Positions 1 to 56,334 of a stretch of DNA of 56,334 nt are shown piece after piece; positions within the stretch are counted from its first letter, which is position 1; the number at the start of each line of letters is the position of its first letter. This DNA is from Anaerolineae bacterium (lineage in GTDB: Bacteria; Chloroflexota; Anaerolineae; B4-G1; SLSP01). Under the pieces are notes generated by a model that worked only from the letters and a program-made list of their open reading frames with translations, did not search any database and had not been told where the DNA came from. A program made the position numbers and the translations under genes. The stretch lies in the NCBI GenBank assembly GCA_025454475.1, contig JALOOJ010000004.1, positions 1 through 56,334 on the forward strand. The letters run 5' to 3'.

Positions 1-855
1 CTCTTCTCGTACCGCGACAGGCGTGGGAGCTGCCTGCTGAGCCCCAATTGCTCCAAGTGCGCCACTATCTGCCTCGGTCGATACAGGACCCTCAACCGGC
101 GCGTCAACCTGCGTCACATCCGGCTCCCAAGTTCCTACGTGCCAGACCACAGCATCCTGCACTGTCATCTGCACCAGCAACGCCGGATCCATCGCGACTT
201 GGCTCTCGAGAGGATAGATCGCCGCCCACTGGCCATTGGGCAGTTGCTCGAATCTGCCAAAAACGCCAGTCTGCGCCACTTCGTTCTCGGCGCCCGACTG
301 CAGGTATGTGAACTGCTTCACGCCGTCATCAAGGAACTCAGTGTAGACCGGGACCATGTTCAGTGCCGTGAGCACGTCGACACGATCACCCGGCTCGACT
401 GCCCACCCGACGGCACCCTGCACATCGAACGGGATCGCGTATGCAACCCGATCCTCGGGCTCGAACAGTGCAGCGGCAGATCCGGATACCGAGAGCATCC
501 CCCCAGGTCGTCCGACCATGTCGGGCAGAACAGGCATACCCCGGGGTATCTCCATGCGCGCAAACTGACCGTCCACCTCCTCGATCGAGGTGTAGTACTC
601 GTATGGAAGATTCTCGGTGGGCCAGGCCTGTAGCGCGATGGCATTGTCTTCCACACTGATCTGCATGCCGCGTTGGACGTTCTGGATCGCTACAACAATG
701 TCCACGGTCTCCACGGGAACGGCCTCTGGGGTAGCATCGGCGAGCTCATTCGATGCATTACCGGAACGCTGCAGGTACAGATAGGCGGCGCCGGCCAGGG
801 CAGCCAGAACGATCAGGATCAACGCAAATACGACCAAACCTCTGTTCCCGCGCAT
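1..855 (-). CDS. CpaB/RcpC-like SAF-domain protein, 3' end outside the window
   Basis: A continuous frame of 285 codons runs off the left edge without a stop. It starts at ATG 855 behind a strong AAGGAGG site. The N-terminus is Met-Arg-Gly-Asn-Arg followed by one hydrophobic segment (residues about 7-27, VVFALILIVLAALAG), so the protein is anchored with the rest outside. Residues about 50-175 look like an SAF module: paired with a VVAIQNVQRGMQI-type strand, PRGMPVLPDMV, and then a VEPGDRVDVL stretch. That order is typical of CpaB/RcpC proteins of Flp/Tad pilus assembly, which bind periplasmic carbohydrate or act as a pilus-assembly chaperone. The C-terminal part in the window is Pro/Thr/Gln-rich. 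Other tad genes would be expected to the left. The family call is from the domain pattern; the function is inferred. Confidence 0.72.
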   Translation of the reverse strand, partial: MRGNRGLVVFALILIVLAALAGAAYLYLQRSGNASNELADATPEAVPVETVDIVVAIQNVQRGMQISVEDNAIALQAWPTENLPYEYYTSIEEVDGQFARMEIPRGMPVLPDMVGRPGGMLSVSGSAAALFEPEDRVAYAIPFDVQGAVGWAVEPGDRVDVLTALNMVPVYTEFLDDGVKQFTYLQSGAENEVAQTGVFGRFEQLPNGQWAAIYPLESQVAMDPALLVQMTVQDAVVWHVGTWEPDVTQVDAPVEGPVSTEADSGALGAIGAQQAAPTPVAVREE

Positions 856-947
856 CAGGACCTCCTTATGACCAAGGTGCTTCGGCTAGCTAATATCTAA
901 CTCAAGAAACCGACGGCGCAGCCGCCAGACGGAAACCACCCTATCCA

Positions 948-953
948 ATTATA
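948..953 (-). promoter_or_regulatory. Possible -10 element for the CpaB-like gene
   Basis: On the minus strand a perfect TATAAT lies about 95 bases upstream of ATG 855 in an AT-rich patch. No convincing -35 hexamer sits at 16-18 bases, so it may be an extended or activator-dependent promoter. Confidence 0.3.
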
Positions 954-1142
954 ACCTTATCTCAACAATTTACTACTGCCAAACACGACTGCCGCGCTAT
1001 TGGTGCAGACCTTCCTCATACCTAATAGGGCGCTCTATTCCAGTGTAGCATAGGTGAGATGCGGCGCAATGAGCACGCTGTGACAAAAGTGTTGCGAATA
1101 GGGTGCGATTGCCGCGACAGGGCACATACCGCCTCCTGCAGC

Positions 1143-1171
1143 TTGACGCTCAGGATCGCCACAGCTATAAT
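1143..1171 (+). promoter_or_regulatory. Sigma-70-type promoter of ftsY-prfB
   Basis: TTGACG (1143-1148), a 17-base spacer, and TATAAT (1166-1171). This is almost consensus and lies 65 bases upstream of the ftsY start. Confidence 0.75.
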
Positions 1172-1235
1172 CCCAGCCGACGTGTTGTCTGGACGGATTC
1201 CCCATCCGGGCGACCTGAGAGGGGAGTTGGCTTCA

Positions 1236-2135
1236 ATGAAGAGCATATTTGAGAGTCTCCGCAAGACACGCAACACGGTCTTCGGCCAGATTGTGAATCT
1301 ACTCGGTGCTGGCGAGATCGACGAGGCAACGTGGGATGACATAGAGTCTCTCCTGATACAAGGCGATGTCGGTGTCGAGACGACCCTCGCCCTCGTGGAG
1401 CGACTGCGAGGCAGGGCCGAGGCGGACGGCATCTATCGAGCGCAACACCTTCAGCGGGTTCTTCAGGAAGAGATTCGGGCCTTGCTGCCCGTCCCCGCCC
1501 CGCTGAACCTGGATTGGCCCCTCGCGGTCATACTCGTGGTGGGGGTTAACGGATCGGGAAAGACCACGAGTATCGGCAAGTTGGCGGCTCATTACAAGTC
1601 ACGCGGCAAGAAGGTGGTCCTTGCTGCCGCTGATACGTTCCGGGCCGCTGCCATGGACCAGCTCCAGATCTGGGGAACCCGAGTCGGTGTGCCCGTGATC
1701 AAAGGCTATGAAGGGGGCGACCCCAGCGCGGTCGCATTCGATGCGATGAAGTACGCACAGGCACACACCGCGGATATGCTCATCGTCGACACTGCAGGTA
1801 GGCTTCACACGCAGCACAATCTCATGTCCGAGCTCGAGAAGGTCCAGCGCGTTATCTCCAGACGCATCGCCTGGGCGCCCCACGAGACCCTCCTGGTACT
1901 CGATGCAGCCACCGGTCAGAATGGTCTCATCCAGGCGCAGCAGTTTTTCGCCGCAGTCAAGGTGTCCGGCATCATCCTGGCGAAACTGGATGGCAGTTCC
2001 CGTGGTGGTATGGTACTGTCCATCGGGCATCAACTCCATCTGCCGGTCCGCTTCGTCGGGACTGGCGAACACCTTGACGACCTTGCGCCGTTCGATCCCC
2101 AGGCCTTCTGCGACGGGTTACTCGGCGAGCAGTAG
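1236..2135 (+). CDS. ftsY: Signal recognition particle receptor FtsY
   Basis: SRP receptor GTPase (299 aa) that docks ribosome-SRP complexes at the membrane. A helical N domain (residues about 1-85) is followed by the G domain: P-loop GVNGSGKTT (about 103-111), DTFRAAA, DTAGR, and [10 protein letters not shown], where FtsY more often has TKLDG, then FVGTGE near the C-terminus. It lacks the long acidic A domain of enterobacterial FtsY and is a minimal NG form. I chose ATG 1236 because GGGGAG (1221-1226) precedes it at good spacing and the promoter at 1143-1171 would cut off the longer upstream frame. prfB follows after 42 bases and is probably co-transcribed. Confidence 0.96.
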
Positions 2136-2177
2136 GGATTCCTTGGCAAGACCATTACTGAAGGGAAGATCGCAACT

Positions 2178-3282
2178 ATGAGTGAACTTGGAAACCGCTT
2201 CGAGGACCTGTCCGCCCGTATTGAGGCCATCTGGAGGCGTCTTTGACTTACCCGAACGCATTCGAGAGGTAGCTGCGCTGGAGGAGCAGAGCGGCAGTCC
2301 CACTTTGTGGAATAACCCGGAAAATGCCCGGCAGTTACTCCGGCGCCTATCTTCATTGCAAGGCGACATAAGCTACTGGACCCAACTCCGGCAGGAGGTC
2401 CACGATGCTGCAGAGCTTGAGGCGCTGGACGAGGAGGAGTTGGCCTCGGATCTGACTGCCGAAGCGGAGCGCCTCGAGACGCAGTTGGGCCAGGCGGAGT
2501 TCCGACTGATGCTCTCCGGCCCGTATGATCGCGGCAGCGCCATCCTGGCCATCCATGCGGGCGCTGGCGGTACGGACTCCCAGGACTGGGCGAGCATGCT
2601 CTTGCGCATGTTCCTTCGTTGGGCTGAAAGGCGCAACTTCAAGACTGAGATCCTGGACTCAATGGAAGGAGACGGTGCCGGCATCAAGAGCGTGACCCTG
2701 GGTATCGACGGGGCCTATGCCTACGGGTATCTCAGATCGGAGCGCGGTGTCCACCGCCTGGTCAGGCTGTCACCTTTTGACTCGGCGCACCGCCGCCATA
2801 CATCCTTTTCCCTGATCGAAGTCTGGCCGGACATTGAGGCCGAAGATGAAGTCGAGATCGACCCAACCGACCTGCAGATTGATACCTTCCGGGCATCGTC
2901 AGCAGGTGGACAACACATGCAGAAGAACGAGACAGCCATTCGTATCACGCACATTCCCACTGGCATCGTGGTCACCTGTCAGAACGAGCGATCGCAGGGC
3001 CAGAACCGTGAAACAGCGTTGCGGATCCTCCGGGCCCGGCTTATCCAACTCCAGGAAGCTGAGCATCGAGAGCAACTCGCGACACTGAGAGGTGAACATG
3101 TCGACGCGGGATGGGGGAACCAGATCAGATCCTATGTTCTTCACCCCTATCAGATGGTCAAGGATCACCGGACCGACTTTGAGACCGGCAATATCCAGGC
3201 CATCCTCGACGGCGACCTGGACGCATTCATGGAGGCCTATCTGCTCGCGCAGATGGGTGGCGACCAGGCACAGAGGGCTTAG
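2178..3282 (+). CDS. prfB: Peptide chain release factor 2 with programmed +1 frameshift
   Basis: RF2 recognises UGA and UAA stop codons and triggers peptide release on the ribosome. Frame 0 starts at ATG 2178 and runs 22 codons to an in-frame TGA at 2244-2246. The slip site is CTT TGA C with GGAGG (2233-2237) three bases upstream of CTT, the same geometry as the classical RF2 autoregulatory frameshift. Translation resumes at GAC 2245, so the product is 2178-2243 joined to 2245-3282, 367 aa in all. The stop-codon-reading SPF tripeptide is at residues about 198-200 and the catalytic GGQ at about 243-245. The window therefore holds an intact gene, not a pseudogene; a simple ORF caller would give a false upstream start in the +1 frame at 2182. 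Confidence 0.95.
2233..2247 (+). promoter_or_regulatory. prfB programmed +1 frameshift site
   Basis: Internal Shine-Dalgarno GGAGG (2233-2237), three-base spacer, then CTT TGA C (2241-2247). When RF2 is scarce the ribosome pauses at UGA and slips forward one base; when RF2 is abundant it terminates after 22 codons. Confidence 0.93.
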
Positions 3283-3363
3283 GCCAAAGCATCGCGCAGG
3301 CGCCACGGTTCTGCCAATCACGGTACCCAGTTCACACAGCATTATGCAGCAGTGGAGGCAAAG

Positions 3364-4629
3364 ATGACAGAGAAGCGAAAACCGGCACCATCCGCAGGTG
3401 GCAGCAAGTCCTCAAGCAAACCGCCATCGCGCCCTGCCCCATCCGACCGCATCCTCTCGTCCAAGATCACATCAAGCGCACCCACGCCCACGCCACGGCC
3501 GAAGCCGACTACCTCGAAGCCGCTCTTGGCGCCCCAGCGGCCTTTCACCCCTGCCGTCACGCCCTCAGTCAGCCCGAGCAGCGACATCGCCACTCGTCTG
3601 GCGGCGGCACGCAGCAACTGGGAGAGGGTCGCCGGAGGAGTGGCATTGGCCTCACTCTTTGACGTACTGGAGCAGGTCACCGGCAATCTCAACAAGGTGG
3701 ACCGGGACCTTTCCAGCATCCGAGCGCGAGGCTACCGATTTGGCCGTGACTGGGAAACGCAGGTGGGCCTGTTAGGCAGCCGCTGGCCTCAGCAGCACGC
3801 CCAGGCCATCCGTCTGCTTGAGGACGAGCGCCGTACACTTCAGGGCGCAGCCCGGGATGTCGAACTGCTGCTGCAGCGGGCAAATCGGGACGCCGGTTTG
3901 GTCGACACAGCGGAGAGTCGCGTCGCCGCGCTGCAGAGCAGCATCAACGCCGCGGAGTGGCGTGTGCGTGGGACCTTTGACGGGACTCAGCAGGAGGCCA
4001 GCGCGCTGCAGCGGGAGATCGACAAAGCGCAGTTCCTGTTGGACGCCCTGGACAACGCCTCCTTCGACCTGCTTCCCGATGAGCATGGGGTCGCGGCTTG
4101 CGAGGCTGTCTGGACCACTGACCAGGCTACACCGGAGGGCTACCTCTTCTTGACCGACGCGCGACTGATCTTTGAGCAGCGACAGGAAGTTGCCAAGAAG
4201 AAGGTGCTGTTTATCACCACTGAGAAGGAGTTGATCCAGAAGAAGCTCTGGGAGTCACCGATCGGCGCCGTCGAGGAACTGGAAGCGGAGGACAAGAAGT
4301 CATTCTTACGCCGGCAGGAACTGCTCACGTTGCGCTTCAGTGAGCGAACCCGCGAGACCCCCAGCGATGTAACCCTACAGCTCAAGGGCGCGGATAACGA
4401 GTCGTGGCGAACCCTCATCCGGAGAGCCAAGAGCGGAGAGATCGAAAGCGAGCGTTTCGGCGCCGCGGCGCCAGATCAACAGCTTGCGGCAACGATCGAG
4501 CAGGAGGCGACAACACCGGCAAAGCCGCTCCCGACCGTGTGCCCCAGTTGCGCTGCGCCTCTGCCGGCCATTTTCAAAGGCATGAAGCAAGTCGTCTGCG
4601 ACTACTGCGGCGCAACCGTCAACATCTAG
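3364..4629 (+). CDS. Uncharacterised coiled protein with C-terminal zinc ribbon
   Basis: 421 aa, not recognised. Residues about 1-75 are a low-complexity Pro/Ser/Thr/Lys region, probably disordered. Residues about 80-210 are rich in heptad-like Leu/Ala/Glu/Arg and probably form helices or a coiled coil. A central part (about 230-350) with alternating hydrophobic and charged strands (GYLFLTDARLIFEQR) resembles PH/GRAM-like folds, which often read 'it is a ligand sensed by a barrel', but this is only a resemblance. The last 30 residues carry CPSC and CDYC (about 393-396 and 412-415), a zinc ribbon. I chose ATG 3364 over GTG 3352 because GGAGG (3355-3359) sits just upstream of it. No signal peptide, so it is probably cytoplasmic. 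It lies between prfB and tilS in the same orientation. Confidence 0.7.
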   Translation: MTEKRKPAPSAGGSKSSSKPPSRPAPSDRILSSKITSSAPTPTPRPKPTTSKPLLAPQRPFTPAVTPSVSPSSDIATRLAAARSNWERVAGGVALASLFDVLEQVTGNLNKVDRDLSSIRARGYRFGRDWETQVGLLGSRWPQQHAQAIRLLEDERRTLQGAARDVELLLQRANRDAGLVDTAESRVAALQSSINAAEWRVRGTFDGTQQEASALQREIDKAQFLLDALDNASFDLLPDEHGVAACEAVWTTDQATPEGYLFLTDARLIFEQRQEVAKKKVLFITTEKELIQKKLWESPIGAVEELEAEDKKSFLRRQELLTLRFSERTRETPSDVTLQLKGADNESWRTLIRRAKSGEIESERFGAAAPDQQLAATIEQEATTPAKPLPTVCPSCAAPLPAIFKGMKQVVCDYCGATVNI

Positions 4630-4705
4630 CGGGGTATCACAGCGAGATGTGCCGAGGGCAGTCGTTCGTCTTCGCGGGCGTGTCGCCGCCACGATAGAGG
4701 AACCC

Positions 4706-6199
4706 GTGGACCTTCTACCCGACGTTTGCGCCTACATTGAGCGGTACCGGCTTGTCAGACCAGGGGCGCGGATCGTCGTTGGCGTATCGGGAGGGCCTGA
4801 CTCGGTCACGCTCCTCCACCTGCTGCGACGCGCGGCTGCCTCGATGCAGCTCGAGCTGCACGTGGCGCACCTCCACCATGGGATCCGCGGCCCTGAGGCA
4901 GACGCTGATCTGGAGTTCGTCACTGAGTTAGCCCGCGTAGCCAGCCTGCCATTCACTGCGGAATCCGTTGATGTGCCCCAGCTTGCCACGCGGGCCAAGT
5001 TGGCTGTGGAGGAGGCCGCGCGTCGGGCTCGCTATGCCTTCCTGACGCGCGTCGCCCAGCAGATCAACGCGCAGAACGTCGCTGTCGGGCACAATGCGGA
5101 TGATCAGGCAGAGACAGTGCTAATGCACTTGCTGCGCGGCGCCGGCCCGGCAGGGTTGCGTGGAATGCTGCCGGCCACTCGAATGCGTGACTACCGTCTT
5201 TTGCCCCAGGCCGAGGGGCTGCCGGTGGAGCTGACGCTCATCCGCCCGCTCCTCAATACCCCACGGGCCGACATCGAAGCCTACTGCAGAGCGGAGGGCC
5301 TCCAGGCGCGCTTCGACCGATCCAATCTGGATACCACCTACTTCCGCAACCGCCTGCGTCACGAAGTCTTACCCTACCTTGCACAGATCAATCCCCGGAT
5401 ATCTGAACGCCTCCGCAGCCTCGCCGAGGTGGTGCGCGCTGACTATGCGTTGCTCAACGAGTTCGTCACCGTCGCCCAGGACACACTGCTAGTTGCCTCA
5501 CATCCCGATGCCGTGATCTTCGACCTGCCGCGGTGGCGCGAACAGCCGATCGCCATCCGGCGCGCGCTCATTCGTCGGTCGGCCTACCAACTGCGACGGA
5601 TGATGCGTGACATCGCCTTCGACCACGTGGAAAACGCCCTCGAGTTGGTGCAGCGAGGAGATACGGGTGCCCAGGCCATCCTGCCTCACGGAGTGTGTGT
5701 AACCGTGGGCTACACGACCTTGGTCATAGCCCATTCCGGCGCTCTGCACCTTCCCATCGAGCGCCCTTGGCTCGAGCCTGCCACCGAGATGGCAGTCGCG
5801 GTACCCGGCGTCACGGTCCTGCCCAATGGCTGGGCGCTCCATGCGACCGAACACGCCGAGTGGGATAGCACTCAGATCACTGCCAACCCCAACCCGCTCA
5901 TCGCGTGGCTCGACCAAGATGCCCTCCAAGACCAACCAGTGCTCCGTACCCGGCGAAAGGGGGACCGCTTTCAGCCTCAGGGTATGGAGGGATCCGACGT
6001 CCGTCTCAGCGACTTCCTGATCAACACCAAACTACCCCGGCCGTGGCGAGACCACCTCCCCTTACTCGTGTCCAACGAGCGGCTGCTGTGGGTCGTCGGT
6101 TTGCGGCTGAGCCAGGCCGCCCTGGTAAACGATGGGACAAGGCGTGTAGTGCAGTTCAGGCTTGTGGGACCTCAGAAACTCACAGGGCGATGCGAATGA
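4706..6199 (+). CDS. tilS: tRNA(Ile)-lysidine synthase TilS
   Basis: Modifies C34 of tRNA-Ile(CAU) to lysidine using ATP, so that the anticodon reads AUA. The 497-aa product has the PP-loop SGGPDS at residues about 28-33, then HLHHGIRG and VGHNADDQAETVLMHLLRG, all hallmarks of TilS. The C-terminal domain (RKGDRFQPQGM and the SDFLINTKLPRPWRD stretch) is the usual tRNA-acceptor-binding module, so this is the long, two-domain form. I chose GTG 4706: AGAGG (4696-4700) lies five bases upstream. The frame is open back to 4649 but that extension has no ribosome-binding site. Confidence 0.93.
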   Translation: MDLLPDVCAYIERYRLVRPGARIVVGVSGGPDSVTLLHLLRRAAASMQLELHVAHLHHGIRGPEADADLEFVTELARVASLPFTAESVDVPQLATRAKLAVEEAARRARYAFLTRVAQQINAQNVAVGHNADDQAETVLMHLLRGAGPAGLRGMLPATRMRDYRLLPQAEGLPVELTLIRPLLNTPRADIEAYCRAEGLQARFDRSNLDTTYFRNRLRHEVLPYLAQINPRISERLRSLAEVVRADYALLNEFVTVAQDTLLVASHPDAVIFDLPRWREQPIAIRRALIRRSAYQLRRMMRDIAFDHVENALELVQRGDTGAQAILPHGVCVTVGYTTLVIAHSGALHLPIERPWLEPATEMAVAVPGVTVLPNGWALHATEHAEWDSTQITANPNPLIAWLDQDALQDQPVLRTRRKGDRFQPQGMEGSDVRLSDFLINTKLPRPWRDHLPLLVSNERLLWVVGLRLSQAALVNDGTRRVVQFRLVGPQKLTGRCE

Positions 6200-6244
6200 C
6201 GCCGCTCGCCAATGACAGCCCCTTCGATATGACTGAGGTGTTCA

Positions 6245-7639
6245 GTGGCTAACGAGCCGGGCGATGAGCTCAGTGAGCGCGAGCTCGAGATCACATCACT
6301 AGTAACGGAAGGGCTGACCAACCGCGAGATCGCAGCGCGCTTGTTCTTGAGCCACAACACCGTCAAGGTACACCTCCGCAACATCTTCACCAAGACGGGG
6401 GTCGCGTCCCGCACGGAACTATCTATGCTCGCCGTCCAAGAGGGCTGGGTGACGCTGCAAGGCATACCCGAACAGCTCGCGGTGCCCTCTCCCGACGCGC
6501 AGGAGGCGTTTGCTCCCCTCAGGGCAGAGCGAGCCACGGCCAGCGATGAGCGGGTTCCGCCAATACCGGCCGCCTTGCCTGCGTGGCCCTGGCAGCGTTG
6601 GTCAGTCCTCACGTTCGGCCTGATCCTTGTGCTCTTCGTATTTGCCCTTCCGCGTCGACGCGTGTCGACACCCACCACGACCGGCCCGGGCATCGTGTTT
6701 GGCGCAGTCGATCCGGCTGCAAGTATCCCTCAGCCATCGGCTGGTGCTGGGTGGCAGGAGCTTGCACCACTTCCGGTACGCCGTGCCGGCATGGGTGCAG
6801 TTGGAGTCCAGGGCCGTATTTACCTGATCGGTGGGATGACCGACGGCGGAGCAAGCGATCGCGTCGACATCTACGACGCCGAGTCCGACACCTGGCGCCC
6901 GGGCGGACCTCGCCCCGTGTCGCTGGCGAACGTCAGCGCAGTCGCGTTGGGCCAGGAGATCCTGGTGCCGGGGGGATGCACAGATGATGCATACTGGACG
7001 CCTAGCAACGTCGCGCACTTGTACGACCCTGCGGACGACACCTGGTCCGAAGCCGCACCGCTGCCCACCCCACTATGCGCCTATGCTCTGGCCGCCTATG
7101 AGGATCGGGCTTACCTTTTCGGCGGATGGGATGGTCAGAGCTACCAGGCGTTGGCGTATCGCTATGATCCCAAGTCGGATGCGTGGGAAGCCCTTCGCGC
7201 ACCAGAGCACGCAGGCGGATTCGGCGCTGCTGCGGCCCTGGAGAATCGCATTCTGTATGTAGGCGGCTTTGTCAACGAGCGCGAGCTCGCCACGTGCGAG
7301 GCCTATGCCCCTGCTGAAGACCGGTGGGAGAGCTGCGGGTCGATGTTGCAGCCACGCGGTGGGCTAAGTCTTGTAGCAATAGGAGGACGAGCGTATGCCA
7401 TCGGCGGGGGATGGCATACGCCTCTGGGGTTCAACGAGCGCTACACACCAGGGCAGGATGAATGGAGCGTTGTCGAGTCACCGATCGTTGGTGAATGGCG
7501 CAATCTCGGCGCAGTACCATCCGAGACCTCGATCTACGCCTTTGGTGGATATGGCGAGGCGGGCTTTCTGAATCGCACGCACGTCGTCGAGATAATGCCC
7601 TGGCGCGTCTTCATCCCCGGGACGTTCCGCACACCATGA
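6245..7639 (+). CDS. LuxR-type HTH protein with transmembrane segment and extracytoplasmic kelch propeller
   Basis: 464 aa in three parts. Residues about 6-66 are a LuxR/GerE helix-turn-helix (LSERELEITSLVTEGLTNRE then IAARLFLSHNTVKVHLRNIF). Residues about 118-135 form one hydrophobic helix followed by Arg-Arg-Arg, so the DNA-binding domain would face the cytoplasm and the rest the outside. Residues about 170-445 contain about six kelch repeats with the typical GG pairs and downstream Tyr/Trp (YLIGG, YLFGGWDG, YVGGF, YAIGGG, YAFGGYG), closing to a beta propeller. GTG 6245 is preceded by GAGG at six bases. No receiver domain is present. The arrangement suggests a one-component, membrane-tethered regulator sensing an external ligand; the ligand and target genes are unknown. 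Confidence 0.82.
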   Translation: MANEPGDELSERELEITSLVTEGLTNREIAARLFLSHNTVKVHLRNIFTKTGVASRTELSMLAVQEGWVTLQGIPEQLAVPSPDAQEAFAPLRAERATASDERVPPIPAALPAWPWQRWSVLTFGLILVLFVFALPRRRVSTPTTTGPGIVFGAVDPAASIPQPSAGAGWQELAPLPVRRAGMGAVGVQGRIYLIGGMTDGGASDRVDIYDAESDTWRPGGPRPVSLANVSAVALGQEILVPGGCTDDAYWTPSNVAHLYDPADDTWSEAAPLPTPLCAYALAAYEDRAYLFGGWDGQSYQALAYRYDPKSDAWEALRAPEHAGGFGAAAALENRILYVGGFVNERELATCEAYAPAEDRWESCGSMLQPRGGLSLVAIGGRAYAIGGGWHTPLGFNERYTPGQDEWSVVESPIVGEWRNLGAVPSETSIYAFGGYGEAGFLNRTHVVEIMPWRVFIPGTFRTP

Positions 7640-7661
7640 GCCCTGCAGAGGGTGACCGCCG

Positions 7662-8681
7662 CTACACGAGCTGCAGTCCAGGCTCGATGTCAAGATCCCA
7701 CCCGGCGCGATCGCCGGCCTGATACCGATAGTACCCCGCTGCGGCAATCATCGCCGCATTATCCGTGCACAGGATGCGCCGCAGCGTGTAGACCGGTACC
7801 GTGACCTCCTGGCGTGCAGCCTCCCGCAGCGCCGCGTTCGCCGACACCCCGCCGGAGAGAAGTACAGCGTTCACGCTGAACTCCTTGGCGGCTCGCCCCA
7901 CCTTCTCTACCAGAACATCCACGACCGACTTCTGGAATGCGGCGGCCATGTTGACGTAGAAACTCTGTGGCACCGGCTCTTTATACCGCTGCATTATGCG
8001 TAACACCGCCGTCTTCAGCCCGCTGAAGCTGAAATCGTACGTGCCCGGCAGCCAAGCTCGCGGCAGATCGAAGATCCCCGGATCGCCGCTCTTGGCAGCC
8101 TGCTCGATCGCCGGTCCACCTGGGTAGCCGAGATTGAGCATCCGCGCCACTTTGTCGAACGCTTCACCAGCAGCGTCGTCCAGCGTACCGCCCAGTCGCT
8201 CGTACTTACCGTGGTCGTGGGCCAGGATGAGGTCAGTGTGCCCCCCGGACACGATGAGCGTAACCAGAGGGAAGCGCAGGTTACCGTTTGCACTGCCTTC
8301 GGCACCCGTCTGCAACCAGTGGGCGTAGAGGTGTCCTTCCAAGTGGTTTACAGGCACGAGCGGCAGGCCCTTCGCGAGCGCTGCTCCCTTAGCGTAGTTG
8401 AGGCCGACTAACAGCGATCCCGGCAGGCCCGGGCCATAGGTCACGGCGATGGCATCCAAGTCATCCCAACCCACATAGGCAGCCGCAAGCGCCTCATCAA
8501 CGGTTGGGATGATAGACTCGACGTGCATACGCGAGGCGAGTTCGGGAAACACGCCACCGTACTGCGCGTGCAGCTCAGCCTGTGACGCTACCACGTTGGA
8601 GAGGATCGTTGTTCCGTTCTCCACAACGGACGCCGCGGTCTCATCACAGGATGTCTCTATACCAAGAATGCGAACGGTCAT
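7662..8681 (-). CDS. tsaD: tRNA N6-threonylcarbamoyladenosine transferase TsaD
   Basis: Transfers the threonylcarbamoyl group to A37 of ANN-decoding tRNAs, with TsaB and TsaE as partners. The 339-aa product begins ILGIETSCDETA and has the metal-binding NHLEGHLYAH motif and the ASKH-fold TLIVSGGHTDL and SGGVSANAALR stretches. Length is normal for the family. Its ATG overlaps the stop of the upstream M24 peptidase as ATGA (8678-8681), so the two are translationally coupled. It converges with the kelch gene, with 22 bases between the stops and no clear terminator. Confidence 0.96.
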   Translation of the reverse strand: MTVRILGIETSCDETAASVVENGTTILSNVVASQAELHAQYGGVFPELASRMHVESIIPTVDEALAAAYVGWDDLDAIAVTYGPGLPGSLLVGLNYAKGAALAKGLPLVPVNHLEGHLYAHWLQTGAEGSANGNLRFPLVTLIVSGGHTDLILAHDHGKYERLGGTLDDAAGEAFDKVARMLNLGYPGGPAIEQAAKSGDPGIFDLPRAWLPGTYDFSFSGLKTAVLRIMQRYKEPVPQSFYVNMAAAFQKSVVDVLVEKVGRAAKEFSVNAVLLSGGVSANAALREAARQEVTVPVYTLRRILCTDNAAMIAAAGYYRYQAGDRAGWDLDIEPGLQLV

Positions 8682-9940
8682 AGGTCAGGCCGCCTTTCGT
8701 GAGACCACCCGGGCATGGGCACTACCAGATCGTAGGGCATCTCGGTCAGGGTTCGGATCTCGCCGTCGCCCTCAACCCAGACGACGTCCTCTACGCGACA
8801 TCCCATACCCTGTTCTGGGTAGTAGAGCCCCGGCTCAAAGGCGAACACGTGTCCTGGCTCCAAGACCATCGTGTTTCCAGGGCTGTCGGTGAAACTCGGA
8901 ACTTCATGAATGTCCAGACCCACCCCATGACCCACACTGTGGACATAGCCACGCTGGATCGCCGGATCGTCCGCGATCGTCGGATGGCCACGTGCACTGA
9001 AGAACGCGCACGTCATCTGCTGATAGCGGCGCACTTCCTGTCCAACACGAAGCGACGCCTTCACGGTCGTCAAACAGTCGACTACATCCCGATGCAGACG
9101 TGCGACGGGCTCTGGCGCATACCCGAGGCAGAAGGTTCGCGTCAAGTCAAAGAAGTAACCACCGCCCATCTGTCGGGGAAAGATATCAAAGACGATTGGT
9201 TCGCCCAACCGCATAGGAGCACCCACAGTGCCGCGGCTATGCGGAATGCCGGCATCACTCCCAGTCGAGAAGATGAAGCCTTCGGGGTCCTCCAAACCCT
9301 CAGCCGCGACCAGGCGTGCGATGTGCTCGTGAACTCTCCCGACAGTCAACACTGCCCCGTCTTGAGTACGCAATGTCTCGTCATCGCCGACCGCGTAGGA
9401 TTGCAGAAATGCCAGGGTCTGGCGCACGACAGCGATTGTCCGCACTCCAACCTCACGGATTGCCCGCACCTCGTCGGCATCCTTGGTCGCGCGCGCCACG
9501 CGGATGAGATCGGGATCCATCTCGCCGACGATCTCGACACTCGGCAGCGCTGCGTTCAACGCCGTTAACAACGTGTAGGCGTATCCCTGATCGAGAAACC
9601 CATAACAACCAAGACGACCTGAGATACCCAGATCCTCGAAAATCCGCTGGTAATAGGCTACTGATGCCGCAAGCTCATCCCCATGGTGCTGTTGCACGAG
9701 CTCACTGTACCCATACCGTGTCGTCAACAGCACCGGATAGCCCGCGACCGCTGCCGACGCGCGATCCATGGGGCCCACGATGAGCGATGGCGTCTCTCCA
9801 CGTTTCTTGATGAGAATTCCGCGGGTTAGGTGGGCGCCATTGAGCAGATAGATCAACGGAGGGTTACCAAGAACCTTGCCGCTGACCAGGATGGCATCGA
9901 GATTACGAGAAGTCATCAACGCATCGAGATCACGCTTCAT
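8678..9940 (-). CDS. M24 family metallopeptidase (Xaa-Pro aminopeptidase-like)
   Basis: 420 aa, creatinase/aminopeptidase P type: an N-terminal creatinase-like domain (about 1-165) and a C-terminal pita-bread catalytic domain. The five metal ligands can be seen: Asp in FDIFP, Asp in FFDLTRT, His in GHGVGLDIHE, Glu in FEPGLY and Glu in CRVEDVV. Likely cleaves Xaa-Pro bonds at peptide N-termini in the cytoplasm; substrate cannot be told from sequence. I chose ATG 9940 (AAAGG upstream) over a longer frame to 9988, since the family starts close to this point. First gene of a two-gene unit with tsaD. Confidence 0.86.
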   Translation of the reverse strand: MKRDLDALMTSRNLDAILVSGKVLGNPPLIYLLNGAHLTRGILIKKRGETPSLIVGPMDRASAAVAGYPVLLTTRYGYSELVQQHHGDELAASVAYYQRIFEDLGISGRLGCYGFLDQGYAYTLLTALNAALPSVEIVGEMDPDLIRVARATKDADEVRAIREVGVRTIAVVRQTLAFLQSYAVGDDETLRTQDGAVLTVGRVHEHIARLVAAEGLEDPEGFIFSTGSDAGIPHSRGTVGAPMRLGEPIVFDIFPRQMGGGYFFDLTRTFCLGYAPEPVARLHRDVVDCLTTVKASLRVGQEVRRYQQMTCAFFSARGHPTIADDPAIQRGYVHSVGHGVGLDIHEVPSFTDSPGNTMVLEPGHVFAFEPGLYYPEQGMGCRVEDVVWVEGDGEIRTLTEMPYDLVVPMPGWSHERRPDL

Positions 9941-9999
9941 CGGAAACGCCTTTCGGATCCCAGAGCGGCTGCCGGATGTGGAAGACACAGCCTGGCGTC

Positions 10000-10027
10000 A
10001 TTGTGCCACAGGCCATGGAAAACGCAA
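10000..10027 (-). promoter_or_regulatory. Possible promoter of the M24 peptidase-tsaD unit
   Basis: On the minus strand TTGCGT (10027-10022), a 16-base spacer and CACAAT (10005-10000). Moderate match. It lies back to back with the der promoter. Confidence 0.35.
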
Positions 10028-10042
10028 TTGCCTGCCCGGGCG

Positions 10043-10071
10043 TTGTCGGCTGGTGCGTTTCCAAGTATACT
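10043..10071 (+). promoter_or_regulatory. Promoter of der
   Basis: TTGTCG (10043-10048), 17-base spacer, TATACT (10066-10071), 20 bases upstream of the der start. This placement rules out the longer upstream reading of der. Confidence 0.6.
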
Positions 10072-10091
10072 GTGCAGCATCAGGAGATTGC

Positions 10092-11486
10092 ATGCAAAAA
10101 CCATTGGTGGCCATCGTCGGGCGCCCGAACGTGGGCAAGTCGACGCTCTTCAATCGCATCGTAGGCGAGCGCCGAGCCGTTGTTAGCGACATACCGGGCA
10201 CCACGCGAGACCGGATCGTGGCCGATGCGGAGTGGAATGGACGCACGTTCCTTGTTGTCGACACCGGCGGCATTGAGGTTCTTCCGTCGACGGTCGAAAC
10301 CGGCCGAGCTCCGCTCACCATAGAGCCCTTGCTCAGGGACTCAGAGGATTTCATCCCGCTCATCCGAGCCCAAGCCGAGGCTGCGATTGGCGACGCTGAT
10401 CTCGTCCTCTTTCTGACTGACGCTATAGCAGGTATCACGTCTGCGGACCGCGAGGTTGCCGATCTCCTGCGCCGGTCAAAGAAGCCTGTGATCCTCGTCG
10501 CAAACAAAGCCGAAAGCCAGGTGCGTGAGCAGAATGCCCTCGAGTTCTATGAGTTGGGCATCGGTGAGGTCCTGACCGTGTCAGCGATTCACGGCAGCGG
10601 CGTGGGCGATCTACTCGATCTCATCGTAGAGGCCCTCCCCTGGATCGAGGAGCCAGATCTGATCGAAGATGATGCCATTCACGTCGCCATCATTGGGCGT
10701 CCCAATGTCGGCAAGTCCTCTCTGCTCAACCGGCTCTTGGGCCAGGAGCGCGCCATAGTGAGTCCGGTGGCTGGCACCACCCGCGATGCTGTAGACACAG
10801 CGATGGAGTACGACGGCCAACGCTTCGTGCTAGTCGACACGGCCGGCATTCGTAGGCGCGGTAAGGTCGAGTCTGGTGTGGAAAAATGGAGCGTGCTTCG
10901 CACAGCTCGAGCACTACAACGAACCGATCTTGCGCTTGTCCTCATCGACGGCACAGAAGGCATCACGGCACAGGATACGCATATCGCGGGAATGACCCTG
11001 GATGAGGGGGTCAGTGTCGTTGTGTTGGTGAACAAATGGGACGCGGTCGAACCGGAGCTACGCCAGCACCGGGCAGACCTTGAGGAACACGTCCGCGAAG
11101 AGCTGAAGTTCCTGAACTATGTTCCGGTGTTGTTCATCTCAGCTCTGACCGGGTCCGGCGTACAGCAAGTCCTGCCGACCGCGCAGCAGATCGTTGAGGC
11201 AAGGTACCAGCACGTTCCATCGGGGCCACTCAGTGACCTGGTTCAGCAAGCCGTCATAGAGCATGCCCCGCCCAGCAAAAGCGGCCGACGGCTGCGCATC
11301 TTCTCCGTCGCGCAGGTGGGAGTTGCGCCACCTCACTTCGTCTTCTCGGTCGATGAGCCGAAGCTAGTGCACTTCTCTTACGAACGCTACCTCGAAAACC
11401 GGATACGCGCGCAGTACCCGTTCCCGGGGACGCCTATCCAGATGACATTCCGCGGGAACAAGCCGGAAAGAGAACCCAGACGCTAG
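10092..11486 (+). CDS. der: Ribosome-associated GTPase Der (EngA)
   Basis: Double-GTPase needed for 50S subunit maturation. The 464-aa product has two G domains, each with GRPNVGKS(T/S) and DT(A/G)GI motifs (first near residue 8, second near 200), and a C-terminal KH-like domain from about 370. The second domain has a canonical NKWD; the first has NKAE in the G4 position. A 20-residue longer-than-usual linker follows switch II in G1. ATG 10092 is preceded by AGGAG at five bases. The CHAT-STAND gene starts 9 bases after its stop and is probably in the same transcript. Confidence 0.95.
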   Translation: MQKPLVAIVGRPNVGKSTLFNRIVGERRAVVSDIPGTTRDRIVADAEWNGRTFLVVDTGGIEVLPSTVETGRAPLTIEPLLRDSEDFIPLIRAQAEAAIGDADLVLFLTDAIAGITSADREVADLLRRSKKPVILVANKAESQVREQNALEFYELGIGEVLTVSAIHGSGVGDLLDLIVEALPWIEEPDLIEDDAIHVAIIGRPNVGKSSLLNRLLGQERAIVSPVAGTTRDAVDTAMEYDGQRFVLVDTAGIRRRGKVESGVEKWSVLRTARALQRTDLALVLIDGTEGITAQDTHIAGMTLDEGVSVVVLVNKWDAVEPELRQHRADLEEHVREELKFLNYVPVLFISALTGSGVQQVLPTAQQIVEARYQHVPSGPLSDLVQQAVIEHAPPSKSGRRLRIFSVAQVGVAPPHFVFSVDEPKLVHFSYERYLENRIRAQYPFPGTPIQMTFRGNKPEREPRR

Positions 11487-11495
11487 GGGTCGAGC

Positions 11496-14400
11496 GTGCA
11501 CGCAGAGCTTAGGATCGAGATTAGCAGACTCGGTAACAGATATCTGGCCATTACCAGGCGCAACGATGGCCAAGAGATCCTCAGTAACGAGTTCCGCCAC
11601 GACTTCTCGAGTGTAGCCGGCGTCCAGCCGCAGTGGTTGCTCAGGACGCGGGGACGCCCACGATCACAACCAGAATCGCGCGGCAGATCGAACCCCTCTC
11701 AGGCTGCCGCGGATGGTCGCCGGCTCTATCGCTACCTGTTCGGCAATGGGAAGGGTCTGCGAGCCTACTTCGCCGAGCACGAGGTCGGCGCGCCGTGTCT
11801 CCTTACGCTGTCCATTGGCCACGAAGCCTACCCCCTGTGGCGTCTGCCGTGGGAGTATCTTTTCGATGGCAGGCAGTTTCTGTGCCTGGACGGCACATTC
11901 ATGCTCAGCCGCCGCCCCGCAGACCTGCGCACCCTTTCCCCCCAACCCGAGCTCGCTCCGCTGCGTGTCCTCGCGATCATCGCGAACCCTGAGGACCAAA
12001 CGACATTCGACGCGGCTGCAGTATCCGGTTCGCTTCTGGAGTCCGTTGAGCCCCTTATCAGCCAGGGTGTACTTGACCTGGAGATCCTCACCGAGCCTAC
12101 GTCATCGGCACTTCTCACGGCTGTAAGGGCAAGGCCCTACCAAGCCATCCACTTCTTTGGACACGGCGTCTACCATCTTGCACAGAATCAAGGGTTCCTG
12201 TGCTTTGAGGACGATGTTGCAAGGACGGCTTTGCTCAGCGGCGCGCAACTGCCGCGATACTTCGACGGAGGTGCCCCCCGCCTTCTCCTGATATCTGCAT
12301 GTCCTAGCGCTCAGGCCGGCGCACCCGACGCTTTCACCGGGGTTGCTGAAGCTCTGCTAGATCACGATCTTCCTGGCGTCGTTGTTACGCCGGCGCATCT
12401 CGATGCGCCCGCTGCTACAGCGTTCCTCAGAGCTACGTACAGTGCACTCGCCACAGGGCTTCCCGTTTGCGAAAGCCTCCAGAAGGGACGACTCGCGCTG
12501 AGCGTGTTCGATGAAGACAAGCCCCCTGACCAACAGCCCTTCAACTGGGGGCTACCGGCGTTGTACTTGCGAGCGCCCGATCTCAGGCTCGTTGATCCAG
12601 AGATAGCTGCGAGCGCGGATGAACCTATCGACGAGCCATCTGCTCTTGCGCCGGCAACGGACCATGCTCCTCTGGAAGACGCTATCGGACGGAAGCATGA
12701 AATCCAGACCATTCGTAAGGCGCTCCGTGCCGGCGATAGGGTATTTGGCATCTGGGGCAGCGAGGGAGTCGGTAAGCACCATCTGGTCTCGCAGCTTCTG
12801 GAACGCTGGAGCCCCAAGCCGAGCGCCATACTCAGGATCGAGTGCCGTACAATGGTGGAACCGCTTGCGGTGCTTGGGCAGATCGCCGATTTCTGGCGTG
12901 GCGCAGAACCGGGCACAGGCCTTGAGGCCGCAGACGTCTTGCTGGATCTACGCCTGAACCCTTACGAGCGCGCCCGCGCCGCAATGCAGCAGATGTCTGG
13001 CAAGCGGCATGTTCTCGTCTTCGAGGGTATCGATGCATGGTTCGAAGATGACACGGCGGAGCCAGGATCCATGGCCGATGCAACGGTGCGAGACGTTATC
13101 CTGGGCCTGCTGAGCGTTCCAGGCCGAACCACGTTCTTTTTCACGGGGGCACGGCGCTGGGCCGACCTGGCCAAGACAAGCGCCGAAAAACGGCGAGAAG
13201 TGCAGATCCCCCTCCTGCCACTCCAGCCGACCATCCGGATCATGCATCGGTGGCCAGAACTGCGGCAGCTGTCCTCCGAACAGAAGCAGGCCGTCTACTG
13301 GCATCTGGGCGGTCACCCAGAGGCGCTGCAGTTACTCGCAGGCTGGGTACGCACTGGCGGCGATCTCGCTTCACTCCTGACCAAGCCGCCAATCGCCGAT
13401 CGGGCCACACACGACTGGATCGTCTACTTGATCCGTGGGATTCTGGCTCAACTCGACCCAGGCGAATACGATGTCTTGCGCTCGCTCGCGATCTTGCGGA
13501 GGCCGTTCTCGGCGGACTTCCTGTCCAGGCTGACCCCGGTAGCCGCAGGGCACGCGGAGCGGCTTGCACGGAAGTGGCAGCATCTCGGGCTGATCAGAGC
13601 CATTCATCCGGCCGACCCCGCCAGCCTGACCGTTCAGCCCACAGCCCAGCGAATAATCGTAGCGAGCCTCAGCGCCAACGAGGCGCGCTTGCTCCACCTC
13701 AAGGCAGCCACCCACTATGCCGCGCCGTTGGTTGATGCCGCCCGGCGGCAGATCTTGGCCCGCAATATCACGGGCTGGTCGCAGGAACGCATCGCGTGGC
13801 TGGCAAGCGATGCTAACGGTGTGCTAGGCCTCTGGCTGCGCCAACCACCTGAGGGCGTGACGACAGCTGCAGTGTTGGAGCGCGCCATCGCCTGGCAATA
13901 TCATCTTGCGCTTGCTGGAGCAGCGGCTGATGCCGCGCACATCGTGCGGACCATCACCCCCGAGCTGAATCGCCAAGGGCAGCGAGATCTAGCCGCGAAG
14001 CTGGCCCAACAGACAGTGGGAGCGCCCGCCTTAGGTCAGGCGATTCCCGATAGCGGAGTTTCGGTCGGCGCGAGTCCACGTGCCGGCGATTTGACATCTG
14101 CCGCACAAGCCTGTGACCGTGCGCGCGATGACTTGGATCCGAAGGCCTCCGGCATCCAGCGCGCTGACCTGCTGATGCGGCTGGCCGAATCGCATCGCCA
14201 GATGGGACACCGCCAGGCTGTCGTGCAGCACCTGCGAGAGGCCTGCCAGATCCTGCAGCATGAACACGATAGCAGGAGTGAGGCTGAGTGCCTACACAAA
14301 CTTGCCGTGGCGTGTCGGGAGCTTCCTGATCACCGCCAAGCCCTGGTCTATAGCCAAGCGGCGCTCGAGCTCTTCGAATCCCTTACTTTACCCCACGGCC

Positions 14401-14747
14401 TGGCATGTGCCGAACGCGAACAGGGGCAGATCCTACGCGAGCTGGGATACCTCGACCAGGCACTGGAGCGCTTCGCAGCGAGTCTACGAACGTACCGCGC
14501 CTTGGACGACCGAGCCGGCATCGTCGCAAACCTGATGGACATTGGGTTATTGTTCGAGCGACTTGGCAAGACCGACATGGCCATCCAGGTGATAGAGGAA
14601 GCGCTGGAGCAGCATGAGTACCTGCGCAGCCCGGACCACGGCGAAGTCCTCTCGCTGCTTGAGCGGTTTTACGCCCAGCAGCAACGCCTCAACGAAGCTA
14701 TGGCCCGGTTCCGCACGGCAAGGCACGATACTGCTGCGACGCTCTAA
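11496..14747 (+). CDS. CHAT protease - STAND NTPase - TPR protein
   Basis: 1083 aa. Residues about 130-355 are a CHAT (caspase-fold) domain with the catalytic pair His223 (FFGHGVYH) and Cys269 (LLISACPSAQ). Residues about 400-640 are a STAND/AP-ATPase-like NTPase: P-loop GSEGVGKHH with Lys427, Walker-B-like VLVFEGID, sensor FFFTGARRW and a GHPEALQLL helix typical of NB-ARC relatives. The Walker A Ser/Thr is replaced by His428, so nucleotide hydrolysis may be impaired. After a helical region, residues about 915-1075 form TPR-like repeats, a likely sensor. The start is GTG 11496, 9 bases after der. Architecture matches bacterial NLR-like conflict proteins where ligand binding by repeats activates a protease. 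No partner gene is adjacent. Target is unknown. Confidence 0.82.
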   Translation: MHAELRIEISRLGNRYLAITRRNDGQEILSNEFRHDFSSVAGVQPQWLLRTRGRPRSQPESRGRSNPSQAAADGRRLYRYLFGNGKGLRAYFAEHEVGAPCLLTLSIGHEAYPLWRLPWEYLFDGRQFLCLDGTFMLSRRPADLRTLSPQPELAPLRVLAIIANPEDQTTFDAAAVSGSLLESVEPLISQGVLDLEILTEPTSSALLTAVRARPYQAIHFFGHGVYHLAQNQGFLCFEDDVARTALLSGAQLPRYFDGGAPRLLLISACPSAQAGAPDAFTGVAEALLDHDLPGVVVTPAHLDAPAATAFLRATYSALATGLPVCESLQKGRLALSVFDEDKPPDQQPFNWGLPALYLRAPDLRLVDPEIAASADEPIDEPSALAPATDHAPLEDAIGRKHEIQTIRKALRAGDRVFGIWGSEGVGKHHLVSQLLERWSPKPSAILRIECRTMVEPLAVLGQIADFWRGAEPGTGLEAADVLLDLRLNPYERARAAMQQMSGKRHVLVFEGIDAWFEDDTAEPGSMADATVRDVILGLLSVPGRTTFFFTGARRWADLAKTSAEKRREVQIPLLPLQPTIRIMHRWPELRQLSSEQKQAVYWHLGGHPEALQLLAGWVRTGGDLASLLTKPPIADRATHDWIVYLIRGILAQLDPGEYDVLRSLAILRRPFSADFLSRLTPVAAGHAERLARKWQHLGLIRAIHPADPASLTVQPTAQRIIVASLSANEARLLHLKAATHYAAPLVDAARRQILARNITGWSQERIAWLASDANGVLGLWLRQPPEGVTTAAVLERAIAWQYHLALAGAAADAAHIVRTITPELNRQGQRDLAAKLAQQTVGAPALGQAIPDSGVSVGASPRAGDLTSAAQACDRARDDLDPKASGIQRADLLMRLAESHRQMGHRQAVVQHLREACQILQHEHDSRSEAECLHKLAVACRELPDHRQALVYSQAALELFESLTLPHGLACAEREQGQILRELGYLDQALERFAASLRTYRALDDRAGIVANLMDIGLLFERLGKTDMAIQVIEEALEQHEYLRSPDHGEVLSLLERFYAQQQRLNEAMARFRTARHDTAATL

Positions 14748-14757
14748 CGCGCCGTTC

Positions 14758-17700
14758 TCACGGCTGGCGCACTACCTCGAACGTCGTGACGGCCACTCGA
14801 TCGTCCGGAACCCGCTCACCGTTCACAAACAGCGCCACGTGCGACCCGGCGCCAGCATCATATAGCCCCACGTAGAGCGTATAGATCCCACTGGGAGCGC
14901 CGTCGCGGAGGACTAGCCTGTGCTCGTCCGCGATGATCTCACCCGGGGTCCAGGTCATAGTCGGCGCGGCGCCCCGAGCAGGCCACGCGTCCGATTGGGC
15001 CCACACCTGATCATCTGGACCGACGGCGTGCACGAAGACCGTGTAATCTTGCGCCGCGTCGCCCTGAGCGCGCCAGTAGAGCGTGACCGACAGACTATCA
15101 CCGGGCCCGAGTTCCATCGCAGAGACACCCTCGGCCGCCGAGACATCCTCGGCCGCCGAGACGTCGATCCCCAGCAGCTCTGCCCACTGGTCCGCAGATA
15201 TGTCCAACTCGACCTCAAAGACCTCTGGCGCCTCATAGCGTCGAATGCGCTGCTCGACCACCACTGCGCCCAGCACAACACGTTCATCCGCGGCTAGGGG
15301 CGGAGACGAGCCTCCACCCGCTTCCGAGCGGCGCGCTTCCGAGCGGCTCGGTCCAAGGAAGAGTGTGCACTCCCCCGCTGGTGTGTCGGGACCAACGCGT
15401 GGTGCAAAGCGCAGCACATAACGGTAGCCCAAGGGCCAACGGTCGACCGATGCAGCCACCAACGGTAGCTCGCCGTCATCGTGGCTCACACCCCCACACA
15501 CAAGGTCCCAGTGCAAGGCCGCCGGCGGTGTGCCCGCCACTCGCTCGAGCCCAAGGCTGAAGGGCAACCGCTGCCCGGCCAGTACACTATCAACCGGGAG
15601 TTCTGCGCCCAGTGCCTTCAGACCGGGCCACGAACCATCGATGTGTGTGGAGAGCGCGATCTCGCCGGCGGCGCTAGATGCAGGCATCACCTGCACGTTG
15701 CCAAGAATGAGCTCCGTTCCACCGAAGACACCGTCGGGCGTCGCGAGGCCCATCGCACCCTGCGGACCACTGGCGCGCAGCACCAAACTGTACGTCCCGG
15801 GAGGCAGATGCAGGGGCAAAGGGATATAGGCCTCAGTGTCGATGATCTGTCCCACAGGCCAATCCGGCGCGGCCCAACCCCAGTCGCTCAACAACCGGCG
15901 CCCTCCCTCGGCCCACACAATCCCGTCGGCGCCCTCCGTACTTCTCAGCGCCAGGTAGACCTCCACCTCCTGCAGCGGTACCTGGGCCTGCCAGCGAAGA
16001 TGAATATTAAGCGGGCGGGGAGTATGCACCACGTGCTCCCACGCCACTTCCACAAGATCGAGGCCACCACCGAAACGTGCTACGAACGGCGCAACCTGCG
16101 GCAGCGTGGACAGCACCGTGCACCGTTCGGTTGCCAGCCCGAGCACGGGGCTCCAGGATTCACAGACCAGCGCGCCGCGAGCCGCCATGGCATCAGCGAC
16201 GTACCTCAGCTGCGCCTCCGTGAGTGGATAACACTTGGGCGCGTGAACCCACGTGAAGGCGTCGCCATCCGCAAGTCGTTGCACGAGCCAGGTCCGCAAA
16301 GTGTCGGAATCCGCGGTCGGCGCCACTGCATCTGCGGGAATTCCGGGCAGTGGCCCTGGCACAACAAATGGTTCCAAGCCTGAAGCCTTCGGCGCATAGC
16401 CATAGACACGGACCTGATCTCGCCCAGCGACCCAGACATCCGCCACCAACGTGTAGATCGCTGGCAGGGCAGGTTCCTGACCGATGACGAAGTCGGTGCA
16501 TCCCACATTGGCCTCATTCCATGGCCAGGTCTGGCCGTCAAACAGGCCGGCAATCCCGGGGACATTGGCCGTCATCACCGATGCACCTTCGGCCAGCGAG
16601 GATTGCCTGTTGAGCCAATGTGCCGCTAGCCCTGACGCCTCTCCCCAGCCGAGCGGCACCACCGCCTGGGCCCCCCACGGTCCACCAAACAACGGACTGG
16701 CATACTGCAAGGGCAGCACGCTCACGAGAGCCCACGGCAGAGCCAGGCTCGCCAACGCCCCGAAACGCCACGCGCGCGCCCGGCGCAGCCACGCCAACGC
16801 TGCCACCAACGTTAGGAGCGGGATGACGCTGAGAACGTAGCGGTCGAACTTCTTGCCCGCCACGGAGATGCCCACCAGGTAGCTCAAGGCGGACAGCAAG
16901 GCCCACGCCAACCGGCGCGACCTGTCGCCCGTCGTGCCACGTCTGAACCAAGGGAATCCCAGCAACCCCAGCAACACGGGCGGCGTCAACCGGAAGACCA
17001 GCACCACAAGGTAGAACCAGGGACCGGGATCGGTGCTTGTCTCGCCCACGAAAAACACTGGGCGAAGGCCAATGCCCTCGTGATAGCTCACGGCGCTGAC
17101 GAGGGATTGCAGCGCCGAGCGGGGCTGCACCCACATCGGCGGGTACAGAACCACCAAGAACCCGACCGTCAGCAGCGCCAGGCCGGCAACCCGGGCCCCA
17201 CGTCTCCAGATCGAGCCCTTCCACCAGATGAGCATTGCCAGAGCCAAGCCGGGTGCGACCAGGAGCCCAAGCATCTTGGTCAGGCCCGCGAGCGCCAGGA
17301 AGAGCGCCGCGGCAACGATGCCGGGCGCCCCGTGGGTTGGCTTGCGGCGGACGCTGGCAAGGAGGGGGCAATCGCGGGGCGGGAACACGTCCCCTTCAGG
17401 ATACGCGAGGAGAATGGCCAGGAGCACGAAGGTCGCCTGTAGCCCGTCTGTATGCAGCAGGCCGGAATGACCGGCGACAAAAGGGTCAAGGGCCAGGAAC
17501 AGCGCCATCAGACGCGCCGCTCTGTCACCGAGCCTGCGCCTGCCGATCGTGTACGCCAGAGCGAGGCCGCCTGCCGTCACCAGGGCAACCATAACCCGGC
17601 CCGCCGGCAGGAACGCAACGAGATGCGGAAAAGCGGCGCCGTTCTCAGGCGCTAGCGAGGCAATTCGGCCGATCCAATCGCGGTGGGCTGCGGCCCCGGC

Positions 17701-18024
17701 AGGGTCAAGCCGCGCCGTAAGCCATATGCCGAGCGCGCCCAGGGCCATAGTCGTCATCCCCGGGTGCCCGGTCTGAGGAACGGCGGCCCAGTCGCCAGTT
17801 TCGACGGCCTCGAGGAGCTGATGGCTGCGTAGCACCCAGATCGGTTCATCCGGGGTGACATACAGCCCCAGCGGCATCAGGCGGACGAGAAGCGCCACGA
17901 CGAAGATCGCGGCACCAAGACTTCTCGTAGCACTATCCCCGCGTTCCGACGCCAAGCCGCCCGATTCTGACCGGCGGCCGCCCGATTCCGATCGGCTCTG
18001 ACGGTCGCGCCCCGACGCGCCCAT
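14758..18024 (-). CDS. GT-C fold (GT39/ArnT-like) membrane glycosyltransferase with large C-terminal domain
   Basis: 1088 aa. About residues 35-470 hold some ten hydrophobic helices; the first external loop carries TPDEP, the acidic motif of polyprenyl-phosphate-sugar dependent transferases, and AGKKFDRY resembles the lipid-phosphate-binding region. It would move a sugar from a lipid carrier to an external acceptor. The remaining roughly 600 residues are soluble, with beta-rich segments of the kind seen in other Chloroflexota GT39 proteins. The first 30 residues (Arg/Ser/Glu/Gly-rich) and a linker near residues 890-905 are encoded by copies of the dispersed hairpin repeat; a VSAAE tandem lies near residue 955. 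It starts one base after the stop of the GT2 gene, whose last codons supply the GAGGAG site. Confidence 0.78.
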   Translation of the reverse strand: MGASGRDRQSRSESGGRRSESGGLASERGDSATRSLGAAIFVVALLVRLMPLGLYVTPDEPIWVLRSHQLLEAVETGDWAAVPQTGHPGMTTMALGALGIWLTARLDPAGAAAHRDWIGRIASLAPENGAAFPHLVAFLPAGRVMVALVTAGGLALAYTIGRRRLGDRAARLMALFLALDPFVAGHSGLLHTDGLQATFVLLAILLAYPEGDVFPPRDCPLLASVRRKPTHGAPGIVAAALFLALAGLTKMLGLLVAPGLALAMLIWWKGSIWRRGARVAGLALLTVGFLVVLYPPMWVQPRSALQSLVSAVSYHEGIGLRPVFFVGETSTDPGPWFYLVVLVFRLTPPVLLGLLGFPWFRRGTTGDRSRRLAWALLSALSYLVGISVAGKKFDRYVLSVIPLLTLVAALAWLRRARAWRFGALASLALPWALVSVLPLQYASPLFGGPWGAQAVVPLGWGEASGLAAHWLNRQSSLAEGASVMTANVPGIAGLFDGQTWPWNEANVGCTDFVIGQEPALPAIYTLVADVWVAGRDQVRVYGYAPKASGLEPFVVPGPLPGIPADAVAPTADSDTLRTWLVQRLADGDAFTWVHAPKCYPLTEAQLRYVADAMAARGALVCESWSPVLGLATERCTVLSTLPQVAPFVARFGGGLDLVEVAWEHVVHTPRPLNIHLRWQAQVPLQEVEVYLALRSTEGADGIVWAEGGRRLLSDWGWAAPDWPVGQIIDTEAYIPLPLHLPPGTYSLVLRASGPQGAMGLATPDGVFGGTELILGNVQVMPASSAAGEIALSTHIDGSWPGLKALGAELPVDSVLAGQRLPFSLGLERVAGTPPAALHWDLVCGGVSHDDGELPLVAASVDRWPLGYRYVLRFAPRVGPDTPAGECTLFLGPSRSEARRSEAGGGSSPPLAADERVVLGAVVVEQRIRRYEAPEVFEVELDISADQWAELLGIDVSAAEDVSAAEGVSAMELGPGDSLSVTLYWRAQGDAAQDYTVFVHAVGPDDQVWAQSDAWPARGAAPTMTWTPGEIIADEHRLVLRDGAPSGIYTLYVGLYDAGAGSHVALFVNGERVPDDRVAVTTFEVVRQP
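15122..15162. repeat. 18-bp tandem repeat in the GT-C gene
   Basis: Two copies of an 18-base unit (15122-15139 and 15140-15157) plus the start of a third. On the coding strand it gives repeated Val-Ser-Ala-Ala-Glu. Each unit also contains CTCGGC C GCCGAG, an inverted repeat. Confidence 0.8.
15318..15347 (+). repeat. Dispersed TTCYGA hairpin repeat, copy F (two modules)
   Basis: CCGCT-TCCG-AGCGG (15318-15331, perfect 5-bp arms) followed by CGCT-TCCG-AGCG (15334-15345). Lies inside the GT-C gene in a linker; coding strand reads Arg-Ser-Glu-Ala-Arg-Arg-Ser-Glu-Ala. Confidence 0.8.
17941..18006 (+). repeat. Dispersed hairpin repeat, copy A (composite)
   Basis: GCGT-TCCG-ACGC (17941-17952), GCCAAGCC spacer, CCGAT-TCTG-ACCGG (17961-17974, one mismatch), CCGAT-TCCG-ATCGG (17982-17995, perfect) and a CTCTGACGG tail. 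Encodes the N-terminal Arg/Ser/Glu/Gly-rich residues of the GT-C protein. Confidence 0.8.
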
Positions 18025-18025
18025 A

Positions 18026-18994
18026 CTACTCCTCAGTTCGGATCGTGTAGACCGTCTTGTCCTGGACTTCGTAGTAGGTTCGCGCCTGGAGCTCCCCGAG
18101 AAGCCCCATAACCAGGAACTGCGCGCCGAGGATCATCAGCAGGATCGCGAGGGACAAGAGCGGACGATTGCCGATGTCTGCCCCGGTGAGCACTTTGTAC
18201 AGCGCTAAGTAGAGTCCCAGGAGAAAACCAACCCCGCCGCTAACTAACCCCGCCAGACCAAACAACTGCATCGGGCGCGCCATGTAGCTCAGCAGGAACG
18301 AGACAGTCACCAGGTCCAGGATCACACGCACGGTCTTGGAAAGGTTGTACTTGGACTTTCCGAACGTGCGCGGGCGATCGTTGACCGGCACCTCCGCCAC
18401 CCGGACCCCCAGTCCTGAGGCCAGTGCCGGGATGAAGCGGTGAAGCTCGCCATAGAGGTTAACGTTCTTTGCGACGTCACGATGGTAGATTTTCAGCGAG
18501 CAGCCATAATCGTGGAGCCTAATCCCTGTGGACCTGCCAATGATCCGGTTCGCCAACATCGACGGCAGCCGGCGCGAGAGGAACGGTTCCTTGCGCTCCT
18601 GGCGCCAACCACTGACGATATCGTAGTCGCCCTCTTCCATGACTTGCAGCATCTTCGCGATGTCCTTGGGATCGTTCTGCCCATCTGCGTCCATCGTGAT
18701 GGCGTAGCGGCCCCGAGCCAAGTCGAAGCCGGCTGAGAATGCAGCAGTCTGCCCAAAATTGCGCCGAAACCGGATGATGCGGAGGTGCGGCTCTTCCTGC
18801 TTTAGTGCCCGCAAGATCGCAACGCTATCGTCAGTGCTACCATCGTCGACCGCGACGATTTCGTATGGACGCCCCAGGGTCTGCAGAGCGGCTGACAACT
18901 CCGGGATGAAGAGCTGCAGGTTTCCCGCCTCATTGTAGATCGGCAGCACAATCGAGATATCCAGCTCAGGCTCCCCGGTATGCTTCGACGTCAT
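18026..18994 (-). CDS. GT2 polyprenyl-phosphate glycosyltransferase (DPM1/GtrB-like)
   Basis: 322 aa. The GT2 fold starts with SIVLPIYNEAGN and has VDDGSTDDS, the metal-binding DADGQNDP and a QERKEPFLSR-type acceptor region. Two C-terminal hydrophobic helices (about 230-255 and 275-300) anchor it, as in GtrB-type enzymes. It would transfer a hexose from a nucleotide sugar to polyprenyl phosphate on the cytoplasmic face. The GT-C enzyme encoded one base downstream could use this lipid-linked sugar, so the pair forms a plausible two-step glycosylation unit. ATG 18994 is preceded by AGGAAGG; GTG one codon earlier is possible. Confidence 0.88.
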   Translation of the reverse strand: MTSKHTGEPELDISIVLPIYNEAGNLQLFIPELSAALQTLGRPYEIVAVDDGSTDDSVAILRALKQEEPHLRIIRFRRNFGQTAAFSAGFDLARGRYAITMDADGQNDPKDIAKMLQVMEEGDYDIVSGWRQERKEPFLSRRLPSMLANRIIGRSTGIRLHDYGCSLKIYHRDVAKNVNLYGELHRFIPALASGLGVRVAEVPVNDRPRTFGKSKYNLSKTVRVILDLVTVSFLLSYMARPMQLFGLAGLVSGGVGFLLGLYLALYKVLTGADIGNRPLLSLAILLMILGAQFLVMGLLGELQARTYYEVQDKTVYTIRTEE

Positions 18995-19384
18995 CACACC
19001 TTCCTCTCAAGGCTACGATCGCGCAGCGTCAGCGTCCCTGTTCTACCATAAAGGCGTCATCTAACAACCGCCCATGATCGCTGCCGGCGGATTGACGAAC
19101 CTTCCGGGAAGCGATGCACCGTCGACGATCTCCGCGTCCAAGGCGCCCGGAAAGTCTTTTGGGGCGCTCGTCGTCGTACTGACCTAAGCGCAAGGGTCCG
19201 CCTCCACCACCCGGATGGCAGGACGGCGGTCTGGCATCTACCCTACGCTGAGTCGCGCTCATCCTCCTGCGGCCGCTTGACAGTGCTCCCAACCACGCTA
19301 TAATGCGATCGTTCTGTTAAGCTTCGTACATGCGGCGGGCCGCCACTGATGGAGCCTCGCCTGGTATTCTGAGGAGGATGAATC
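18995..19384. other. Intergenic region upstream of rpmG
   Basis: 390 bases between divergent GT2 and rpmG. The right part has the consensus rpmG promoter (19277-19304) and an 80-base leader. In the left 250 bases I see no gene, tRNA or convincing promoter for GT2. Confidence 0.55.
19277..19304 (+). promoter_or_regulatory. Promoter of rpmG
   Basis: TTGACA (19277-19282), 16-base spacer, TATAAT (19299-19304): both hexamers are consensus, as expected for a highly expressed ribosomal protein gene. Confidence 0.85.
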
Positions 19385-19546
19385 ATGGCAAAGAAGGGCA
19401 CGCGAGTTCTGGTCAAGATGAAGAGCACAGAGAGCGGACACATGTACTACACGCAGAAGAATCGCCGCAACGACACCCAGCGGTTGGAATTGCGCAAGTA
19501 CGATCCCCTCGTGCGAAAGCACGTGATTTATCGCGAAACAAAGTAG
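19385..19546 (+). CDS. rpmG: 50S ribosomal protein L33
   Basis: 53 aa beginning [18 protein letters not shown], with YYTQKNRRN and the basic [16 protein letters not shown] end typical of bL33. The length is normal. It carries no CxxC pairs, so it is the zinc-free paralogue type. ATG 19385 follows GAGGAGG (19371-19377) at seven bases. It is a single-gene unit flanked by a consensus promoter and a strong terminator, not linked to secE-nusG as in many bacteria. Confidence 0.95.
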
Positions 19547-19585
19547 CCTCTGATACTCGCCTGACTTCGCGAAACGAAGCCATTT

Positions 19586-19623
19586 GACCCGGTGCTCATT
19601 CCTGAGCACCGGGTCTTGCTTTT
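19586..19623 (+). terminator. Intrinsic terminator of rpmG
   Basis: A perfect 12-bp stem (GACCCGGTGCTC 19586-19597, GAGCACCGGGTC 19604-19615) with a 6-base loop, followed by TTGCTTTT. Confidence 0.92.
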
Positions 19624-19644
19624 CCCGGCGATTTGGTTTAGAAT
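19616..19644 (+). promoter_or_regulatory. Possible promoter of the DUF3105-oxidase genes
   Basis: TTGCTT (19616-19621), 17-base spacer, TAGAAT (19639-19644), in a strongly AT-rich patch directly behind the rpmG terminator; a second TATAAT begins five bases later. Confidence 0.4.
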
Positions 19645-19723
19645 ATAATCGTTTACTTTATAGAGTATTCTAGAGCAGGGAACAGTCGCCCATGGCGGCG
19701 CCGAGAGGAGCGACAGGATTACA

Positions 19724-20245
19724 ATGAAGAAGCATCGATACTCGCGACGAGCTCGCCAAAGGCAAGGCATCACCTTTCCCTCGCTGCTCATTGCAGCCGC
19801 GGTCGCCGCCTTCGGGCTGCTGGTTTACCAGGCCGCGCGTCCCCGCCCAGGTCGTGCTATGGCCGATCTTGGCAACCTGCATATCCAGTATCCACAGACA
19901 GCAACGTATAACTCCACACCACCGACGTCAGGACCGCACTATGAATCGCTCGCCCGCTGGGGCATCCACAGCGATCCCATCCCCAATGAGCTTCAGGTGC
20001 ATAATCTAGAGGATGGGGGCGTCATGGTCCAGTACAACTGTCCTGACGGTTGCCCGGATGTCGTTGCCCAACTCAGCAGCATCGTCGGAGCGTACGACAG
20101 GTACGTGATTCTGGCACCCTATCCTGGGATGGACACACGGATTGCGCTCACAGCGTGGGGGCGGATTGATGCCCTGGATGAGCTGGATGAGGCCCGCATC
20201 GTGAGGTTCATCGAGGCCTACCAGGGCATCGACCACCACCGATGA
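19724..20245 (+). CDS. DUF3105 domain protein, membrane anchored
   Basis: 173 aa. A basic N-terminus and one hydrophobic helix (about 18-38) suggest a signal anchor with the domain outside. The domain pattern fits DUF3105: YNSTPPTSGPHYES, then VHNLEDGGVMVQYNC and a C-terminal YVILAPYPGMD stretch. Most family members I know have HNLEHGG; here the second His is Asp, which may change a metal site. Cysteines 106 and 110 (region NCPDGCPD) are close enough to bind metal or form a disulfide. The function of the family is not established. The oxidase gene begins 19 bases later, so a shared role in copper or redox handling at the cell surface is possible but unproven. Confidence 0.78.
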   Translation: MKKHRYSRRARQRQGITFPSLLIAAAVAAFGLLVYQAARPRPGRAMADLGNLHIQYPQTATYNSTPPTSGPHYESLARWGIHSDPIPNELQVHNLEDGGVMVQYNCPDGCPDVVAQLSSIVGAYDRYVILAPYPGMDTRIALTAWGRIDALDELDEARIVRFIEAYQGIDHHR

Positions 20246-20264
20246 TGCGTGCGGTGACACTATA

Positions 20265-21788
20265 ATGGCGAGACGACTGGATCGCCGCGCGTTCCTGCGC
20301 TACGCCATCTCAGGACTTGGCGTGGCCGTGGCAGGAGGAGCGATAGCCAGCCTTTCTGGATGTGATCCACACGCACGGGATGTCGGTCCAGATGATGCAG
20401 CCGAGGGTCTCCAGAGGACTGGCGAGTCTCCCAACCTCGTGCTCGATATGCGCGCCCGCCCTGACGAGGTCCAGATCCTGCCGGGCGCCAAGACGAAGGT
20501 ATGGCGGTACGAGGCGAGGGTACTTGGCGGCGACGCCGGTTCAGTACAACCGCTGCCGAGCTCATACCTGGGTCCGCTGTTGCGGTTCAGAAGAGGCGAG
20601 ACGGTACGGATCACATTCACCAACGAGCTGCCCGAGCCAACCATCATCCACTGGCACGGTATGCACGTTCCCGAGCATGCCGATGGTCATCCCCGACTGG
20701 CGATCGACCCCGGTGAGTCCTACACGTACACCTTCCGGGTAATGAACCGGGCCGGGACCTACTGGTACCATCCGCATCCTCACGGGCGCACCGGCCCCCA
20801 GGTGAATGCCGGTCTCGCGGGCTTGATCATCGTCGAGGGTAACGAAGTGTCCACCACTGCCCTTCCCAGCGGTGCGTACGACGTGCCGCTGGTAATCCAG
20901 GATCGGGCATTCTCCGATGACAATCAGCTGATGTACGCCGCCACAATGGAGACCAGGATGCTTGGCTTCTCGGGAGACACGATCCTCGTCAATGGGCAGC
21001 CCACCTACGTGCTACCCGTAGCGACGCGCCCCTATCGCCTTAGGCTGCTCAACGGCTCCAACGCCAGGATCTACAAACTCGGCTGGAGCGATGGGAGGCA
21101 CCTCGACGTCATTGCCACCGATGGCGGCCTGCTGGAACGCCCCGTAAGTCGCACCACGGTGACGCTAGCCCCGGGGGAACGCGTCGAAGTGTGGGTCGAC
21201 TTCAGCCAGGACCCGATAGGGGCGGCGATCATCCTGCAGAACCTGAGCTTCGCAGGAGGCGACACTTTCCCCGTGGTTCAGGCCAACGTTGTGCGCGAGG
21301 AGCAGGCACATGCTGTGCTGCCGGAGGTGCTGTCCGATCTCGGCGGGTACCGCGAGATCGACGCCATCAACCGGGAAAAACCTCGCAGCTTCACGCTGGA
21401 GATGAGCCATATGAGTTGGCAGCTCAATGGTCGCACCTTCGATATGCACAAGGTGGCACCCGATGAAGTCGTCCGACTGGGCGACCTGGAAGTTTGGGAG
21501 TTCCGCAACGACAGCCTGCGCATGGCCATGCCCCACCCGATGCACGTCCACAATGTGCAGTTTCAGGTCGTCGGGCGCGAGGTTCTCCCCGACTTCGCTG
21601 CTCAGAATCGAGGACTTGCCGAGGGCTACGTGGATGAGGGGTGGAAGGACACGGTCCTCCTGCTGCCGGGCGAACGGGTCAAAGTGCTGCTCAAGTTCGA
21701 GTCCTACGAAGGTCTCTATCTCTACCACTGCCACAACCTCGAGCACGAGGATGCAGGAATGATGCGCAACTACCGCGTCCAGGCGTGA
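20265..21788 (+). CDS. Multicopper oxidase, Tat-exported lipoprotein-like
   Basis: 507 aa. The N-terminus has twin arginines in DRRAFLRYAISGLG (Tat signal) and a lipobox-like SLSGC near residue 33. Three cupredoxin domains follow. Copper ligands: HWHGMH (about residue 128), YWYHPHPHG (about 166), HPMHVHNVQF near 425 and YHCHNLEHEDAGMM near the C-terminus, which supplies the type 1 Cys, His and axial Met. All four His-rich motifs are intact, so it should be active in oxidising phenolics or metal ions (Cu, Mn or Fe) with O2. The substrate cannot be told; CotA/CueO-type enzymes are the closest group. Its start ATG 20265 has only a weak GGTGA upstream. Confidence 0.9.
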   Translation: MARRLDRRAFLRYAISGLGVAVAGGAIASLSGCDPHARDVGPDDAAEGLQRTGESPNLVLDMRARPDEVQILPGAKTKVWRYEARVLGGDAGSVQPLPSSYLGPLLRFRRGETVRITFTNELPEPTIIHWHGMHVPEHADGHPRLAIDPGESYTYTFRVMNRAGTYWYHPHPHGRTGPQVNAGLAGLIIVEGNEVSTTALPSGAYDVPLVIQDRAFSDDNQLMYAATMETRMLGFSGDTILVNGQPTYVLPVATRPYRLRLLNGSNARIYKLGWSDGRHLDVIATDGGLLERPVSRTTVTLAPGERVEVWVDFSQDPIGAAIILQNLSFAGGDTFPVVQANVVREEQAHAVLPEVLSDLGGYREIDAINREKPRSFTLEMSHMSWQLNGRTFDMHKVAPDEVVRLGDLEVWEFRNDSLRMAMPHPMHVHNVQFQVVGREVLPDFAAQNRGLAEGYVDEGWKDTVLLLPGERVKVLLKFESYEGLYLYHCHNLEHEDAGMMRNYRVQA

Positions 21789-21924
21789 CATTTCGGCAGA
21801 TTGCGTTCTGCAGATTCTCGGCTAGACTGGCGGCATATACCAGGGACCGGAGATAGCGGGGCGCCGCATAGCGCGCCCTGCAACCCTTTCTGGCTCGCCC
21901 AGCCCTGAACTATCGAGGCCATTG

Positions 21925-23133
21925 ATGAAGCGACTCTCCCGCCACCTCCGGTTTGACGCCACGATCTGGACCTCGAGCCTGATCTTCCTGGCAGCATCGT
22001 CCTTTATGCAGCGATTCGGCCAGGGGCTGCTTGATGCCGCCAGCACGAACTTCTTCGTCGAAACCCTGGGCCTCAGCGGCAACCAGGTCCTGTGGCTGGA
22101 AGGTATCCGGGAGATTCCCGGCCTGGTGCTGATCTTCATCGCCGCGTTGACGATGCGCCTGCCCCTCTCCTACCGGACTGCCGTCTCCCTCGTCATCGCG
22201 GGCGTCGGCTACGGACTCTACGCCACCGTCAATTCCTACACCGGGCTCCTCGTCGTTGCTGTTCTCGCCAGCCTCGGTCTGCATATGTGGATGCCCCTCA
22301 ACAGCTCTCTGGCGTTGTCGTTGAGCCCAAAAGGTAGAACCGGTACCGTGATGGGCACGCTAAACGGTGTCGGCTCGCTTGCCGCGATCGTGGGGATGGG
22401 CGCGCTCGCCCTCATCTCGTGGATTGCCGGCGAGACTCCCCTGACCGTGTACTACTTCGCCGGAGCGGCCCTTTTCGTCGTCGCCGGTCTCCTCATCCTC
22501 CGCGTACCACCCACGGCCGGCGCCACCGATGAAGTGCCCCCACGGATGCTACTGAAGGGTCGCTACTGGCTCTACTACGTCCTCACCTTCTTCCAGGGCT
22601 CACGAAAGCAGGTTCTCAACACCTTCGGCACCTTGGTGCTGGTGCAGACTTACAAGCTCGAGGTGCATCAGATCGGCCTCATCCTGATGGTCAGCAGCGT
22701 GATCAACCTGCTGGGATCGCCCTACCTTGGCCGTCTGCTGGATCGCTATGGTGAGCGCCCGGTGCTCTCAACGAGTTATGCGTTGTTGGTATTGAGCTGT
22801 ATCGGCTTTGCCACCAGCAATAGCGTCGGATTTCTCATCCTGCTGTTGCTCATCATCAAGCTATTGGTGGTGCTGGAGATTGGCCTCGATACCTACGTCT
22901 ACCGCTTCGCGCCGCCCGAGGAACTCACTCCGACCCTCAGCGCAGGCATCAGCATCAACCACGTCACGTCGGTGGCTATGCCCCTCGTCGCGGGAATGCT
23001 CCTGCCCATCATCGGCTATCCGGGCATCTTTTTTGGCACAGCAGGGCTTATCCTTCTGTCGATTCCCTTCGCACTGAGCATGCATCCGCATCAGCAGCCT
23101 GCGCCGCAAGCCGCCGTGGCGGTCGGCGACTAG
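21925..23133 (+). CDS. Major facilitator superfamily transporter
   Basis: 402 aa with about twelve hydrophobic helices and the inter-helix motif GRLLDRYGERPVL between helices 8 and 9, the second-half counterpart of the MFS loop 2-3 signature. Helix 4-5 region NSSLALSLSPKGRTGTVMGT is also typical. No substrate-defining feature is seen; the general form is of drug or metabolite efflux permeases. ATG 21925 is preceded by GAGG at about six bases; a TTG codon directly before it was not chosen. A weak promoter (TTGCGT 21801-21806, TAGACT 21823-21828) lies upstream, so it may be transcribed independently of the oxidase. Confidence 0.82.
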   Translation: MKRLSRHLRFDATIWTSSLIFLAASSFMQRFGQGLLDAASTNFFVETLGLSGNQVLWLEGIREIPGLVLIFIAALTMRLPLSYRTAVSLVIAGVGYGLYATVNSYTGLLVVAVLASLGLHMWMPLNSSLALSLSPKGRTGTVMGTLNGVGSLAAIVGMGALALISWIAGETPLTVYYFAGAALFVVAGLLILRVPPTAGATDEVPPRMLLKGRYWLYYVLTFFQGSRKQVLNTFGTLVLVQTYKLEVHQIGLILMVSSVINLLGSPYLGRLLDRYGERPVLSTSYALLVLSCIGFATSNSVGFLILLLLIIKLLVVLEIGLDTYVYRFAPPEELTPTLSAGISINHVTSVAMPLVAGMLLPIIGYPGIFFGTAGLILLSIPFALSMHPHQQPAPQAAVAVGD

Positions 23134-23139
23134 ACGCGG

Positions 23140-23158
23140 GATGCGCATTTGGCGCATC
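23140..23158 (+). other. Small hairpin between MFS gene and hydrolase gene
   Basis: GATGCGC (23140-23146) and GCGCATC (23152-23158) form a 7-bp stem with a 5-base loop. No T-run follows, so it is not a typical terminator; role unknown. Confidence 0.35.
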
Positions 23159-23174
23159 GCACGCCGCATACACT

Positions 23175-23984
23175 ATGATCAACGCGAACTACATCGTGGG
23201 TAGCTGCGACATCGCCTTTGTGGTGCTCGATACGCTCCGCTACGATGTCGCCAGGGACGCCCTCCGAGCGGGCCGCACGCCCAATCTTGCGGCGGTCCTA
23301 CCCGAAGGCCAGTGGGAAATGCGGCACACGCCTGGGAACTTCACCTATGCAGCGCACCATGCCTTCTTCGCCGGTTACCTGCCGACACCGGCAACGCCTG
23401 GTCGGCATCCGCGGCTGTTTGCAGCGCGCTTCCCCGGCAGCGGCACGACGACAGCCGAAACTTACGTCTTCGACGCGCCGGACGTCGTCACCGGCCTGGC
23501 ACACGCGGGATACCACACGTTGTGCATTGGCGGGGTGAACTTCTTCGACAAGCAGAGCGCCCTGGGCCAAGTGCTGCCCGGCTACTTCGCCGAGAGCCAC
23601 TGGGACCCGGAGATGGGCGTCAATGGCCGGCGCTCAACGGAGCTTCAGGTCCGCCTCGCAGCAGATCGCCTCGACGAGATCCCGCGCGGACGCCGAGTTT
23701 TCCTGTTCCTCAATGTATCAGCGATCCATCCCCCCAACGCCTTCTTCCTGCCCGGCGCCAGAGAGGACAACCTGGAAACCCACGCGGCAGCACTGGCCTA
23801 CGTCGACCAGCACCTTCCCACGCTCTTCGCGGCGCTCCGCCGTCGCGGCCCAACCTTGCTCATCATCTGCTCGGACCACGGCACCGCCTATGGCGAGGAC
23901 GGTTACACAGGCCACCGCCTGAGTCACCCGATGGTCTGGACGGTGCCCTACGCCGAGCGCCTCCTGCCCGGAGCCATAGGCTAA
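23175..23984 (+). CDS. Alkaline phosphatase superfamily hydrolase, STM4013/SEN3800-like
   Basis: 269 aa. The start (INANYIVGSCDIAFVVLDTL then RYDVA) gives the N-terminal metal-binding Asp with the following Thr; ICSDHGTAYGEDGYTGHRLS near the C-terminus supplies the second metal cluster (SDHG, His of GHRLSH). This fits sulfatase/phosphoesterase folds and in particular STM4013-type hydrolases, which elsewhere sit beside radical SAM genes (STM4011, STM4012). Those partners are absent from this window. No Cys/Ser-x-Pro-x-Arg sulfatase signature is present, so it is not a formylglycine sulfatase. ATG 23175 has no clear ribosome-binding site. No signal peptide. Confidence 0.72.
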   Translation: MINANYIVGSCDIAFVVLDTLRYDVARDALRAGRTPNLAAVLPEGQWEMRHTPGNFTYAAHHAFFAGYLPTPATPGRHPRLFAARFPGSGTTTAETYVFDAPDVVTGLAHAGYHTLCIGGVNFFDKQSALGQVLPGYFAESHWDPEMGVNGRRSTELQVRLAADRLDEIPRGRRVFLFLNVSAIHPPNAFFLPGAREDNLETHAAALAYVDQHLPTLFAALRRRGPTLLIICSDHGTAYGEDGYTGHRLSHPMVWTVPYAERLLPGAIG

Positions 23985-23990
23985 CGCCTC

Positions 23991-24004
23991 GCCCGCAGTC
24001 GGGC
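23991..24004. terminator. Weak hairpin between convergent genes
   Basis: GCCCG cagt CGGGC between the stops of the hydrolase (plus) and the aminotransferase (minus). It has only five base pairs and no T-run, so termination activity is doubtful. Confidence 0.25.
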
Positions 24005-24017
24005 CAAGAGCCTCCGC

Positions 24018-25190
24018 CTACGCCAGCGCCTTGATCCGGGCCATCGCCTCGCGAATCCGCTCAGTGGGTGCAGTAGCCGAGATTCGAACGTACCCGGCTC
24101 CGGAGGGTCCGAAGAATGCCCCAGGCGCCACCGCGACGCCGGCCTGCTCCAACCACAGGCGCGCCAGGCTCGTTGCGCTCTCGCCGCCACCGAGCGCCTC
24201 AGGCACTGACGCCCACAGGTACAACGCTGCCTTCGGCAAGGAGGCATCAAACCCGACCTCCCGCAACCCATCGACCAGGATCTGTAGTCGCTCCCGGTAG
24301 GTCGCGTTTCGCGCCTCAATCCAGGCGGGCCCGGTCGCGAGCGCGCAGATCGCCGCCTCCTGCAGCGGATGGAACAACCCGGAGTCGACGTTCGACTTCA
24401 CCTGGGCCAGAGCCGCGATCGCGTCTCGGTTGCCCACCGCCATCCCAATCCGCCACCCCGCCATGTTGTACGTCTTCGACAGCGAGTTGAACTCTATCGC
24501 GACGTCTATCGCTCCGTCAACAGCAAGGATGCTGGGAGCAACGTAACCATCATACGCCACATCACAATAGGGTGCGTCGTAGGCGATCAGGATCCCGTGG
24601 TCGCGACCAAACTCCACGGCCTGCGTCAGGAAACCGAGGTCAGCCACCCCACCCGTGGGGTTGTTCGGATAGTTCAGCCACATCAACTTGGCCTTGTCCG
24701 CGGCAACCCGGGGTATCGCGTCGAGCACAGGCAGGAAGCTGTGTTCGGCAAGCAGCGGAAAAGTGACCACTTCCGCGCCGGCCAACATCGCACCCATGGC
24801 ATAGGGTGCATAGCCGGGGTCCGGCGCGAGCACCACGTCGCCGTTGTCCAGACACGCCAGCGCCAGATTGACGATGCCTTCTTTCGAACCGATCAAGGGC
24901 AACACCTCTGCATCGGGGTCCAGCGCTACTCCGAAGCGACGGGCATAGTAGTCGGCCATCGCACGGCGGAGAGTCGCCAACCCGCGATATCCCCCATAGC
25001 CGTGGTGAGCGGACTCCTGCGCAGATGCACACAGCGCTGCAACAACCGGTTCGGGAGGCGCCATGTCGGGGTTGCCGATATCCAGGCGGATCACATCGAC
25101 ACCACGACGCTCGACTTGGGCCACCTGGGCGGACCACAGTGCGAAGGGATAGGGCGGTAGTGTCGCCAGCCGCTCAGCTTTCAAGATCAT
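24018..25190 (-). CDS. Class I/II PLP-dependent aminotransferase, last gene of the aromatic operon
   Basis: 390 aa, fold type I. Visible: [23 protein letters not shown], the NYPNNPTGG substrate loop, [10 protein letters not shown], and [16 protein letters not shown] with the PLP lysine. The GSKEGI motif makes it look like the LL-diaminopimelate aminotransferase/aspartate aminotransferase branch by sequence. Its place as the last gene, overlapping aroQ by 17 bases, suggests it transaminates prephenate-derived keto acids (phenylpyruvate and 4-hydroxyphenylpyruvate) to Phe and Tyr, the only step otherwise missing from the operon. A lysine-pathway role is the alternative. Confidence 0.85.
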
Positions 25191-25716
25191 TGGTTTCTCC
25201 CCCGGCGCGGCGGTGTTCTGAAGCCAAGGGGTCCGGTTCTGACCGGCCCTGACGGGCGTTCTCTGACGCGCGCTCGCGGATCACGTCCAACAGCGCGGTT
25301 AGGCCCAGCTGATAGCTACGCCACCCGAACCCGCTGATCTGCCCCACGCAAACCGGCGCGATCATCGACGTATGGCGAAAGGCTTCACGCGCGTGCACGT
25401 TCGACAGATGCACCTCAACAGCCGGCAGCCCAATGCCCGCTACGGCATCGCGCAACGCTACGCTCGTGTGCGTATACCCGCCGGGGTTGATCACCACGCC
25501 GTCTGCCCAATCCATCGCCCCCTGGAGAGCGTCGATCAGCGCACCCTCGCCGTTTGATTGAACGATGCGCAACTCGGCGCTGCAGTCCGTGGCGATCTCA
25601 CGAAGGCGCCGGTCGATCTCGCCAAGCGTGACCTTGCCGTATGTCTCCGGTTCCCGACGCCCCAGAAGGTTCAGGTTAGGTCCATGCAAGATCAGGATCC
25701 GAATAGGTCTCACCAC
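25174..25716 (-). CDS. aroQ: Type II 3-dehydroquinate dehydratase with repeat-encoded tail
   Basis: Dehydrates 3-dehydroquinate to 3-dehydroshikimate (third shikimate step). 180 aa; the enzyme proper is about the first 145 residues: [19 protein letters not shown] with the catalytic Tyr, [24 protein letters not shown], and [16 protein letters not shown] with the catalytic His. Family members end at about 145-150 residues. The extra 30 or so ([20 protein letters not shown] onward) are encoded by copy B of the dispersed hairpin repeat, so the tail looks acquired. It starts at GTG 25716 behind AAGGAGG; a second GTG follows directly. Stop overlaps the aminotransferase start. Confidence 0.93.
25215..25270 (+). 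repeat. Dispersed hairpin repeat, copy B (composite)
   Basis: GTTCTGAAGCCAAGG, then CCGGT-TCTG-ACCGG (25233-25246, perfect) and GCGT-TCTCTG-ACGC (25256-25269). It forms the 3' end of aroQ; three Ser-Glu dipeptides result on the coding strand. Confidence 0.8.
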
Positions 25717-25745
25717 AACAGCCTCCTTTTGCAGGCGTCAGGTCT

Positions 25746-27338
25746 TCAGGCCGGGCTATGCGCACCCATCCCAATCAGTACGTCACTCACCAGAGTCTCG
25801 GGTACATCGTCGGCGAGCTCAACGCACCCAATCGCCCTAGGCAACACCCAGCGCAGACGCCTTCCCTGGCGCTTCTTGTCGTGGCGCATCGCGCGCAGGA
25901 CCTCACCCACATACCAGGGAGGGCAGCTTGTCGGTAACCCCGCTGAAGCAAGAACGCCTGACACGCGATCACCCAGGCCGGCCTCGGCTCGCCCCATCAT
26001 CTCGGAGATCCGGGAGGCCGCGACCATACCAATCGCTACAGCGTCTCCGTGGCGCATAGCATATCGGCTGAGCATCTCGATGGCGTGACCAACGGTGTGC
26101 CCGAGGTTCAACACCGCACGTCGTCCGTTCTCAAGAGGGTCCTCTTGGACGATGTCGATCTTGACCTGGATCGAGCGCGCCATGATCTGAGGTGTGATCA
26201 CCGGCGCACCTGTCGCAGCCAGATCGGCCAGCTCCTCGAACAAGGCGGGATCGCCGATCACGCCGTGCTTGATCACCTCGGCCAGGCCTGAGCGCAACTC
26301 GTCTCCTGGCAGCGTCGCTAGGACGGCCAGATCGATGAAGACGAGCTCCGGCTGCTTGAACACCCCGACCAGGTTCTTGCCCTGGGGAAGGTCGACGCCC
26401 GTCTTCGCACCGACGCTCGCATCGGTCATCGCCAGCAGTGATGTAGGCACCTGCACCAAGCGCACTCCCCGCATGTAGGTCGCCGCCGCAAAGCCCACAA
26501 CATCCCCGGTCACACCGCCCCCCAGGGCTAGCACGGTGTCGTGGCGATCGAGGTCGGCCTGTAACAGCGCATCATAGAGCGCGCGCACCGTCTCTAGTGT
26601 CTTGTGCGTCTCCCCATCGGGGATAACACACGGGATCGGCGTAAGCCCACCCGCCTCTAGCGAGTCGGAGACGGCACCCGCCCACAGCGGCGCGACGACA
26701 TCATTGGACACGACCACAACCCGCGAACCCTCGCCGATACCCGCCGCACGCATCACACCGCCGAGGTACCTGAGCGTGCCGCTCCCAATGTGAATGTCAT
26801 ATGTCCCTGTGGGATGGGCCACGGGCAGCGAGTGCACCGCAGCCAGCGCTGCAACCTCTGCGACAACGTCCGCAAGCGCTCGGTCGGTCGTGTCTATCTG
26901 CCACGGGATCGCGGCATAGGCCTCGCGGCGACCAGATAGTAGGTGCTCGATATCGGCGCGCAGATCCTCGACGCCCAACAGAGGTCGGCCTGCCCCACCG
27001 TGCACGCGGTCAACGAGCGCTGAGGTGCTTGCCCCGAGACAAACGAGGGTAGATGCCGCGGAGAGAGCCGCCCGGCTGTCGGGATCGACCAGAGCTCCCC
27101 CCCCTGTGGCGATGACCGTGCTGCGCCGTGCGCCAAGCTCCCGACATAGCGCCGCCTCTAGCTCCCGGAACGCTGGTTCGCCATCCTCGGAGAAGATGCG
27201 CGAGATCGACTTCCCGGCGCGGGCCTCGATCACCTCATCCATATCGATGAATGGCCACCCGAGGTGCTGTGCGACTGCCCGTCCGACGCTGGTCTTCCCA
27301 ACTCCCATGAATCCCGCAAGCACCAGGTTTCTGTTCAT
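25746..27338 (-). CDS. aroKB: Bifunctional shikimate kinase / 3-dehydroquinate synthase
   Basis: 530 aa fusion. Residues about 1-170 are shikimate kinase: P-loop GFMGVGKTS (about 8-16), DMDE, FRELE, GGGALVDP and GRPLL. Residues about 180-530 are dehydroquinate synthase: IPDGETHKT, the NAD-binding LALGGGVTGDVVGFAA, TSLLAMTDASVGAKTGVDLP, and zinc ligands in EVIKHG and LNLGHTVGHAIE. It thus performs the second and fifth steps of the pathway. ATG 27338 overlaps the aroC stop as ATGA, so translation is coupled; a longer open frame to 27455 lies inside aroC and is rejected. No sign of decay in either half. Confidence 0.95.
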   Translation of the reverse strand: MNRNLVLAGFMGVGKTSVGRAVAQHLGWPFIDMDEVIEARAGKSISRIFSEDGEPAFRELEAALCRELGARRSTVIATGGGALVDPDSRAALSAASTLVCLGASTSALVDRVHGGAGRPLLGVEDLRADIEHLLSGRREAYAAIPWQIDTTDRALADVVAEVAALAAVHSLPVAHPTGTYDIHIGSGTLRYLGGVMRAAGIGEGSRVVVVSNDVVAPLWAGAVSDSLEAGGLTPIPCVIPDGETHKTLETVRALYDALLQADLDRHDTVLALGGGVTGDVVGFAAATYMRGVRLVQVPTSLLAMTDASVGAKTGVDLPQGKNLVGVFKQPELVFIDLAVLATLPGDELRSGLAEVIKHGVIGDPALFEELADLAATGAPVITPQIMARSIQVKIDIVQEDPLENGRRAVLNLGHTVGHAIEMLSRYAMRHGDAVAIGMVAASRISEMMGRAEAGLGDRVSGVLASAGLPTSCPPWYVGEVLRAMRHDKKRQGRRLRWVLPRAIGCVELADDVPETLVSDVLIGMGAHSPA

Positions 27339-28591
27339 CTGAAGAGCACGAAGTTCTTTGTGTCCAGGGCTGTCGCCTGATGCGCCAGCACCGCGTTCAG
27401 CAGCTCGATGGACATCCGGCTCTCCAGCGTGATGCCCGCCCGAATACCGGCGCATGGGTCATGACGTCCCTCATGCATCACAAAGCGGACCTCGCTCAGG
27501 TCCTTTCGCACCGACGCCTGCGGCAGGAGGATCGAGGAGGTCGGCTTGAAGCCGACGCGGCAGACCAGGGGCATCCCGGTCGTGATACCCCCCAGTAACC
27601 CACCTTGGTGATTAGTCTGGAATCCTGAGCTACGGATCGCGTCGTTGTTCTCGCTTCCTCGGCGGCTGACAACGGCAAACCCATCGCCCACCTCGCACGA
27701 CTGCGCCGCGTTGAGCCCTCCCAAGGCCCCCATCAGCCGCAGCTTCAGGCTCTGGTAGAGCGGCGTCCCCGCAAGGGGAGGCACGTTGACAGCAATAACC
27801 TCAACACACGATCCCAAAGAATCCCCTTCGCCCCGAATACGCTCGATCACAGTCGCGGCTCGCTCGGCGAAATCATGATCGACGCTGGGTATAGCCGCCT
27901 CTGTGAGTCTGGTCTCGATCGCCCGAAGCGCAGCCAGGGGCACGGGCTCTGCCTGCGTATGGTCCGCCACCAGCTCATGCACCTCGTCTGCCAGGCTGCG
28001 CGACGCCCGCAGATCCCCTACCTGAATCACCGACGAGAGAATCACAGTCTGGAAGTGCGTCTCAAGGAAGATTCTTGCGATCGCGCCTCCGATCACATCC
28101 GAGATAGTAGCCCGATAGCTCGACCGCCCGCCGCCCCGCGGGTCATTCGTGCCTCGCGACTGATAGTGCTTGACCAGATCCGCATGCCCAGGCCGCGCCT
28201 CTCCTTGCGGACCTGCGAACTGAGCGTAGTCCCGAGACTGGGTTGCCGACGAGATGACGAGCGCGGCAATGGGCTCACCTGTCGTCGAGCCTTCTTGGTA
28301 CGTGCGTGCTCGATAGGCTTTTTCCGCCACTACTGCCACCGCCTCCGGCCCAGCCAGCAAGACATCCGGATCATCGTCGTACAGCCCCGAGAGTAGGAGT
28401 ACCTGATCTGCCTCACTCCTCGGGGTACCATGTCGACTCCCGCCGGGCCGCCGCCGGTCCAAGTACCGCTGGATCTCACTGCGCCTCAGGCGCAGCCCCG
28501 GCGGGCAACCGAACACGATGGTCGTGTAGGCCGGCCCGTGCGACTCACCGGCGCCCGCGACGCCGAAAAGCGGTCCCCCCAGAATCTCCAT
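27335..28591 (-). CDS. aroC: Chorismate synthase
   Basis: Converts EPSP to chorismate with reduced FMN as cofactor. 418 aa, at the long end of the family. Signatures: AGESHGPAYTTIVFG at the N-terminus, RPGHADLVKHYQ, DPRGGGRSSYRAT, GDSLGSCVEV, GFAVVSRRGSENND and the C-terminal VRFVMHEGRHDP. All conserved His, Arg and Ser motifs are present. ATG 28591 has AGGGG close upstream. The stop shares ATGA with aroKB. It follows tyrS after 50 bases. Confidence 0.95.
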   Translation of the reverse strand: MEILGGPLFGVAGAGESHGPAYTTIVFGCPPGLRLRRSEIQRYLDRRRPGGSRHGTPRSEADQVLLLSGLYDDDPDVLLAGPEAVAVVAEKAYRARTYQEGSTTGEPIAALVISSATQSRDYAQFAGPQGEARPGHADLVKHYQSRGTNDPRGGGRSSYRATISDVIGGAIARIFLETHFQTVILSSVIQVGDLRASRSLADEVHELVADHTQAEPVPLAALRAIETRLTEAAIPSVDHDFAERAATVIERIRGEGDSLGSCVEVIAVNVPPLAGTPLYQSLKLRLMGALGGLNAAQSCEVGDGFAVVSRRGSENNDAIRSSGFQTNHQGGLLGGITTGMPLVCRVGFKPTSSILLPQASVRKDLSEVRFVMHEGRHDPCAGIRAGITLESRMSIELLNAVLAHQATALDTKNFVLFR

Positions 28592-28641
28592 ACCCCTCGT
28601 CCTCGTTCCTCTTCTCGTCCTCTTGCCTTCAGGCTTACTCG

Positions 28642-29925
28642 CTACTCGACCAACCGCAACAGGTGGTACTGCTTCTTGCCCTTCCTGAGCACGATGAACT
28701 GGCCATCCGTTGCATCCTGGAGCGCTACCGCACGGGCCGGATCAGTGACCTGGATGTTGTTAATGTAGACGCCGCCGTTGCTCAACAACCGTCGCGCCTC
28801 TCCCTTCGAGCGAGCCAGCCCTGCCTCCTCGAAGAGGTCGATTAGGGCCGAACCGTTTCCCTCGAACCGTGATCTAGGCACATCACTGGAAGGCACATCG
28901 GAGAAGATATCGGCGATCTCGCTTGCGTCCAGCCCCGCAATCTCCCCTCCAAACAGGACTTGTGAGGCTTGTTCGGCCTTTGCCAGCGCGGTCTCACCGT
29001 GCGTAAGACGCGTGACCTCTTGAGCCAAGGCGCGTTGGGCGTCCCTGCGCTCCGGGTGCGCCTCCAGCTTTTGCTCCAGATCAACGATGGCTTCCTGGTC
29101 CAGCCAGGTGAAGTACTTCAGGAAACTGATGACAACATCATCGCCCTGGTTCAGCCAGAACTGGTAGTAGCGAAAGGGCGATGTCTTGGCGGCATCCAGC
29201 CAGATCGCTCCCCGTACGGTCTTGCCAAGTTTGACGCCCTCGGTGTCGGTCGCCAGCGGATAGACAAGGCCGTAGGCCCGCGCGTCCCGCGTGCGCCGAA
29301 TCAACTCCACGCCCGCTGTGATATTGCCCCACTGATCGCTGCCGCCGGCCTGCAACGTGCAGCCATAGCGGTCAAAGAGCTGCTGGAAGTCGTAGGCCTG
29401 GAGCAGCATGTAGCTGAACTCGGCGTAGGAGATTCCCTCCTCGCGCTGCAGCCGCGTCTTGACGGAGTCCTTCGAGGTCATATAGCTGACTGTGAAGTGC
29501 TTACCGACGTCGCGCAGAAACGCCATCATCGGTACGTTCAGTAGCCAGTCGGCGTTGTTCACCAGCCTCGCAGGATTTCCTCTGACCTCGAAGTCGAGGT
29601 ATCGAGCTAGCTGAAGCTTAATCGCCTCGACGTTCGCCTGCACCTGGTCGATGCTCATGAGCTGGCGTTCGCTCGTCTTGCCGCCCGGATCGCCGATCAT
29701 GCCGGTGCCCCCTCCCGCAAGGGCGATGGGGCTGTGGCCAAAGCGCTGCATCCGGGCTAGCCCCATCAGCGCCAGCAGATTGCCCACCTGCAAGCTATCA
29801 GCCGTTGGGTCGAAACCAATGTAGACCGTAACCTTCTCGGCTACGAGCGCATCGGATAGGCCCTCAGTGCTGTCGTAGACCAATCCGCGCCAACAGAACT
29901 CATCAAAAGCGCTCTGTGCTGCCAT
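28642..29925 (-). CDS. tyrS: Tyrosyl-tRNA synthetase
   Basis: 427 aa class I synthetase, bacterial type. The HIGH-equivalent is in [14 protein letters not shown]; tyrosine-binding residues lie in YMLLQAYDF and [12 protein letters not shown]; the KMSKS-equivalent is KLGKT (after DTEGV). An S4 RNA-binding domain closes the protein ([18 protein letters not shown]). ATG 29925 follows AAGGAGG at four bases; a longer frame to 29985 is rejected. Its place in the middle of the Phe/Tyr biosynthesis operon links tRNA-Tyr charging to supply: the same leader that senses charged tRNA-Tyr/Phe would control this enzyme. No separate promoter is visible. Confidence 0.96.
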
Positions 29926-29977
29926 ATCTCCTCCTTGTGCAGACACGTGAACCGGGCGGAAAGGGAGATGGGAAGCA

Positions 29978-30928
29978 CTATGCATCCCGGCCCCACCACA
30001 CCTCGGCCCCCGTACGCATCTGTGCCGTGATCAGTTCAGTGTCAAGCGGCTCGCCAAGCCACAGCTCCAGGGCCAACGCCCCTTGGCGTGCAAGCATCCC
30101 AAGCCCATCGATCGCCTTCGCGCCGGATCGACGCGCCTGAGCCAACAGCCGCGTCTCCAGCGGGTTGTAGACCAAGTCATAGACCGTAAGCCGTGCAGGA
30201 AGCGGCACGGCCTCGGGCCAGATCGACGCGTCAGAACGGGGCCACATACCAACGGTCGTGGCGTTGACTAACAGGTCAGCCGCAGGCACCGTAGCCAGCA
30301 ACGTGCGCTCGTCCAGCCCCAGCGCTCGCACGCGGTCAATCGCAACGCCCGCTGCGAGCAGATCCGACACAAGCCCCTCGGCCCGCTCGCGGCTCCGATT
30401 CAGTACGATAACCGCACCGACAGCCGTTGTCAACAGTGCATAGACGACCGCCCGCGCGGCCCCTCCGGCGCCCAGGACTACAGCGCACTCGGCTGAAGCC
30501 GGCTCGAAGCCACCCGCGCGAAGCGAGCCGAGAAAGCCCTGCACATCCGTATTGTGCCCGCGCATCGTCGGAACCCCTCGCTGGTCCTGCGTGACGACGA
30601 TCGTGTTCACGGCACCTACCACCGCAGCCGCGGGTGTGATCTCATCCAGCGACGCCATCACCGCGCGCTTGTGTGGCACTGTGACGTTGGCCCCACGGAA
30701 TCCAAGCGCCGCTATCCCGCGCAACGCCTCATCCACTGCGCCAGGCCGCACGGGGAGAGGAACGTAGCACCAGTCCAGGCCCAGCGCACGCAGGACCGCA
30801 TTGTGCATCGCGGGCGACAGGCTGTGAGCCACGGGCCAGCCGATTACGCCGACAAGCTGAGTCTCGCCCGTGATTGCGGGCGCTGCTCCATGCCCTGATG
30901 CTCCCGTATTCCTCTCAGTCCCGCTCAT
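29978..30928 (-). CDS. aroE: Shikimate dehydrogenase
   Basis: NADPH-dependent reduction of 3-dehydroshikimate. 316 aa; a non-conserved 22-residue N-terminus precedes [18 protein letters not shown], the shikimate-binding start. Catalytic Lys in NVTVPHK, Asp in GHNTDVQGF, the dinucleotide-binding [23 protein letters not shown] for the NADP phosphate, and NATTVGMWP follow. ATG 30928 overlaps the end of aroA by 14 bases; a later start within this N-terminus cannot be excluded. Confidence 0.94.
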
Positions 30929-32318
30929 CGATCGCGGCGCCTAGTCTGCGCATCGTCCCAACAAACCCGGGGAAGGAATCAGCTATGCGCTCTGCGCCCA
31001 ACACAGTCGTCTCGCCTTTCGCGACTAGTCCCGCAATCGCCAGGGCCATTCCGAGCCGGTGGTCCCCGTGGCTGTCGACCACCGCCCCCCGCAGCGATGT
31101 CGGCCCCTCGACGACGAAACCGTCCGTCCGCGGCTCGATGGAAGCACCAAGCTTGCGCAACTCGTCAACCACCGATCCGATGCGATCTGACTCCTTGACT
31201 CGCAGTTCCGCGGCATCTCGGATGAGCGTTGCGCCCGAGGCCTGTGTGGCAATGACCGCTAGAATCGGGAACTCGTCGATCATGCGCACCACCGTGTCGC
31301 CCTCCACAACCGCCGCGCCGAGTGAGGATGCCCGTACAGTGATGTCCGCCACCGGCTCACCACTCTGCTCGCGGGGGTTACTCAGAGCCACGTCAGCCCC
31401 CATCGACCACAACACATCCAGAAGACCGGTACGCGTTGCGTTGACGCCGGCGCCGGTCACCGTGAGCTCGGAACCGGGTATGCACAGCCCAGCCGCGACG
31501 ATGAAAGCCGCTGAGGAAAAGTCTCCCGGGACCACACACGACAATGGCCTCAGGTACGCGATCGCAGACGGGTCCAGCCTGGCGGTCACGGCATCGTATG
31601 TCAGAAACCGCTGACTCGAATGCCGCGGTTCAGACTGCGCTGCAAGCATGCGCTCTGTGTGATCGCGGGCGGGACCAGGAAGCAGGATCTCCGTTGGCCC
31701 GTCCGCGTAGAGACCGGCCAGCAGGATCATGCTTTTCACCTGCGCGCTCGCGACGGGAAGCACGTGCGCAAGGCCGCGCAAGGGGCTTTGGCCCTGGATG
31801 CAGAGCGGTCCGTGACCATCGGTGTCCGAGATTGCTGCGCCCATCTGTCGGAGTGGATCGGTGACCCGCCGCATAGGCCGCCGCAAGAGCTGTGGTTCAC
31901 CCGAAAGCACACTGCCAAACGCTTGCCCCACTAGAATGCCCGCCAACAACCGCATCGTAGTGCCCGAGCGGCTGCAGTTGAGCGGTCCCTGAGGAGGCTT
32001 TAGCCCGTGGAGCCCGCAGCCCTGAATCTGCAGGACGGTGCCCACGGTCCCGGCCTCGCCCCTGCGGACCGCTGGTGGTATCGGGTCTTCAGGCTCCCCG
32101 TCCGTCAGGTTGGCGCTGACACCTAAGTCACGCATACACGCCAACGTGGCAAGGCAATCACCGGACTGCAGGAAACCCTCGACGCGCGAGGTCCCCTCCG
32201 CAAGGGCAGCCAGCATCAACGCGCGGTGCGAGATCGACTTATCGCCGGGAACCATCACCGACCCCTGCAGAGCGCCTGATGCTCCCGCGGCGCATCCGTG
32301 GATCTTAAGCAAGCTCAT
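30915..32318 (-). CDS. aroA: 5-enolpyruvylshikimate-3-phosphate synthase
   Basis: Sixth shikimate step, joining PEP to shikimate-3-phosphate. 467 aa, about 35 longer than usual. Motifs: VPGDKSISHRALML, SGTTMRLLAGIL, RPMRRVTDPLRQMGA, ASAQVKSMILLAGL, RDHTERML, VPGDFSSAAFIVAAG, DEFPILAVIA, LRVKESDRI and SHGDHRLGMALAIA. Two stretches do not fit the family: a Gly/Pro/Arg-rich run after residue about 72 (GEPEDPIPPAVRRGEAG) and QSEPRHSSQRF directly after RDHTERML; the latter coincides with a diverged hairpin module (31625-31638). Both lie in surface loops, so activity is probably kept. The stop overlaps aroE; its start overlaps tyrA as ATGA. Confidence 0.94.
   Translation of the reverse strand: MSLLKIHGCAAGASGALQGSVMVPGDKSISHRALMLAALAEGTSRVEGFLQSGDCLATLACMRDLGVSANLTDGEPEDPIPPAVRRGEAGTVGTVLQIQGCGLHGLKPPQGPLNCSRSGTTMRLLAGILVGQAFGSVLSGEPQLLRRPMRRVTDPLRQMGAAISDTDGHGPLCIQGQSPLRGLAHVLPVASAQVKSMILLAGLYADGPTEILLPGPARDHTERMLAAQSEPRHSSQRFLTYDAVTARLDPSAIAYLRPLSCVVPGDFSSAAFIVAAGLCIPGSELTVTGAGVNATRTGLLDVLWSMGADVALSNPREQSGEPVADITVRASSLGAAVVEGDTVVRMIDEFPILAVIATQASGATLIRDAAELRVKESDRIGSVVDELRKLGASIEPRTDGFVVEGPTSLRGAVVDSHGDHRLGMALAIAGLVAKGETTVLGAERIADSFPGFVGTMRRLGAAIDERD
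31625..31638 (+). repeat. Possible degenerate TTCYGA hairpin module (copy J)
   Basis: GCGGT-TCAG-ACTGC inside aroA pairs over five positions with one G-T wobble but has TCAG in the loop instead of TCYG. It coincides with an off-family Ser-Glu-Pro insertion in the protein. Confidence 0.4.
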
Positions 32319-33175
32319 GGGTACATCTCCTTCCGTATTCGCTGGATTCTGGACAGTTCTGCGCCCAGGCGTGTTTCATCGCCTTCCTCGACCAACTGGA
32401 TCAGTTGGTCGAGCTGGTCGGCGCAGAGACGGGCCGCCTTCACGATCTCGCCGCGGTTTGTCATCAGGATATCCAGCATCATCGTCACATCGCTTCCCGC
32501 GACGCGTGAGGTATCGCGAAAGCCACCCGCTGGGATGTGCCAGACCAAGGGATCCGCCGAGGTGGTTACGTCTGCAGTGCTCACCAGCGAGCAGGCTAGG
32601 AGATACGGCAGATGGCTCAGCGTGCCTACCAGAAAGTCCTGCCGCTCGGCGCCAATGACTAAGGGCATCGCACCAACAGCCTTCGCCAACGATGCTCCCA
32701 ACTCTAGCGCTTCAGGCGAGGTTCGCGGTAACGGTGAGAGGATAAACGTCCGCTCCCGAAACAGGGCTATGTCCGCCGCCGCGATACCCGAGGTCTCTTT
32801 GCCACACATCGGATGCCCACCCAACGGCTGGATAGTGTCGGGCAGGTGCGCCATCGCTTTCAGGATCTGCGTCTTGGTACTTCCAAGGTCCATAAGCAGG
32901 GCCTCGGCATGTACCAATGGGCCAAGCTCGCCGAGAAGCCGCACGATGGTACGGACAGGCGTGGCCAGTACCACGATATCGGCCCCTGCGACGCCCTCGG
33001 CAAGGTCCACCGTGCCCCGGTCGGCGAATCGTCCCCGCACGGCCGCTTCCACGATGGCGGTATCGCGATCAACGCCGATTACCTCCTTGCAGTGACCACG
33101 AAGGGCACCCGCCAGCGAGCCGCCCATCAGACCCAGGCCGATGACCGTTACCGTGCAGTCTGACAGCGGTTGCAT
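32315..33175 (-). CDS. tyrA: Prephenate dehydrogenase
   Basis: 286 aa. NAD(P)-binding GLGLMGGSLAGAL at the N-terminus, then the VVLATPV strand, LMDLGSTK, and the HPMCGKETSGI motif with the catalytic His; SHLPYLLA and GGFRDTSRVAGSD complete the helical dimerisation domain. It oxidatively decarboxylates prephenate to 4-hydroxyphenylpyruvate, the tyrosine branch. No ACT domain is fused, so feedback control must act elsewhere (DAHP synthase, or the leader). It shares ATGA with aroA at its stop and lies 3 bases after aroF. Confidence 0.94.
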   Translation of the reverse strand: MQPLSDCTVTVIGLGLMGGSLAGALRGHCKEVIGVDRDTAIVEAAVRGRFADRGTVDLAEGVAGADIVVLATPVRTIVRLLGELGPLVHAEALLMDLGSTKTQILKAMAHLPDTIQPLGGHPMCGKETSGIAAADIALFRERTFILSPLPRTSPEALELGASLAKAVGAMPLVIGAERQDFLVGTLSHLPYLLACSLVSTADVTTSADPLVWHIPAGGFRDTSRVAGSDVTMMLDILMTNRGEIVKAARLCADQLDQLIQLVEEGDETRLGAELSRIQRIRKEMYP

Positions 33176-33178
33176 AGG

Positions 33179-34192
33179 CTAGAGCGTACGCCCCACGGCT
33201 GACGCAATGGAACGCAGCGACTCCATCAGTTCCGCAAAGCGCGCTGGTTTTAGCGACTGCGCGCCGTCGGACCACGCTTCCTCGGGCCTGGGGTGGACCT
33301 CGATAATCAAGCCGTCCGCGCCTGCCGCAACAGCAGCACGCGATGCAGCCCCCACCAACTCCCAATGCCCCGTCCCATGGCTCGGGTCAACCAACACAGG
33401 CAGGTGGCTCAACTGCTTGAGCAGCGGCACTGCGCTAATATCCAGCGTGTTCCGCGTGTATGTCTCGAACGTGCGGATACCGCGCTCACAGAGGATCACC
33501 CGGCTGTTCCCGTGCGACAGGATGTATTCTGCCGACATAAGCAGCTCCTCAATCGTTGACATCATTCCCCGCTTGAGCAGGACCGGTCGCTGAGCCTCGC
33601 CCACCGCGTGCAACAGTGCGTAGTTCTGCATGCTGCGCGCCCCTACCTGCAGGATGTCGGCATAGGTCGACACAAGGGGTACCTGCTCGGGCGACATGAC
33701 CTCCGTCACGATGGGAAGCCCGGTCGCCTCACGTGCCTCAGCCAGAAGTCGCAGACCTTGCTCGCCCATTCCCTGAAAGCTGTAGGGCGATGTTCGTGGT
33801 TTGTACGCGCCTCCACGTAGAGCGTGCGCTCCCGCAGCCTTCACCGCTTGTGCCGTCTCCATCAGCTGCGCAGCCCCTTCCACGGTACAGGGTCCGGCCA
33901 TCACAATCACCTGGTTGCCCCCGATCGACACCCCATTGATAGGAAACACAGTGTCCTGAGGGTGAAACTCGCGACTCGCCAGCTTAAATGGCCTCAACAC
34001 CGGCACCGTTCGCTCCACGCCCGACATCCGCTCAATCTGCTCACGATCGATTGGCCGACCGTTTCCGATGACGCCAATGATCGTGCGCTCCTGACCCTCA
34101 GATAGGTGCACCTGACATCCCATCTGTTCGACGCGCGCCGACACGTTTGCGATCTGCGACGTCGTCGCCCCATGTTCCATGATGATGATCAT
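33179..34192 (-). CDS. aroF: 3-deoxy-7-phosphoheptulonate synthase (DAHP synthase, type I beta)
   Basis: First committed step: PEP plus erythrose-4-phosphate to DAHP. 337 aa. An N-terminal ferredoxin-like regulatory domain (about 1-70, [14 protein letters not shown] onward) precedes the TIM barrel, as in the Thermotoga-type enzymes in which Tyr or Phe binds this domain to inhibit. Barrel motifs: [54 protein letters not shown] and VDPSHGTGH, supplying metal and PEP ligands. AGGAG lies five bases upstream of ATG 34192. Feedback inhibition is inferred from the domain, not shown. Confidence 0.95.
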
Positions 34193-34237
34193 CTCTTCTC
34201 CTCCCCTCTCAGAATACCGATCCCCATCTCGTTCTCG

Positions 34238-35095
34238 CTAAACCGGGTCGCCAAAGGTCGGAAGATCCTCCGATACCGGCGTAGTTGCTGCTGGATACGA
34301 CCCAAGGAGCTTGACAAAAGAGGCGTGACGCAACAGCCCCATCAAAGCCGCCTCAGATACCAGATCCTGGCAGTGCCCCTCGAAGTCCAGATAGAACGTG
34401 TAGCGCCAGGGCTGGTTGAGCCGCGGGCGTGACTCGATCTTCGTCAGGTTGATGTTGCGCGTCGAGAACTCCCCTATGCACTTGTAGAGCGCACCGGGAC
34501 TGTGCCGCGTGGAGAACACGATCGAAGTCTTGGTGCGTTGTGCCCGTGGCGGATCATCGGTCCCCATCACGAAGAACCGCGTATAGTTGAAGCGAAAGTC
34601 CTCGATACCACGATCAAGGATATCCAACCCGTACATCTCAGCTGCGAGCCCACTGGCGATTACGGCTACGTCCGGCTCAGGTGCTACAGCAAGATCCCGG
34701 GCGCTTCCAGCCGTGTCAAACGCTGGCTCGGCCTGCATACCGTAGCGGTCAAGGTAGCGTTGGCACTGCGCCAGCGCTTGCGGATGGGACCGAACGCGGC
34801 GCACACCGCTGCGCTGCGTACCAGGCGCTGCCAGCAGCATATGACGGACGCGCAGAATCACCTCGGCATTGATGCGCAGATCTCGCTCCAACAATAACTC
34901 ATAGGCGCCGGTTACCGCCCCCGCCACGGCATTCTCCACCGGCAGCATCGCGAAATCGGCTCGACCCGACTCCACTTCGGGGAAGATGTCATCTAGGGTC
35001 GGACAGGCACGGGTCTCCACACCGACTCCAAAGTACTGTCGCACTGCCTCCTCGGAGTAGGCTCCCGCCACCCCCTGGAATGCAACCCGAGTCAC
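34238..35095 (-). CDS. pheA: Prephenate dehydratase
   Basis: 285 aa, converts prephenate to phenylpyruvate. The PDT domain starts VAFQGVAGAYSEEA and has LPVENAVAGAV and the catalytic NYTRFFVMG. A C-terminal ACT domain carries GALYKCIGEF and the Phe-binding ESRPRLNQPWRY, so allosteric inhibition by Phe is expected. The start is GTG 35095: it overlaps the aroH stop as GTGA and has GGAGGTG upstream. A longer frame to 35275 only reads aroH out of frame. No chorismate mutase domain is fused; AroH is separate. Confidence 0.95.
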   Translation of the reverse strand: MTRVAFQGVAGAYSEEAVRQYFGVGVETRACPTLDDIFPEVESGRADFAMLPVENAVAGAVTGAYELLLERDLRINAEVILRVRHMLLAAPGTQRSGVRRVRSHPQALAQCQRYLDRYGMQAEPAFDTAGSARDLAVAPEPDVAVIASGLAAEMYGLDILDRGIEDFRFNYTRFFVMGTDDPPRAQRTKTSIVFSTRHSPGALYKCIGEFSTRNINLTKIESRPRLNQPWRYTFYLDFEGHCQDLVSEAALMGLLRHASFVKLLGSYPAATTPVSEDLPTFGDPV

Positions 35096-35493
35096 GAGGT
35101 CACCTCCGTGTTCCGATGCGCTACTGGGTTCCGACCCACCAAGTCCGGCCGCAGCCGCTGCGCCTCCCGCAGGTAGATATGGATCACCTCTGAAGGCGCC
35201 TTGTCCGTGTTCCAGCTCAGAAGCACCCGGATGCAGTACGGCAGGCTCCCGACGACCCGCATCTCCTGCAGACACAGGAGCGGCGTCTGGCCCCAGCCCA
35301 TCTCCCGAGCCACGACCGCCGGATAGGCGGTATCCAGATCCGACGTCGCCGTGAAGATAACGCTCGCGATGTCCTCGACCGCGATACCGTTTTCCTCAAC
35401 CATCGCCATCAGTAACTCACGAGTCGCTCGGTGAATCTCCTCTGCCGCATTCACCTCTACCGTCGTCGCTCCCCTGACCCCTCGGCACGCCAC
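35092..35493 (-). CDS. aroH: Chorismate mutase, AroH type
   Basis: 133 aa, trimeric pseudo-alpha/beta-barrel type as in Bacillus AroH. RGVRGATTVEVN, the EIHRATRELL helix, FTATSDLDTAYPA, CLQEMRVVGSLPYCIRVLL and the YLREAQRLRPDL end match the family, including the active-site Arg and Glu. It rearranges chorismate to prephenate. First structural gene after the leader. GTG 35493 is preceded by AGGAGG at seven bases. The last 15 residues contain copy G of the hairpin repeat, inserted between RPDL and the NTE that normally ends the protein. Confidence 0.93.
   Translation of the reverse strand: MACRGVRGATTVEVNAAEEIHRATRELLMAMVEENGIAVEDIASVIFTATSDLDTAYPAVVAREMGWGQTPLLCLQEMRVVGSLPYCIRVLLSWNTDKAPSEVIHIYLREAQRLRPDLVGRNPVAHRNTEVTS
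35125..35138 (+). repeat. Dispersed hairpin repeat, copy G
   Basis: TGGGT-TCCG-ACCCA, perfect 5-bp arms, in the 3' end of aroH. A second TTCCGA (35111-35116) without matched arms lies next to it. Confidence 0.7.
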
Positions 35494-35516
35494 CTTAGCA
35501 CCTCCTGGACTACAAC

Positions 35517-35551
35517 AAAAAAGACGTGGAGCCGGTCGGCTCCACGTCTTT
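35517..35551 (-). terminator. Attenuator terminator of the aromatic operon
   Basis: On the minus strand AAAGACGTGGAGCC (35551-35538), loop GACC, GGCTCCACGTCTTT (35537-35520 region), a perfect 14-bp stem, then more T. It lies between the leader peptide and aroH. Segment GCCGACC (35540-35534) in its upper stem and loop is complementary to GGTCGGC (35609-35603) in the leader, giving a competing antiterminator. Confidence 0.9.
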
Positions 35552-35578
35552 GGTTGTCTTGGGACTTCTGAGACTACA

Positions 35579-35674
35579 CTACCCTCCGGGCAACGCAAAG
35601 CGGCCGACCCCTGTGGGGCGGCTAAAATAGAAGGTATACATGTAGGCTTGCGCAGACTCCAGACTGTGTTTCAT
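35579..35674 (-). CDS. Phe/Tyr attenuation leader peptide
   Basis: 31 codons from ATG 35674 to TAG 35579, starting MKHSLESAQAYMYTFYF. Codons 11-17 (35644-35624) hold three Tyr and two Phe; another Phe is at 26. GAGG lies seven bases before the ATG. Directly behind the Tyr/Phe run a hairpin (GCCGCCCC/GGGG-T-CGGC, 35622-35603) can form, and the 14-bp terminator follows. A ribosome stalled for lack of Tyr- or Phe-tRNA would cover the first arm, free GGTCGGC and open the terminator; a ribosome that reaches the stop lets it form. The peptide itself probably has no function. Too short to judge by homology; the call rests on codon content and RNA geometry. Confidence 0.85.
   Translation of the reverse strand: MKHSLESAQAYMYTFYFSRPTGVGRFALPGG
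35603..35622 (-). promoter_or_regulatory. Pause/anti-antiterminator hairpin of the leader
   Basis: Minus strand GCCG CCCC, loop ACA, GGGG T CGGC: eight base pairs with one bulged T, directly after the Tyr/Phe control codons. Confidence 0.7.
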
Positions 35675-35709
35675 CTGCCTACCTCGGGTTACACGATCGA
35701 TTGCTCACC

Positions 35710-35737
35710 ATACTAATCACTTCTAGACACTTGTCAA
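35710..35737 (-). promoter_or_regulatory. Promoter of the aromatic amino acid operon
   Basis: On the minus strand TTGACA (35737-35732), 16-base spacer, TAGTAT (35715-35710). Transcription would start near 35703, about 30 bases before the leader peptide. Confidence 0.75.
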
Positions 35738-35881
35738 GCCCCAAGTCCACGCCCGCGCTGAGCTCTCGGAAACCCTCGTCGCCCAGCACATCGTGTGGGC
35801 GGCGAAGGCGCGGAGGAGCATCGGGGCCCCCGTCCACTTGGGCAAGACGGGGGGCGATCGAACCCCCTCAGGGGGCGTCTG
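35738..35881. other. Spacer between the peptidase cassette and the aromatic operon
   Basis: Holds a GC-rich inverted repeat (CCCCC TCA GGGGG near 35863-35875) just behind the stop of the small cassette gene. It has no T-run, so it is a weak terminator candidate. The GGGGGTTCGATC on the minus strand recalls a tRNA T-arm but no tRNA can be built. Nothing else seen. Confidence 0.4.
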
Positions 35882-36274
35882 TCAGCCCGCGATCCGTTGC
35901 AGCGCCTCTAGCGCTGAGGCCAGCGCATCGCCCATCGTCCGCAGCATCGTCTCGCGCGTCTGCAAGGCCTGGCTGACCATCGATTGGTGCATGTCCCAGA
36001 CCGAGCGATCGATCTGGTCGTTCGCATCTACAGGCAGACAGACGGTCGTGTCGCAGTCAAAGTCGATCTTTGTATAGGCGCGCAGCCGCAATTTGTCCGC
36101 CATTGCCTGATCTGCCAGATCTAGCTCGCCGCCTGCGAGCAGGGAGATCTGCGTACTGGGCATGCTGAAGGTTCGGACCTCAAGCGTGGTGACATCGCTG
36201 ACAAATGACTCGGCCTTGTTCGCCAGATCCTTGGTGAACTTCTCGATCGCGTACCTAAGCTCACTTTCACTCAT
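35882..36274 (-). CDS. Small helical protein related to the C-terminal domain of the adjacent peptidase
   Basis: 130 aa, last gene of the cassette. No known family recognised. It aligns over nearly its full length with the last 115 residues of the peptidase encoded at 37136-39457: an FT-x2-LA start, a T-LEV(R/K)T(F/Y)S segment against ITLDVKTYSTK, an RAYTKIDFDCD region against RALTRVAFDGD, and SVWDMHQSMVSQA against LALWEIHRSMVEEA. So it is a stand-alone version of that domain. The pattern is a beta-rich core flanked by helices. ATG 36274 is preceded by GGAGG; the open frame upstream to 36376 overlaps the previous gene. Role unknown; a shared partner-binding module or inhibitor is conceivable. 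Confidence 0.65.
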   Translation of the reverse strand: MSESELRYAIEKFTKDLANKAESFVSDVTTLEVRTFSMPSTQISLLAGGELDLADQAMADKLRLRAYTKIDFDCDTTVCLPVDANDQIDRSVWDMHQSMVSQALQTRETMLRTMGDALASALEALQRIAG

Positions 36275-36320
36275 CCCTATTCCTCCCGTAGTGAATGCCC
36301 TGTAGCGCTGTGCCTCGTGA

Positions 36321-37136
36321 TCAGGAACCGGAACCTGGTCCAGCATTCCAGGCGTATCCCGCCTCAACTGTGCCAAGCCGTCCGGTTCTGACCGGCTCTG
36401 ACGGTCTCTGTCGCTCCAGTTCCTTGAGAATGCTCCGAACGTAGTTATAGACTGCCGGAAGGAGCAGAACCTGCCCCCCAGGCACTGATGCCTTCAGTGT
36501 CAGGCTCAGGGCCCCCGACGTCACTACGCTGATCAGACGTAGCAGTGCGTGTCGAGACTCAAGCGCCAACCTGACCGCTTCCAGGTGCAACCCCATATCA
36601 GATGCAGTAGCGCCATCCAGCCACACCGTTTCGTAGTCACCTGTCCAGTCGACCGCAGTTAGCGCCACGCTCACGCCGCGAGTGGCAGTCTCGATCCGGG
36701 CAAAGTGATGGATCAGCCGCTTGAACTGCAGCAACAGGGCATTCGCCTGCTCGTAGACCTCGTGATACGCGGCCGTCGCAGCCTCGCCAAGGCCATACGA
36801 CAGCACGGGGCTCTGCAACGCCGCGATCTGAGCCAACAGCTCGGCCTCAGGGGCTCCAAATCCCAGGGCATAGGACGTCACAGGGCTAAGATCTGCCAGT
36901 CGCCGCGCCGCGGCGTCGAGGCTGTACTCCCACTGTTCCACTTTGGCGCGCTGCGCGAGCAGCGCCGTTTCGGCCTCCCGCGATGACGTCGGGTGGTCGA
37001 CACGCCAGATCAAACCGCGGTCATCACTCCCCGCCGCGTACGGCACGACCGGGGAGATAACCAGATCCCAAATGCCCAAGGGATCGAGTTCCTCGGGCGT
37101 GCTGAAGCCGGAGAACGTGAACGTCGAGGCGGCCAT
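36321..37136 (-). CDS. Uncharacterised protein of the peptidase cassette
   Basis: 271 aa, family not recognised. Residues about 55-150 are rich in Ala, Leu, Glu and Gln and look helical or coiled. A middle segment has GVSVALTAVDWTGDYETVWL, followed by long helices and SLTLKASVPGGQVLLLP. No signal peptide or clear membrane helix. The C-terminal 25 residues (RPSEPVRTGRLGT) come from copy C of the dispersed hairpin repeat. Its ATG overlaps the stop of the upstream peptidase by one base (TGATG), so the two are translationally coupled. I checked for gasdermin-like features because of the neighbours and saw none I could defend. Confidence 0.6.
   Translation of the reverse strand: MAASTFTFSGFSTPEELDPLGIWDLVISPVVPYAAGSDDRGLIWRVDHPTSSREAETALLAQRAKVEQWEYSLDAAARRLADLSPVTSYALGFGAPEAELLAQIAALQSPVLSYGLGEAATAAYHEVYEQANALLLQFKRLIHHFARIETATRGVSVALTAVDWTGDYETVWLDGATASDMGLHLEAVRLALESRHALLRLISVVTSGALSLTLKASVPGGQVLLLPAVYNYVRSILKELERQRPSEPVRTGRLGTVEAGYAWNAGPGSGS
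36371..36404 (+). repeat. Dispersed hairpin repeat, copy C (composite)
   Basis: GCCAAGCCGT, then CCGGT-TCTG-ACCGG (36382-36395, perfect) and CTCTGACGG. CCGTC (36378-36382) can also pair with GACGG (36400-36404). Forms the 3' end of the 271-aa protein gene. Confidence 0.8.
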
Positions 37137-39457
37137 CAGGAACCGATCTGCAAGCTATCCAGAAGCCTGGTTGCCAGCTCGGCCATCGTGGCGAGGAACC
37201 GTGCCCGGCTATGCTGTGCTTCCTCGACCATCGACCTATGGATCTCCCAAAGCGCCAGGTCGACGTTACCCGACTGACGGTCCCCAGCGCTGGTCTCTGG
37301 CACGTAGACCTGCAGATCGCCATCGAAAGCGACCCGCGTAAGCGCTCGCAGGTTCGCATCCACCTCGTTGCGCGCATCCAGCGCCGCGGCGACCGCCGCG
37401 ATATCCTTCGTGGAGTACGTCTTCACGTCCAGTGTTATGATGTCCTGCGCCGCACGGCCCAGGCTTGTCGCCAACTGATCGGTAAACGAGCGTAGTGAGT
37501 CCCGCAAGCGGTTGAACTGATCTCCAAGCCCAAAGGCAACGGCGGCATCGGCATCCAGGACGGCTACACGGGTGGCGGGCTCAGTCGCCAGTCTCTCGTG
37601 ACCATGCGGTCTGAGCGCCGCCCCAGCCCACGGCCTGGGCATCGGCTGCCCCCGTAATGGTGTCGATGGTCCGGCTGCCGCCTGCGACGCCGCAAACTGC
37701 ACTGTCCCAACGCCGGCTTTCGCGCTATCCTCAGTGGGCGCCGGTTCCTCGGGTTCCTGAATCTCGGGCTCCGGCACTTGCGGCGGTTCTGACCGCGGTT
37801 CTGACCGCGTGATCGTACCAACATCCTCTCGTTGCTTGGGCTCCGCCGCTTCCTGCACCAGAGTGAACCTTGCGGCGGGGTCGCCAAGCACGACGTAGCT
37901 ACGCGCATCGTTGTTCGCGGTCCAGCGGTGGGCCAGCTCATAGTCATCGAGGTGACTTGGATCCCACCGCAACTCCTCAAGATCCGCGCTCAAGTCAGAG
38001 CTCATCTCAGCATACCGCATGTTGAAGCTAGCATCGGTCGCCAGCCCAACGGGACCGCCGTTCATCAGCGTGCGCATCGCCGTGATGAATGATTGATGCT
38101 CTAGCTGCCCGCTTGGCGAGATGAAAGAATAGCCCCAGGCGCGCTCGACATGCCCCAGCACAGCCAGCGCACCATGCGCAAGTAGCTGCTGAGGCAACGC
38201 TGCAGTGAAGGCCTGTGGGGCGATCTTCTCGCGCACCTTGAATGCCTGGGCCGCGAACTGATCCAGCTCCGGCGTACCCGCGCCGTAGCACGCGAAAAAG
38301 AACGCAATCATGCCCTGCAAGTCAGCGCTATCGGCGATATCCTCACCCGCGAAGTAGTGCTCGCGAGCCACATCTCGACCCTGACCCGGCCAATCCTGGC
38401 AGAGCAGTGCTCCCTGTTGTCGCAACTGGGCAGGGTGCCCCGCCGGGAACTCGAGGCCGTGACATGCAGCAAACAGAAGCGCCGGCGTCTGAGCCGGATC
38501 ACCACCGAGCAGCGCCTCCAGACGGACGCGGGTCGCCAGCTTCTCGCCGACAATGGGCGTACCCACTTCCCAGGGAACGGACAGCGCCAGATCGTTCCCG
38601 ATCGTCTGCTGGGACAGGTTCTCATACAGCGGCTGGACCAGGTACTGCGCGCTCAGTTTTGTCGCCTTGTCGCCGGGATTCATCGGCGCGAAAAATGCCG
38701 CTCGGCGGGGAACGGTTCCCCCATGAGAACGATTCACCTCAGCAGCAACCACGGCGCGCGCATATCGGTCATAAGCGTCAACATCACTCCCGAAATCCAG
38801 GCGACCAACGCCACGCATCACATCGAGCTGGTACTGGAAACCATAGGGGATCTGGGCAGGCGTGCCCACCAAGAGCACATAGAAGGGCATCTCGCGGGGA
38901 TCTACAAGGCCTGGCCCTACCCCAAGACGCTCCAGGAACTGGTCCTTGCGCTCGCCAGGTCGGTAAGCGTCGCCGCCCTCGTAGAGCCGGAAAAACTCGC
39001 CGGCCTGAGTACGCCGCAGATCGAACAGGGGACGTAGCGCCTCTTTGATCTCCTCTCGCAACCTTGGGTGCATTTCCGCTGGGAAGACCGCCGCCCACCC
39101 CACATCCGCGACATTCGCGGGATCGCCTGCACCCGGCTTCACCGGGTATACGCCCCACTCTCTCGCCTTGCGCCGTAATTCATCGCGACGCACCTTGTCC
39201 TCGGTCGCCCGTAGCTCAACCTGTGCGTCGGTCACGCGCGTCAGACGCTCTTCGACCGTGGTGAGACCGGAGAGGAGCCGCTGACGATCCACGAATTCGC
39301 GGTAGTCCTGGGGAAAAGGCTCTCCCCGAATAAGCCGGGCAAGCGTCCGAGGCGACAGGGGCGGCTGTCCGTAGTCACCGGTCACGGCGTTGACGCCGTT
39401 GAACACCAGGTCACTGGTGTAGAGCGCCTCGCTTGTTCCCTTCAGGGCATCGGACAT
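37136..39457 (-). CDS. Caspase/gingipain-fold (C25-like) cysteine peptidase with C-terminal accessory domain
   Basis: 773 aa. N-terminal region (about 1-190) resembles that of the neighbouring peptidase (LVFNGVNAVTGDYG). Peptidase core about 200-580: PFYVLLVGTPAQIPYGFQYQ, then His333 in AACHGLEF and Cys390 in FFFACYGAGTP, the clan CD dyad, and the downstream GHVERAWGYSF and YVVLGDPAARF. An acidic Pro/Glu-rich linker (about 590-640) contains copy E of the hairpin repeat. Residues about 655-770 match the small protein encoded at 35882-36274. No secretion signal, so it probably acts in the cytoplasm. ATG 39457 has AAGGAG at seven bases. The substrate is unknown. Confidence 0.75.
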   Translation of the reverse strand: MSDALKGTSEALYTSDLVFNGVNAVTGDYGQPPLSPRTLARLIRGEPFPQDYREFVDRQRLLSGLTTVEERLTRVTDAQVELRATEDKVRRDELRRKAREWGVYPVKPGAGDPANVADVGWAAVFPAEMHPRLREEIKEALRPLFDLRRTQAGEFFRLYEGGDAYRPGERKDQFLERLGVGPGLVDPREMPFYVLLVGTPAQIPYGFQYQLDVMRGVGRLDFGSDVDAYDRYARAVVAAEVNRSHGGTVPRRAAFFAPMNPGDKATKLSAQYLVQPLYENLSQQTIGNDLALSVPWEVGTPIVGEKLATRVRLEALLGGDPAQTPALLFAACHGLEFPAGHPAQLRQQGALLCQDWPGQGRDVAREHYFAGEDIADSADLQGMIAFFFACYGAGTPELDQFAAQAFKVREKIAPQAFTAALPQQLLAHGALAVLGHVERAWGYSFISPSGQLEHQSFITAMRTLMNGGPVGLATDASFNMRYAEMSSDLSADLEELRWDPSHLDDYELAHRWTANNDARSYVVLGDPAARFTLVQEAAEPKQREDVGTITRSEPRSEPPQVPEPEIQEPEEPAPTEDSAKAGVGTVQFAASQAAAGPSTPLRGQPMPRPWAGAALRPHGHERLATEPATRVAVLDADAAVAFGLGDQFNRLRDSLRSFTDQLATSLGRAAQDIITLDVKTYSTKDIAAVAAALDARNEVDANLRALTRVAFDGDLQVYVPETSAGDRQSGNVDLALWEIHRSMVEEAQHSRARFLATMAELATRLLDSLQIGS
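37783..37808 (+). repeat. Dispersed hairpin repeat, copy E (two modules)
   Basis: GCGGT-TCTG-ACCGC at 37783-37796 and again at 37795-37808, both perfect and sharing GC. In the linker of the second peptidase; coding strand reads Arg-Ser-Glu-Pro twice. Confidence 0.82.
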
Positions 39458-39518
39458 GTCCAGGCTCCTTTCATACGTCCTGAGCGGTACCCAAGGACTC
39501 CCCTTCGGCCAACCATGA

Positions 39519-41885
39519 TCAGCCGACCTTATCCCGTTCAGGTGGTTTTCCCTGGTCCTGCGCAATGCCAGGGGGACTGAGCCGTACTGCGGGGTCGCCG
39601 ATAACGACATACCCGCGTGCATCGCTGTTGGCCGTCCACAGCTCGGCCAAACGATAGGCATCGTCGCGGGAAGGTGGGTCTGATAACCGATCATACAGGT
39701 AGGTCAACTCGGTCGCGATGGCCGCATGCCGCATGTTGAAGAAATCTAGCGCCGCACCCACCGGGTGGCCATCCAGCAGCCGCTCGATGGCACTGGCATA
39801 GACCTCAATGTGCTCCCGCTTACGGCTCTGCATGCCGTCAGGACGATAGGTTGCTTCCGAAAGGAACGAGAGTCCCCAGAGCCGCTCGACGTGACTGATC
39901 ACTGCTAGCGCCCCCCGGTTCTTGAGGGCTAGCATTGCCTTGGGCAATGCCGCAACAAACGGCGTCGTGGTGATCGTTGTAGCGTGCTGCCTGAACTCGC
40001 CCCGATGGTACTCATCGGTCTGAGGCGTGCCCGCACCAAAACAGGCAAACAGGAACACTATCGTCCCGCGCATGTTCAGTGCCCCCGTGACATCAGCAGC
40101 AGAAAGATAGGCGCTTGGCGGCACTACACCACGCTTCCCGGACCAGTCCTGACACAAGAGCGCTCCCTGCAAGTCACGTTGGCGGGGATCATCCGCACCG
40201 AACTCCATCCCATGCGTAGCGGCAAACACCAGGGCCGGTGCGGGGGTAAGCTGAAGTATCTTAAGCAGATTAGTCTTGATCGTCTTCTCTGGCGCGATCC
40301 GGACGATCTGCCAAGGAGCACCCACCGTTCTGGCACGAAAGTGCTGCGCCAACGGCGCCACGAGGTGTGTCGATGACAGGCTCGTTGCAGTGTCGCCCGG
40401 ATGATCCGTTCCGAAGAAGACAAGCTGCGATCCGACAACGTCTGGATGCTCCTCAACCGAGACCACATTGGACGCGTAGTTGTGATAGGCCTCCAAGCTG
40501 TCACCAAAGTCAAGGCGCCCCGCGGCATACTGCACGTCAAGCTGGAACTGGAACTCGAAGGGTATCTCCTCTGGACTACCCACGATCAGCAGGTAGTAGG
40601 GCACACCCGTGCTCTTGGGGTCCGCTGGATTCGCGGCGTCGGCATTGCGCGGCGGCCGTCGCAGAAACACACTGGCAGTATCGCCAGGGCGGTACCCGTG
40701 TCTGCCGGCATAGATCCGATAGAGGGGGCCGGCCTGCTGCTGCCGCCTCATCAGCAGGGGTGCCAGCGCTCTAAGTATCGACTGGCACATATCCTCTGAC
40801 ATTGAGGCCGCGAAGATGATACCCCAACCGGCCTCCTCGAGTCTCTTAGGATCTACCCATGGTACCGTGCCCAGTTGCCCGGTGATGCTGCGCCGCAGCT
40901 CATCCAACCAACTACGCATCACCGCGTGAACATCGTGCGGGCGCAGGGGCTGCCTGGTTCGTCGCAACGCCATAAAGACCCCACGCAGCCCGGCGACGAT
41001 CTCATGCCAGGAATCGAATGCGCCCACGACCGACAGGGCCGCCAGGCGCTGTCGGGCTTCCGACTGCGCGGCCCTGCCTTCACCGCGTAGACCGTTCAGA
41101 GTCCCAAGCCCCTGGATCAACGTCCGCAGCGGAGCACCGATCGCATCGATCCCAGGCAGCATCTTCAGAGAGTCCACCGGTAGCTCATCCAGGCCGCGGC
41201 AGAATCCATCGATCCAGGCAGAGCGCAGGATGCCTTGTCCATCGACTGCACCCGGGCCTTCGTCAGAAAGATGGGCTCGCCGCAGTGCGATCAGTGCCTG
41301 ATCGAAACGCGACTCAAGCGTCGAACGCAGTACCGCAGGATTTCCATTCCCACCCACGGTCCCAACCGCCTGGTCGAACAACCACTGCGCCAGCGTACTC
41401 CCTTGCCCCGCGCTTAAGGATTTGACGATTCGGGTGAACATCTCGACAGGCTCTTGTCTAAGCCTGTCAGCGAGGATCTGGACATCCCCGGGAAGAGGCT
41501 GCGACTTTCCACCAAACAGGATCGTGTAGAGCTTGCGCGCCGACTCGATATACCAAGTGTCAGGTGCCTGCCCTCCGGCCTTGAGAAACCCAACGATGTC
41601 CTTGACCAGGAATTCGACCATGGCCAGGACCTTGCGCTCACCCGACGCCCTATGGCTGAGCTCACGCTGGAGATCACGGAGCTGCCGCACGACGCTGTAG
41701 CGGTCAGCCAGGATTCGTTCGGTCAAGGCCTCGGCCGTCACCGGTTGCAGCCCGTACCCGCCCGTCGCACCTTTTATGCCGCTGAAGTAGAGTTTCTCGG
41801 TCACAAAGTCGCTCTCGCCTCGCGTTCCGAAGCCAAACCATCCGGTTCTGACCCGCCCGGTTCTGACCGGCTCTGACGGCCGCAT
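39519..41885 (-). CDS. Caspase/gingipain-fold (C25-like) cysteine peptidase, first gene of cassette
   Basis: 788 aa if it starts at ATG 41885. A long helical N-terminal region (about 40-380) precedes the peptidase core: PYYLLIVGSPEEIPFEFQFQ, His558 in AATHGMEFG and Cys615 in FLFACFGAGTP, then ISHVERLWGLSF and YVVIGDPAVRL. The His-Cys distance of 57 residues equals that of its neighbour, so the two arose by duplication, but the N-terminal region here is about 170 residues longer and it lacks the C-terminal accessory domain. The first 27 residues are encoded by copy D of the hairpin repeat; homology with the neighbour begins at VTEKLYFSG, so GTG 41804 may be the original start. AGGTGG precedes ATG 41885. 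Confidence 0.75.
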   Translation of the reverse strand: MRPSEPVRTGRVRTGWFGFGTRGESDFVTEKLYFSGIKGATGGYGLQPVTAEALTERILADRYSVVRQLRDLQRELSHRASGERKVLAMVEFLVKDIVGFLKAGGQAPDTWYIESARKLYTILFGGKSQPLPGDVQILADRLRQEPVEMFTRIVKSLSAGQGSTLAQWLFDQAVGTVGGNGNPAVLRSTLESRFDQALIALRRAHLSDEGPGAVDGQGILRSAWIDGFCRGLDELPVDSLKMLPGIDAIGAPLRTLIQGLGTLNGLRGEGRAAQSEARQRLAALSVVGAFDSWHEIVAGLRGVFMALRRTRQPLRPHDVHAVMRSWLDELRRSITGQLGTVPWVDPKRLEEAGWGIIFAASMSEDMCQSILRALAPLLMRRQQQAGPLYRIYAGRHGYRPGDTASVFLRRPPRNADAANPADPKSTGVPYYLLIVGSPEEIPFEFQFQLDVQYAAGRLDFGDSLEAYHNYASNVVSVEEHPDVVGSQLVFFGTDHPGDTATSLSSTHLVAPLAQHFRARTVGAPWQIVRIAPEKTIKTNLLKILQLTPAPALVFAATHGMEFGADDPRQRDLQGALLCQDWSGKRGVVPPSAYLSAADVTGALNMRGTIVFLFACFGAGTPQTDEYHRGEFRQHATTITTTPFVAALPKAMLALKNRGALAVISHVERLWGLSFLSEATYRPDGMQSRKREHIEVYASAIERLLDGHPVGAALDFFNMRHAAIATELTYLYDRLSDPPSRDDAYRLAELWTANSDARGYVVIGDPAVRLSPPGIAQDQGKPPERDKVG
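41822..41880 (+). repeat. Dispersed hairpin repeat, copy D (composite)
   Basis: GCGTTCCGAAGCCAAACC, then CCGGT-TCTG-ACCCG (41842-41855, one mismatch), CCGGT-TCTG-ACCGG (41857-41870, perfect) and CTCTGACGGC. Lies at the 5' end of the first peptidase gene. Confidence 0.82.
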
Positions 41886-41978
41886 TCCGCCACCTGCCGC
41901 GCGCCCAGGACACTAGTGGGTCGTGGTAGCATGCCAACAAGATCCTCGGGGCACGGTAACCCAGCTAGAACCGTTTGC

Positions 41979-42007
41979 AGTATAGCACACCAACCCAGTC
42001 ATTACAA
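41979..42007 (-). promoter_or_regulatory. Promoter of the peptidase cassette
   Basis: On the minus strand TTGTAA (42007-42002), 17-base spacer, TATACT (41984-41979). No other promoter is visible between the four cassette genes. Confidence 0.55.
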
Positions 42008-42076
42008 CGTACTATGCGCGCACCCTGCGTTGCATGATGGCGACAGTTACGGGACGTAACTCCCTTATTCAATGAA

Positions 42077-42104
42077 TTGCTGCCAGAGAGCTCTGCCGTA
42101 GAAT
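42077..42104 (+). promoter_or_regulatory. Possible promoter of glgX
   Basis: TTGCTG (42077-42082), 16-base spacer, TAGAAT (42099-42104), 40 bases upstream of the glgX start and divergent from the cassette promoter. Confidence 0.5.
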
Positions 42105-42143
42105 AGGTGTCGCGTTACAGACATCCGCACAGAGGTGACCGCT

Positions 42144-44228
42144 ATGCAGCCTGAGTGCCAGCCCGGTAGAAGCTATCCGCTCGGGGCTACCGTATACCCC
42201 ACGGGCACTAACTTCAGTCTCTTCTCGAAGAGCGCCAGCGCCGTGGAGCTCGTGCTGTTCGATCATCCCGACGACGCCGTGCCGCGTTACACCCTACAGC
42301 TGGAGCCAAGCCGATGCCGGACCTATTACTACTGGCATGCGTTCGTGCCCAACATCGGGCATGGTCAGCTCTACGGCTATCGGGTTCGCGGTCCGCACGA
42401 TCCCGAGCGCGGCTACAGGTTCGACGGCGAGAAGCTCCTTGTCGATCCCTATGCGCGGGCTGTGGCTCCTAGCAGCGCCTTCAGTCGGTACGCCGCCGCT
42501 CATCCTGGCGACAACTGCGGCATGGGTGTGAAGAGCGTGGTAGTCGACCCGAGCCTCTACGACTGGGAACAGGACTCGCAGCTGGACCGGCCCTTCGCCA
42601 GCACAGTCATTTACGAGATGCATATCCGCGGGTTCACGCGGCATCCAAGTGCCAACGTGTCCATCGAGAGATGTGGAACCTACTTGGGCGTCATCGACAA
42701 GATCCGGTATCTGCAGGCGCTCGGGGTAACGGCGGTCGAGCTTCTCCCGATCCAGCATTACGACGAGCAGGATGCGCCGGATGGCCTGACCAATTACTGG
42801 GGTTACAGCCCAATCGCGTTCTTCGCCCCGCACCAAGGCTATAGCTGCGGTGGACAGCCTTTGTCCGCCATCAACGAGTTCCGCGATATGGTGAAAGCTC
42901 TGCATCGTGCCGGGATCGAGGTGATCCTGGATGTCGTGTTCAACCACACCGCAGAAGGTGGCGCCGACGGACCGACGTATTCGCTGCGCGGGCTTGAGAA
43001 CCGAGCCTATTACCTCTTCGATGAGACCGGAACCGAGTATGCGAACTATAGTGGCACCGGAAACACAATCGATGCGAACCATTCTATCGTACGGCGCATG
43101 ATCATGGACTGCCTGCGCTACTGGGTGTCGGAGATGCACGTCGACGGTTTCCGCTTTGACCTCGCATCGGTTATGGCTCGCGACGAGGACGGGGAACCTA
43201 TGGATGATCCGCCCATTCTGTGGGAAATCGAGTCCGACCCCGTGCTTGCAGGCTCCAAGCTCATCGCAGAAGCCTGGGATGCTGCAGGCCTCTATCAAGT
43301 AGGGTCATTCATCGGACATCGATGGGCGGAATGGAATGGCGAGTTCAGGGACGATATGCGCCGGTTTGTGCGCGGTGACGTGGGCATGGTCAAGAAGCTG
43401 GCGGCACGCATCAATGGCAGCCCAGACCTGTACACACAGCCCGACCGAGAGCCCAATCGCAGCATCAACTTCATCACATCGCACGATGGGTTTACGCTCA
43501 ACGATCTGGTGAGTTACAACCAGAAGCACAATGAAGCCAACCTGGAGCAAAACAGGGACGGCGGTACCCCTAACTACAGTTGGAACTGCGGTGTCGAGGG
43601 ACCAACGAGCGACCCACAGATCGAGGCCTTGCGTAAGCGCCAGATCCGCAATCTGCTGACACTCCTCTTTGTCTCCCAAGGCACGCCCATGATCTTGATG
43701 GGCGATGAGGCGCGCCGGACTCAGTACGGCAACAACAATGCGTACTGCCAGGACAATGCGGTAAGCTGGTTCGACTGGCATACAGTCGAAGACCATGCTG
43801 ACCTGCTGCGTTTCATGCGCCTGCTGATGAGTGTCACCCAGAACCTCGCTGTTTTCCGAAAGGAGCGCTTCTGGCTTCCCCCTGACCATCACGACGCGCC
43901 CACTGTCACCTGGCACGGTGTGATGCTTTTCCAGCCCGACTGGAGCAGCCATTCACATACACTCGCCTTCGAGATCCGATCCAATGCCGACAGCGAACAC
44001 CTGCATATCATCCTCAATGCCTACACAGAGCCACTGGAGTTCGAGTTGCCCGATCCACGCATACTTAGGGAGGTCCCCGCGCGATGGTTGCGCCTAGTTG
44101 ATACTGCGCTGGCCCCTCCTGACGACGTCCGTCCTCCGGAGGAAGCGCCGGTGGTTGGAACTGCGAAATACAGCGTAAGCCCTCGGTCTGCCGTCGTGCT
44201 GTTGGCTGGGCCGGCGAACCTTGTCTAA
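42144..44228 (+). CDS. glgX: Glycogen debranching enzyme GlgX
   Basis: 694 aa, GH13 isoamylase type, hydrolysing alpha-1,6 branches of glycogen. An N-terminal CBM48 (GATVYPTGTNFSLFS onward) precedes the barrel: VIYEMHIRGFT, VILDVVFNHTAEG, the nucleophile Asp in DGFRFDLAS, the acid Glu in LIAEAWDAAG, and FITSHDGFTLNDLVSY. NNNAYCQDN is characteristic of GlgX. All three catalytic acids are present. I chose ATG 42144 because GAGG lies eight bases upstream; GTG 42135 would overlap that site. No other glycogen gene is near; it stands alone between two divergent or independent units. Confidence 0.95.
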   Translation: MQPECQPGRSYPLGATVYPTGTNFSLFSKSASAVELVLFDHPDDAVPRYTLQLEPSRCRTYYYWHAFVPNIGHGQLYGYRVRGPHDPERGYRFDGEKLLVDPYARAVAPSSAFSRYAAAHPGDNCGMGVKSVVVDPSLYDWEQDSQLDRPFASTVIYEMHIRGFTRHPSANVSIERCGTYLGVIDKIRYLQALGVTAVELLPIQHYDEQDAPDGLTNYWGYSPIAFFAPHQGYSCGGQPLSAINEFRDMVKALHRAGIEVILDVVFNHTAEGGADGPTYSLRGLENRAYYLFDETGTEYANYSGTGNTIDANHSIVRRMIMDCLRYWVSEMHVDGFRFDLASVMARDEDGEPMDDPPILWEIESDPVLAGSKLIAEAWDAAGLYQVGSFIGHRWAEWNGEFRDDMRRFVRGDVGMVKKLAARINGSPDLYTQPDREPNRSINFITSHDGFTLNDLVSYNQKHNEANLEQNRDGGTPNYSWNCGVEGPTSDPQIEALRKRQIRNLLTLLFVSQGTPMILMGDEARRTQYGNNNAYCQDNAVSWFDWHTVEDHADLLRFMRLLMSVTQNLAVFRKERFWLPPDHHDAPTVTWHGVMLFQPDWSSHSHTLAFEIRSNADSEHLHIILNAYTEPLEFELPDPRILREVPARWLRLVDTALAPPDDVRPPEEAPVVGTAKYSVSPRSAVVLLAGPANLV

Positions 44229-44248
44229 TCCCTCGGATGTGCTATAAT
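44221..44248 (+). promoter_or_regulatory. Promoter of the nusA cluster
   Basis: TTGTCT (44221-44226), 16-base spacer, TATAAT (44243-44248). The -35 overlaps the end of glgX. Confidence 0.65.
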
Positions 44249-44276
44249 CCTCTTAGCAGTAGGATGATGGGCACTG

Positions 44277-44307
44277 AAAAGTGGGGCGAGCCCCCACTTT
44301 TCTTCTT
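44277..44307 (+). terminator. Terminator-like hairpin in the nusA leader
   Basis: AAAAGTGGGG (44277-44286), loop CGAGC, CCCCACTTTT (44292-44301), then CTTCTT: 10 base pairs and a pyrimidine-rich tail. It lies downstream of the promoter at 44221-44248 and 36 bases upstream of nusA, so it can end both glgX readthrough and the nusA leader transcript. Confidence 0.7.
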
Positions 44308-44343
44308 AGATGCAATTGGGTGGATAGGGAGGCAGTTTCCTAG

Positions 44344-46392
44344 ATGAAGAGCGAGTTCGCCCTGGCCTTCAACCAGATCTGTGCCGAATACAGTTTGCCA
44401 AGGGAGGTCGTGCTTGATGCTGTCTGCGCTGCCTTGGCGACCGCGTACCGGCGTGACTGGAAAGTCCCAGCCACCCAGAACGTGTCCGCAGACATTAACC
44501 TGGAAACTGGGTTGGCGCGCATCTACGTAGAACGCAGTGTCCTGGAAGAAGTCGAGGATCACCAGATCGAGATCTCACTCAAGGAAGCGCGCAAAATCAA
44601 AGCCGACGCCCAGGTGGGTGACCTGATGATGATTGATGTCACCCCCCAGGATTTCGGCCGGATCGCAGCGCAGACTGCCAAACAAGTTATCACACAACGG
44701 CTGCGTGAAGCCGAACGCGAGAGCCAGTTCAACCGCTTCAGCCGCCAAGAGAATGAGATCATCATCGGCACTGTGCAGTCGGTGACCCCGCATGGGGTAA
44801 CGCTGCACCTGGAGCGGACCGAAGAAGCCTTGATGCCGAAGCGCGAGCAGATCCCTGGTGAGCGATACGTCATCCACCAGAAGATTCGTGTTTACGTGCT
44901 TGAGGTCCGGCGAACGTCGCGGGGCCCCGAGATCATCGTAAGCCGGAGCCACCCGCTTATGCTTCGCAGGCTGCTGGAGCTTGAGGTCCCCGAAATCCGC
45001 AGTGGGCAGGTTGAGATCCATGCTGTGGCGCGTGAGGCTGGGACGCGGGCAAAGGTTGCTGTCTCGGCTCGTCAGGTCGGCATCGATCCTGTCGGCGCGT
45101 GCGTCGGCATGCGCGGTATTCGCATCCAGACGATCTCGCGGGAACTGCAGGGCGAACGCATCGATGTTGTCGCGTGGAGTGATGATCCCGAGACGCTCAT
45201 CACCAACACACTCAGCCTCCCCAGCGTCGTGTGTGTGAACGTGGATGAGAACAACCCTGGTGGGCGAACCGCCGCAGTGGTGGTGATGGATGACCAGTTG
45301 TCGCTGGCCATCGGTCGATCGGGGCAGAACGCACGCCTAGCCGCCAAACTGACGAACTGGCGCATCGATATACAAGGGAGCACCGAAGCCGCAATCTGGG
45401 CGCTCGAACAGGTGAACCAGACTCCGGAGCTGCTGGATGCGCTGAAGGGGGCGGCAGTTTTGGTCCCGCGCCTCGCGTCGATCGTGCGGACGCACGAGGA
45501 AGAGCGCTACCCCTACACCGACGAAGAGCGCAACATCATTGCCGCCGTGGTCAAGGGCGTCCGTCAAGCAATCATTCAACGGCGAGAAGCCGAACGCCCG
45601 GGCTCCGTCCAGGCGCGCGCACGGCAGCACGCGCAGCATAGGGCTGAGGCCGAGCGTGTCAAGGCCACGGAGGAAGCCCGCGCTCGCGTTCCAAGGAAGG
45701 CTTACGAGATCCCGCTGAGCGATCTGTCGCTCTCGAGCAAGGTCTATACGAACTTGCTTACGGGCGGTATCGGTAATGCCGGTCAAGTGATGGAGCGTAT
45801 GGCCGAGGGTGATGAAGCCTTGCTGATGCTCAACGGTGTCGGCGTGAAGGCGCTCCAAGAGATCAAGCAAGCCGTTGAGGACAGCGGGCTCAACCTCCTG
45901 GAACAGGTGGATGTCTCCCCTGGTGACACTACGCCTGCCGACGAGGGGGAGTTGGAGCAACCGGACGGTACCGAGGCCATCAGGGTCCCGGAAGCCGAAA
46001 CCGTTGAACCTCCCGTTTCCTCAGAGGCCGAGGAGATCGAGGAACCAGTTGAGGCGTTTGGCGTCGACGCGGTCGAGGCAGCCGTTGAGACAGAGGCGGC
46101 TCCGACAGCCGAGGAATACCCTACGGCGGCACCCGAGGCAGGCGCCGAGGCTACAGAGCCGGCCAAGGAGAGTACTCCCGTTGCCGGCATCATACCCGGT
46201 GTTGGTGCTATCGTCTACGACGAGGTCGAGGAACCGGAAATCGAGGAGCCTACGGCCGAGGCGAAGCGAGGCAAGGGGCGGAAGCGCCGGCGTACCGTGG
46301 TCTTCGATGATACCACCGGCGAGACATTCGTCGTTCGCAAGCGGCGCAGCGGTACCGCCGATGGCTGGGACGAGTTCAGCGAGGATTTCTAG
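44344..46392 (+). CDS. nusA: Transcription termination/antitermination factor NusA, extended
   Basis: 682 aa, far longer than the usual 350-500. Residues about 1-125 form the RNA polymerase-binding N-domain, 135-200 the S1 domain (GTVQSVTPHGVTLHL), 200-360 the two KH domains (VGACVGMRGIRIQTISREL, and LAIGRSGQNARLAAKLT). A helix-hairpin-helix type region follows at about 460-520 (LLMLNGVGVKALQEIKQAVE). The last 150 residues are a Glu/Pro/Ala-rich acidic tail ending in a basic KRGKGRKRRR patch and a short acidic end. The tail is probably disordered. rimP, which usually precedes nusA, is absent. GGGAGG is eleven bases before ATG 44344, slightly far. Confidence 0.93.
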   Translation: MKSEFALAFNQICAEYSLPREVVLDAVCAALATAYRRDWKVPATQNVSADINLETGLARIYVERSVLEEVEDHQIEISLKEARKIKADAQVGDLMMIDVTPQDFGRIAAQTAKQVITQRLREAERESQFNRFSRQENEIIIGTVQSVTPHGVTLHLERTEEALMPKREQIPGERYVIHQKIRVYVLEVRRTSRGPEIIVSRSHPLMLRRLLELEVPEIRSGQVEIHAVAREAGTRAKVAVSARQVGIDPVGACVGMRGIRIQTISRELQGERIDVVAWSDDPETLITNTLSLPSVVCVNVDENNPGGRTAAVVVMDDQLSLAIGRSGQNARLAAKLTNWRIDIQGSTEAAIWALEQVNQTPELLDALKGAAVLVPRLASIVRTHEEERYPYTDEERNIIAAVVKGVRQAIIQRREAERPGSVQARARQHAQHRAEAERVKATEEARARVPRKAYEIPLSDLSLSSKVYTNLLTGGIGNAGQVMERMAEGDEALLMLNGVGVKALQEIKQAVEDSGLNLLEQVDVSPGDTTPADEGELEQPDGTEAIRVPEAETVEPPVSSEAEEIEEPVEAFGVDAVEAAVETEAAPTAEEYPTAAPEAGAEATEPAKESTPVAGIIPGVGAIVYDEVEEPEIEEPTAEAKRGKGRKRRRTVVFDDTTGETFVVRKRRSGTADGWDEFSEDF

Positions 46393-46399
46393 CTCAATC

Positions 46400-46566
46400 G
46401 GACACGTGAGAATGATCCTTTGGGTGGACCCAATCGCAAGACCCAGTGATTTCCTGGGGCACGAACTGCAATGCTAAGAAGCCTGCGACATCGATAGAGC
46501 AGCTATCGCAGGAGATCTTGGTCTTGGGCAAAGGGACGCCAAAGGAATACTGGCGTCCCTTTTTTT
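46400..46566 (+). ncRNA. Candidate structured RNA/attenuator between nusA and rnpM
   Basis: The 235-base gap (46393-46627) holds several potential helices: TTGGG/CCCAA near 46424, CCCAG/CTGGG near 46443, CCTGCGA/TCGCAGG (with alternative CGATAG/CTATCG) near 46486-46516, and a long-range CAAGACC/GGTCTTG pairing that would close a multi-branch loop. A strong terminator ends it. No known RNA class fits. It could be an attenuator for the downstream genes, a processed sRNA or only the nusA 3' end. Confidence 0.4.
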
Positions 46567-46567
46567 C
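46537..46567 (+). terminator. Intrinsic terminator after nusA
   Basis: GGGACGCCA, 9-base loop AAGGAATAC, TGGCGTCCC, then a run of seven T. Strong on the plus strand. It sits inside what is normally one nusA-infB transcript. Confidence 0.88.
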
Positions 46568-46627
46568 TGCTGGCTAGCATTATGCAACTGCACGACGCCT
46601 GAGGGTCACCCATAGAGTAATGTGAGA

Positions 46628-46948
46628 ATGGCCAGGAACAAGCAGAACCCGAAACAGAAGCATGTGCCCCAGCGGACGTGCGTGGCGTGCCGCCAGGCTA
46701 AGGCAAAGCGCGACCTGATCCGGGTTGTGCTCCTGGCTGAAGGGGGCGTCGCCGTGGACGAGTCCGGCAAACGAAACGGGCGCGGCGCGTACTTATGTAG
46801 AGACCTGGCGTGTTGGGACCAAGCCATCAAGCGTGGCAGTCTGGGCCGCGCCCTGCACACCAGCCTCCAGCCTGAGGACGTCAAGATGCTGGAGGACTTT
46901 GCGCAGTCCCTTCCGGGACTATCAGCAGAGGACAAGACGTCCACGTGA
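46628..46948 (+). CDS. rnpM: RNase P modulator RnpM (YlxR family)
   Basis: 106 aa. The family signature PQRTCVACRQAKAKRDLIRV is present near the N-terminus, followed by GRGAYLCRDLACWDQAIKR. YlxR proteins bind RNA; in Bacillus the protein modulates RNase P. It sits between nusA and infB as in most bacteria, with the usual ribosomal L7Ae-like gene missing. ATG 46628 is preferred to GTG 46622, though the ribosome-binding site is weak for both. The end is somewhat acidic and longer than in Bacillus. Confidence 0.9.
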   Translation: MARNKQNPKQKHVPQRTCVACRQAKAKRDLIRVVLLAEGGVAVDESGKRNGRGAYLCRDLACWDQAIKRGSLGRALHTSLQPEDVKMLEDFAQSLPGLSAEDKTST

Positions 46949-46987
46949 TTGCTCCGTTCGTGAGAGACTGATATAGGAGGAATGCGT

Positions 46988-48769
46988 ATGACAGAGAAAG
47001 AAATCACCATCCCAGAGGTAGTTACGGTTCGCGATCTTGCGGACTTGCTGGGAGAAACACCGATCAAAGTTATCAAGATCCTGATGAGCAATGGCGTGCT
47101 GGCTAGCATCAATCAGCAGGTCGACTTTGATACGGCCTCCATCATCGCCGCGGAGTTTGGATTCGATGTCAAACAGCCCTATGCTGAGCTAGAGGAAGAA
47201 GCCAAGACGGAGCTCTCAGCGTGGCAGATTCTGCTCGCAGATGAGGACCCGGATAGCCTCAAGGCCCGCCCTCCTGTCGTCACCGTTCTTGGACACGTGG
47301 ACCATGGCAAGACGTCGCTACTGGACGCCATACGCCACACTGATGTGGCGGGTGGGGAGAGCGGGGGCATCACACAACACATTGGTGCATACCAGATCAA
47401 GCACGGGGCACGGCGCATCACCTTCCTCGACACACCCGGCCATGAAGCCTTTACCGCAATGCGGGCACGTGGTGCCAATACCACCGACATCGCCGTCCTC
47501 GTCGTGGCAGCGGACGATGGCGTGCAGCCCCAGACGATCGAGGCCATCAATCACGCCAAGGCCGCACACGTCCCGATCATCGTGGCCCTTAACAAGATGG
47601 ACAGGCCCAACGCACGTCCTGAGGTGGTTATGCGACAGCTCTCGGACTTGGGACTGACCCCCGATGAGTGGGGCGGGAGCACGATGATCATCCCGGTATC
47701 CGCCAAGATGCAGACGGGCCTGGAAGATCTGTTGGAAGCCATCATCTTGGTAGCCGACGAGATCAATGTGCAGGCAAATCCCGAGCGCTCAGCTGTAGGC
47801 ACTGTTTTGGAGGGTCGCCTGGACAAACGGCGAGGCCCCTTGGCGACGGTGCTGGTACAGAACGGCACGCTTGACACAGGTGACGTTGTGGTTGTGGGCA
47901 AGACTTGGGGCAAGATCCGCGCACTCGAAGATGAGAACACCGCCCGCCATCGGACGGCCCCACCGGCAACGCCAACCGTTGTCATCGGGCTTCACGATGT
48001 CCCCGAGGCCGGTGACATCCTTGAGGTCGTCAGTGACGAACGTGTGGCGCGCGCCATCGCGGAGAAGCGAACCGATGAGGCCAAGCTGCGCGAACTCTCA
48101 CGGCCCAGCCGTCCGCTCTCACTAGATGACTTCTCGTCAGCCATCCGCGCGGGCCAAGCCCAGGAACTTAGCGTAGTCCTGAAGACGGATGTCCAAGGCT
48201 CCATCGAGCCTATTGTGACCAGTATCAATCGGCTTAGCACCAACGACGTCAAGGTCAATGTGATCCATGCCGCAGCCGGAACCATATCGGAATCGGATAT
48301 GAATCTGGCTTTGGCCTCAGATGCCATTGTGCTGGGCTTCCGTGTCTCCGCCGATGCTGCTGCGCAGCGAATGGCCGACTCTGAGGAGATGGAGATCCAC
48401 ACCTACGAGATCATTTACCGTCTCGTGGATGACGTGGAGAAGGCACTGAAGGGTATGCTCGAACCCACGTACACGGAAGCTGTGATCGGCGAGGCAGAGG
48501 TGCGCCAGATCTTCGACATATCCAGCCTCGGCAAGATCGCCGGGTGTTACATCACCCGCGGTCTGGCTCGGCGCAACGCGAAGGTTCGCGTGATTCGCAA
48601 TGACGCAGTCGTGCATGATGGTGCCATCGACTCTCTGAAACGCTTCGCAGAAGACGTGCGAGAGGTCCGCCAGAACTTCGAGTGCGGCATCAAACTGGAG
48701 AGCTTCGACGGCATTGCGGCGGGCGATCGTCTGCAGTTCTATGTCATGCGACGCGTCGAACAGGAATAG
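46988..48769 (+). CDS. infB: Translation initiation factor IF-2
   Basis: 593 aa, a short form lacking the long basic N-terminal region of enterobacterial IF-2. IF2N-like start ([20 protein letters not shown]), G domain with GHVDHGKTS (P-loop), [10 protein letters not shown] (switch 1), DTPGHEAF and NKMD, then domains II-IV; the last binds fMet-tRNA. It places initiator tRNA on the 30S subunit. I chose ATG 46988 because AGGAGG (46975-46980) lies seven bases before it; an in-frame ATG at 46982 is only one base from this site. Confidence 0.95.
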
Positions 48770-48800
48770 GCGCGGACGCATTTGAGCGCATTGGCTTCCA

Positions 48801-48816
48801 GGCCGTTCCGACGGCC
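48801..48816 (+). repeat. Dispersed hairpin repeat, copy H (intergenic)
   Basis: GGCCGT-TCCG-ACGGCC, perfect 6-bp arms, in the 91-base gap between infB and rbfA, 45 bases before the rbfA start. Confidence 0.75.
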
Positions 48817-48860
48817 GCGCTCGACGGGAGCGCTTGGAGGCCTGTGGGAGAAGGAGAGCT

Positions 48861-49328
48861 ATGGGTAAGAAGTATTCCCGCCGCATCAACCAGCTAATCC
48901 AGCGCAAGGTGACACAACTGCTCCTCGAACAGAGCAACGATCCGCGGCTGGCAGAAGTCACGATCACCGACGCCAGTGTCAATCGCGACACCACCCGTGC
49001 GGAAATCTACTTCAGCATCATCGGTACTGCCGAAGAGATCGCCGGGGTACATCAAGCGCTCAATGGTGCGGCGGGATGGTTGCGCAAAGAGATGGCACCC
49101 ACCCTGAGACTGCGGAACCTTCCCGTGCTGGAGTTCATCTATGACCCCTCCCTCGCCCATGGAGCGCGCATCGAGGAGCTGTTGCACCAGCTAAAGGAAG
49201 AGGACAAGATCCCCGGCCCGGACCCGGACCTCACGGACAACGGTGTCGAGGATGACGCTGATGGAGACGATGACTACGGAGATGATGACGGTGCTGACGA
49301 AGACGACAGCGATCCTTCTGAGGAGTGA
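48861..49328 (+). CDS. rbfA: Ribosome-binding factor A
   Basis: 155 aa; binds 16S rRNA helix 1 region for late 30S maturation and cold adaptation. MGKKYSRRINQLIQRKVTQL, DPRLAEVTITDASVNRD, RAEIYFSIIG and PTLRLRNLPVLEFIYD fit the KH-like family, which usually ends near residue 115-120. The additional 35 residues are almost only Asp, Glu and Gly (DDADGDDDYGDDDGADEDD), a highly acidic tail unlike most RbfA. AAGGAG precedes ATG 48861. The last 44 bases overlap the nrnA start in another frame. Confidence 0.93.
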   Translation: MGKKYSRRINQLIQRKVTQLLLEQSNDPRLAEVTITDASVNRDTTRAEIYFSIIGTAEEIAGVHQALNGAAGWLRKEMAPTLRLRNLPVLEFIYDPSLAHGARIEELLHQLKEEDKIPGPDPDLTDNGVEDDADGDDDYGDDDGADEDDSDPSEE

Positions 49329-50271
49329 ACGCCCGCTCCTCATCGCCCACCCACGACCGGATGGCGACGCGATCGGGTCGACGCTGGCGCTTCGGCTCGC
49401 CCTGCTGCAGCTGGGCAGACAGCCCACAGTGGCCTGCGTCCATCCGCTCTCCAGCAACCTCGCCTATCTCCCAGGAGCCGATGCCTTTGTCCTAGACGTG
49501 CCGGAGGAGATCGACTGCGATCTAGTCGTGGCAGTGGACATGAGTGACCTCAAGCGCACCGGCGGGATCTACCGGGAGAGTTGGCTTGGCCGCATCCCAC
49601 TCCTCGTGATCGACCATCACGAGACCAATGCGCAGTCTGGCGACGTGAATCTGGTCGACCCTCACGTCGCAGCAACGGCAGTTCTGATGGCGGACGTAAT
49701 CCGAGCGCTCGGCGTCCCAGTCTCCGGTGACATCGCGACATGTCTCCTGGTGGGCCTGCTTACAGACACCCGTGGGCTACGGACGGATTCCACGACACCA
49801 GCTGTGCTGCGGCTGGTGAGTGAGCTGATAGAGGTCGGGGGCGATTATCTCGGTGCGATGCGCAAGACCCTGGACGCCGTTCCCTATCAGACAATGCGCG
49901 GCTGGGGCGAAGCGCTCAGCCATCTGCAGCTAGAGGGGAGCATCGGTTGGGCAGTGATGCCTCTTGCCGAGAAGCAGGCCCTCGGAATCGCCGACCACGA
50001 TGACCTCGATCTCGGCGACCTCTTGAGCCGCGTCGCAGAGGCACAGATCGCCGCCGCATTCATCGAGATGAGCGATGCCACTGTGAAAGTTAGCCTCCGC
50101 TCGCGTCAAGGATATAACGTCGCGGGCATTGCGCATGCGTTCGGCGGCGGCGGTCACCGCCAAGCGTCCGGTTTCAGCATCGATGGCCCGCTTGACCAAG
50201 CCGTCGCGCACGTGCTCAGGGCTATACGGGAGACGATGACTCAGCATGATCAACGGTGTGTTGATTGTTGA
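49285..50271 (+). CDS. nrnA: DHH/DHHA1 phosphoesterase, NrnA-like oligoribonuclease/pAp phosphatase
   Basis: About 328 aa. DHH domain with the metal-binding HPRPDGDAIGS, VAVDMSD, VIDHHETN and GLLTDTRGL, and a DHHA1 domain ending FGGGGHRQASGF. NrnA-type enzymes degrade 2-5 nt RNAs and dephosphorylate pAp. The neighbourhood between rbfA and truB is the usual one for nrnA. The start is uncertain: in-frame ATG codons at 49261, 49270, 49282, 49285 and GTG 49291 all lie in the acidic-tail region of rbfA; I favour 49285, with GGAG just upstream. Its 3' end overlaps truB by 26 bases. Confidence 0.9.
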   Translation: MTVLTKTTAILLRSERPLLIAHPRPDGDAIGSTLALRLALLQLGRQPTVACVHPLSSNLAYLPGADAFVLDVPEEIDCDLVVAVDMSDLKRTGGIYRESWLGRIPLLVIDHHETNAQSGDVNLVDPHVAATAVLMADVIRALGVPVSGDIATCLLVGLLTDTRGLRTDSTTPAVLRLVSELIEVGGDYLGAMRKTLDAVPYQTMRGWGEALSHLQLEGSIGWAVMPLAEKQALGIADHDDLDLGDLLSRVAEAQIAAAFIEMSDATVKVSLRSRQGYNVAGIAHAFGGGGHRQASGFSIDGPLDQAVAHVLRAIRETMTQHDQRCVDC

Positions 50272-51148
50272 CAAACCGGCTGGACTGACGTCACACGATG
50301 TGGTCAACCGGGTCCGTCGCCTAGCGGGCACGCGCCGTGTCGGGCACACAGGCACCCTCGACCCGATGGCCACAGGAGTGTTGGGCCTGCTCCTTGGGCC
50401 TGCCACGCGCCTGTCGCAGTATGCCATGGAGGGACGGAAACGATACCACGGCGTGCTGCGACTTGGCCAAACCACAGATACCTACGACGCAGACGGTGTG
50501 GTAACTGATGAGCGGCCCGTAGCCATCGACCTGCAGTCCATCGAGTCCGTTCTACCGCGCTTCCGGGGTGTTGTCCTGCAGGTTCCCCCGATGTACTCAG
50601 CGATCCGTGTCGAGGGCAAGCACCTCTACGAGCGGGCGCGGCAGGGCGAAGAGGTGGAACGGGCACCGAGACAAGTGACGATAGACAGCATAACAATCCT
50701 GGACTGGGCACCCCCTGACCTTGCCCTCGATGTGACGTGCTCGTCAGGGACCTATATCCGCAGTCTGGCCCACGATATTGGACAGGAACTTGGTTGCGGC
50801 GGGCACCTGAGCGCCCTACGCCGCATTGCCAGTGGGCCTTTCACTCTTGAACGAGGCTGGACGCTGGGAGACCTGGAACAACTGCAGACCACTGGACGTT
50901 TCAGCGAAGCCTTGTTGCCTGCGACCGCGGCCCTCGGATCAATGCCGGCGATCCTGGTTTCGGCGGACGACGAACGCGCCATCCGCTTCGGGCAAACGAT
51001 TGAGGTCACCCTTTCCCAAGTCGCCCTGCCTGAGCCCCCCGACCTGCTCCAAGCGCGCGATGCCGGCGGTGACCTGATCGCGGTCCTCAGGCATCTGGCG
51101 AGCTTCGCGTACCAGCCCGCGGTGGTCCTGCCGCCTGACGCCGCTTGA
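50246..51148 (+). CDS. truB: tRNA pseudouridine(55) synthase TruB
   Basis: 300 aa. Makes pseudouridine 55 in the T-loop of tRNAs. The N-terminus GVLIVDKPAGLTSHDVV, the catalytic Asp in GHTGTLDPMATGVL, KRYHGVLRLGQTTDTYDADG, QVPPMYSAIRVEGKHLYE and SGTYIRSLAHDIG are all present. The C-terminal PUA-like part is short and diverged. Starts inside the end of nrnA, so translational coupling is likely. Confidence 0.96.
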   Translation: MINGVLIVDKPAGLTSHDVVNRVRRLAGTRRVGHTGTLDPMATGVLGLLLGPATRLSQYAMEGRKRYHGVLRLGQTTDTYDADGVVTDERPVAIDLQSIESVLPRFRGVVLQVPPMYSAIRVEGKHLYERARQGEEVERAPRQVTIDSITILDWAPPDLALDVTCSSGTYIRSLAHDIGQELGCGGHLSALRRIASGPFTLERGWTLGDLEQLQTTGRFSEALLPATAALGSMPAILVSADDERAIRFGQTIEVTLSQVALPEPPDLLQARDAGGDLIAVLRHLASFAYQPAVVLPPDAA

Positions 51149-51173
51149 CGACCGCGCTCAACCGTTAACAAAG

Positions 51174-52403
51174 ATGCATGACGACACACTAAAAGCATAC
51201 CTAAAGAAGACCGTCGAGCTGTCCATCGCGGGCCAACACCTGGAGTTCGCCGTATCTCAGACGCTGTTCAGCAGCCATCAGATAGATATCGGCTCCTCAC
51301 ACCTTCTGAAGACACTACAGCCACAACAGATCAAGGACGATGCCAAGATCTTGGATCTCGGGTGTGGGTACGGACCTCTCGGGCTCACCTTGGCGCGCCT
51401 CAAGGGCGGAGCACAGGTGCACCTGGTGGACAGGGACGCGCTCGCAGTCGAGTTCGCACAAGCCAATGCCGGTCGCCTTGGCCTTGCCAATGTGAGGACC
51501 TACGGCAGTCTGGGGTACGATGACGTCGTGAGTCACGACTTCGACCTCATCGTCTCCAACATTCCCGGTAAGGCAGGAGCGCCGGTCATTCAAGCCCTGC
51601 TCCTGGACGCCCGATCCCGTCTCGCTGAAGGGGGCAGAATCGCGGTTGTCGTCGTTCTGCCGCTTGAACAGATGGTCAATGATCTGCTGACCGATCCTGA
51701 GATCGAGATTGCCTTGCACCAGACTACAGCGGCACACGCGGTGTTCCACTACCGGTTCGCCACAACGGTGCCGGGCGGAACCGGGGCGCACGATGCGGCG
51801 TGGAGCGGTTTCGAACATGGAATCTATGACCGAGGTGAGTCCATCTTCCCGCTTGAAGGGCCAGCCCTGCCCCTGAGAACAGCCTTCGGATTGCCCGAGT
51901 TTGACACGCTCAGTTTCGAGACCGAGCTGCTGCTCAAGGCTTTCCAGGACCTGGGCAATGCCAATCCCCGCAGAGCGGTCGTCTTCAACCCACGCCAGGG
52001 ACACGTCGCTGTCGCGCTGTGGCGGTACCTCAAGCCTGATGCAATCGACCTTGTCGACCGAGATCTTCTCAGCCTGCGCTACGCGCGTGCGAACTTGATC
52101 CGGGGCGGCTGCCCCGAGGCATCCATCGGCCTGTACCACCAGACGAGCCTGGTGCCGGCACACAGCTCGCCTGACCTGATCGTGGGCCTTCTGCGGGAAG
52201 AGGAAGGGCCAGACGCGATCGAGGCGACATTGCTTGAGGCAAGCAAACAGCTTGCCCCAGGAGGGCAGATCCTCATCGCGGGTGGGTCCACACCAATCAC
52301 GCGTGTGCTTATGTCGGGGACAGTTGAGCGCTATCTGCGCGCAGGAAAGCGCAGACGTCACAAAGGCAACAGCACTGCCCTGTTGCAGCACCGGTTCCCC
52401 TGA
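51174..52403 (+). CDS. Tandem methyltransferase-fold protein, RsmC/RlmG-like
   Basis: 409 aa. The N-terminal half (about 55-200) is a class I SAM-dependent methyltransferase: ILDLGCGYGPLGLTLA, VHLVDRDALAV, DLIVSNIPGK. Where guanine-N2 RNA methyltransferases have NPPF/Y the sequence is NIPGK, so base-amine chemistry is in doubt. The C-terminal half (about 250-400) looks like a second, degenerate Rossmann methyltransferase domain (VVFNPRQGHVAVAL, DLVDRDLLSLRYARAN) without a glycine-rich motif I. This resembles the RsmC/RlmG two-domain plan with the inactive domain at the other end. No clear ribosome-binding site before ATG 51174. Substrate unknown, RNA likely given the neighbours. Confidence 0.7.
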   Translation: MHDDTLKAYLKKTVELSIAGQHLEFAVSQTLFSSHQIDIGSSHLLKTLQPQQIKDDAKILDLGCGYGPLGLTLARLKGGAQVHLVDRDALAVEFAQANAGRLGLANVRTYGSLGYDDVVSHDFDLIVSNIPGKAGAPVIQALLLDARSRLAEGGRIAVVVVLPLEQMVNDLLTDPEIEIALHQTTAAHAVFHYRFATTVPGGTGAHDAAWSGFEHGIYDRGESIFPLEGPALPLRTAFGLPEFDTLSFETELLLKAFQDLGNANPRRAVVFNPRQGHVAVALWRYLKPDAIDLVDRDLLSLRYARANLIRGGCPEASIGLYHQTSLVPAHSSPDLIVGLLREEEGPDAIEATLLEASKQLAPGGQILIAGGSTPITRVLMSGTVERYLRAGKRRRHKGNSTALLQHRFP

Positions 52404-52458
52404 CTAGTGTGAAGACCAGAGGCGAGGCCTCCCCTAGAACACTGCGACAAACCAGATC

Positions 52459-53409
52459 ATGTGGATAGAACATGGCATCGCCCATCTAAAGCTCCGGAGC
52501 CCCCACGCCACTACTATCGGCGCCTTCGATGGTGTTCATCTTGGGCACCGGACCTTGATCGAGACAATGGTCGCCAGCGCGCGGGCTCACGACATGGGAT
52601 CGCTCGTCGTGACCTTCGATCCGCTGCCCGGGCAACTGCGGGACCCTCACCGCTACCAACTGCTCTCCACGCTATCAGAGCGACTTGAGCGCTTACAAGA
52701 CCTTGGCATAGAGGGCGCGATCGTCGTTCCCTTTGACACCGAGTTCATGCAGACAACTGCGCTCGACTTCACCACAATGCTAGCGCACCATCTTGCGCTG
52801 CGTGCCCTATGGGTGGGACCGGACTTCAGACTTGGCCGAGGTCGCGAGGGGGATGTCGACTACCTTCGGCAGGCTGGATCTCGGCTGGGATTCGAGATTG
52901 AGGTGCTTGAGCATACCGTGACGTGGGCCGATCTACCAGTGCGCAGCAGCCGTATTCGGGAGGCGCTCAGATCAGGCGATATCATGGTCGCGAATGCGTG
53001 TCTTGGCTACCCCTACAGGCTAACAGGAACTGTGGGCCATGGCGAGCATCGCGGACGCCTGCTCGGGTTCCCCACCGCCAACCTGGATCTGCCAGAGGGT
53101 CGGTTGCTACCCGCCAACGGCGTGTACGTCTGCCACGCTCACATGGATGCCGCCACCTACAGCGCGATCACGAACGTAGGGACACGCCCCACGTTCGATC
53201 ACCACCCGCCGAACGTCGAGGCGCACCTGCTTGACTTCGCGGGGAGCATCTATGGTCGAACGGTGCGGTTGGACTTCCTGAAACGACTGCGCCCCGAGCT
53301 TAGGTTCGAGTCCGCTGACGCGCTGATCTGCCAGATGCACCAGGACGAGGCTGCAGCGAGGGCGTGGCTTGCAGGACAGTGTTCCGGCGCGCTGGGGCGC
53401 GGCTGCTGA
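52459..53409 (+). CDS. ribF: Bifunctional riboflavin kinase/FAD synthetase
   Basis: 316 aa. Nucleotidyltransferase half: TIGAFDGVHLGHRTLI, VVTFDPLP, VGPDFRLGRGREGD and SSRIREAL (the ISSTxIR equivalent). Flavokinase half from about 190: GRLLGFPTANLDL, NGVYVCHAH, ITNVGTRPTF and VEAHLLDF. It makes FMN and FAD from riboflavin. FMN from this enzyme is needed by chorismate synthase, though no regulatory link is visible. Converges with rsmI, two bases between the stops, without a terminator. Confidence 0.95.
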   Translation: MWIEHGIAHLKLRSPHATTIGAFDGVHLGHRTLIETMVASARAHDMGSLVVTFDPLPGQLRDPHRYQLLSTLSERLERLQDLGIEGAIVVPFDTEFMQTTALDFTTMLAHHLALRALWVGPDFRLGRGREGDVDYLRQAGSRLGFEIEVLEHTVTWADLPVRSSRIREALRSGDIMVANACLGYPYRLTGTVGHGEHRGRLLGFPTANLDLPEGRLLPANGVYVCHAHMDAATYSAITNVGTRPTFDHHPPNVEAHLLDFAGSIYGRTVRLDFLKRLRPELRFESADALICQMHQDEAAARAWLAGQCSGALGRGC

Positions 53410-53411
53410 CT

Positions 53412-54215
53412 CTAGTCCCCCAGTTCGTACACGCGCCGCCTTTCCCACCCCGCCAGCGAGGCGACCTCACGGGCGGCTTGCGAGCGGGAAAACCCTTCGG
53501 CCAGATGCTCGGCAAGAGCCGTCCGCACACGTTCCTCATCCCACACAGCGTGATCGTCAACAGCCCCCGCGACCACCAACGTATACTCGCCGCGCGGCGG
53601 ATGGGCGGCCACCCACGCTTGCGCGCTCTCCACGTCGCCGCGCCACACCTCCTCGTAGAGCTTCGTTAGCTCACGGCAGAGGGCAATGGCTCGGTTGCCC
53701 AGTGTCTCGTACATCAGCGCAAGCGTCTGCTCCAGTCGGTGTGGCGCCTCGTAGAAAACGAGGGTAGCCCGAATCGGTGCCAGAGCGTGCAATGCATCAT
53801 CCGCATGCTTTCGTGGCAGAAACCCTACAAACAAAAACTGGTCTGTCGGCAGCCCCGAGACAACCAGGGCCGCGGTATGCGCCGACGGGCCGGGAATCGG
53901 CACGATCGGCACTCCCCTCTCGGCAGCAGCGGCGATCAGAGGATAACCGGGATCGGACACCCCTGGCATACCTGCCTCCGAGATCAGGGCAACGTCGCCA
54001 CGCTCGAGCGCATCGAGGATTTCGGGGATCCTGCGCCGCTCATTGCCCTCGAAGTACGACGTGACAGGCGTCGCGATCTGGAAGTGGCTCAGCAACGTCC
54101 CCGCCTTGCGCGTGTTCTCAGCAGCGATTAGGCTAACCTCACGCAGTACGCGTAGGGCGCGTAGCGTGATATCCTCCAGATTACCGATCGGCGTTCCGAC
54201 GATGTATAGCGTCAT
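53412..54215 (-). CDS. rsmI: 16S rRNA (cytidine(1402)-2'-O)-methyltransferase RsmI
   Basis: 267 aa, tetrapyrrole-methylase fold. LYIVGTPIGNLEDITLRAL at the start, AAENTRKAGTLLSHF, LISEAGMPGVSDPGYPLI, PIPGPSAHTAALVVSGLPTD, FVGFLPRK and FYEAPHRLEQTL are all typical. Methylates the 2'-OH of C1402 in the decoding centre. A C-terminal helix-turn-helix-like extension (GFSRSQAAREVASLAGWERR) is common in the family. Copy I of the hairpin repeat lies 34-62 bases upstream of its start. Confidence 0.95.
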   Translation of the reverse strand: MTLYIVGTPIGNLEDITLRALRVLREVSLIAAENTRKAGTLLSHFQIATPVTSYFEGNERRRIPEILDALERGDVALISEAGMPGVSDPGYPLIAAAAERGVPIVPIPGPSAHTAALVVSGLPTDQFLFVGFLPRKHADDALHALAPIRATLVFYEAPHRLEQTLALMYETLGNRAIALCRELTKLYEEVWRGDVESAQAWVAAHPPRGEYTLVVAGAVDDHAVWDEERVRTALAEHLAEGFSRSQAAREVASLAGWERRRVYELGD

Positions 54216-54248
54216 CGCTACCGCATTCTCATGCCCGCATCCGCAGGC

Positions 54249-54277
54249 GCATGTTCCGATGCACGCGTTCCGACGCG
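54249..54277 (+). repeat. Dispersed hairpin repeat, copy I (intergenic, two modules)
   Basis: GCAT-GTTCCG-ATGC (54249-54262) and CGCGT-TCCG-ACGCG (54264-54277, perfect 5-bp arms), in the 71-base gap between rsmI and the Thr/Pro-rich protein gene. Confidence 0.75.
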
Positions 54278-54286
54278 CACTCGCGC

Positions 54287-54988
54287 TCAGTGGTTCTGGG
54301 TAAACACGATCAACGCCAACGCCTTAGAGCAGTAGCCCGGGTAGTCGAGTACGATCTCTGGTGAAATCGGCGGGTGGTTGGGGTTGTCCCTCGAGTGAAT
54401 CTGGACTCGAAACACGCCCCGCACCTCCTGGGGCGCGCTGTTGAAATACTGCTCCCAGCCAGAGTCGCCATAGAGCGGCTTATCGCCCGAGTTCACCACA
54501 ACATCGATCCCTCCACCCCATACATGAATCGGGTAGCCCCGTAACGGGTTGCCATCCAGGTCGATAACGGTGCCCGCTACGCCGGTCCACGCACAGCCAT
54601 AGTAGGGCGTCTCGTAAGTCAGCTCGTACGAGAAGGGATAGGGCGAGCGCGTCACCCGAGCGGTTGGCGATGGTGTAGGCGTGGGTGTTGCCGTAGCCGT
54701 CGGCGGCGTGGTGGGCTCAGGAGTTGGCGTGATAGTCGGCGTGAAGCTGGGCGCCGGCGTTGGCGTGACCGTGGGCGTCGCTGTAGCCGTCCAGGTTGCC
54801 GCTGGGGTGCGGGTTGGCGTCAGCGAGGGCGTCACCGTCGCTACGATAAACCTTTCGGCCCCAGGTGGAAAGGGGTTGATGGGAAGGTATGGATTCACGG
54901 CAATGAGAATGTAACACACAAGCGTGAGAACGGTCAATCCCATCGCAACCAGACTCACTGCGTTATAGAGTCGATCCCTTGGCCCCAT
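54287..54988 (-). CDS. Membrane-anchored Thr/Pro-rich surface protein
   Basis: 233 aa, not a known family. One hydrophobic helix (about 12-31) near the N-terminus and no signal-peptidase site suggest an outward-facing anchored protein. Residues about 50-112 are a Thr/Pro/Ala spacer (TPTPAPSFTPTITPTPEP and more), probably a wall-spanning stalk and possibly glycosylated. The C-terminal 110 residues hold two Cys and a beta-sandwich-like pattern (GTVIDLDGNPLRGYPIHVWG) resembling carboxypeptidase regulatory-like or Ig-like domains. Such proteins are frequent in Chloroflexota. Located between rsmI and the foldase gene, 18 bases after the latter's... upstream partner, and probably co-transcribed with it. 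Confidence 0.65.
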   Translation of the reverse strand: MGPRDRLYNAVSLVAMGLTVLTLVCYILIAVNPYLPINPFPPGAERFIVATVTPSLTPTRTPAATWTATATPTVTPTPAPSFTPTITPTPEPTTPPTATATPTPTPSPTARVTRSPYPFSYELTYETPYYGCAWTGVAGTVIDLDGNPLRGYPIHVWGGGIDVVVNSGDKPLYGDSGWEQYFNSAPQEVRGVFRVQIHSRDNPNHPPISPEIVLDYPGYCSKALALIVFTQNH

Positions 54989-55006
54989 AGGTTCCTCCCT
55001 TAAGGT

Positions 55007-55960
55007 TCAGGGGGTCACGTAGACCTGGATGTCTGCGGACGCCCGGAGCTGATCCAGCCAACTGCGAACCGCCTGATCACGCAGCAGACGCAAGTTCTCC
55101 GGCTCAATGTCACGGCCTGCCACGCGCTCCACAACCTGCACAATGTGATAGCCCAACTCACTCGCGATTACGTCGCTGATCTGTCCAGGCTGGAGCGCAA
55201 AAGCCGTCGCCTCGACCTCCCTGGACGTCAGAACGCCTTGCGGGAAGTAGCCTAGGTCTCCACCGAGGTCACGTGTGCTGCTATCCTGCGAGTACGTTCG
55301 GGCCAGCGTCGCGAAGTCCCCACCTGCCTGGAGTTGTCCCAGGATGCGGCGCGCTTCCTCCTCGGTACCCACGACGATATGACGCGCATGCACGTGGTCA
55401 GCCTGAGCCGCCACGGACTCGGCGATGCGGTTTGCCATCTGGGTCGCGATCATATCGCCTCGAAGTCGCTCCCGCATCTCCTCAAGCATCATACCTTCAT
55501 CAACCAGCCACTGCTCAAAGGCCGCGTCGCCGATATCTGACCGGAGAGATGCGATCGTTGCATCCACGTCGGCATCGGCGATGGTCAGACCAACCTGGGC
55601 CGCTTGCTGCTCTATCAACGCCTGCTCGATCATAAGGCTAAGCACCCACTCACGTCCCTCGGCCAAGGTCTGTTGCCCTTCAGGCGTATCCAGGTTCTGC
55701 CCCGCTGCGACCATCGACGCCGAGTACCGCGCCACCTGACGCTCATAGATCTCCAGAGAGATCGGGTGCCCATCTACCAGCGCAGCCAGGGGCTCCGTAG
55801 TGGGTGTGGCAGGAGGCGCCGTTGTCGGCACAGGAGCGACCACGTCATCTGCAGGCTGAGTCGTCGCTGTCTGCTCGATGTCGACCGGTGCACCACCGGG
55901 TGTGCTACATGCCGTTGCCAGGGCCAAGAGTGCGAGCAGACCAATGATTTTGTAGCGCAT
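55007..55960 (-). CDS. Lipoprotein PpiC-type peptidylprolyl isomerase/chaperone
   Basis: 317 aa. Signal peptide with lipobox (LLALLALATACS), so an exported lipoprotein, followed by a Thr/Pro-rich spacer to about residue 65. A SurA-N-like helical chaperone region (about 68-190, DGHPISLEIYERQVARYS) leads to a parvulin domain (about 195-290) with VHARHIVVGTEEEARRIL, GGDFATLARTYSQDSST, GGDLGYFPQG and SELGYHIVQVVER. It would help fold exported proteins, as PrsA does. ATG 55960 follows GGAGG at five bases; a longer frame to 56020 overlaps its promoter. Confidence 0.9.
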   Translation of the reverse strand: MRYKIIGLLALLALATACSTPGGAPVDIEQTATTQPADDVVAPVPTTAPPATPTTEPLAALVDGHPISLEIYERQVARYSASMVAAGQNLDTPEGQQTLAEGREWVLSLMIEQALIEQQAAQVGLTIADADVDATIASLRSDIGDAAFEQWLVDEGMMLEEMRERLRGDMIATQMANRIAESVAAQADHVHARHIVVGTEEEARRILGQLQAGGDFATLARTYSQDSSTRDLGGDLGYFPQGVLTSREVEATAFALQPGQISDVIASELGYHIVQVVERVAGRDIEPENLRLLRDQAVRSWLDQLRASADIQVYVTP

Positions 55961-55994
55961 GCATTCCTCCCAGATGATTACCCTGTCACTGCCC

Positions 55995-56022
55995 ATTATA
56001 GTCTGAGGCCATCTTAACACAA
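55995..56022 (-). promoter_or_regulatory. Promoter of the foldase gene
   Basis: On the minus strand TTGTGT (56022-56017), 16-base spacer, TATAAT (56000-55995), about 35 bases upstream of ATG 55960. Confidence 0.65.
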
Positions 56023-56075
56023 TTCTACCCTAGTGAGCAGACACGTTACAGGTTGGCTACGAACGCTTGGCGGCC

Positions 56076-56334
56076 TCACAGCCAACCCGTCAACATCTCA
56101 CCCACTGCATACCAGCGAACGGCCCTCAGACGGGATTTGACGGGCCCATTGATCTGGCTACAATCCCACGGAACGATCGACCCTGACCGCATAGCCAGTA
56201 GGCCCACAGCTGTCGTTGACGTTGCCTGTGACAACGGGGCGTTGTCGTCATAGGCCCAATCCACCTGGCCCGGAGGCACAAGATAGCCGGCAACACCGCG
56301 CTGCAGATCAGACCAATAGACCCACACCGGGATA
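56076..56334 (-). CDS. C-terminal fragment of a gene entering from the right edge
   Basis: An open frame of 85 codons from the window edge to a stop at 56076, with residues such as VWVYWSDLQRGVAGYLVPPG and a C-terminal VGEMLTGWL. No family recognised and the 5' part is missing. The opposite strand also has a short open frame here; I prefer the minus strand because it continues through the edge and ends just upstream of the foldase promoter. Confidence 0.4.
   Translation of the reverse strand, partial: IPVWVYWSDLQRGVAGYLVPPGQVDWAYDDNAPLSQATSTTAVGLLAMRSGSIVPWDCSQINGPVKSRLRAVRWYAVGEMLTGWL

What the first reader, a model, noticed from the sequence alone, without database searches (positions are those of the whole stretch)
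35517..35737. Phe/Tyr transcription attenuator controlling the aromatic operon
Promoter, 31-codon leader ORF with YMYTFYF at codons 11-17, a hairpin directly behind the control codons, a 7-base antiterminator pairing (GGTCGGC 35609-35603 with GCCGACC 35540-35534) and a 14-bp intrinsic terminator before aroH: all classical parts in the right order. The established pheA/trp model predicts readthrough when charged tRNA-Tyr or tRNA-Phe is low. Mixed Tyr and Phe sensing, and its presence in a probable Chloroflexota, seem unusual to me.
Basis: partly seen in the sequence, partly recalled or inferred. Interest (0 to 1): 0.82.

Follow-up and report, generated by a model that had tools for sequence, protein, structure and literature searches.

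The report
Phe/Tyr-sensing attenuator of aromatic operon
A short decoy gene rich in phenylalanine and tyrosine codons sits in front of an 11-gene operon that makes these amino acids; it very probably lets transcription proceed only when the cell runs short of them, and the same switch recurs across much of the bacterial phylum Chloroflexota, where I found no earlier description of it.

Summary
On the minus strand the window has a promoter, a 31-codon leader ORF (MKHSLESAQAYMYTFYF...), mutually exclusive RNA structures and a 14-bp intrinsic terminator in front of aroH.

The strongest support is comparative. Of 99 distinct aroH upstream regions, 85 have an aromatic-rich leader ORF followed by an intrinsic terminator. 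The control run holds both Phe and Tyr in 84 of these 85 (Trp as well in 27), in the leader's own frame. It lies a median 15 nt before an antiterminator strand that is compensatorily matched to its own terminator (0 of 20,000 permutations). Rfam has no such family.

The window's operon carries the whole shikimate pathway, the Phe and Tyr branches, an aminotransferase and the genome's only tyrS. The same genome uses T-boxes for pheS and trpS.

Mechanism: classical ribosome-mediated transcription attenuation. Nothing was tested experimentally; which amino acid matters in vivo is inferred. A new member of a known kind, with phylum-wide spread outside the usual hosts.

The parts
35710..35737 (-). 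sigma-70-type promoter, TTGACA-N16-TAGTAT
   Evidence: TTGACN-N16-19-TANNNT lies upstream of 65 of 85 homologous leaders against 0.75 expected
35579..35674 (-). leader peptide ORF, 31 aa, MKHSLESAQAYMYTFYFSRPTGVGRFALPGG, with GAGGT ribosome-binding site
   Evidence: homologous leaders in relatives
35624..35644 (-). control codons 11-17, Tyr-Met-Tyr-Thr-Phe-Tyr-Phe
   Evidence: aromatic run in 85 leaders, in frame only
35574..35645 (-). protector (1:2-type) hairpin: control codons (35645-35640, 35636-35629) pair with the stop-codon region (35587-35574)
   Evidence: compensatory in the close group (0/20,000 permutations) but not detected in distant members
35603..35622 (-). small hairpin directly behind the control codons (GCCGCCCC/GGGG-CGGC), holds part of the antiterminator strand
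   Evidence: weak swap support in the close group only
35591..35609 (-). antiterminator strand (region 2), GGTCGGCCGCTTTGCGTTG
35535..35549 (-). terminator 5' arm (region 3), partner of either region 2 or the terminator 3' arm
35517..35551 (-). intrinsic terminator, 14-bp stem plus U tract
   Evidence: covariation on both sides in 7 of 14 pairs of the family
35092..35493 (-). aroH, chorismate mutase type I (PF07736), first structural gene
34238..35275 (-). pheA, prephenate dehydratase (PF00800); start codon uncertain
33179..34192 (-). aroF, DAHP synthase (PF00793)
32315..33175 (-). tyrA, prephenate dehydrogenase (PF02153)
30915..32318 (-). aroA, EPSP synthase (PF00275)
29978..30928 (-). aroE, shikimate dehydrogenase
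28642..29985 (-). tyrS, tyrosyl-tRNA synthetase, the only one found in this genome
27335..28591 (-). aroC, chorismate synthase
25746..27455 (-). aroKB, shikimate kinase fused to dehydroquinate synthase
25174..25716 (-). aroQ, type II dehydroquinase
24018..25190 (-). class I/II aminotransferase, last gene of the run

Best explanation
It is a ribosome-mediated transcription attenuator that senses charged tRNA-Phe and tRNA-Tyr. When both are plentiful, the ribosome translating the leader runs through to the stop codon and covers region 2, so the terminator forms and the operon is off. When either is short, the ribosome stalls in the Tyr/Phe run, masks the protector strand and leaves region 2 free about 15 nt ahead; region 2 pairs with the terminator's 5' arm and RNA polymerase reads into aroH-pheA-aroF-tyrA-aroA-aroE-tyrS-aroC-aroKB-aroQ-aminotransferase. 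Shown from sequence: the anatomy, its conservation, frame-specific aromatic codons, compensatory antiterminator and terminator pairing, spacing. Inferred: premature termination, stalling, response to Phe and Tyr in vivo, and transcription of all 11 genes as one unit.
For: Leader with at least 5 F/Y/W in 9 aa in 67 of 80 aroH upstream regions vs 8 of 400 shuffles. 85 of 99 distinct regions have a leader plus terminator. In the runs, aromatic codons number 552 of 765 in frame against 107 and 145 in the other frames; both F and Y in 84 of 85; median 15 nt (IQR 13-19) to region 2. Each region 2 pairs with its own terminator arm 3.2 kcal/mol better than expected from the other arms, 0 of 20,000 permutations, also for the 34 divergent arms alone. 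Terminator covariation 0/500. Folding with a ribosome placed on the leader: region 2:3 pairing 0.74 when stalled at the last aromatic codon, 0.28 with no ribosome, 0.02 at the stop codon; stalled-state pairing of the arm 0.77 vs 0.39 in shuffles. Promoter in 65 of 85 vs 0.75 expected. A model of the element finds it before aroH or aroF in other classes. Pathway match of the downstream genes.
Against: No transcript data. In the window alone the antiterminator is not above chance, and the no-ribosome state still gives 0.63 region 2:3 pairing. The protector hairpin is not supported in distant members. About one in seven aroH upstream regions lacks a recognisable leader plus terminator.
Confidence: 0.93

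Rival explanations
1. The attenuator answers mainly to one amino acid (Phe or Tyr); the other codons only pad the run.
For: In Corynebacterium glutamicum the AroR leader has Phe-Tyr-Phe but responds to Phe only (PMC11802643). Phe UUU is strongly preferred in the runs over the genes of the same loci (193:56 vs 457:652).
Against: Both residues occur in 84 of 85 runs, Tyr is the most enriched residue (28-fold), neither is fixed at the positions nearest region 2, and the operon carries pheA, tyrA and tyrS.
Confidence: 0.25
2. The leader peptide stalls the ribosome by its own sequence (arrest peptide) or by binding free amino acid, rather than by slow decoding.
For: The conserved signal is at the peptide level, which an arrest peptide would also show.
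Against: Composition is conserved, not order or position: runs such as YMYTFYF, WFAYYYFYF, FYFAYYYFF, YYYYYY. The residues are those whose synthesis the operon performs.
Confidence: 0.05
3. A T-box or metabolite riboswitch controls the operon and the small ORF is incidental.
For: T-boxes are common in this genome.
Against: No Rfam match in the window or in eleven homologous loci, T-box included; frame-specific codon conservation.
Confidence: 0.01
4. A plain leader with a constitutive partial terminator and a chance aromatic ORF.
For: Antiterminator not significant in the window alone.
Against: Conservation and compensatory change in relatives.
Confidence: 0.01

Closest known systems
Corynebacterium glutamicum AroR leader (aroR-aroF), Neshat et al. 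2014 as cited in PMC11802643
   Same: Leader peptide with Phe-Tyr-Phe before a DAHP synthase operon; ribosome-mediated attenuation.
   Different: Different phylum; three control codons instead of a longer run; only Phe acts there; here the first gene is usually aroH and the operon holds the whole pathway. Sequence relation not tested.
E. coli pheL-pheA attenuator (and the pheST attenuator)
   Same: Leader with Phe codons, alternative antiterminator/terminator, chorismate-to-Phe gene downstream (PMC11802643; anatomy from general knowledge).
   Different: Phe only; small target; no Rfam leader model matches here. In the window's genome pheS is preceded by a T-box instead.
uORFC-13-1 motif upstream of aroF in Acholeplasma (PMC8632094)
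   Same: Putative uORF with Phe codon(s) and a terminator before an aromatic gene.
   Different: Reported only from Acholeplasma and unassigned environmental sequences; at least one Phe codon, no Phe/Tyr run described.
E. coli trp attenuator
   Same: Four-region logic: control codons, protector, antiterminator, terminator (general knowledge).
   Different: Trp codons and trp genes; in relatives of this genome trpE is under a T-box.

Membership tests
Ribosome-mediated transcription attenuator (peptide leader) | Short leader ORF with ribosome-binding site, 5' of a biosynthetic operon | tested here: met
   translation itself not measured
Ribosome-mediated transcription attenuator (peptide leader) | Run of codons for the amino acid(s) made by the operon, conserved in frame | tested here: met
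Ribosome-mediated transcription attenuator (peptide leader) | Intrinsic terminator before the first gene | tested here: met
Ribosome-mediated transcription attenuator (peptide leader) | Antiterminator mutually exclusive with the terminator, placed just ahead of a ribosome stalled in the run | tested here: met
   in the window alone not significant
Ribosome-mediated transcription attenuator (peptide leader) | Protector hairpin formed by the control-codon region | tested here: inconclusive
   met in the close group, which includes the window; not detected in distant members
Ribosome-mediated transcription attenuator (peptide leader) | Readthrough rises when the cognate aminoacyl-tRNA falls | not testable with these tools
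   needs transcript data
Rfam amino acid leader families (Phe, Trp, His, Leu, Thr and others) | Match to a covariance model | tested here: not met
   no match at gathering score nor any leader family at E <= 1 in 11 loci
T-box riboswitch | Match to the T-box model (RF00230) | tested here: not met
   T-boxes are present elsewhere in the genome

The most novel reading that the evidence does not exclude
An ancient attenuator class of Chloroflexota, evolved apart from the proteobacterial and actinobacterial leaders, that pools the charging of tRNA-Phe and tRNA-Tyr (and in some lineages tRNA-Trp) into one signal controlling the entire shikimate pathway, beside T-boxes that read single tRNAs in the same cell.
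Probability: 0.5. Interest if true: 0.65.

Novelty: new member of a known kind. Interest (0 to 1): 0.5.

Why it matters
[quoted passage not shown] a phylum-wide peptide-leader attenuator in Chloroflexota argues for a wider or repeated origin. It also gives a natural case where one cell probably reads tRNA-Phe charging in two ways: a T-box on pheS and a leader peptide on the biosynthetic operon. The only tyrS found in this genome lies inside the attenuated operon, so synthetase supply would be tied to tyrosine charging. It is testable in a cultured organism, Chloroflexus aurantiacus.

Tried and rejected
Rfam at gathering and relaxed thresholds: no match to any leader family. Papers naming Chloroflexi or Chloroflexus together with attenuation or attenuator and leader peptide: no relevant hit; the 2010 survey by Lopatovskaya et al., which might cover some of this, is not held, so priority is not proven. 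Trp attenuator in the same genomes: looked for before trpE, found T-boxes instead. Link between Trp codons in the run and trp genes in the operon: no trpE was found in the stretch downstream of aroH in any of 36 named loci. Protector hairpin as a universal part: not supported in distant members. Column-wise covariation of the antiterminator on one alignment was only modest because its core is nearly invariant there; the swap test with divergent arms was used instead. Second copies of the element in this genome: none convincing (the next hit, L210, E 0.01, has no aromatic leader). Plasmids: no similar DNA.

Full report
Observation. The leader RNA folds better than all 200 dinucleotide shuffles (z -4.1). 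The antiterminator is longer than reported: 14 pairs with a 3-nt bulge between 35608-35592 and 35549-35535. Taken alone in this GC-rich sequence it is not significant (p 0.15), so the case rests on comparison.

Conservation. aroH is in 273 of 395 class genomes. I read upstream regions from relatives and further genomes of the class, plus named Chloroflexota records, 99 distinct regions in all. A leader with at least five F/Y/W in nine residues occurs in 67 of 80 aroH upstream regions against 8 of 400 shuffled ones. 85 of 99 have both a leader (here at least four F/Y/W) and a terminator. Named carriers are Anaerolineae, Thermoflexales, Caldilineaceae and Chloroploca. The related aroH genes of Planctomycetota, Bacillota and Tepidiforma lack it.

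The control run. In 84 of 85 leaders the nine-codon run holds both Phe and Tyr; 27 also hold Trp. Because windows were chosen for total F/Y/W, that total and the in-frame count are biased upward, but the mix of Phe and Tyr is not. Aromatic residues number 552 of 765 in frame and 107 and 145 in the other two frames; U-rich codons for other residues are almost absent (UUA 0, AUU 1, CUU 1, UCU 0), so selection appears to act on the amino acid, not on U-richness. Tyr is enriched 28-fold and Phe 9-fold over the rest of the leader. Phe UUU is preferred beyond the usage in downstream genes (193:56 vs 457:652). Why UUU is favoured is not known; slower decoding or lack of structure are possible.

The switch. 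Region 2 starts a median 15 nt after the last aromatic codon (IQR 13-19), about where the front of a ribosome stalled there would end (general knowledge of ribosome footprints). Each leader's region 2 pairs with its own terminator 5' arm 3.2 kcal/mol better than expected from the other arms; none of 20,000 permutations reached this, also not when only the 34 divergent arms were used. Examples of matched change: GGTTGCTTCACG/CGTGGAGCAACC, CCGTCTCCAC/GTGGAGACG, CCCGTCCCACGC/GCGTGGGACGG, GGCGGGGCGC/GCGTCCCGC. Related species share such changes, so they are fewer independent events than rows. The terminator itself covaries (7 pairs changed on both sides, 0 of 500 shuffles).

Folding with a ribosome front placed 11 nt past the A-site codon gives mean region 2:3 pairing of 0.74 when stalled at the last aromatic codon, 0.28 without a ribosome and 0.02 at the stop codon. 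In the window the pairing is above 0.5 for codons 7-20 and zero from codon 22 on. Against shuffled leader interiors the stalled-state pairing of the arm is 0.77 vs 0.39. In the close group (mostly the same order as the window) the control codons also pair with the stop region, a protector with compensatory support (0 of 20,000); this part is not detectable in distant members, where the 'off' state may rest mainly on the ribosome covering region 2.

Spread. A covariance model (R1) finds one strong site in this genome and matches in 47 of 301 genomes of the phylum. Of the 29 located sites other than the window's that I inspected, all lie before aroH or aroF; in one family (f73) the leader precedes aroF with no aroH found between. 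The strict filters lose distant members, so 47 is a lower bound. One carrier is a single 5,258,541-bp contig; that is the published size of Chloroflexus aurantiacus J-10-fl (PMC3150298). Its leader reads MVGSRFYTYFFYFTSRKPDWSLRISWR from the ATG nearest its run; the identification rests on the size alone.

Operon. In the window: aroH, pheA, aroF, tyrA, aroA, aroE, tyrS, aroC, aroKB, aroQ, aminotransferase, all on the minus strand and close-packed. The order is largely conserved in relatives; tyrS sits inside it in L102, L133 and L174 among those checked. It is the only tyrS found in this genome. The genome has five T-box matches; four were looked at and precede trpS, ileS, thrS (named by eye) and pheS, the last with a UUC specifier in the usual place. 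Relatives have T-boxes before trpE.

Known context. Mechanistically this is classical ribosome-mediated attenuation. The nearest described case is Corynebacterium AroR (Phe-Tyr-Phe), which responds to Phe only (PMC11802643); another is a Phe uORF before aroF in Acholeplasma (PMC8632094). A 2013 survey reports T-boxes in Chloroflexi and places peptide leaders mainly in gamma-proteobacteria (PMC3766115). I found no description of this element, but the 2010 attenuation survey by Lopatovskaya et al. could not be read.

Limits. No transcript, stalling or amino acid response was measured. Many genomes are metagenome-assembled. About one in seven upstream regions lacks the element or my detector missed it.

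Noticed in passing
own genome contig C362:22502-22787 (L263:829-1114): A T-box with a UUC (Phe) specifier precedes pheS, so tRNA-Phe charging is probably read by two unrelated RNA mechanisms in the same genome.
   Followed up: partly
L214, L221, L223, L227 upstream of trpE; L242 upstream of trpS: T-boxes precede trpE in relatives and trpS in this genome; no Trp leader-peptide attenuator was seen.
   Followed up: partly
window 35882-41885, minus strand: Four ORFs (164, 271, 852, 788 aa) just upstream of the attenuator have no Pfam match; the two large ones share caspase-like looking motifs (ATHGMEF / AACHGLEF, FLFACFGAGTP / FFFACYGAGTP) by eye.
   Followed up: no
L203-L208 (family f73 genomes): Same attenuator found directly before aroF instead of aroH, suggesting the leader was kept when gene order changed.
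   Followed up: partly
L120 (record labelled Candidatus Neomarinimicrobiota): AroH is 63% identical to the Chloroflexota query and its upstream region has an FGFYYWF leader; possibly a mis-binned Chloroflexota contig or a transfer.
   Followed up: no
85 leaders: Phe UUU codons are strongly preferred in the control runs over the usage in the operon genes.
   Followed up: partly
window 25746-27455: Shikimate kinase and dehydroquinate synthase are fused into one protein.
   Followed up: no

Follow-up and report, generated by a model that had tools for sequence, protein, structure and literature searches.

What is known of gingipain-type proteases mostly concerns secreted enzymes. The question raised by the present locus is what two predicted peptidases of this type, encoded together with two smaller partner proteins, might do in an Anaerolineae bacterium. 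The locus lies on contig JALOOJ010000004.1, within a stretch of 56,334 nucleotides which was analysed as a whole and is called the window here.

Layout and integrity of the cassette

The cassette occupies positions 35882-41885 with all open reading frames on the minus strand, in the order gene 1 (peptidase), gene 2 (peptidase), gene 3 (271 aa) and gene 4 (130 aa), with a one-base overlap between gene 3 and the stop of gene 2. Four genes at this place and in one unit is also what a preliminary description of the sequence had reported. The features are as follows.

41979..42007, minus strand: promoter-like site upstream of gene 1, TTGTAA-17-TATACT, its second hexamer preceded by TG (consensus scan only)
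41857..41878, minus strand: one copy of the 22-bp dispersed repeat CGTCAGAGCCGGTCAGAACCGG, which falls within gene 1 if the upstream ATG is taken as its start
39519..41804, minus strand: gene 1, C25-like peptidase of 761 aa from GTG 41804 (open reading frame from ATG 41885), its additional N-terminal region looking helical
40896..41684, minus strand: N-terminal region of gene 1 (NTD1), from HMM matches, confined to the first of the two peptidases in paired loci
39579..40856, minus strand: C25-like catalytic region of gene 1 (His558 codon 40214-40212, Cys615 codon 40043-40041)
37136..39457, minus strand: gene 2, C25-like peptidase with a C-terminal adaptor-like domain, 773 aa from ATG 39457
37868..39124, minus strand: catalytic region of gene 2, gingipain/caspase fold by AlphaFold and VIA-align (His412 codon 38461-38459, Cys469 codon 38290-38288)
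37148..37507, minus strand: C-terminal domain (CTD) of gene 2, homologous to gene 4
36321..37136, minus strand: gene 3, the 271-aa partner (M3 family), fastest-evolving of the four genes
36495..36674, minus strand: core of gene 3 common to gene 4 and the gene 2 CTD (hhalign)
36414..36551, minus strand: C-terminal hydrophobic stretch of gene 3, two segments around a PGG turn (hydropathy; weak)
36382..36403, minus strand: second copy of the 22-bp repeat, read through as a non-conserved gene 3 tail
35882..36274, minus strand: gene 4, stand-alone copy of the CTD (S4), 130 aa, likely start ATG 36274

The consensus scan returned three promoter-like sites in the region against 1.4 expected, and transcription of the cassette from a single promoter is plausible. 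Because ATG 41885 sits at the dispersed repeat, we take GTG 41804 as the likely start of gene 1, giving 761 instead of 788 aa; for gene 2 the likely start is ATG 39457, which has a good ribosome-binding site and gives 773 aa out of an 852-aa open reading frame. The repeat is present in 16 genome copies at up to one mismatch, its reversed control in none. A function for the Pro/Arg-rich start of gene 1 and tail of gene 3 was considered and rejected, since both are this repeat. The dN was far below dS in all four cassette genes when congeneric species were compared, and the locus is syntenic across the window's genus, where several congeneric species retain the whole set intact; we therefore regard the four genes as real. 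The defence-island setting envisaged earlier did not hold for the window locus, which is flanked by housekeeping genes, those for aromatic biosynthesis on one side and glgX/nusA/infB on the other, in an arrangement that is stable in the genus and untypical of a defence island. A mobile or viral origin of the cassette was likewise not supported, as there was no phage match, no relative in viral contigs (searched with short patterns of low power) and only three relatives on plasmids.

The peptidases and the domain shared by their partners

Both peptidases carry an intact His-Cys pair, H558/C615 in the 788-aa open reading frame of gene 1 and H412/C469 in the 852-aa frame of gene 2, at the same spacing of 57 residues, exactly as first described. 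The dyad, looked for as His-Gly and Cys, was kept in the C25-like domains, the His in 55/55 and the Cys in 54/55, and loss of the pair throughout the orthologues, the outcome that was to speak against the original description, was not seen. The AlphaFold model of gene 2 reached a mean pLDDT of 82.7, its catalytic part mostly lying above 90, and this part aligned with RgpB at Z 22.5 over 305 residues (VIA-align) and with Kgp at Z 20.7, the next structural group (separase, TPR-CHAT) following at Z about 14. Structure prediction, to which the preliminary description had looked for all four products, thus gave a gingipain-type answer for gene 2, the protein modelled. Taken together, the model and the conserved residues support a gingipain-type caspase fold with intact catalytic pairs in the cassette proteins, which are putative proteases. 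At the level of profiles, PF01364 was matched by 25 of the 37 homologues (best 3.1e-8), with one fusion above the cut-off, and by none of the window proteins; scanning all four of the latter against Pfam, NCBIfam and PADLOC returned nothing even at E 10, and PDB sequence searches gave nothing informative. The CHAT profile PF12770 had no match in the window proteins and was not among the 25 most frequent of the 31 families matched by the peptidase set.

The two peptidases had been described as differing in their N-terminal regions. This is right for gene 1, which has an additional region of about 265 aa, but the enzymes are paralogues (40% identity over 479 aa) and the extra part of gene 2 is a C-terminal domain. 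Catalytic domains carrying NTD1 form one clade (SH-aLRT 99). The reported lack of a secretion signal was borne out by hydropathy, the only measure used for signal peptides: an N-terminal hydrophobic segment is absent from both proteins (over the first 60 aa the highest-scoring 11-mers reach 0.64 and 1.14), and no secretion parts were seen.

The 271-aa and 130-aa proteins, introduced as two unknown partners, proved not to be independent. Gene 4 shares 33% identity with the gene 2 CTD (E 9e-16), which is tethered by a Pro/Glu-rich linker of low model confidence, and the core of gene 3 was matched by hhalign with probability 92.6 and a score of 48.8, against at most 17.2 in 40 column shuffles. 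By homology, gene 4, the gene 2 CTD and the C-terminal half of gene 3 are one domain, whose presence in all three proteins suggests a homotypic adaptor. Since it is homologous to the modelled gene 2 CTD, the second half of gene 3 should be a helix, a beta-hairpin and a long helix, and the earlier account of a helical protein is only partly right. The gene 2 CTD is common to gene 4, a cytoplasmic-looking protein. When the partner families were scanned against Pfam, one CTD homologue matched Trypco1 weakly (E 0.1), no EAD model appeared among the matches listed, and there was no gasdermin match for the gene 3 family. The C-terminal stretch of the M3 family is hydrophobic (best 19-mer mean 1.78, with 18/25 at 1.6 or above) in comparison with the CTD/S4 domains (mean 0.81); in gene 3 it is possibly membrane-active or a buried hairpin.

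Relatives, the missing NTPase and competing explanations

The cassette families co-occur strictly across Chloroflexota, and the scattered occurrence that would have told against the preliminary description was not seen. A gene 3 homologue was present in 16 of the 40 genomes searched and absent from all 11 that have neither peptidase nor CTD homologues; the distribution is patchy (45/396 genomes of the class). In relatives with the same two peptidases the operon opens with CHAT-SIR2 and nSTAND1-WD40 genes. The full order CHAT-SIR2, nSTAND1, NTD1-C25, C25-CTD, M3 and S4 is intact in G011 and G021 and largely intact in G009, G027, G038, G017 and G019, and G067 has a 910-aa nSTAND1-C25 fusion; in all of these a STAND NTPase is encoded with the peptidase. 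In the tree both window paralogues group with the paralogues of full operons. Caspase C14 and patatin genes are also among the conflict-type genes linked to the cassette in relatives, and homologues on Nostoc, Planktothrix and Sinorhizobium plasmids adjoin CHAT, WD40 or ATP-binding genes. A CHAT gene lay within 10 kb of 18 of the 49 loci against 1.8 expected (Poisson P about 1e-12, uncorrected for shared ancestry). CHAT and nSTAND1 genes are common in these genomes, and some neighbours are hidden by contig breaks in the MAGs. The programmed-death or conflict link proposed at the outset is seen in relatives and not in this genome.

In the window itself no CHAT or strong nSTAND1 gene was found within 20 kb of the cassette among the matches listed; a CHAT-TPR gene of different architecture lies 21 kb away. 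Operon-type nSTAND1 was not found in G001-G004 and gave no more than a weak match in G000. In G000-G004 the CHAT gene closest to the cassette lies elsewhere and has no SIR2 part, that of G000 having an EAD7 domain. The operon-type NTPase and CHAT-SIR2 are absent from the cassette locus in the window's genus and were not found elsewhere in its genomes, which argues that the module is orphaned and driven by something else.

We propose, with a probability of about 0.6, that the cassette is one arm, peptidases plus adaptor, of a STAND-type conflict or regulated-cell-death system, orphaned in the window's genus. In the complete form found in relatives, the nSTAND1-WD40 NTPase would be the likely sensor and switch, and CHAT-SIR2, which brings a caspase-like domain of its own, a likely effector that consumes NAD. 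These are followed by the two C25-like peptidases, one ending in the adaptor-like domain, and the two proteins with the same domain. Homotypic assembly through the domain shared by peptidase 2, gene 3 and gene 4 would place peptidase 2 beside gene 3, and the paralogous peptidases might work in series as initiator and executioner. Activation would lead to cleavage of gene 3, possibly a substrate or effector, or of cellular targets, and the output would be dormancy or death. Assembly, cascade order, substrate and death output are what we infer from these parts. The conflict-system link is drawn from relatives, not from the window genome, and phage defence is a candidate role. More tentative, with the odds against it, is the fuller picture in which the adaptor domain, present three times, tethers both peptidases to a protease-released, membrane-acting gene 3, the full form being gated by nSTAND1-WD40 and coupled to NAD depletion by CHAT-SIR2, and the genus having rewired the module to another trigger.

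A response regulator gene is conserved just upstream of the cassette in five Chloroflexia-type genomes (G713, G510, G524, G460 and G587), where it, and not an NTPase, precedes the cassette. This neighbour would fit a housekeeping or stress protease complex that is switched on through two-component signalling, in which gene 3 and gene 4 serve as substrate and adaptor and no death output follows, as would a locus fixed between aromatic-biosynthesis and glgX/nusA/infB genes and held under purifying selection like a core function. We consider such signal-responsive proteolysis unlikely, because it leaves unexplained the nSTAND1 and CHAT-SIR2 operon, the nSTAND1-C25 fusion, the patchy distribution and the CHAT-adjacent plasmid homologues.

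If, instead, the peptidases cut gene 3 and its hydrophobic C-terminal hairpin then entered the membrane, the cassette would act in a gasdermin-like manner. The hydrophobic stretch of the M3 family is absent from the homologous CTD/S4 domains, gene 3 evolves fastest of the four, and peptidase-activated pro-effectors are an established theme (PMC12799240). However, comparable hydropathy peaks (mean 1.43, max 2.31) occur in C25 proteins of the same set that look soluble, which makes a buried hairpin equally likely, and the gene 3 family lacks the Pfam gasdermin match; we hold membrane attack to be quite improbable. The missing NTPase and the repeat inserted at the gene 1 start and gene 3 end could also mark a decaying, functionless remainder left after loss of the sensor genes. 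Four intact genes in several congeneric species with dN/dS well below 1, together with retained catalytic residues and synteny, make this disfavoured relic the least credible account.

Comparison with known systems

The preliminary description named no known system with this gene set, and none was named in the literature searched, most subscription journals being beyond its reach. With PADLOC-DB 2.0.0 the 32 relatives gave two single weak matches (best E 0.031), and the window proteins matched no defence-system model. Craspase/TPR-CHAT (Csx29) and separase share with the cassette peptidases the two-subdomain architecture of clan CD (Z about 11-14), but the cassette lacks TPR, has no CRISPR neighbours seen, and PF12770 is not among the families listed. 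Bacterial gasdermin operons also pair a caspase-like protease with a neighbour of about 270 aa; in the sequence of gene 3, however, no gasdermin signature is seen, and its core is the one that recurs in gene 4 and the gene 2 CTD. In the caspase-nuclease (canu) loci and the protease-activated pro-nucleases of AVAST/Hachiman (PMC12799240), immune operons similarly encode a protease together with partners dedicated to it; there a caspase or trypsin goes with an MBL-type nuclease, and the cassette has no nuclease partner.

NTP-dependent STAND/CHAT conflict systems of multicellular bacteria carry effector-associated domains (Kaur et al. 2020, PMC7159879; Kaur et al. 2021, PMC8195603). The relatives resemble them in the STAND NTPase, propeller repeats, caspase-like and NAD-targeting effectors, and small shared adaptor domains both effector-fused and stand-alone. 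The combination used by Kaur et al. 2020, a peptidase with a small shared adaptor-like domain, fused and stand-alone, is found in the cassette itself, the adaptor role being putative. In contrast, their systems have a STAND NTPase beside the effector, which the window locus lacks, and use the Pfam EAD and Trypco adaptors, neither of which the CTD/M3/S4 domain matches convincingly. Neither C25 nor gingipain is mentioned in PMC7159879 or PMC8195603.

With the C25 gingipains RgpB and Kgp and the PorU-type sortases (PF01364) the cassette peptidases share the two-subdomain caspase fold and the His-Cys dyad after the two core strands; C25 profile matches occur in most homologues and not in the window proteins. 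Structural identity is about 12-15%, and the cassette dyad has its spacing of 57. The gingipain/PorU branch has a signal peptide and type IX secretion; here the gingipain fold occurs in proteins without export signals (by hydropathy) and, unlike C25 gingipains, with adaptor domains, and in relatives such proteins share an operon with STAND, CHAT and SIR2 genes and are wired to NLR-like NTPases and an NAD-cutting domain. The orphan form would be an example in nature of a death module detached from its sensor. If confirmed, C25 would stand with caspases, CHAT and trypsin among the protease classes that serve bacterial immunity or cell death, and Chloroflexota and filamentous cyanobacteria would provide a ready set of homologues.

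The four-gene cassette and its two peptidases

The cassette lies in an assembly of 4.8 Mb in 369 contigs, and its genes follow one another closely, with a gap of 61 bp between genes 1 and 2, a 1-bp overlap between genes 2 and 3 and a gap of 46 bp between genes 3 and 4. All four are under purifying selection, gene 3 evolving fastest. A dispersed 22-bp repeat falls twice inside the cassette reading frames, once in the opening part of gene 1's long ORF and once in the gene 3 tail.

Features of the window
41804 to 35882, - strand: cassette, four genes (ORFs with likely starts)
41804 (likely start, GTG), - strand: gene 1, C25-like peptidase, 761 aa
39457 (likely start, ATG), - strand: gene 2, C25-like peptidase, 773 aa
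37136 (likely start, ATG), - strand: gene 3, partner, 271 aa
36274 (likely start, ATG), - strand: gene 4, partner, 130 aa
36382-36403, 41857-41878, 25233-25254, 17982-18003: repeat CGTCAGAGCCGGTCAGAACCGG, present 16 times genome-wide

The two peptidase genes are paralogous, with 40% identity over 479 aa. In family-profile scans the four proteins of the window alone gave no family match; PF01364 Peptidase_C25 was matched by 25 of 37 homologues, and the two Pfam-profile C25 matches in the window's genome are both on contigs other than the window's. Gene 2, modelled with AlphaFold (mean pLDDT 82.7), was closest in structure comparison to RgpB (Z 22.5 over 305 residues) and Kgp (Z 20.7), followed by separase and TPR-CHAT at Z about 14 and below. 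The preliminary description had credited both enzymes with an intact His-Cys pair and no secretion signal, and both statements are supported. An alignment of 39 catalytic regions shows no variation at the HG and Cys positions, and in a larger locus set the His is kept in 55/55 and the Cys in 54/55, the sole exception being a double protein with Ser in its first half; by hydropathy, neither peptidase has a hydrophobic N-terminus.

A domain shared by gene 2 and its partners

Genes 3 and 4, earlier called two unknown partners, are related to each other and to gene 2, in that one domain is common to the C-terminal domain (CTD) of gene 2, gene 3 and gene 4. Gene 4 and the C-terminal 130 residues of gene 2 are homologous, and the top non-gene-3 matches of a gene-3-only profile were gene 4 and CTD proteins (best E 1.2e-7), no reversed decoy in the searched database reaching E 1. 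Aligned by hhalign, gene 3 and gene 4/CTD gave a probability of 92.6 and a score of 48.8; none of 40 column-shuffled controls scored above 17.2. The CTD is modelled, with moderate confidence (pLDDT mostly 65-86), as helix, strand, helix, beta-hairpin and long helix. Judged from its sequence, the hydrophobic end of gene 3 would allow a membrane role; it is no proof of one, because C25 proteins in the set compared score about as high in hydropathy.

The families co-occur: a search of 40 genomes detected gene 3 in 16, every one with peptidase or CTD genes, and in none of the 11 searched genomes devoid of these. In the mapped loci it adjoins a CTD-bearing gene or sits one gene off, followed in most by a stand-alone gene 4; several missing genes are explained by contig ends cutting the loci. 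Gene 2 homologues occur in 30 of the 149 near relatives, in 45 of the 396 genomes sampled from the class and in 26 of 400 from the phylum.

Full operons in relatives and the orphan cassette

In two relatives (G011, G021) CHAT-SIR2, nSTAND1, NTD1-C25, C25-CTD, M3 and S4 form one same-strand run with short gaps or overlaps, where NTD1 is the extra N-terminal region of gene 1, M3 the gene 3 family and S4 the stand-alone CTD copy; the Pfam names CHAT, SIR2_2 and nSTAND1 with WD40 were assigned on homologous loci. Most of this operon is present in G009, G027, G038, G017 and G019, and in G067 (L171:4241-6970) one frame of 910 aa runs from nSTAND1 straight into a C25-like domain. A CHAT gene lies within 10 kb of 18 of 49 loci, where the CHAT density across whole genomes predicts 1.8 with shared ancestry ignored, and these loci are distributed over many families. 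Further neighbours encode patatin, papain-like C1, which occurs fused as well, paired C14 caspases and CHAT-NACHT-TPR; Chloroflexia-type genomes carry a response regulator upstream of the cassette, and three plasmid homologues (Nostoc, Planktothrix, Sinorhizobium), annotated as C25, adjoin CHAT, WD40 or ATP-binding genes.

Several loci show other arrangements. At L062:8633-15860 two genes for C14 caspases adjoin cassette relatives, and the CTD is carried by a protein of its own, not fused to the peptidase. Chloroflexia-type genomes encode 930-980-aa proteins whose C25-like domain is divergent (L140:8334-11129, L142:8459-11272, L143:9215-12145), the one tested (L140) having a papain-like C1 peptidase fused ahead of that domain. 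L148:4139-13495 (G622) is a tandem of four C25-like genes. Upstream of the C25 gene on the Nostoc (L174:7639-8955) and Sinorhizobium (L176:7476-8804) plasmids are related ~440-aa proteins that bear an FSHGW motif close to the N-terminus and look hydrolase-like on inspection.

In the window the cassette sits between pheA/aro genes and glgX/nusA/infB, and within the genus (G000-G004) this site is the same in G001 and G004. In the catalytic-domain tree the window's paralogues fall in an NTD1 clade (SH-aLRT 99) and a partner clade (100), the same two that hold the full-operon peptidases. A search for the operon-type nSTAND1 gave a weak match in G000 and none in G001-G004, and the nearest CHAT relative in the genus is unlinked to the cassette and without SIR2. 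In G000 that relative (L164:4641-7769, G000:C224) is a CHAT protein that also carries EAD7 and a beta-propeller; over the CHAT region its identity to the CHAT-SIR2 of the operons is 46%. The simplest reading is that the genus lost the sensor/effector genes, because all six NTD1-C25 genomes outside it (G011, G017, G019, G021, G027, G038) have such genes close by; the reverse, a later gain of these genes, is also possible.

Downstream of the relatives of the L164 CHAT protein in G001, G002 and G004 comes a gene for a product of ~1150-1250 aa, with an Ig-like domain in the two tested. The window itself encodes a CHAT-TPR protein (11496-14744, + strand; PF12770, E 5.4e-22; TPR_12) ~21 kb from the nearest cassette gene, with weak similarity (54 bits) to the full-operon CHAT.

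Proposed mechanism and comparison with known systems

Most likely, a sensor NTPase would use propeller and adaptor parts to build a complex, the shared domain would bring peptidase 2 to the gene 3 product and the two peptidases would work in series; the gene 3 product may be their substrate, or an effector freed by cleavage. STAND/CHAT systems and protease-activated effectors are already described (PMC7159879, PMC8195603, PMC12799240), and the literature searched contained no C25-type peptidase module with the cassette's adaptor family. Effector-associated adaptors of described conflict systems occur both fused to enzymes and stand-alone (PMC7159879, PMC10907252), and the cassette's domain is likewise found on an enzyme and stand-alone within one unit, a parallel that we infer and that implies no membership.
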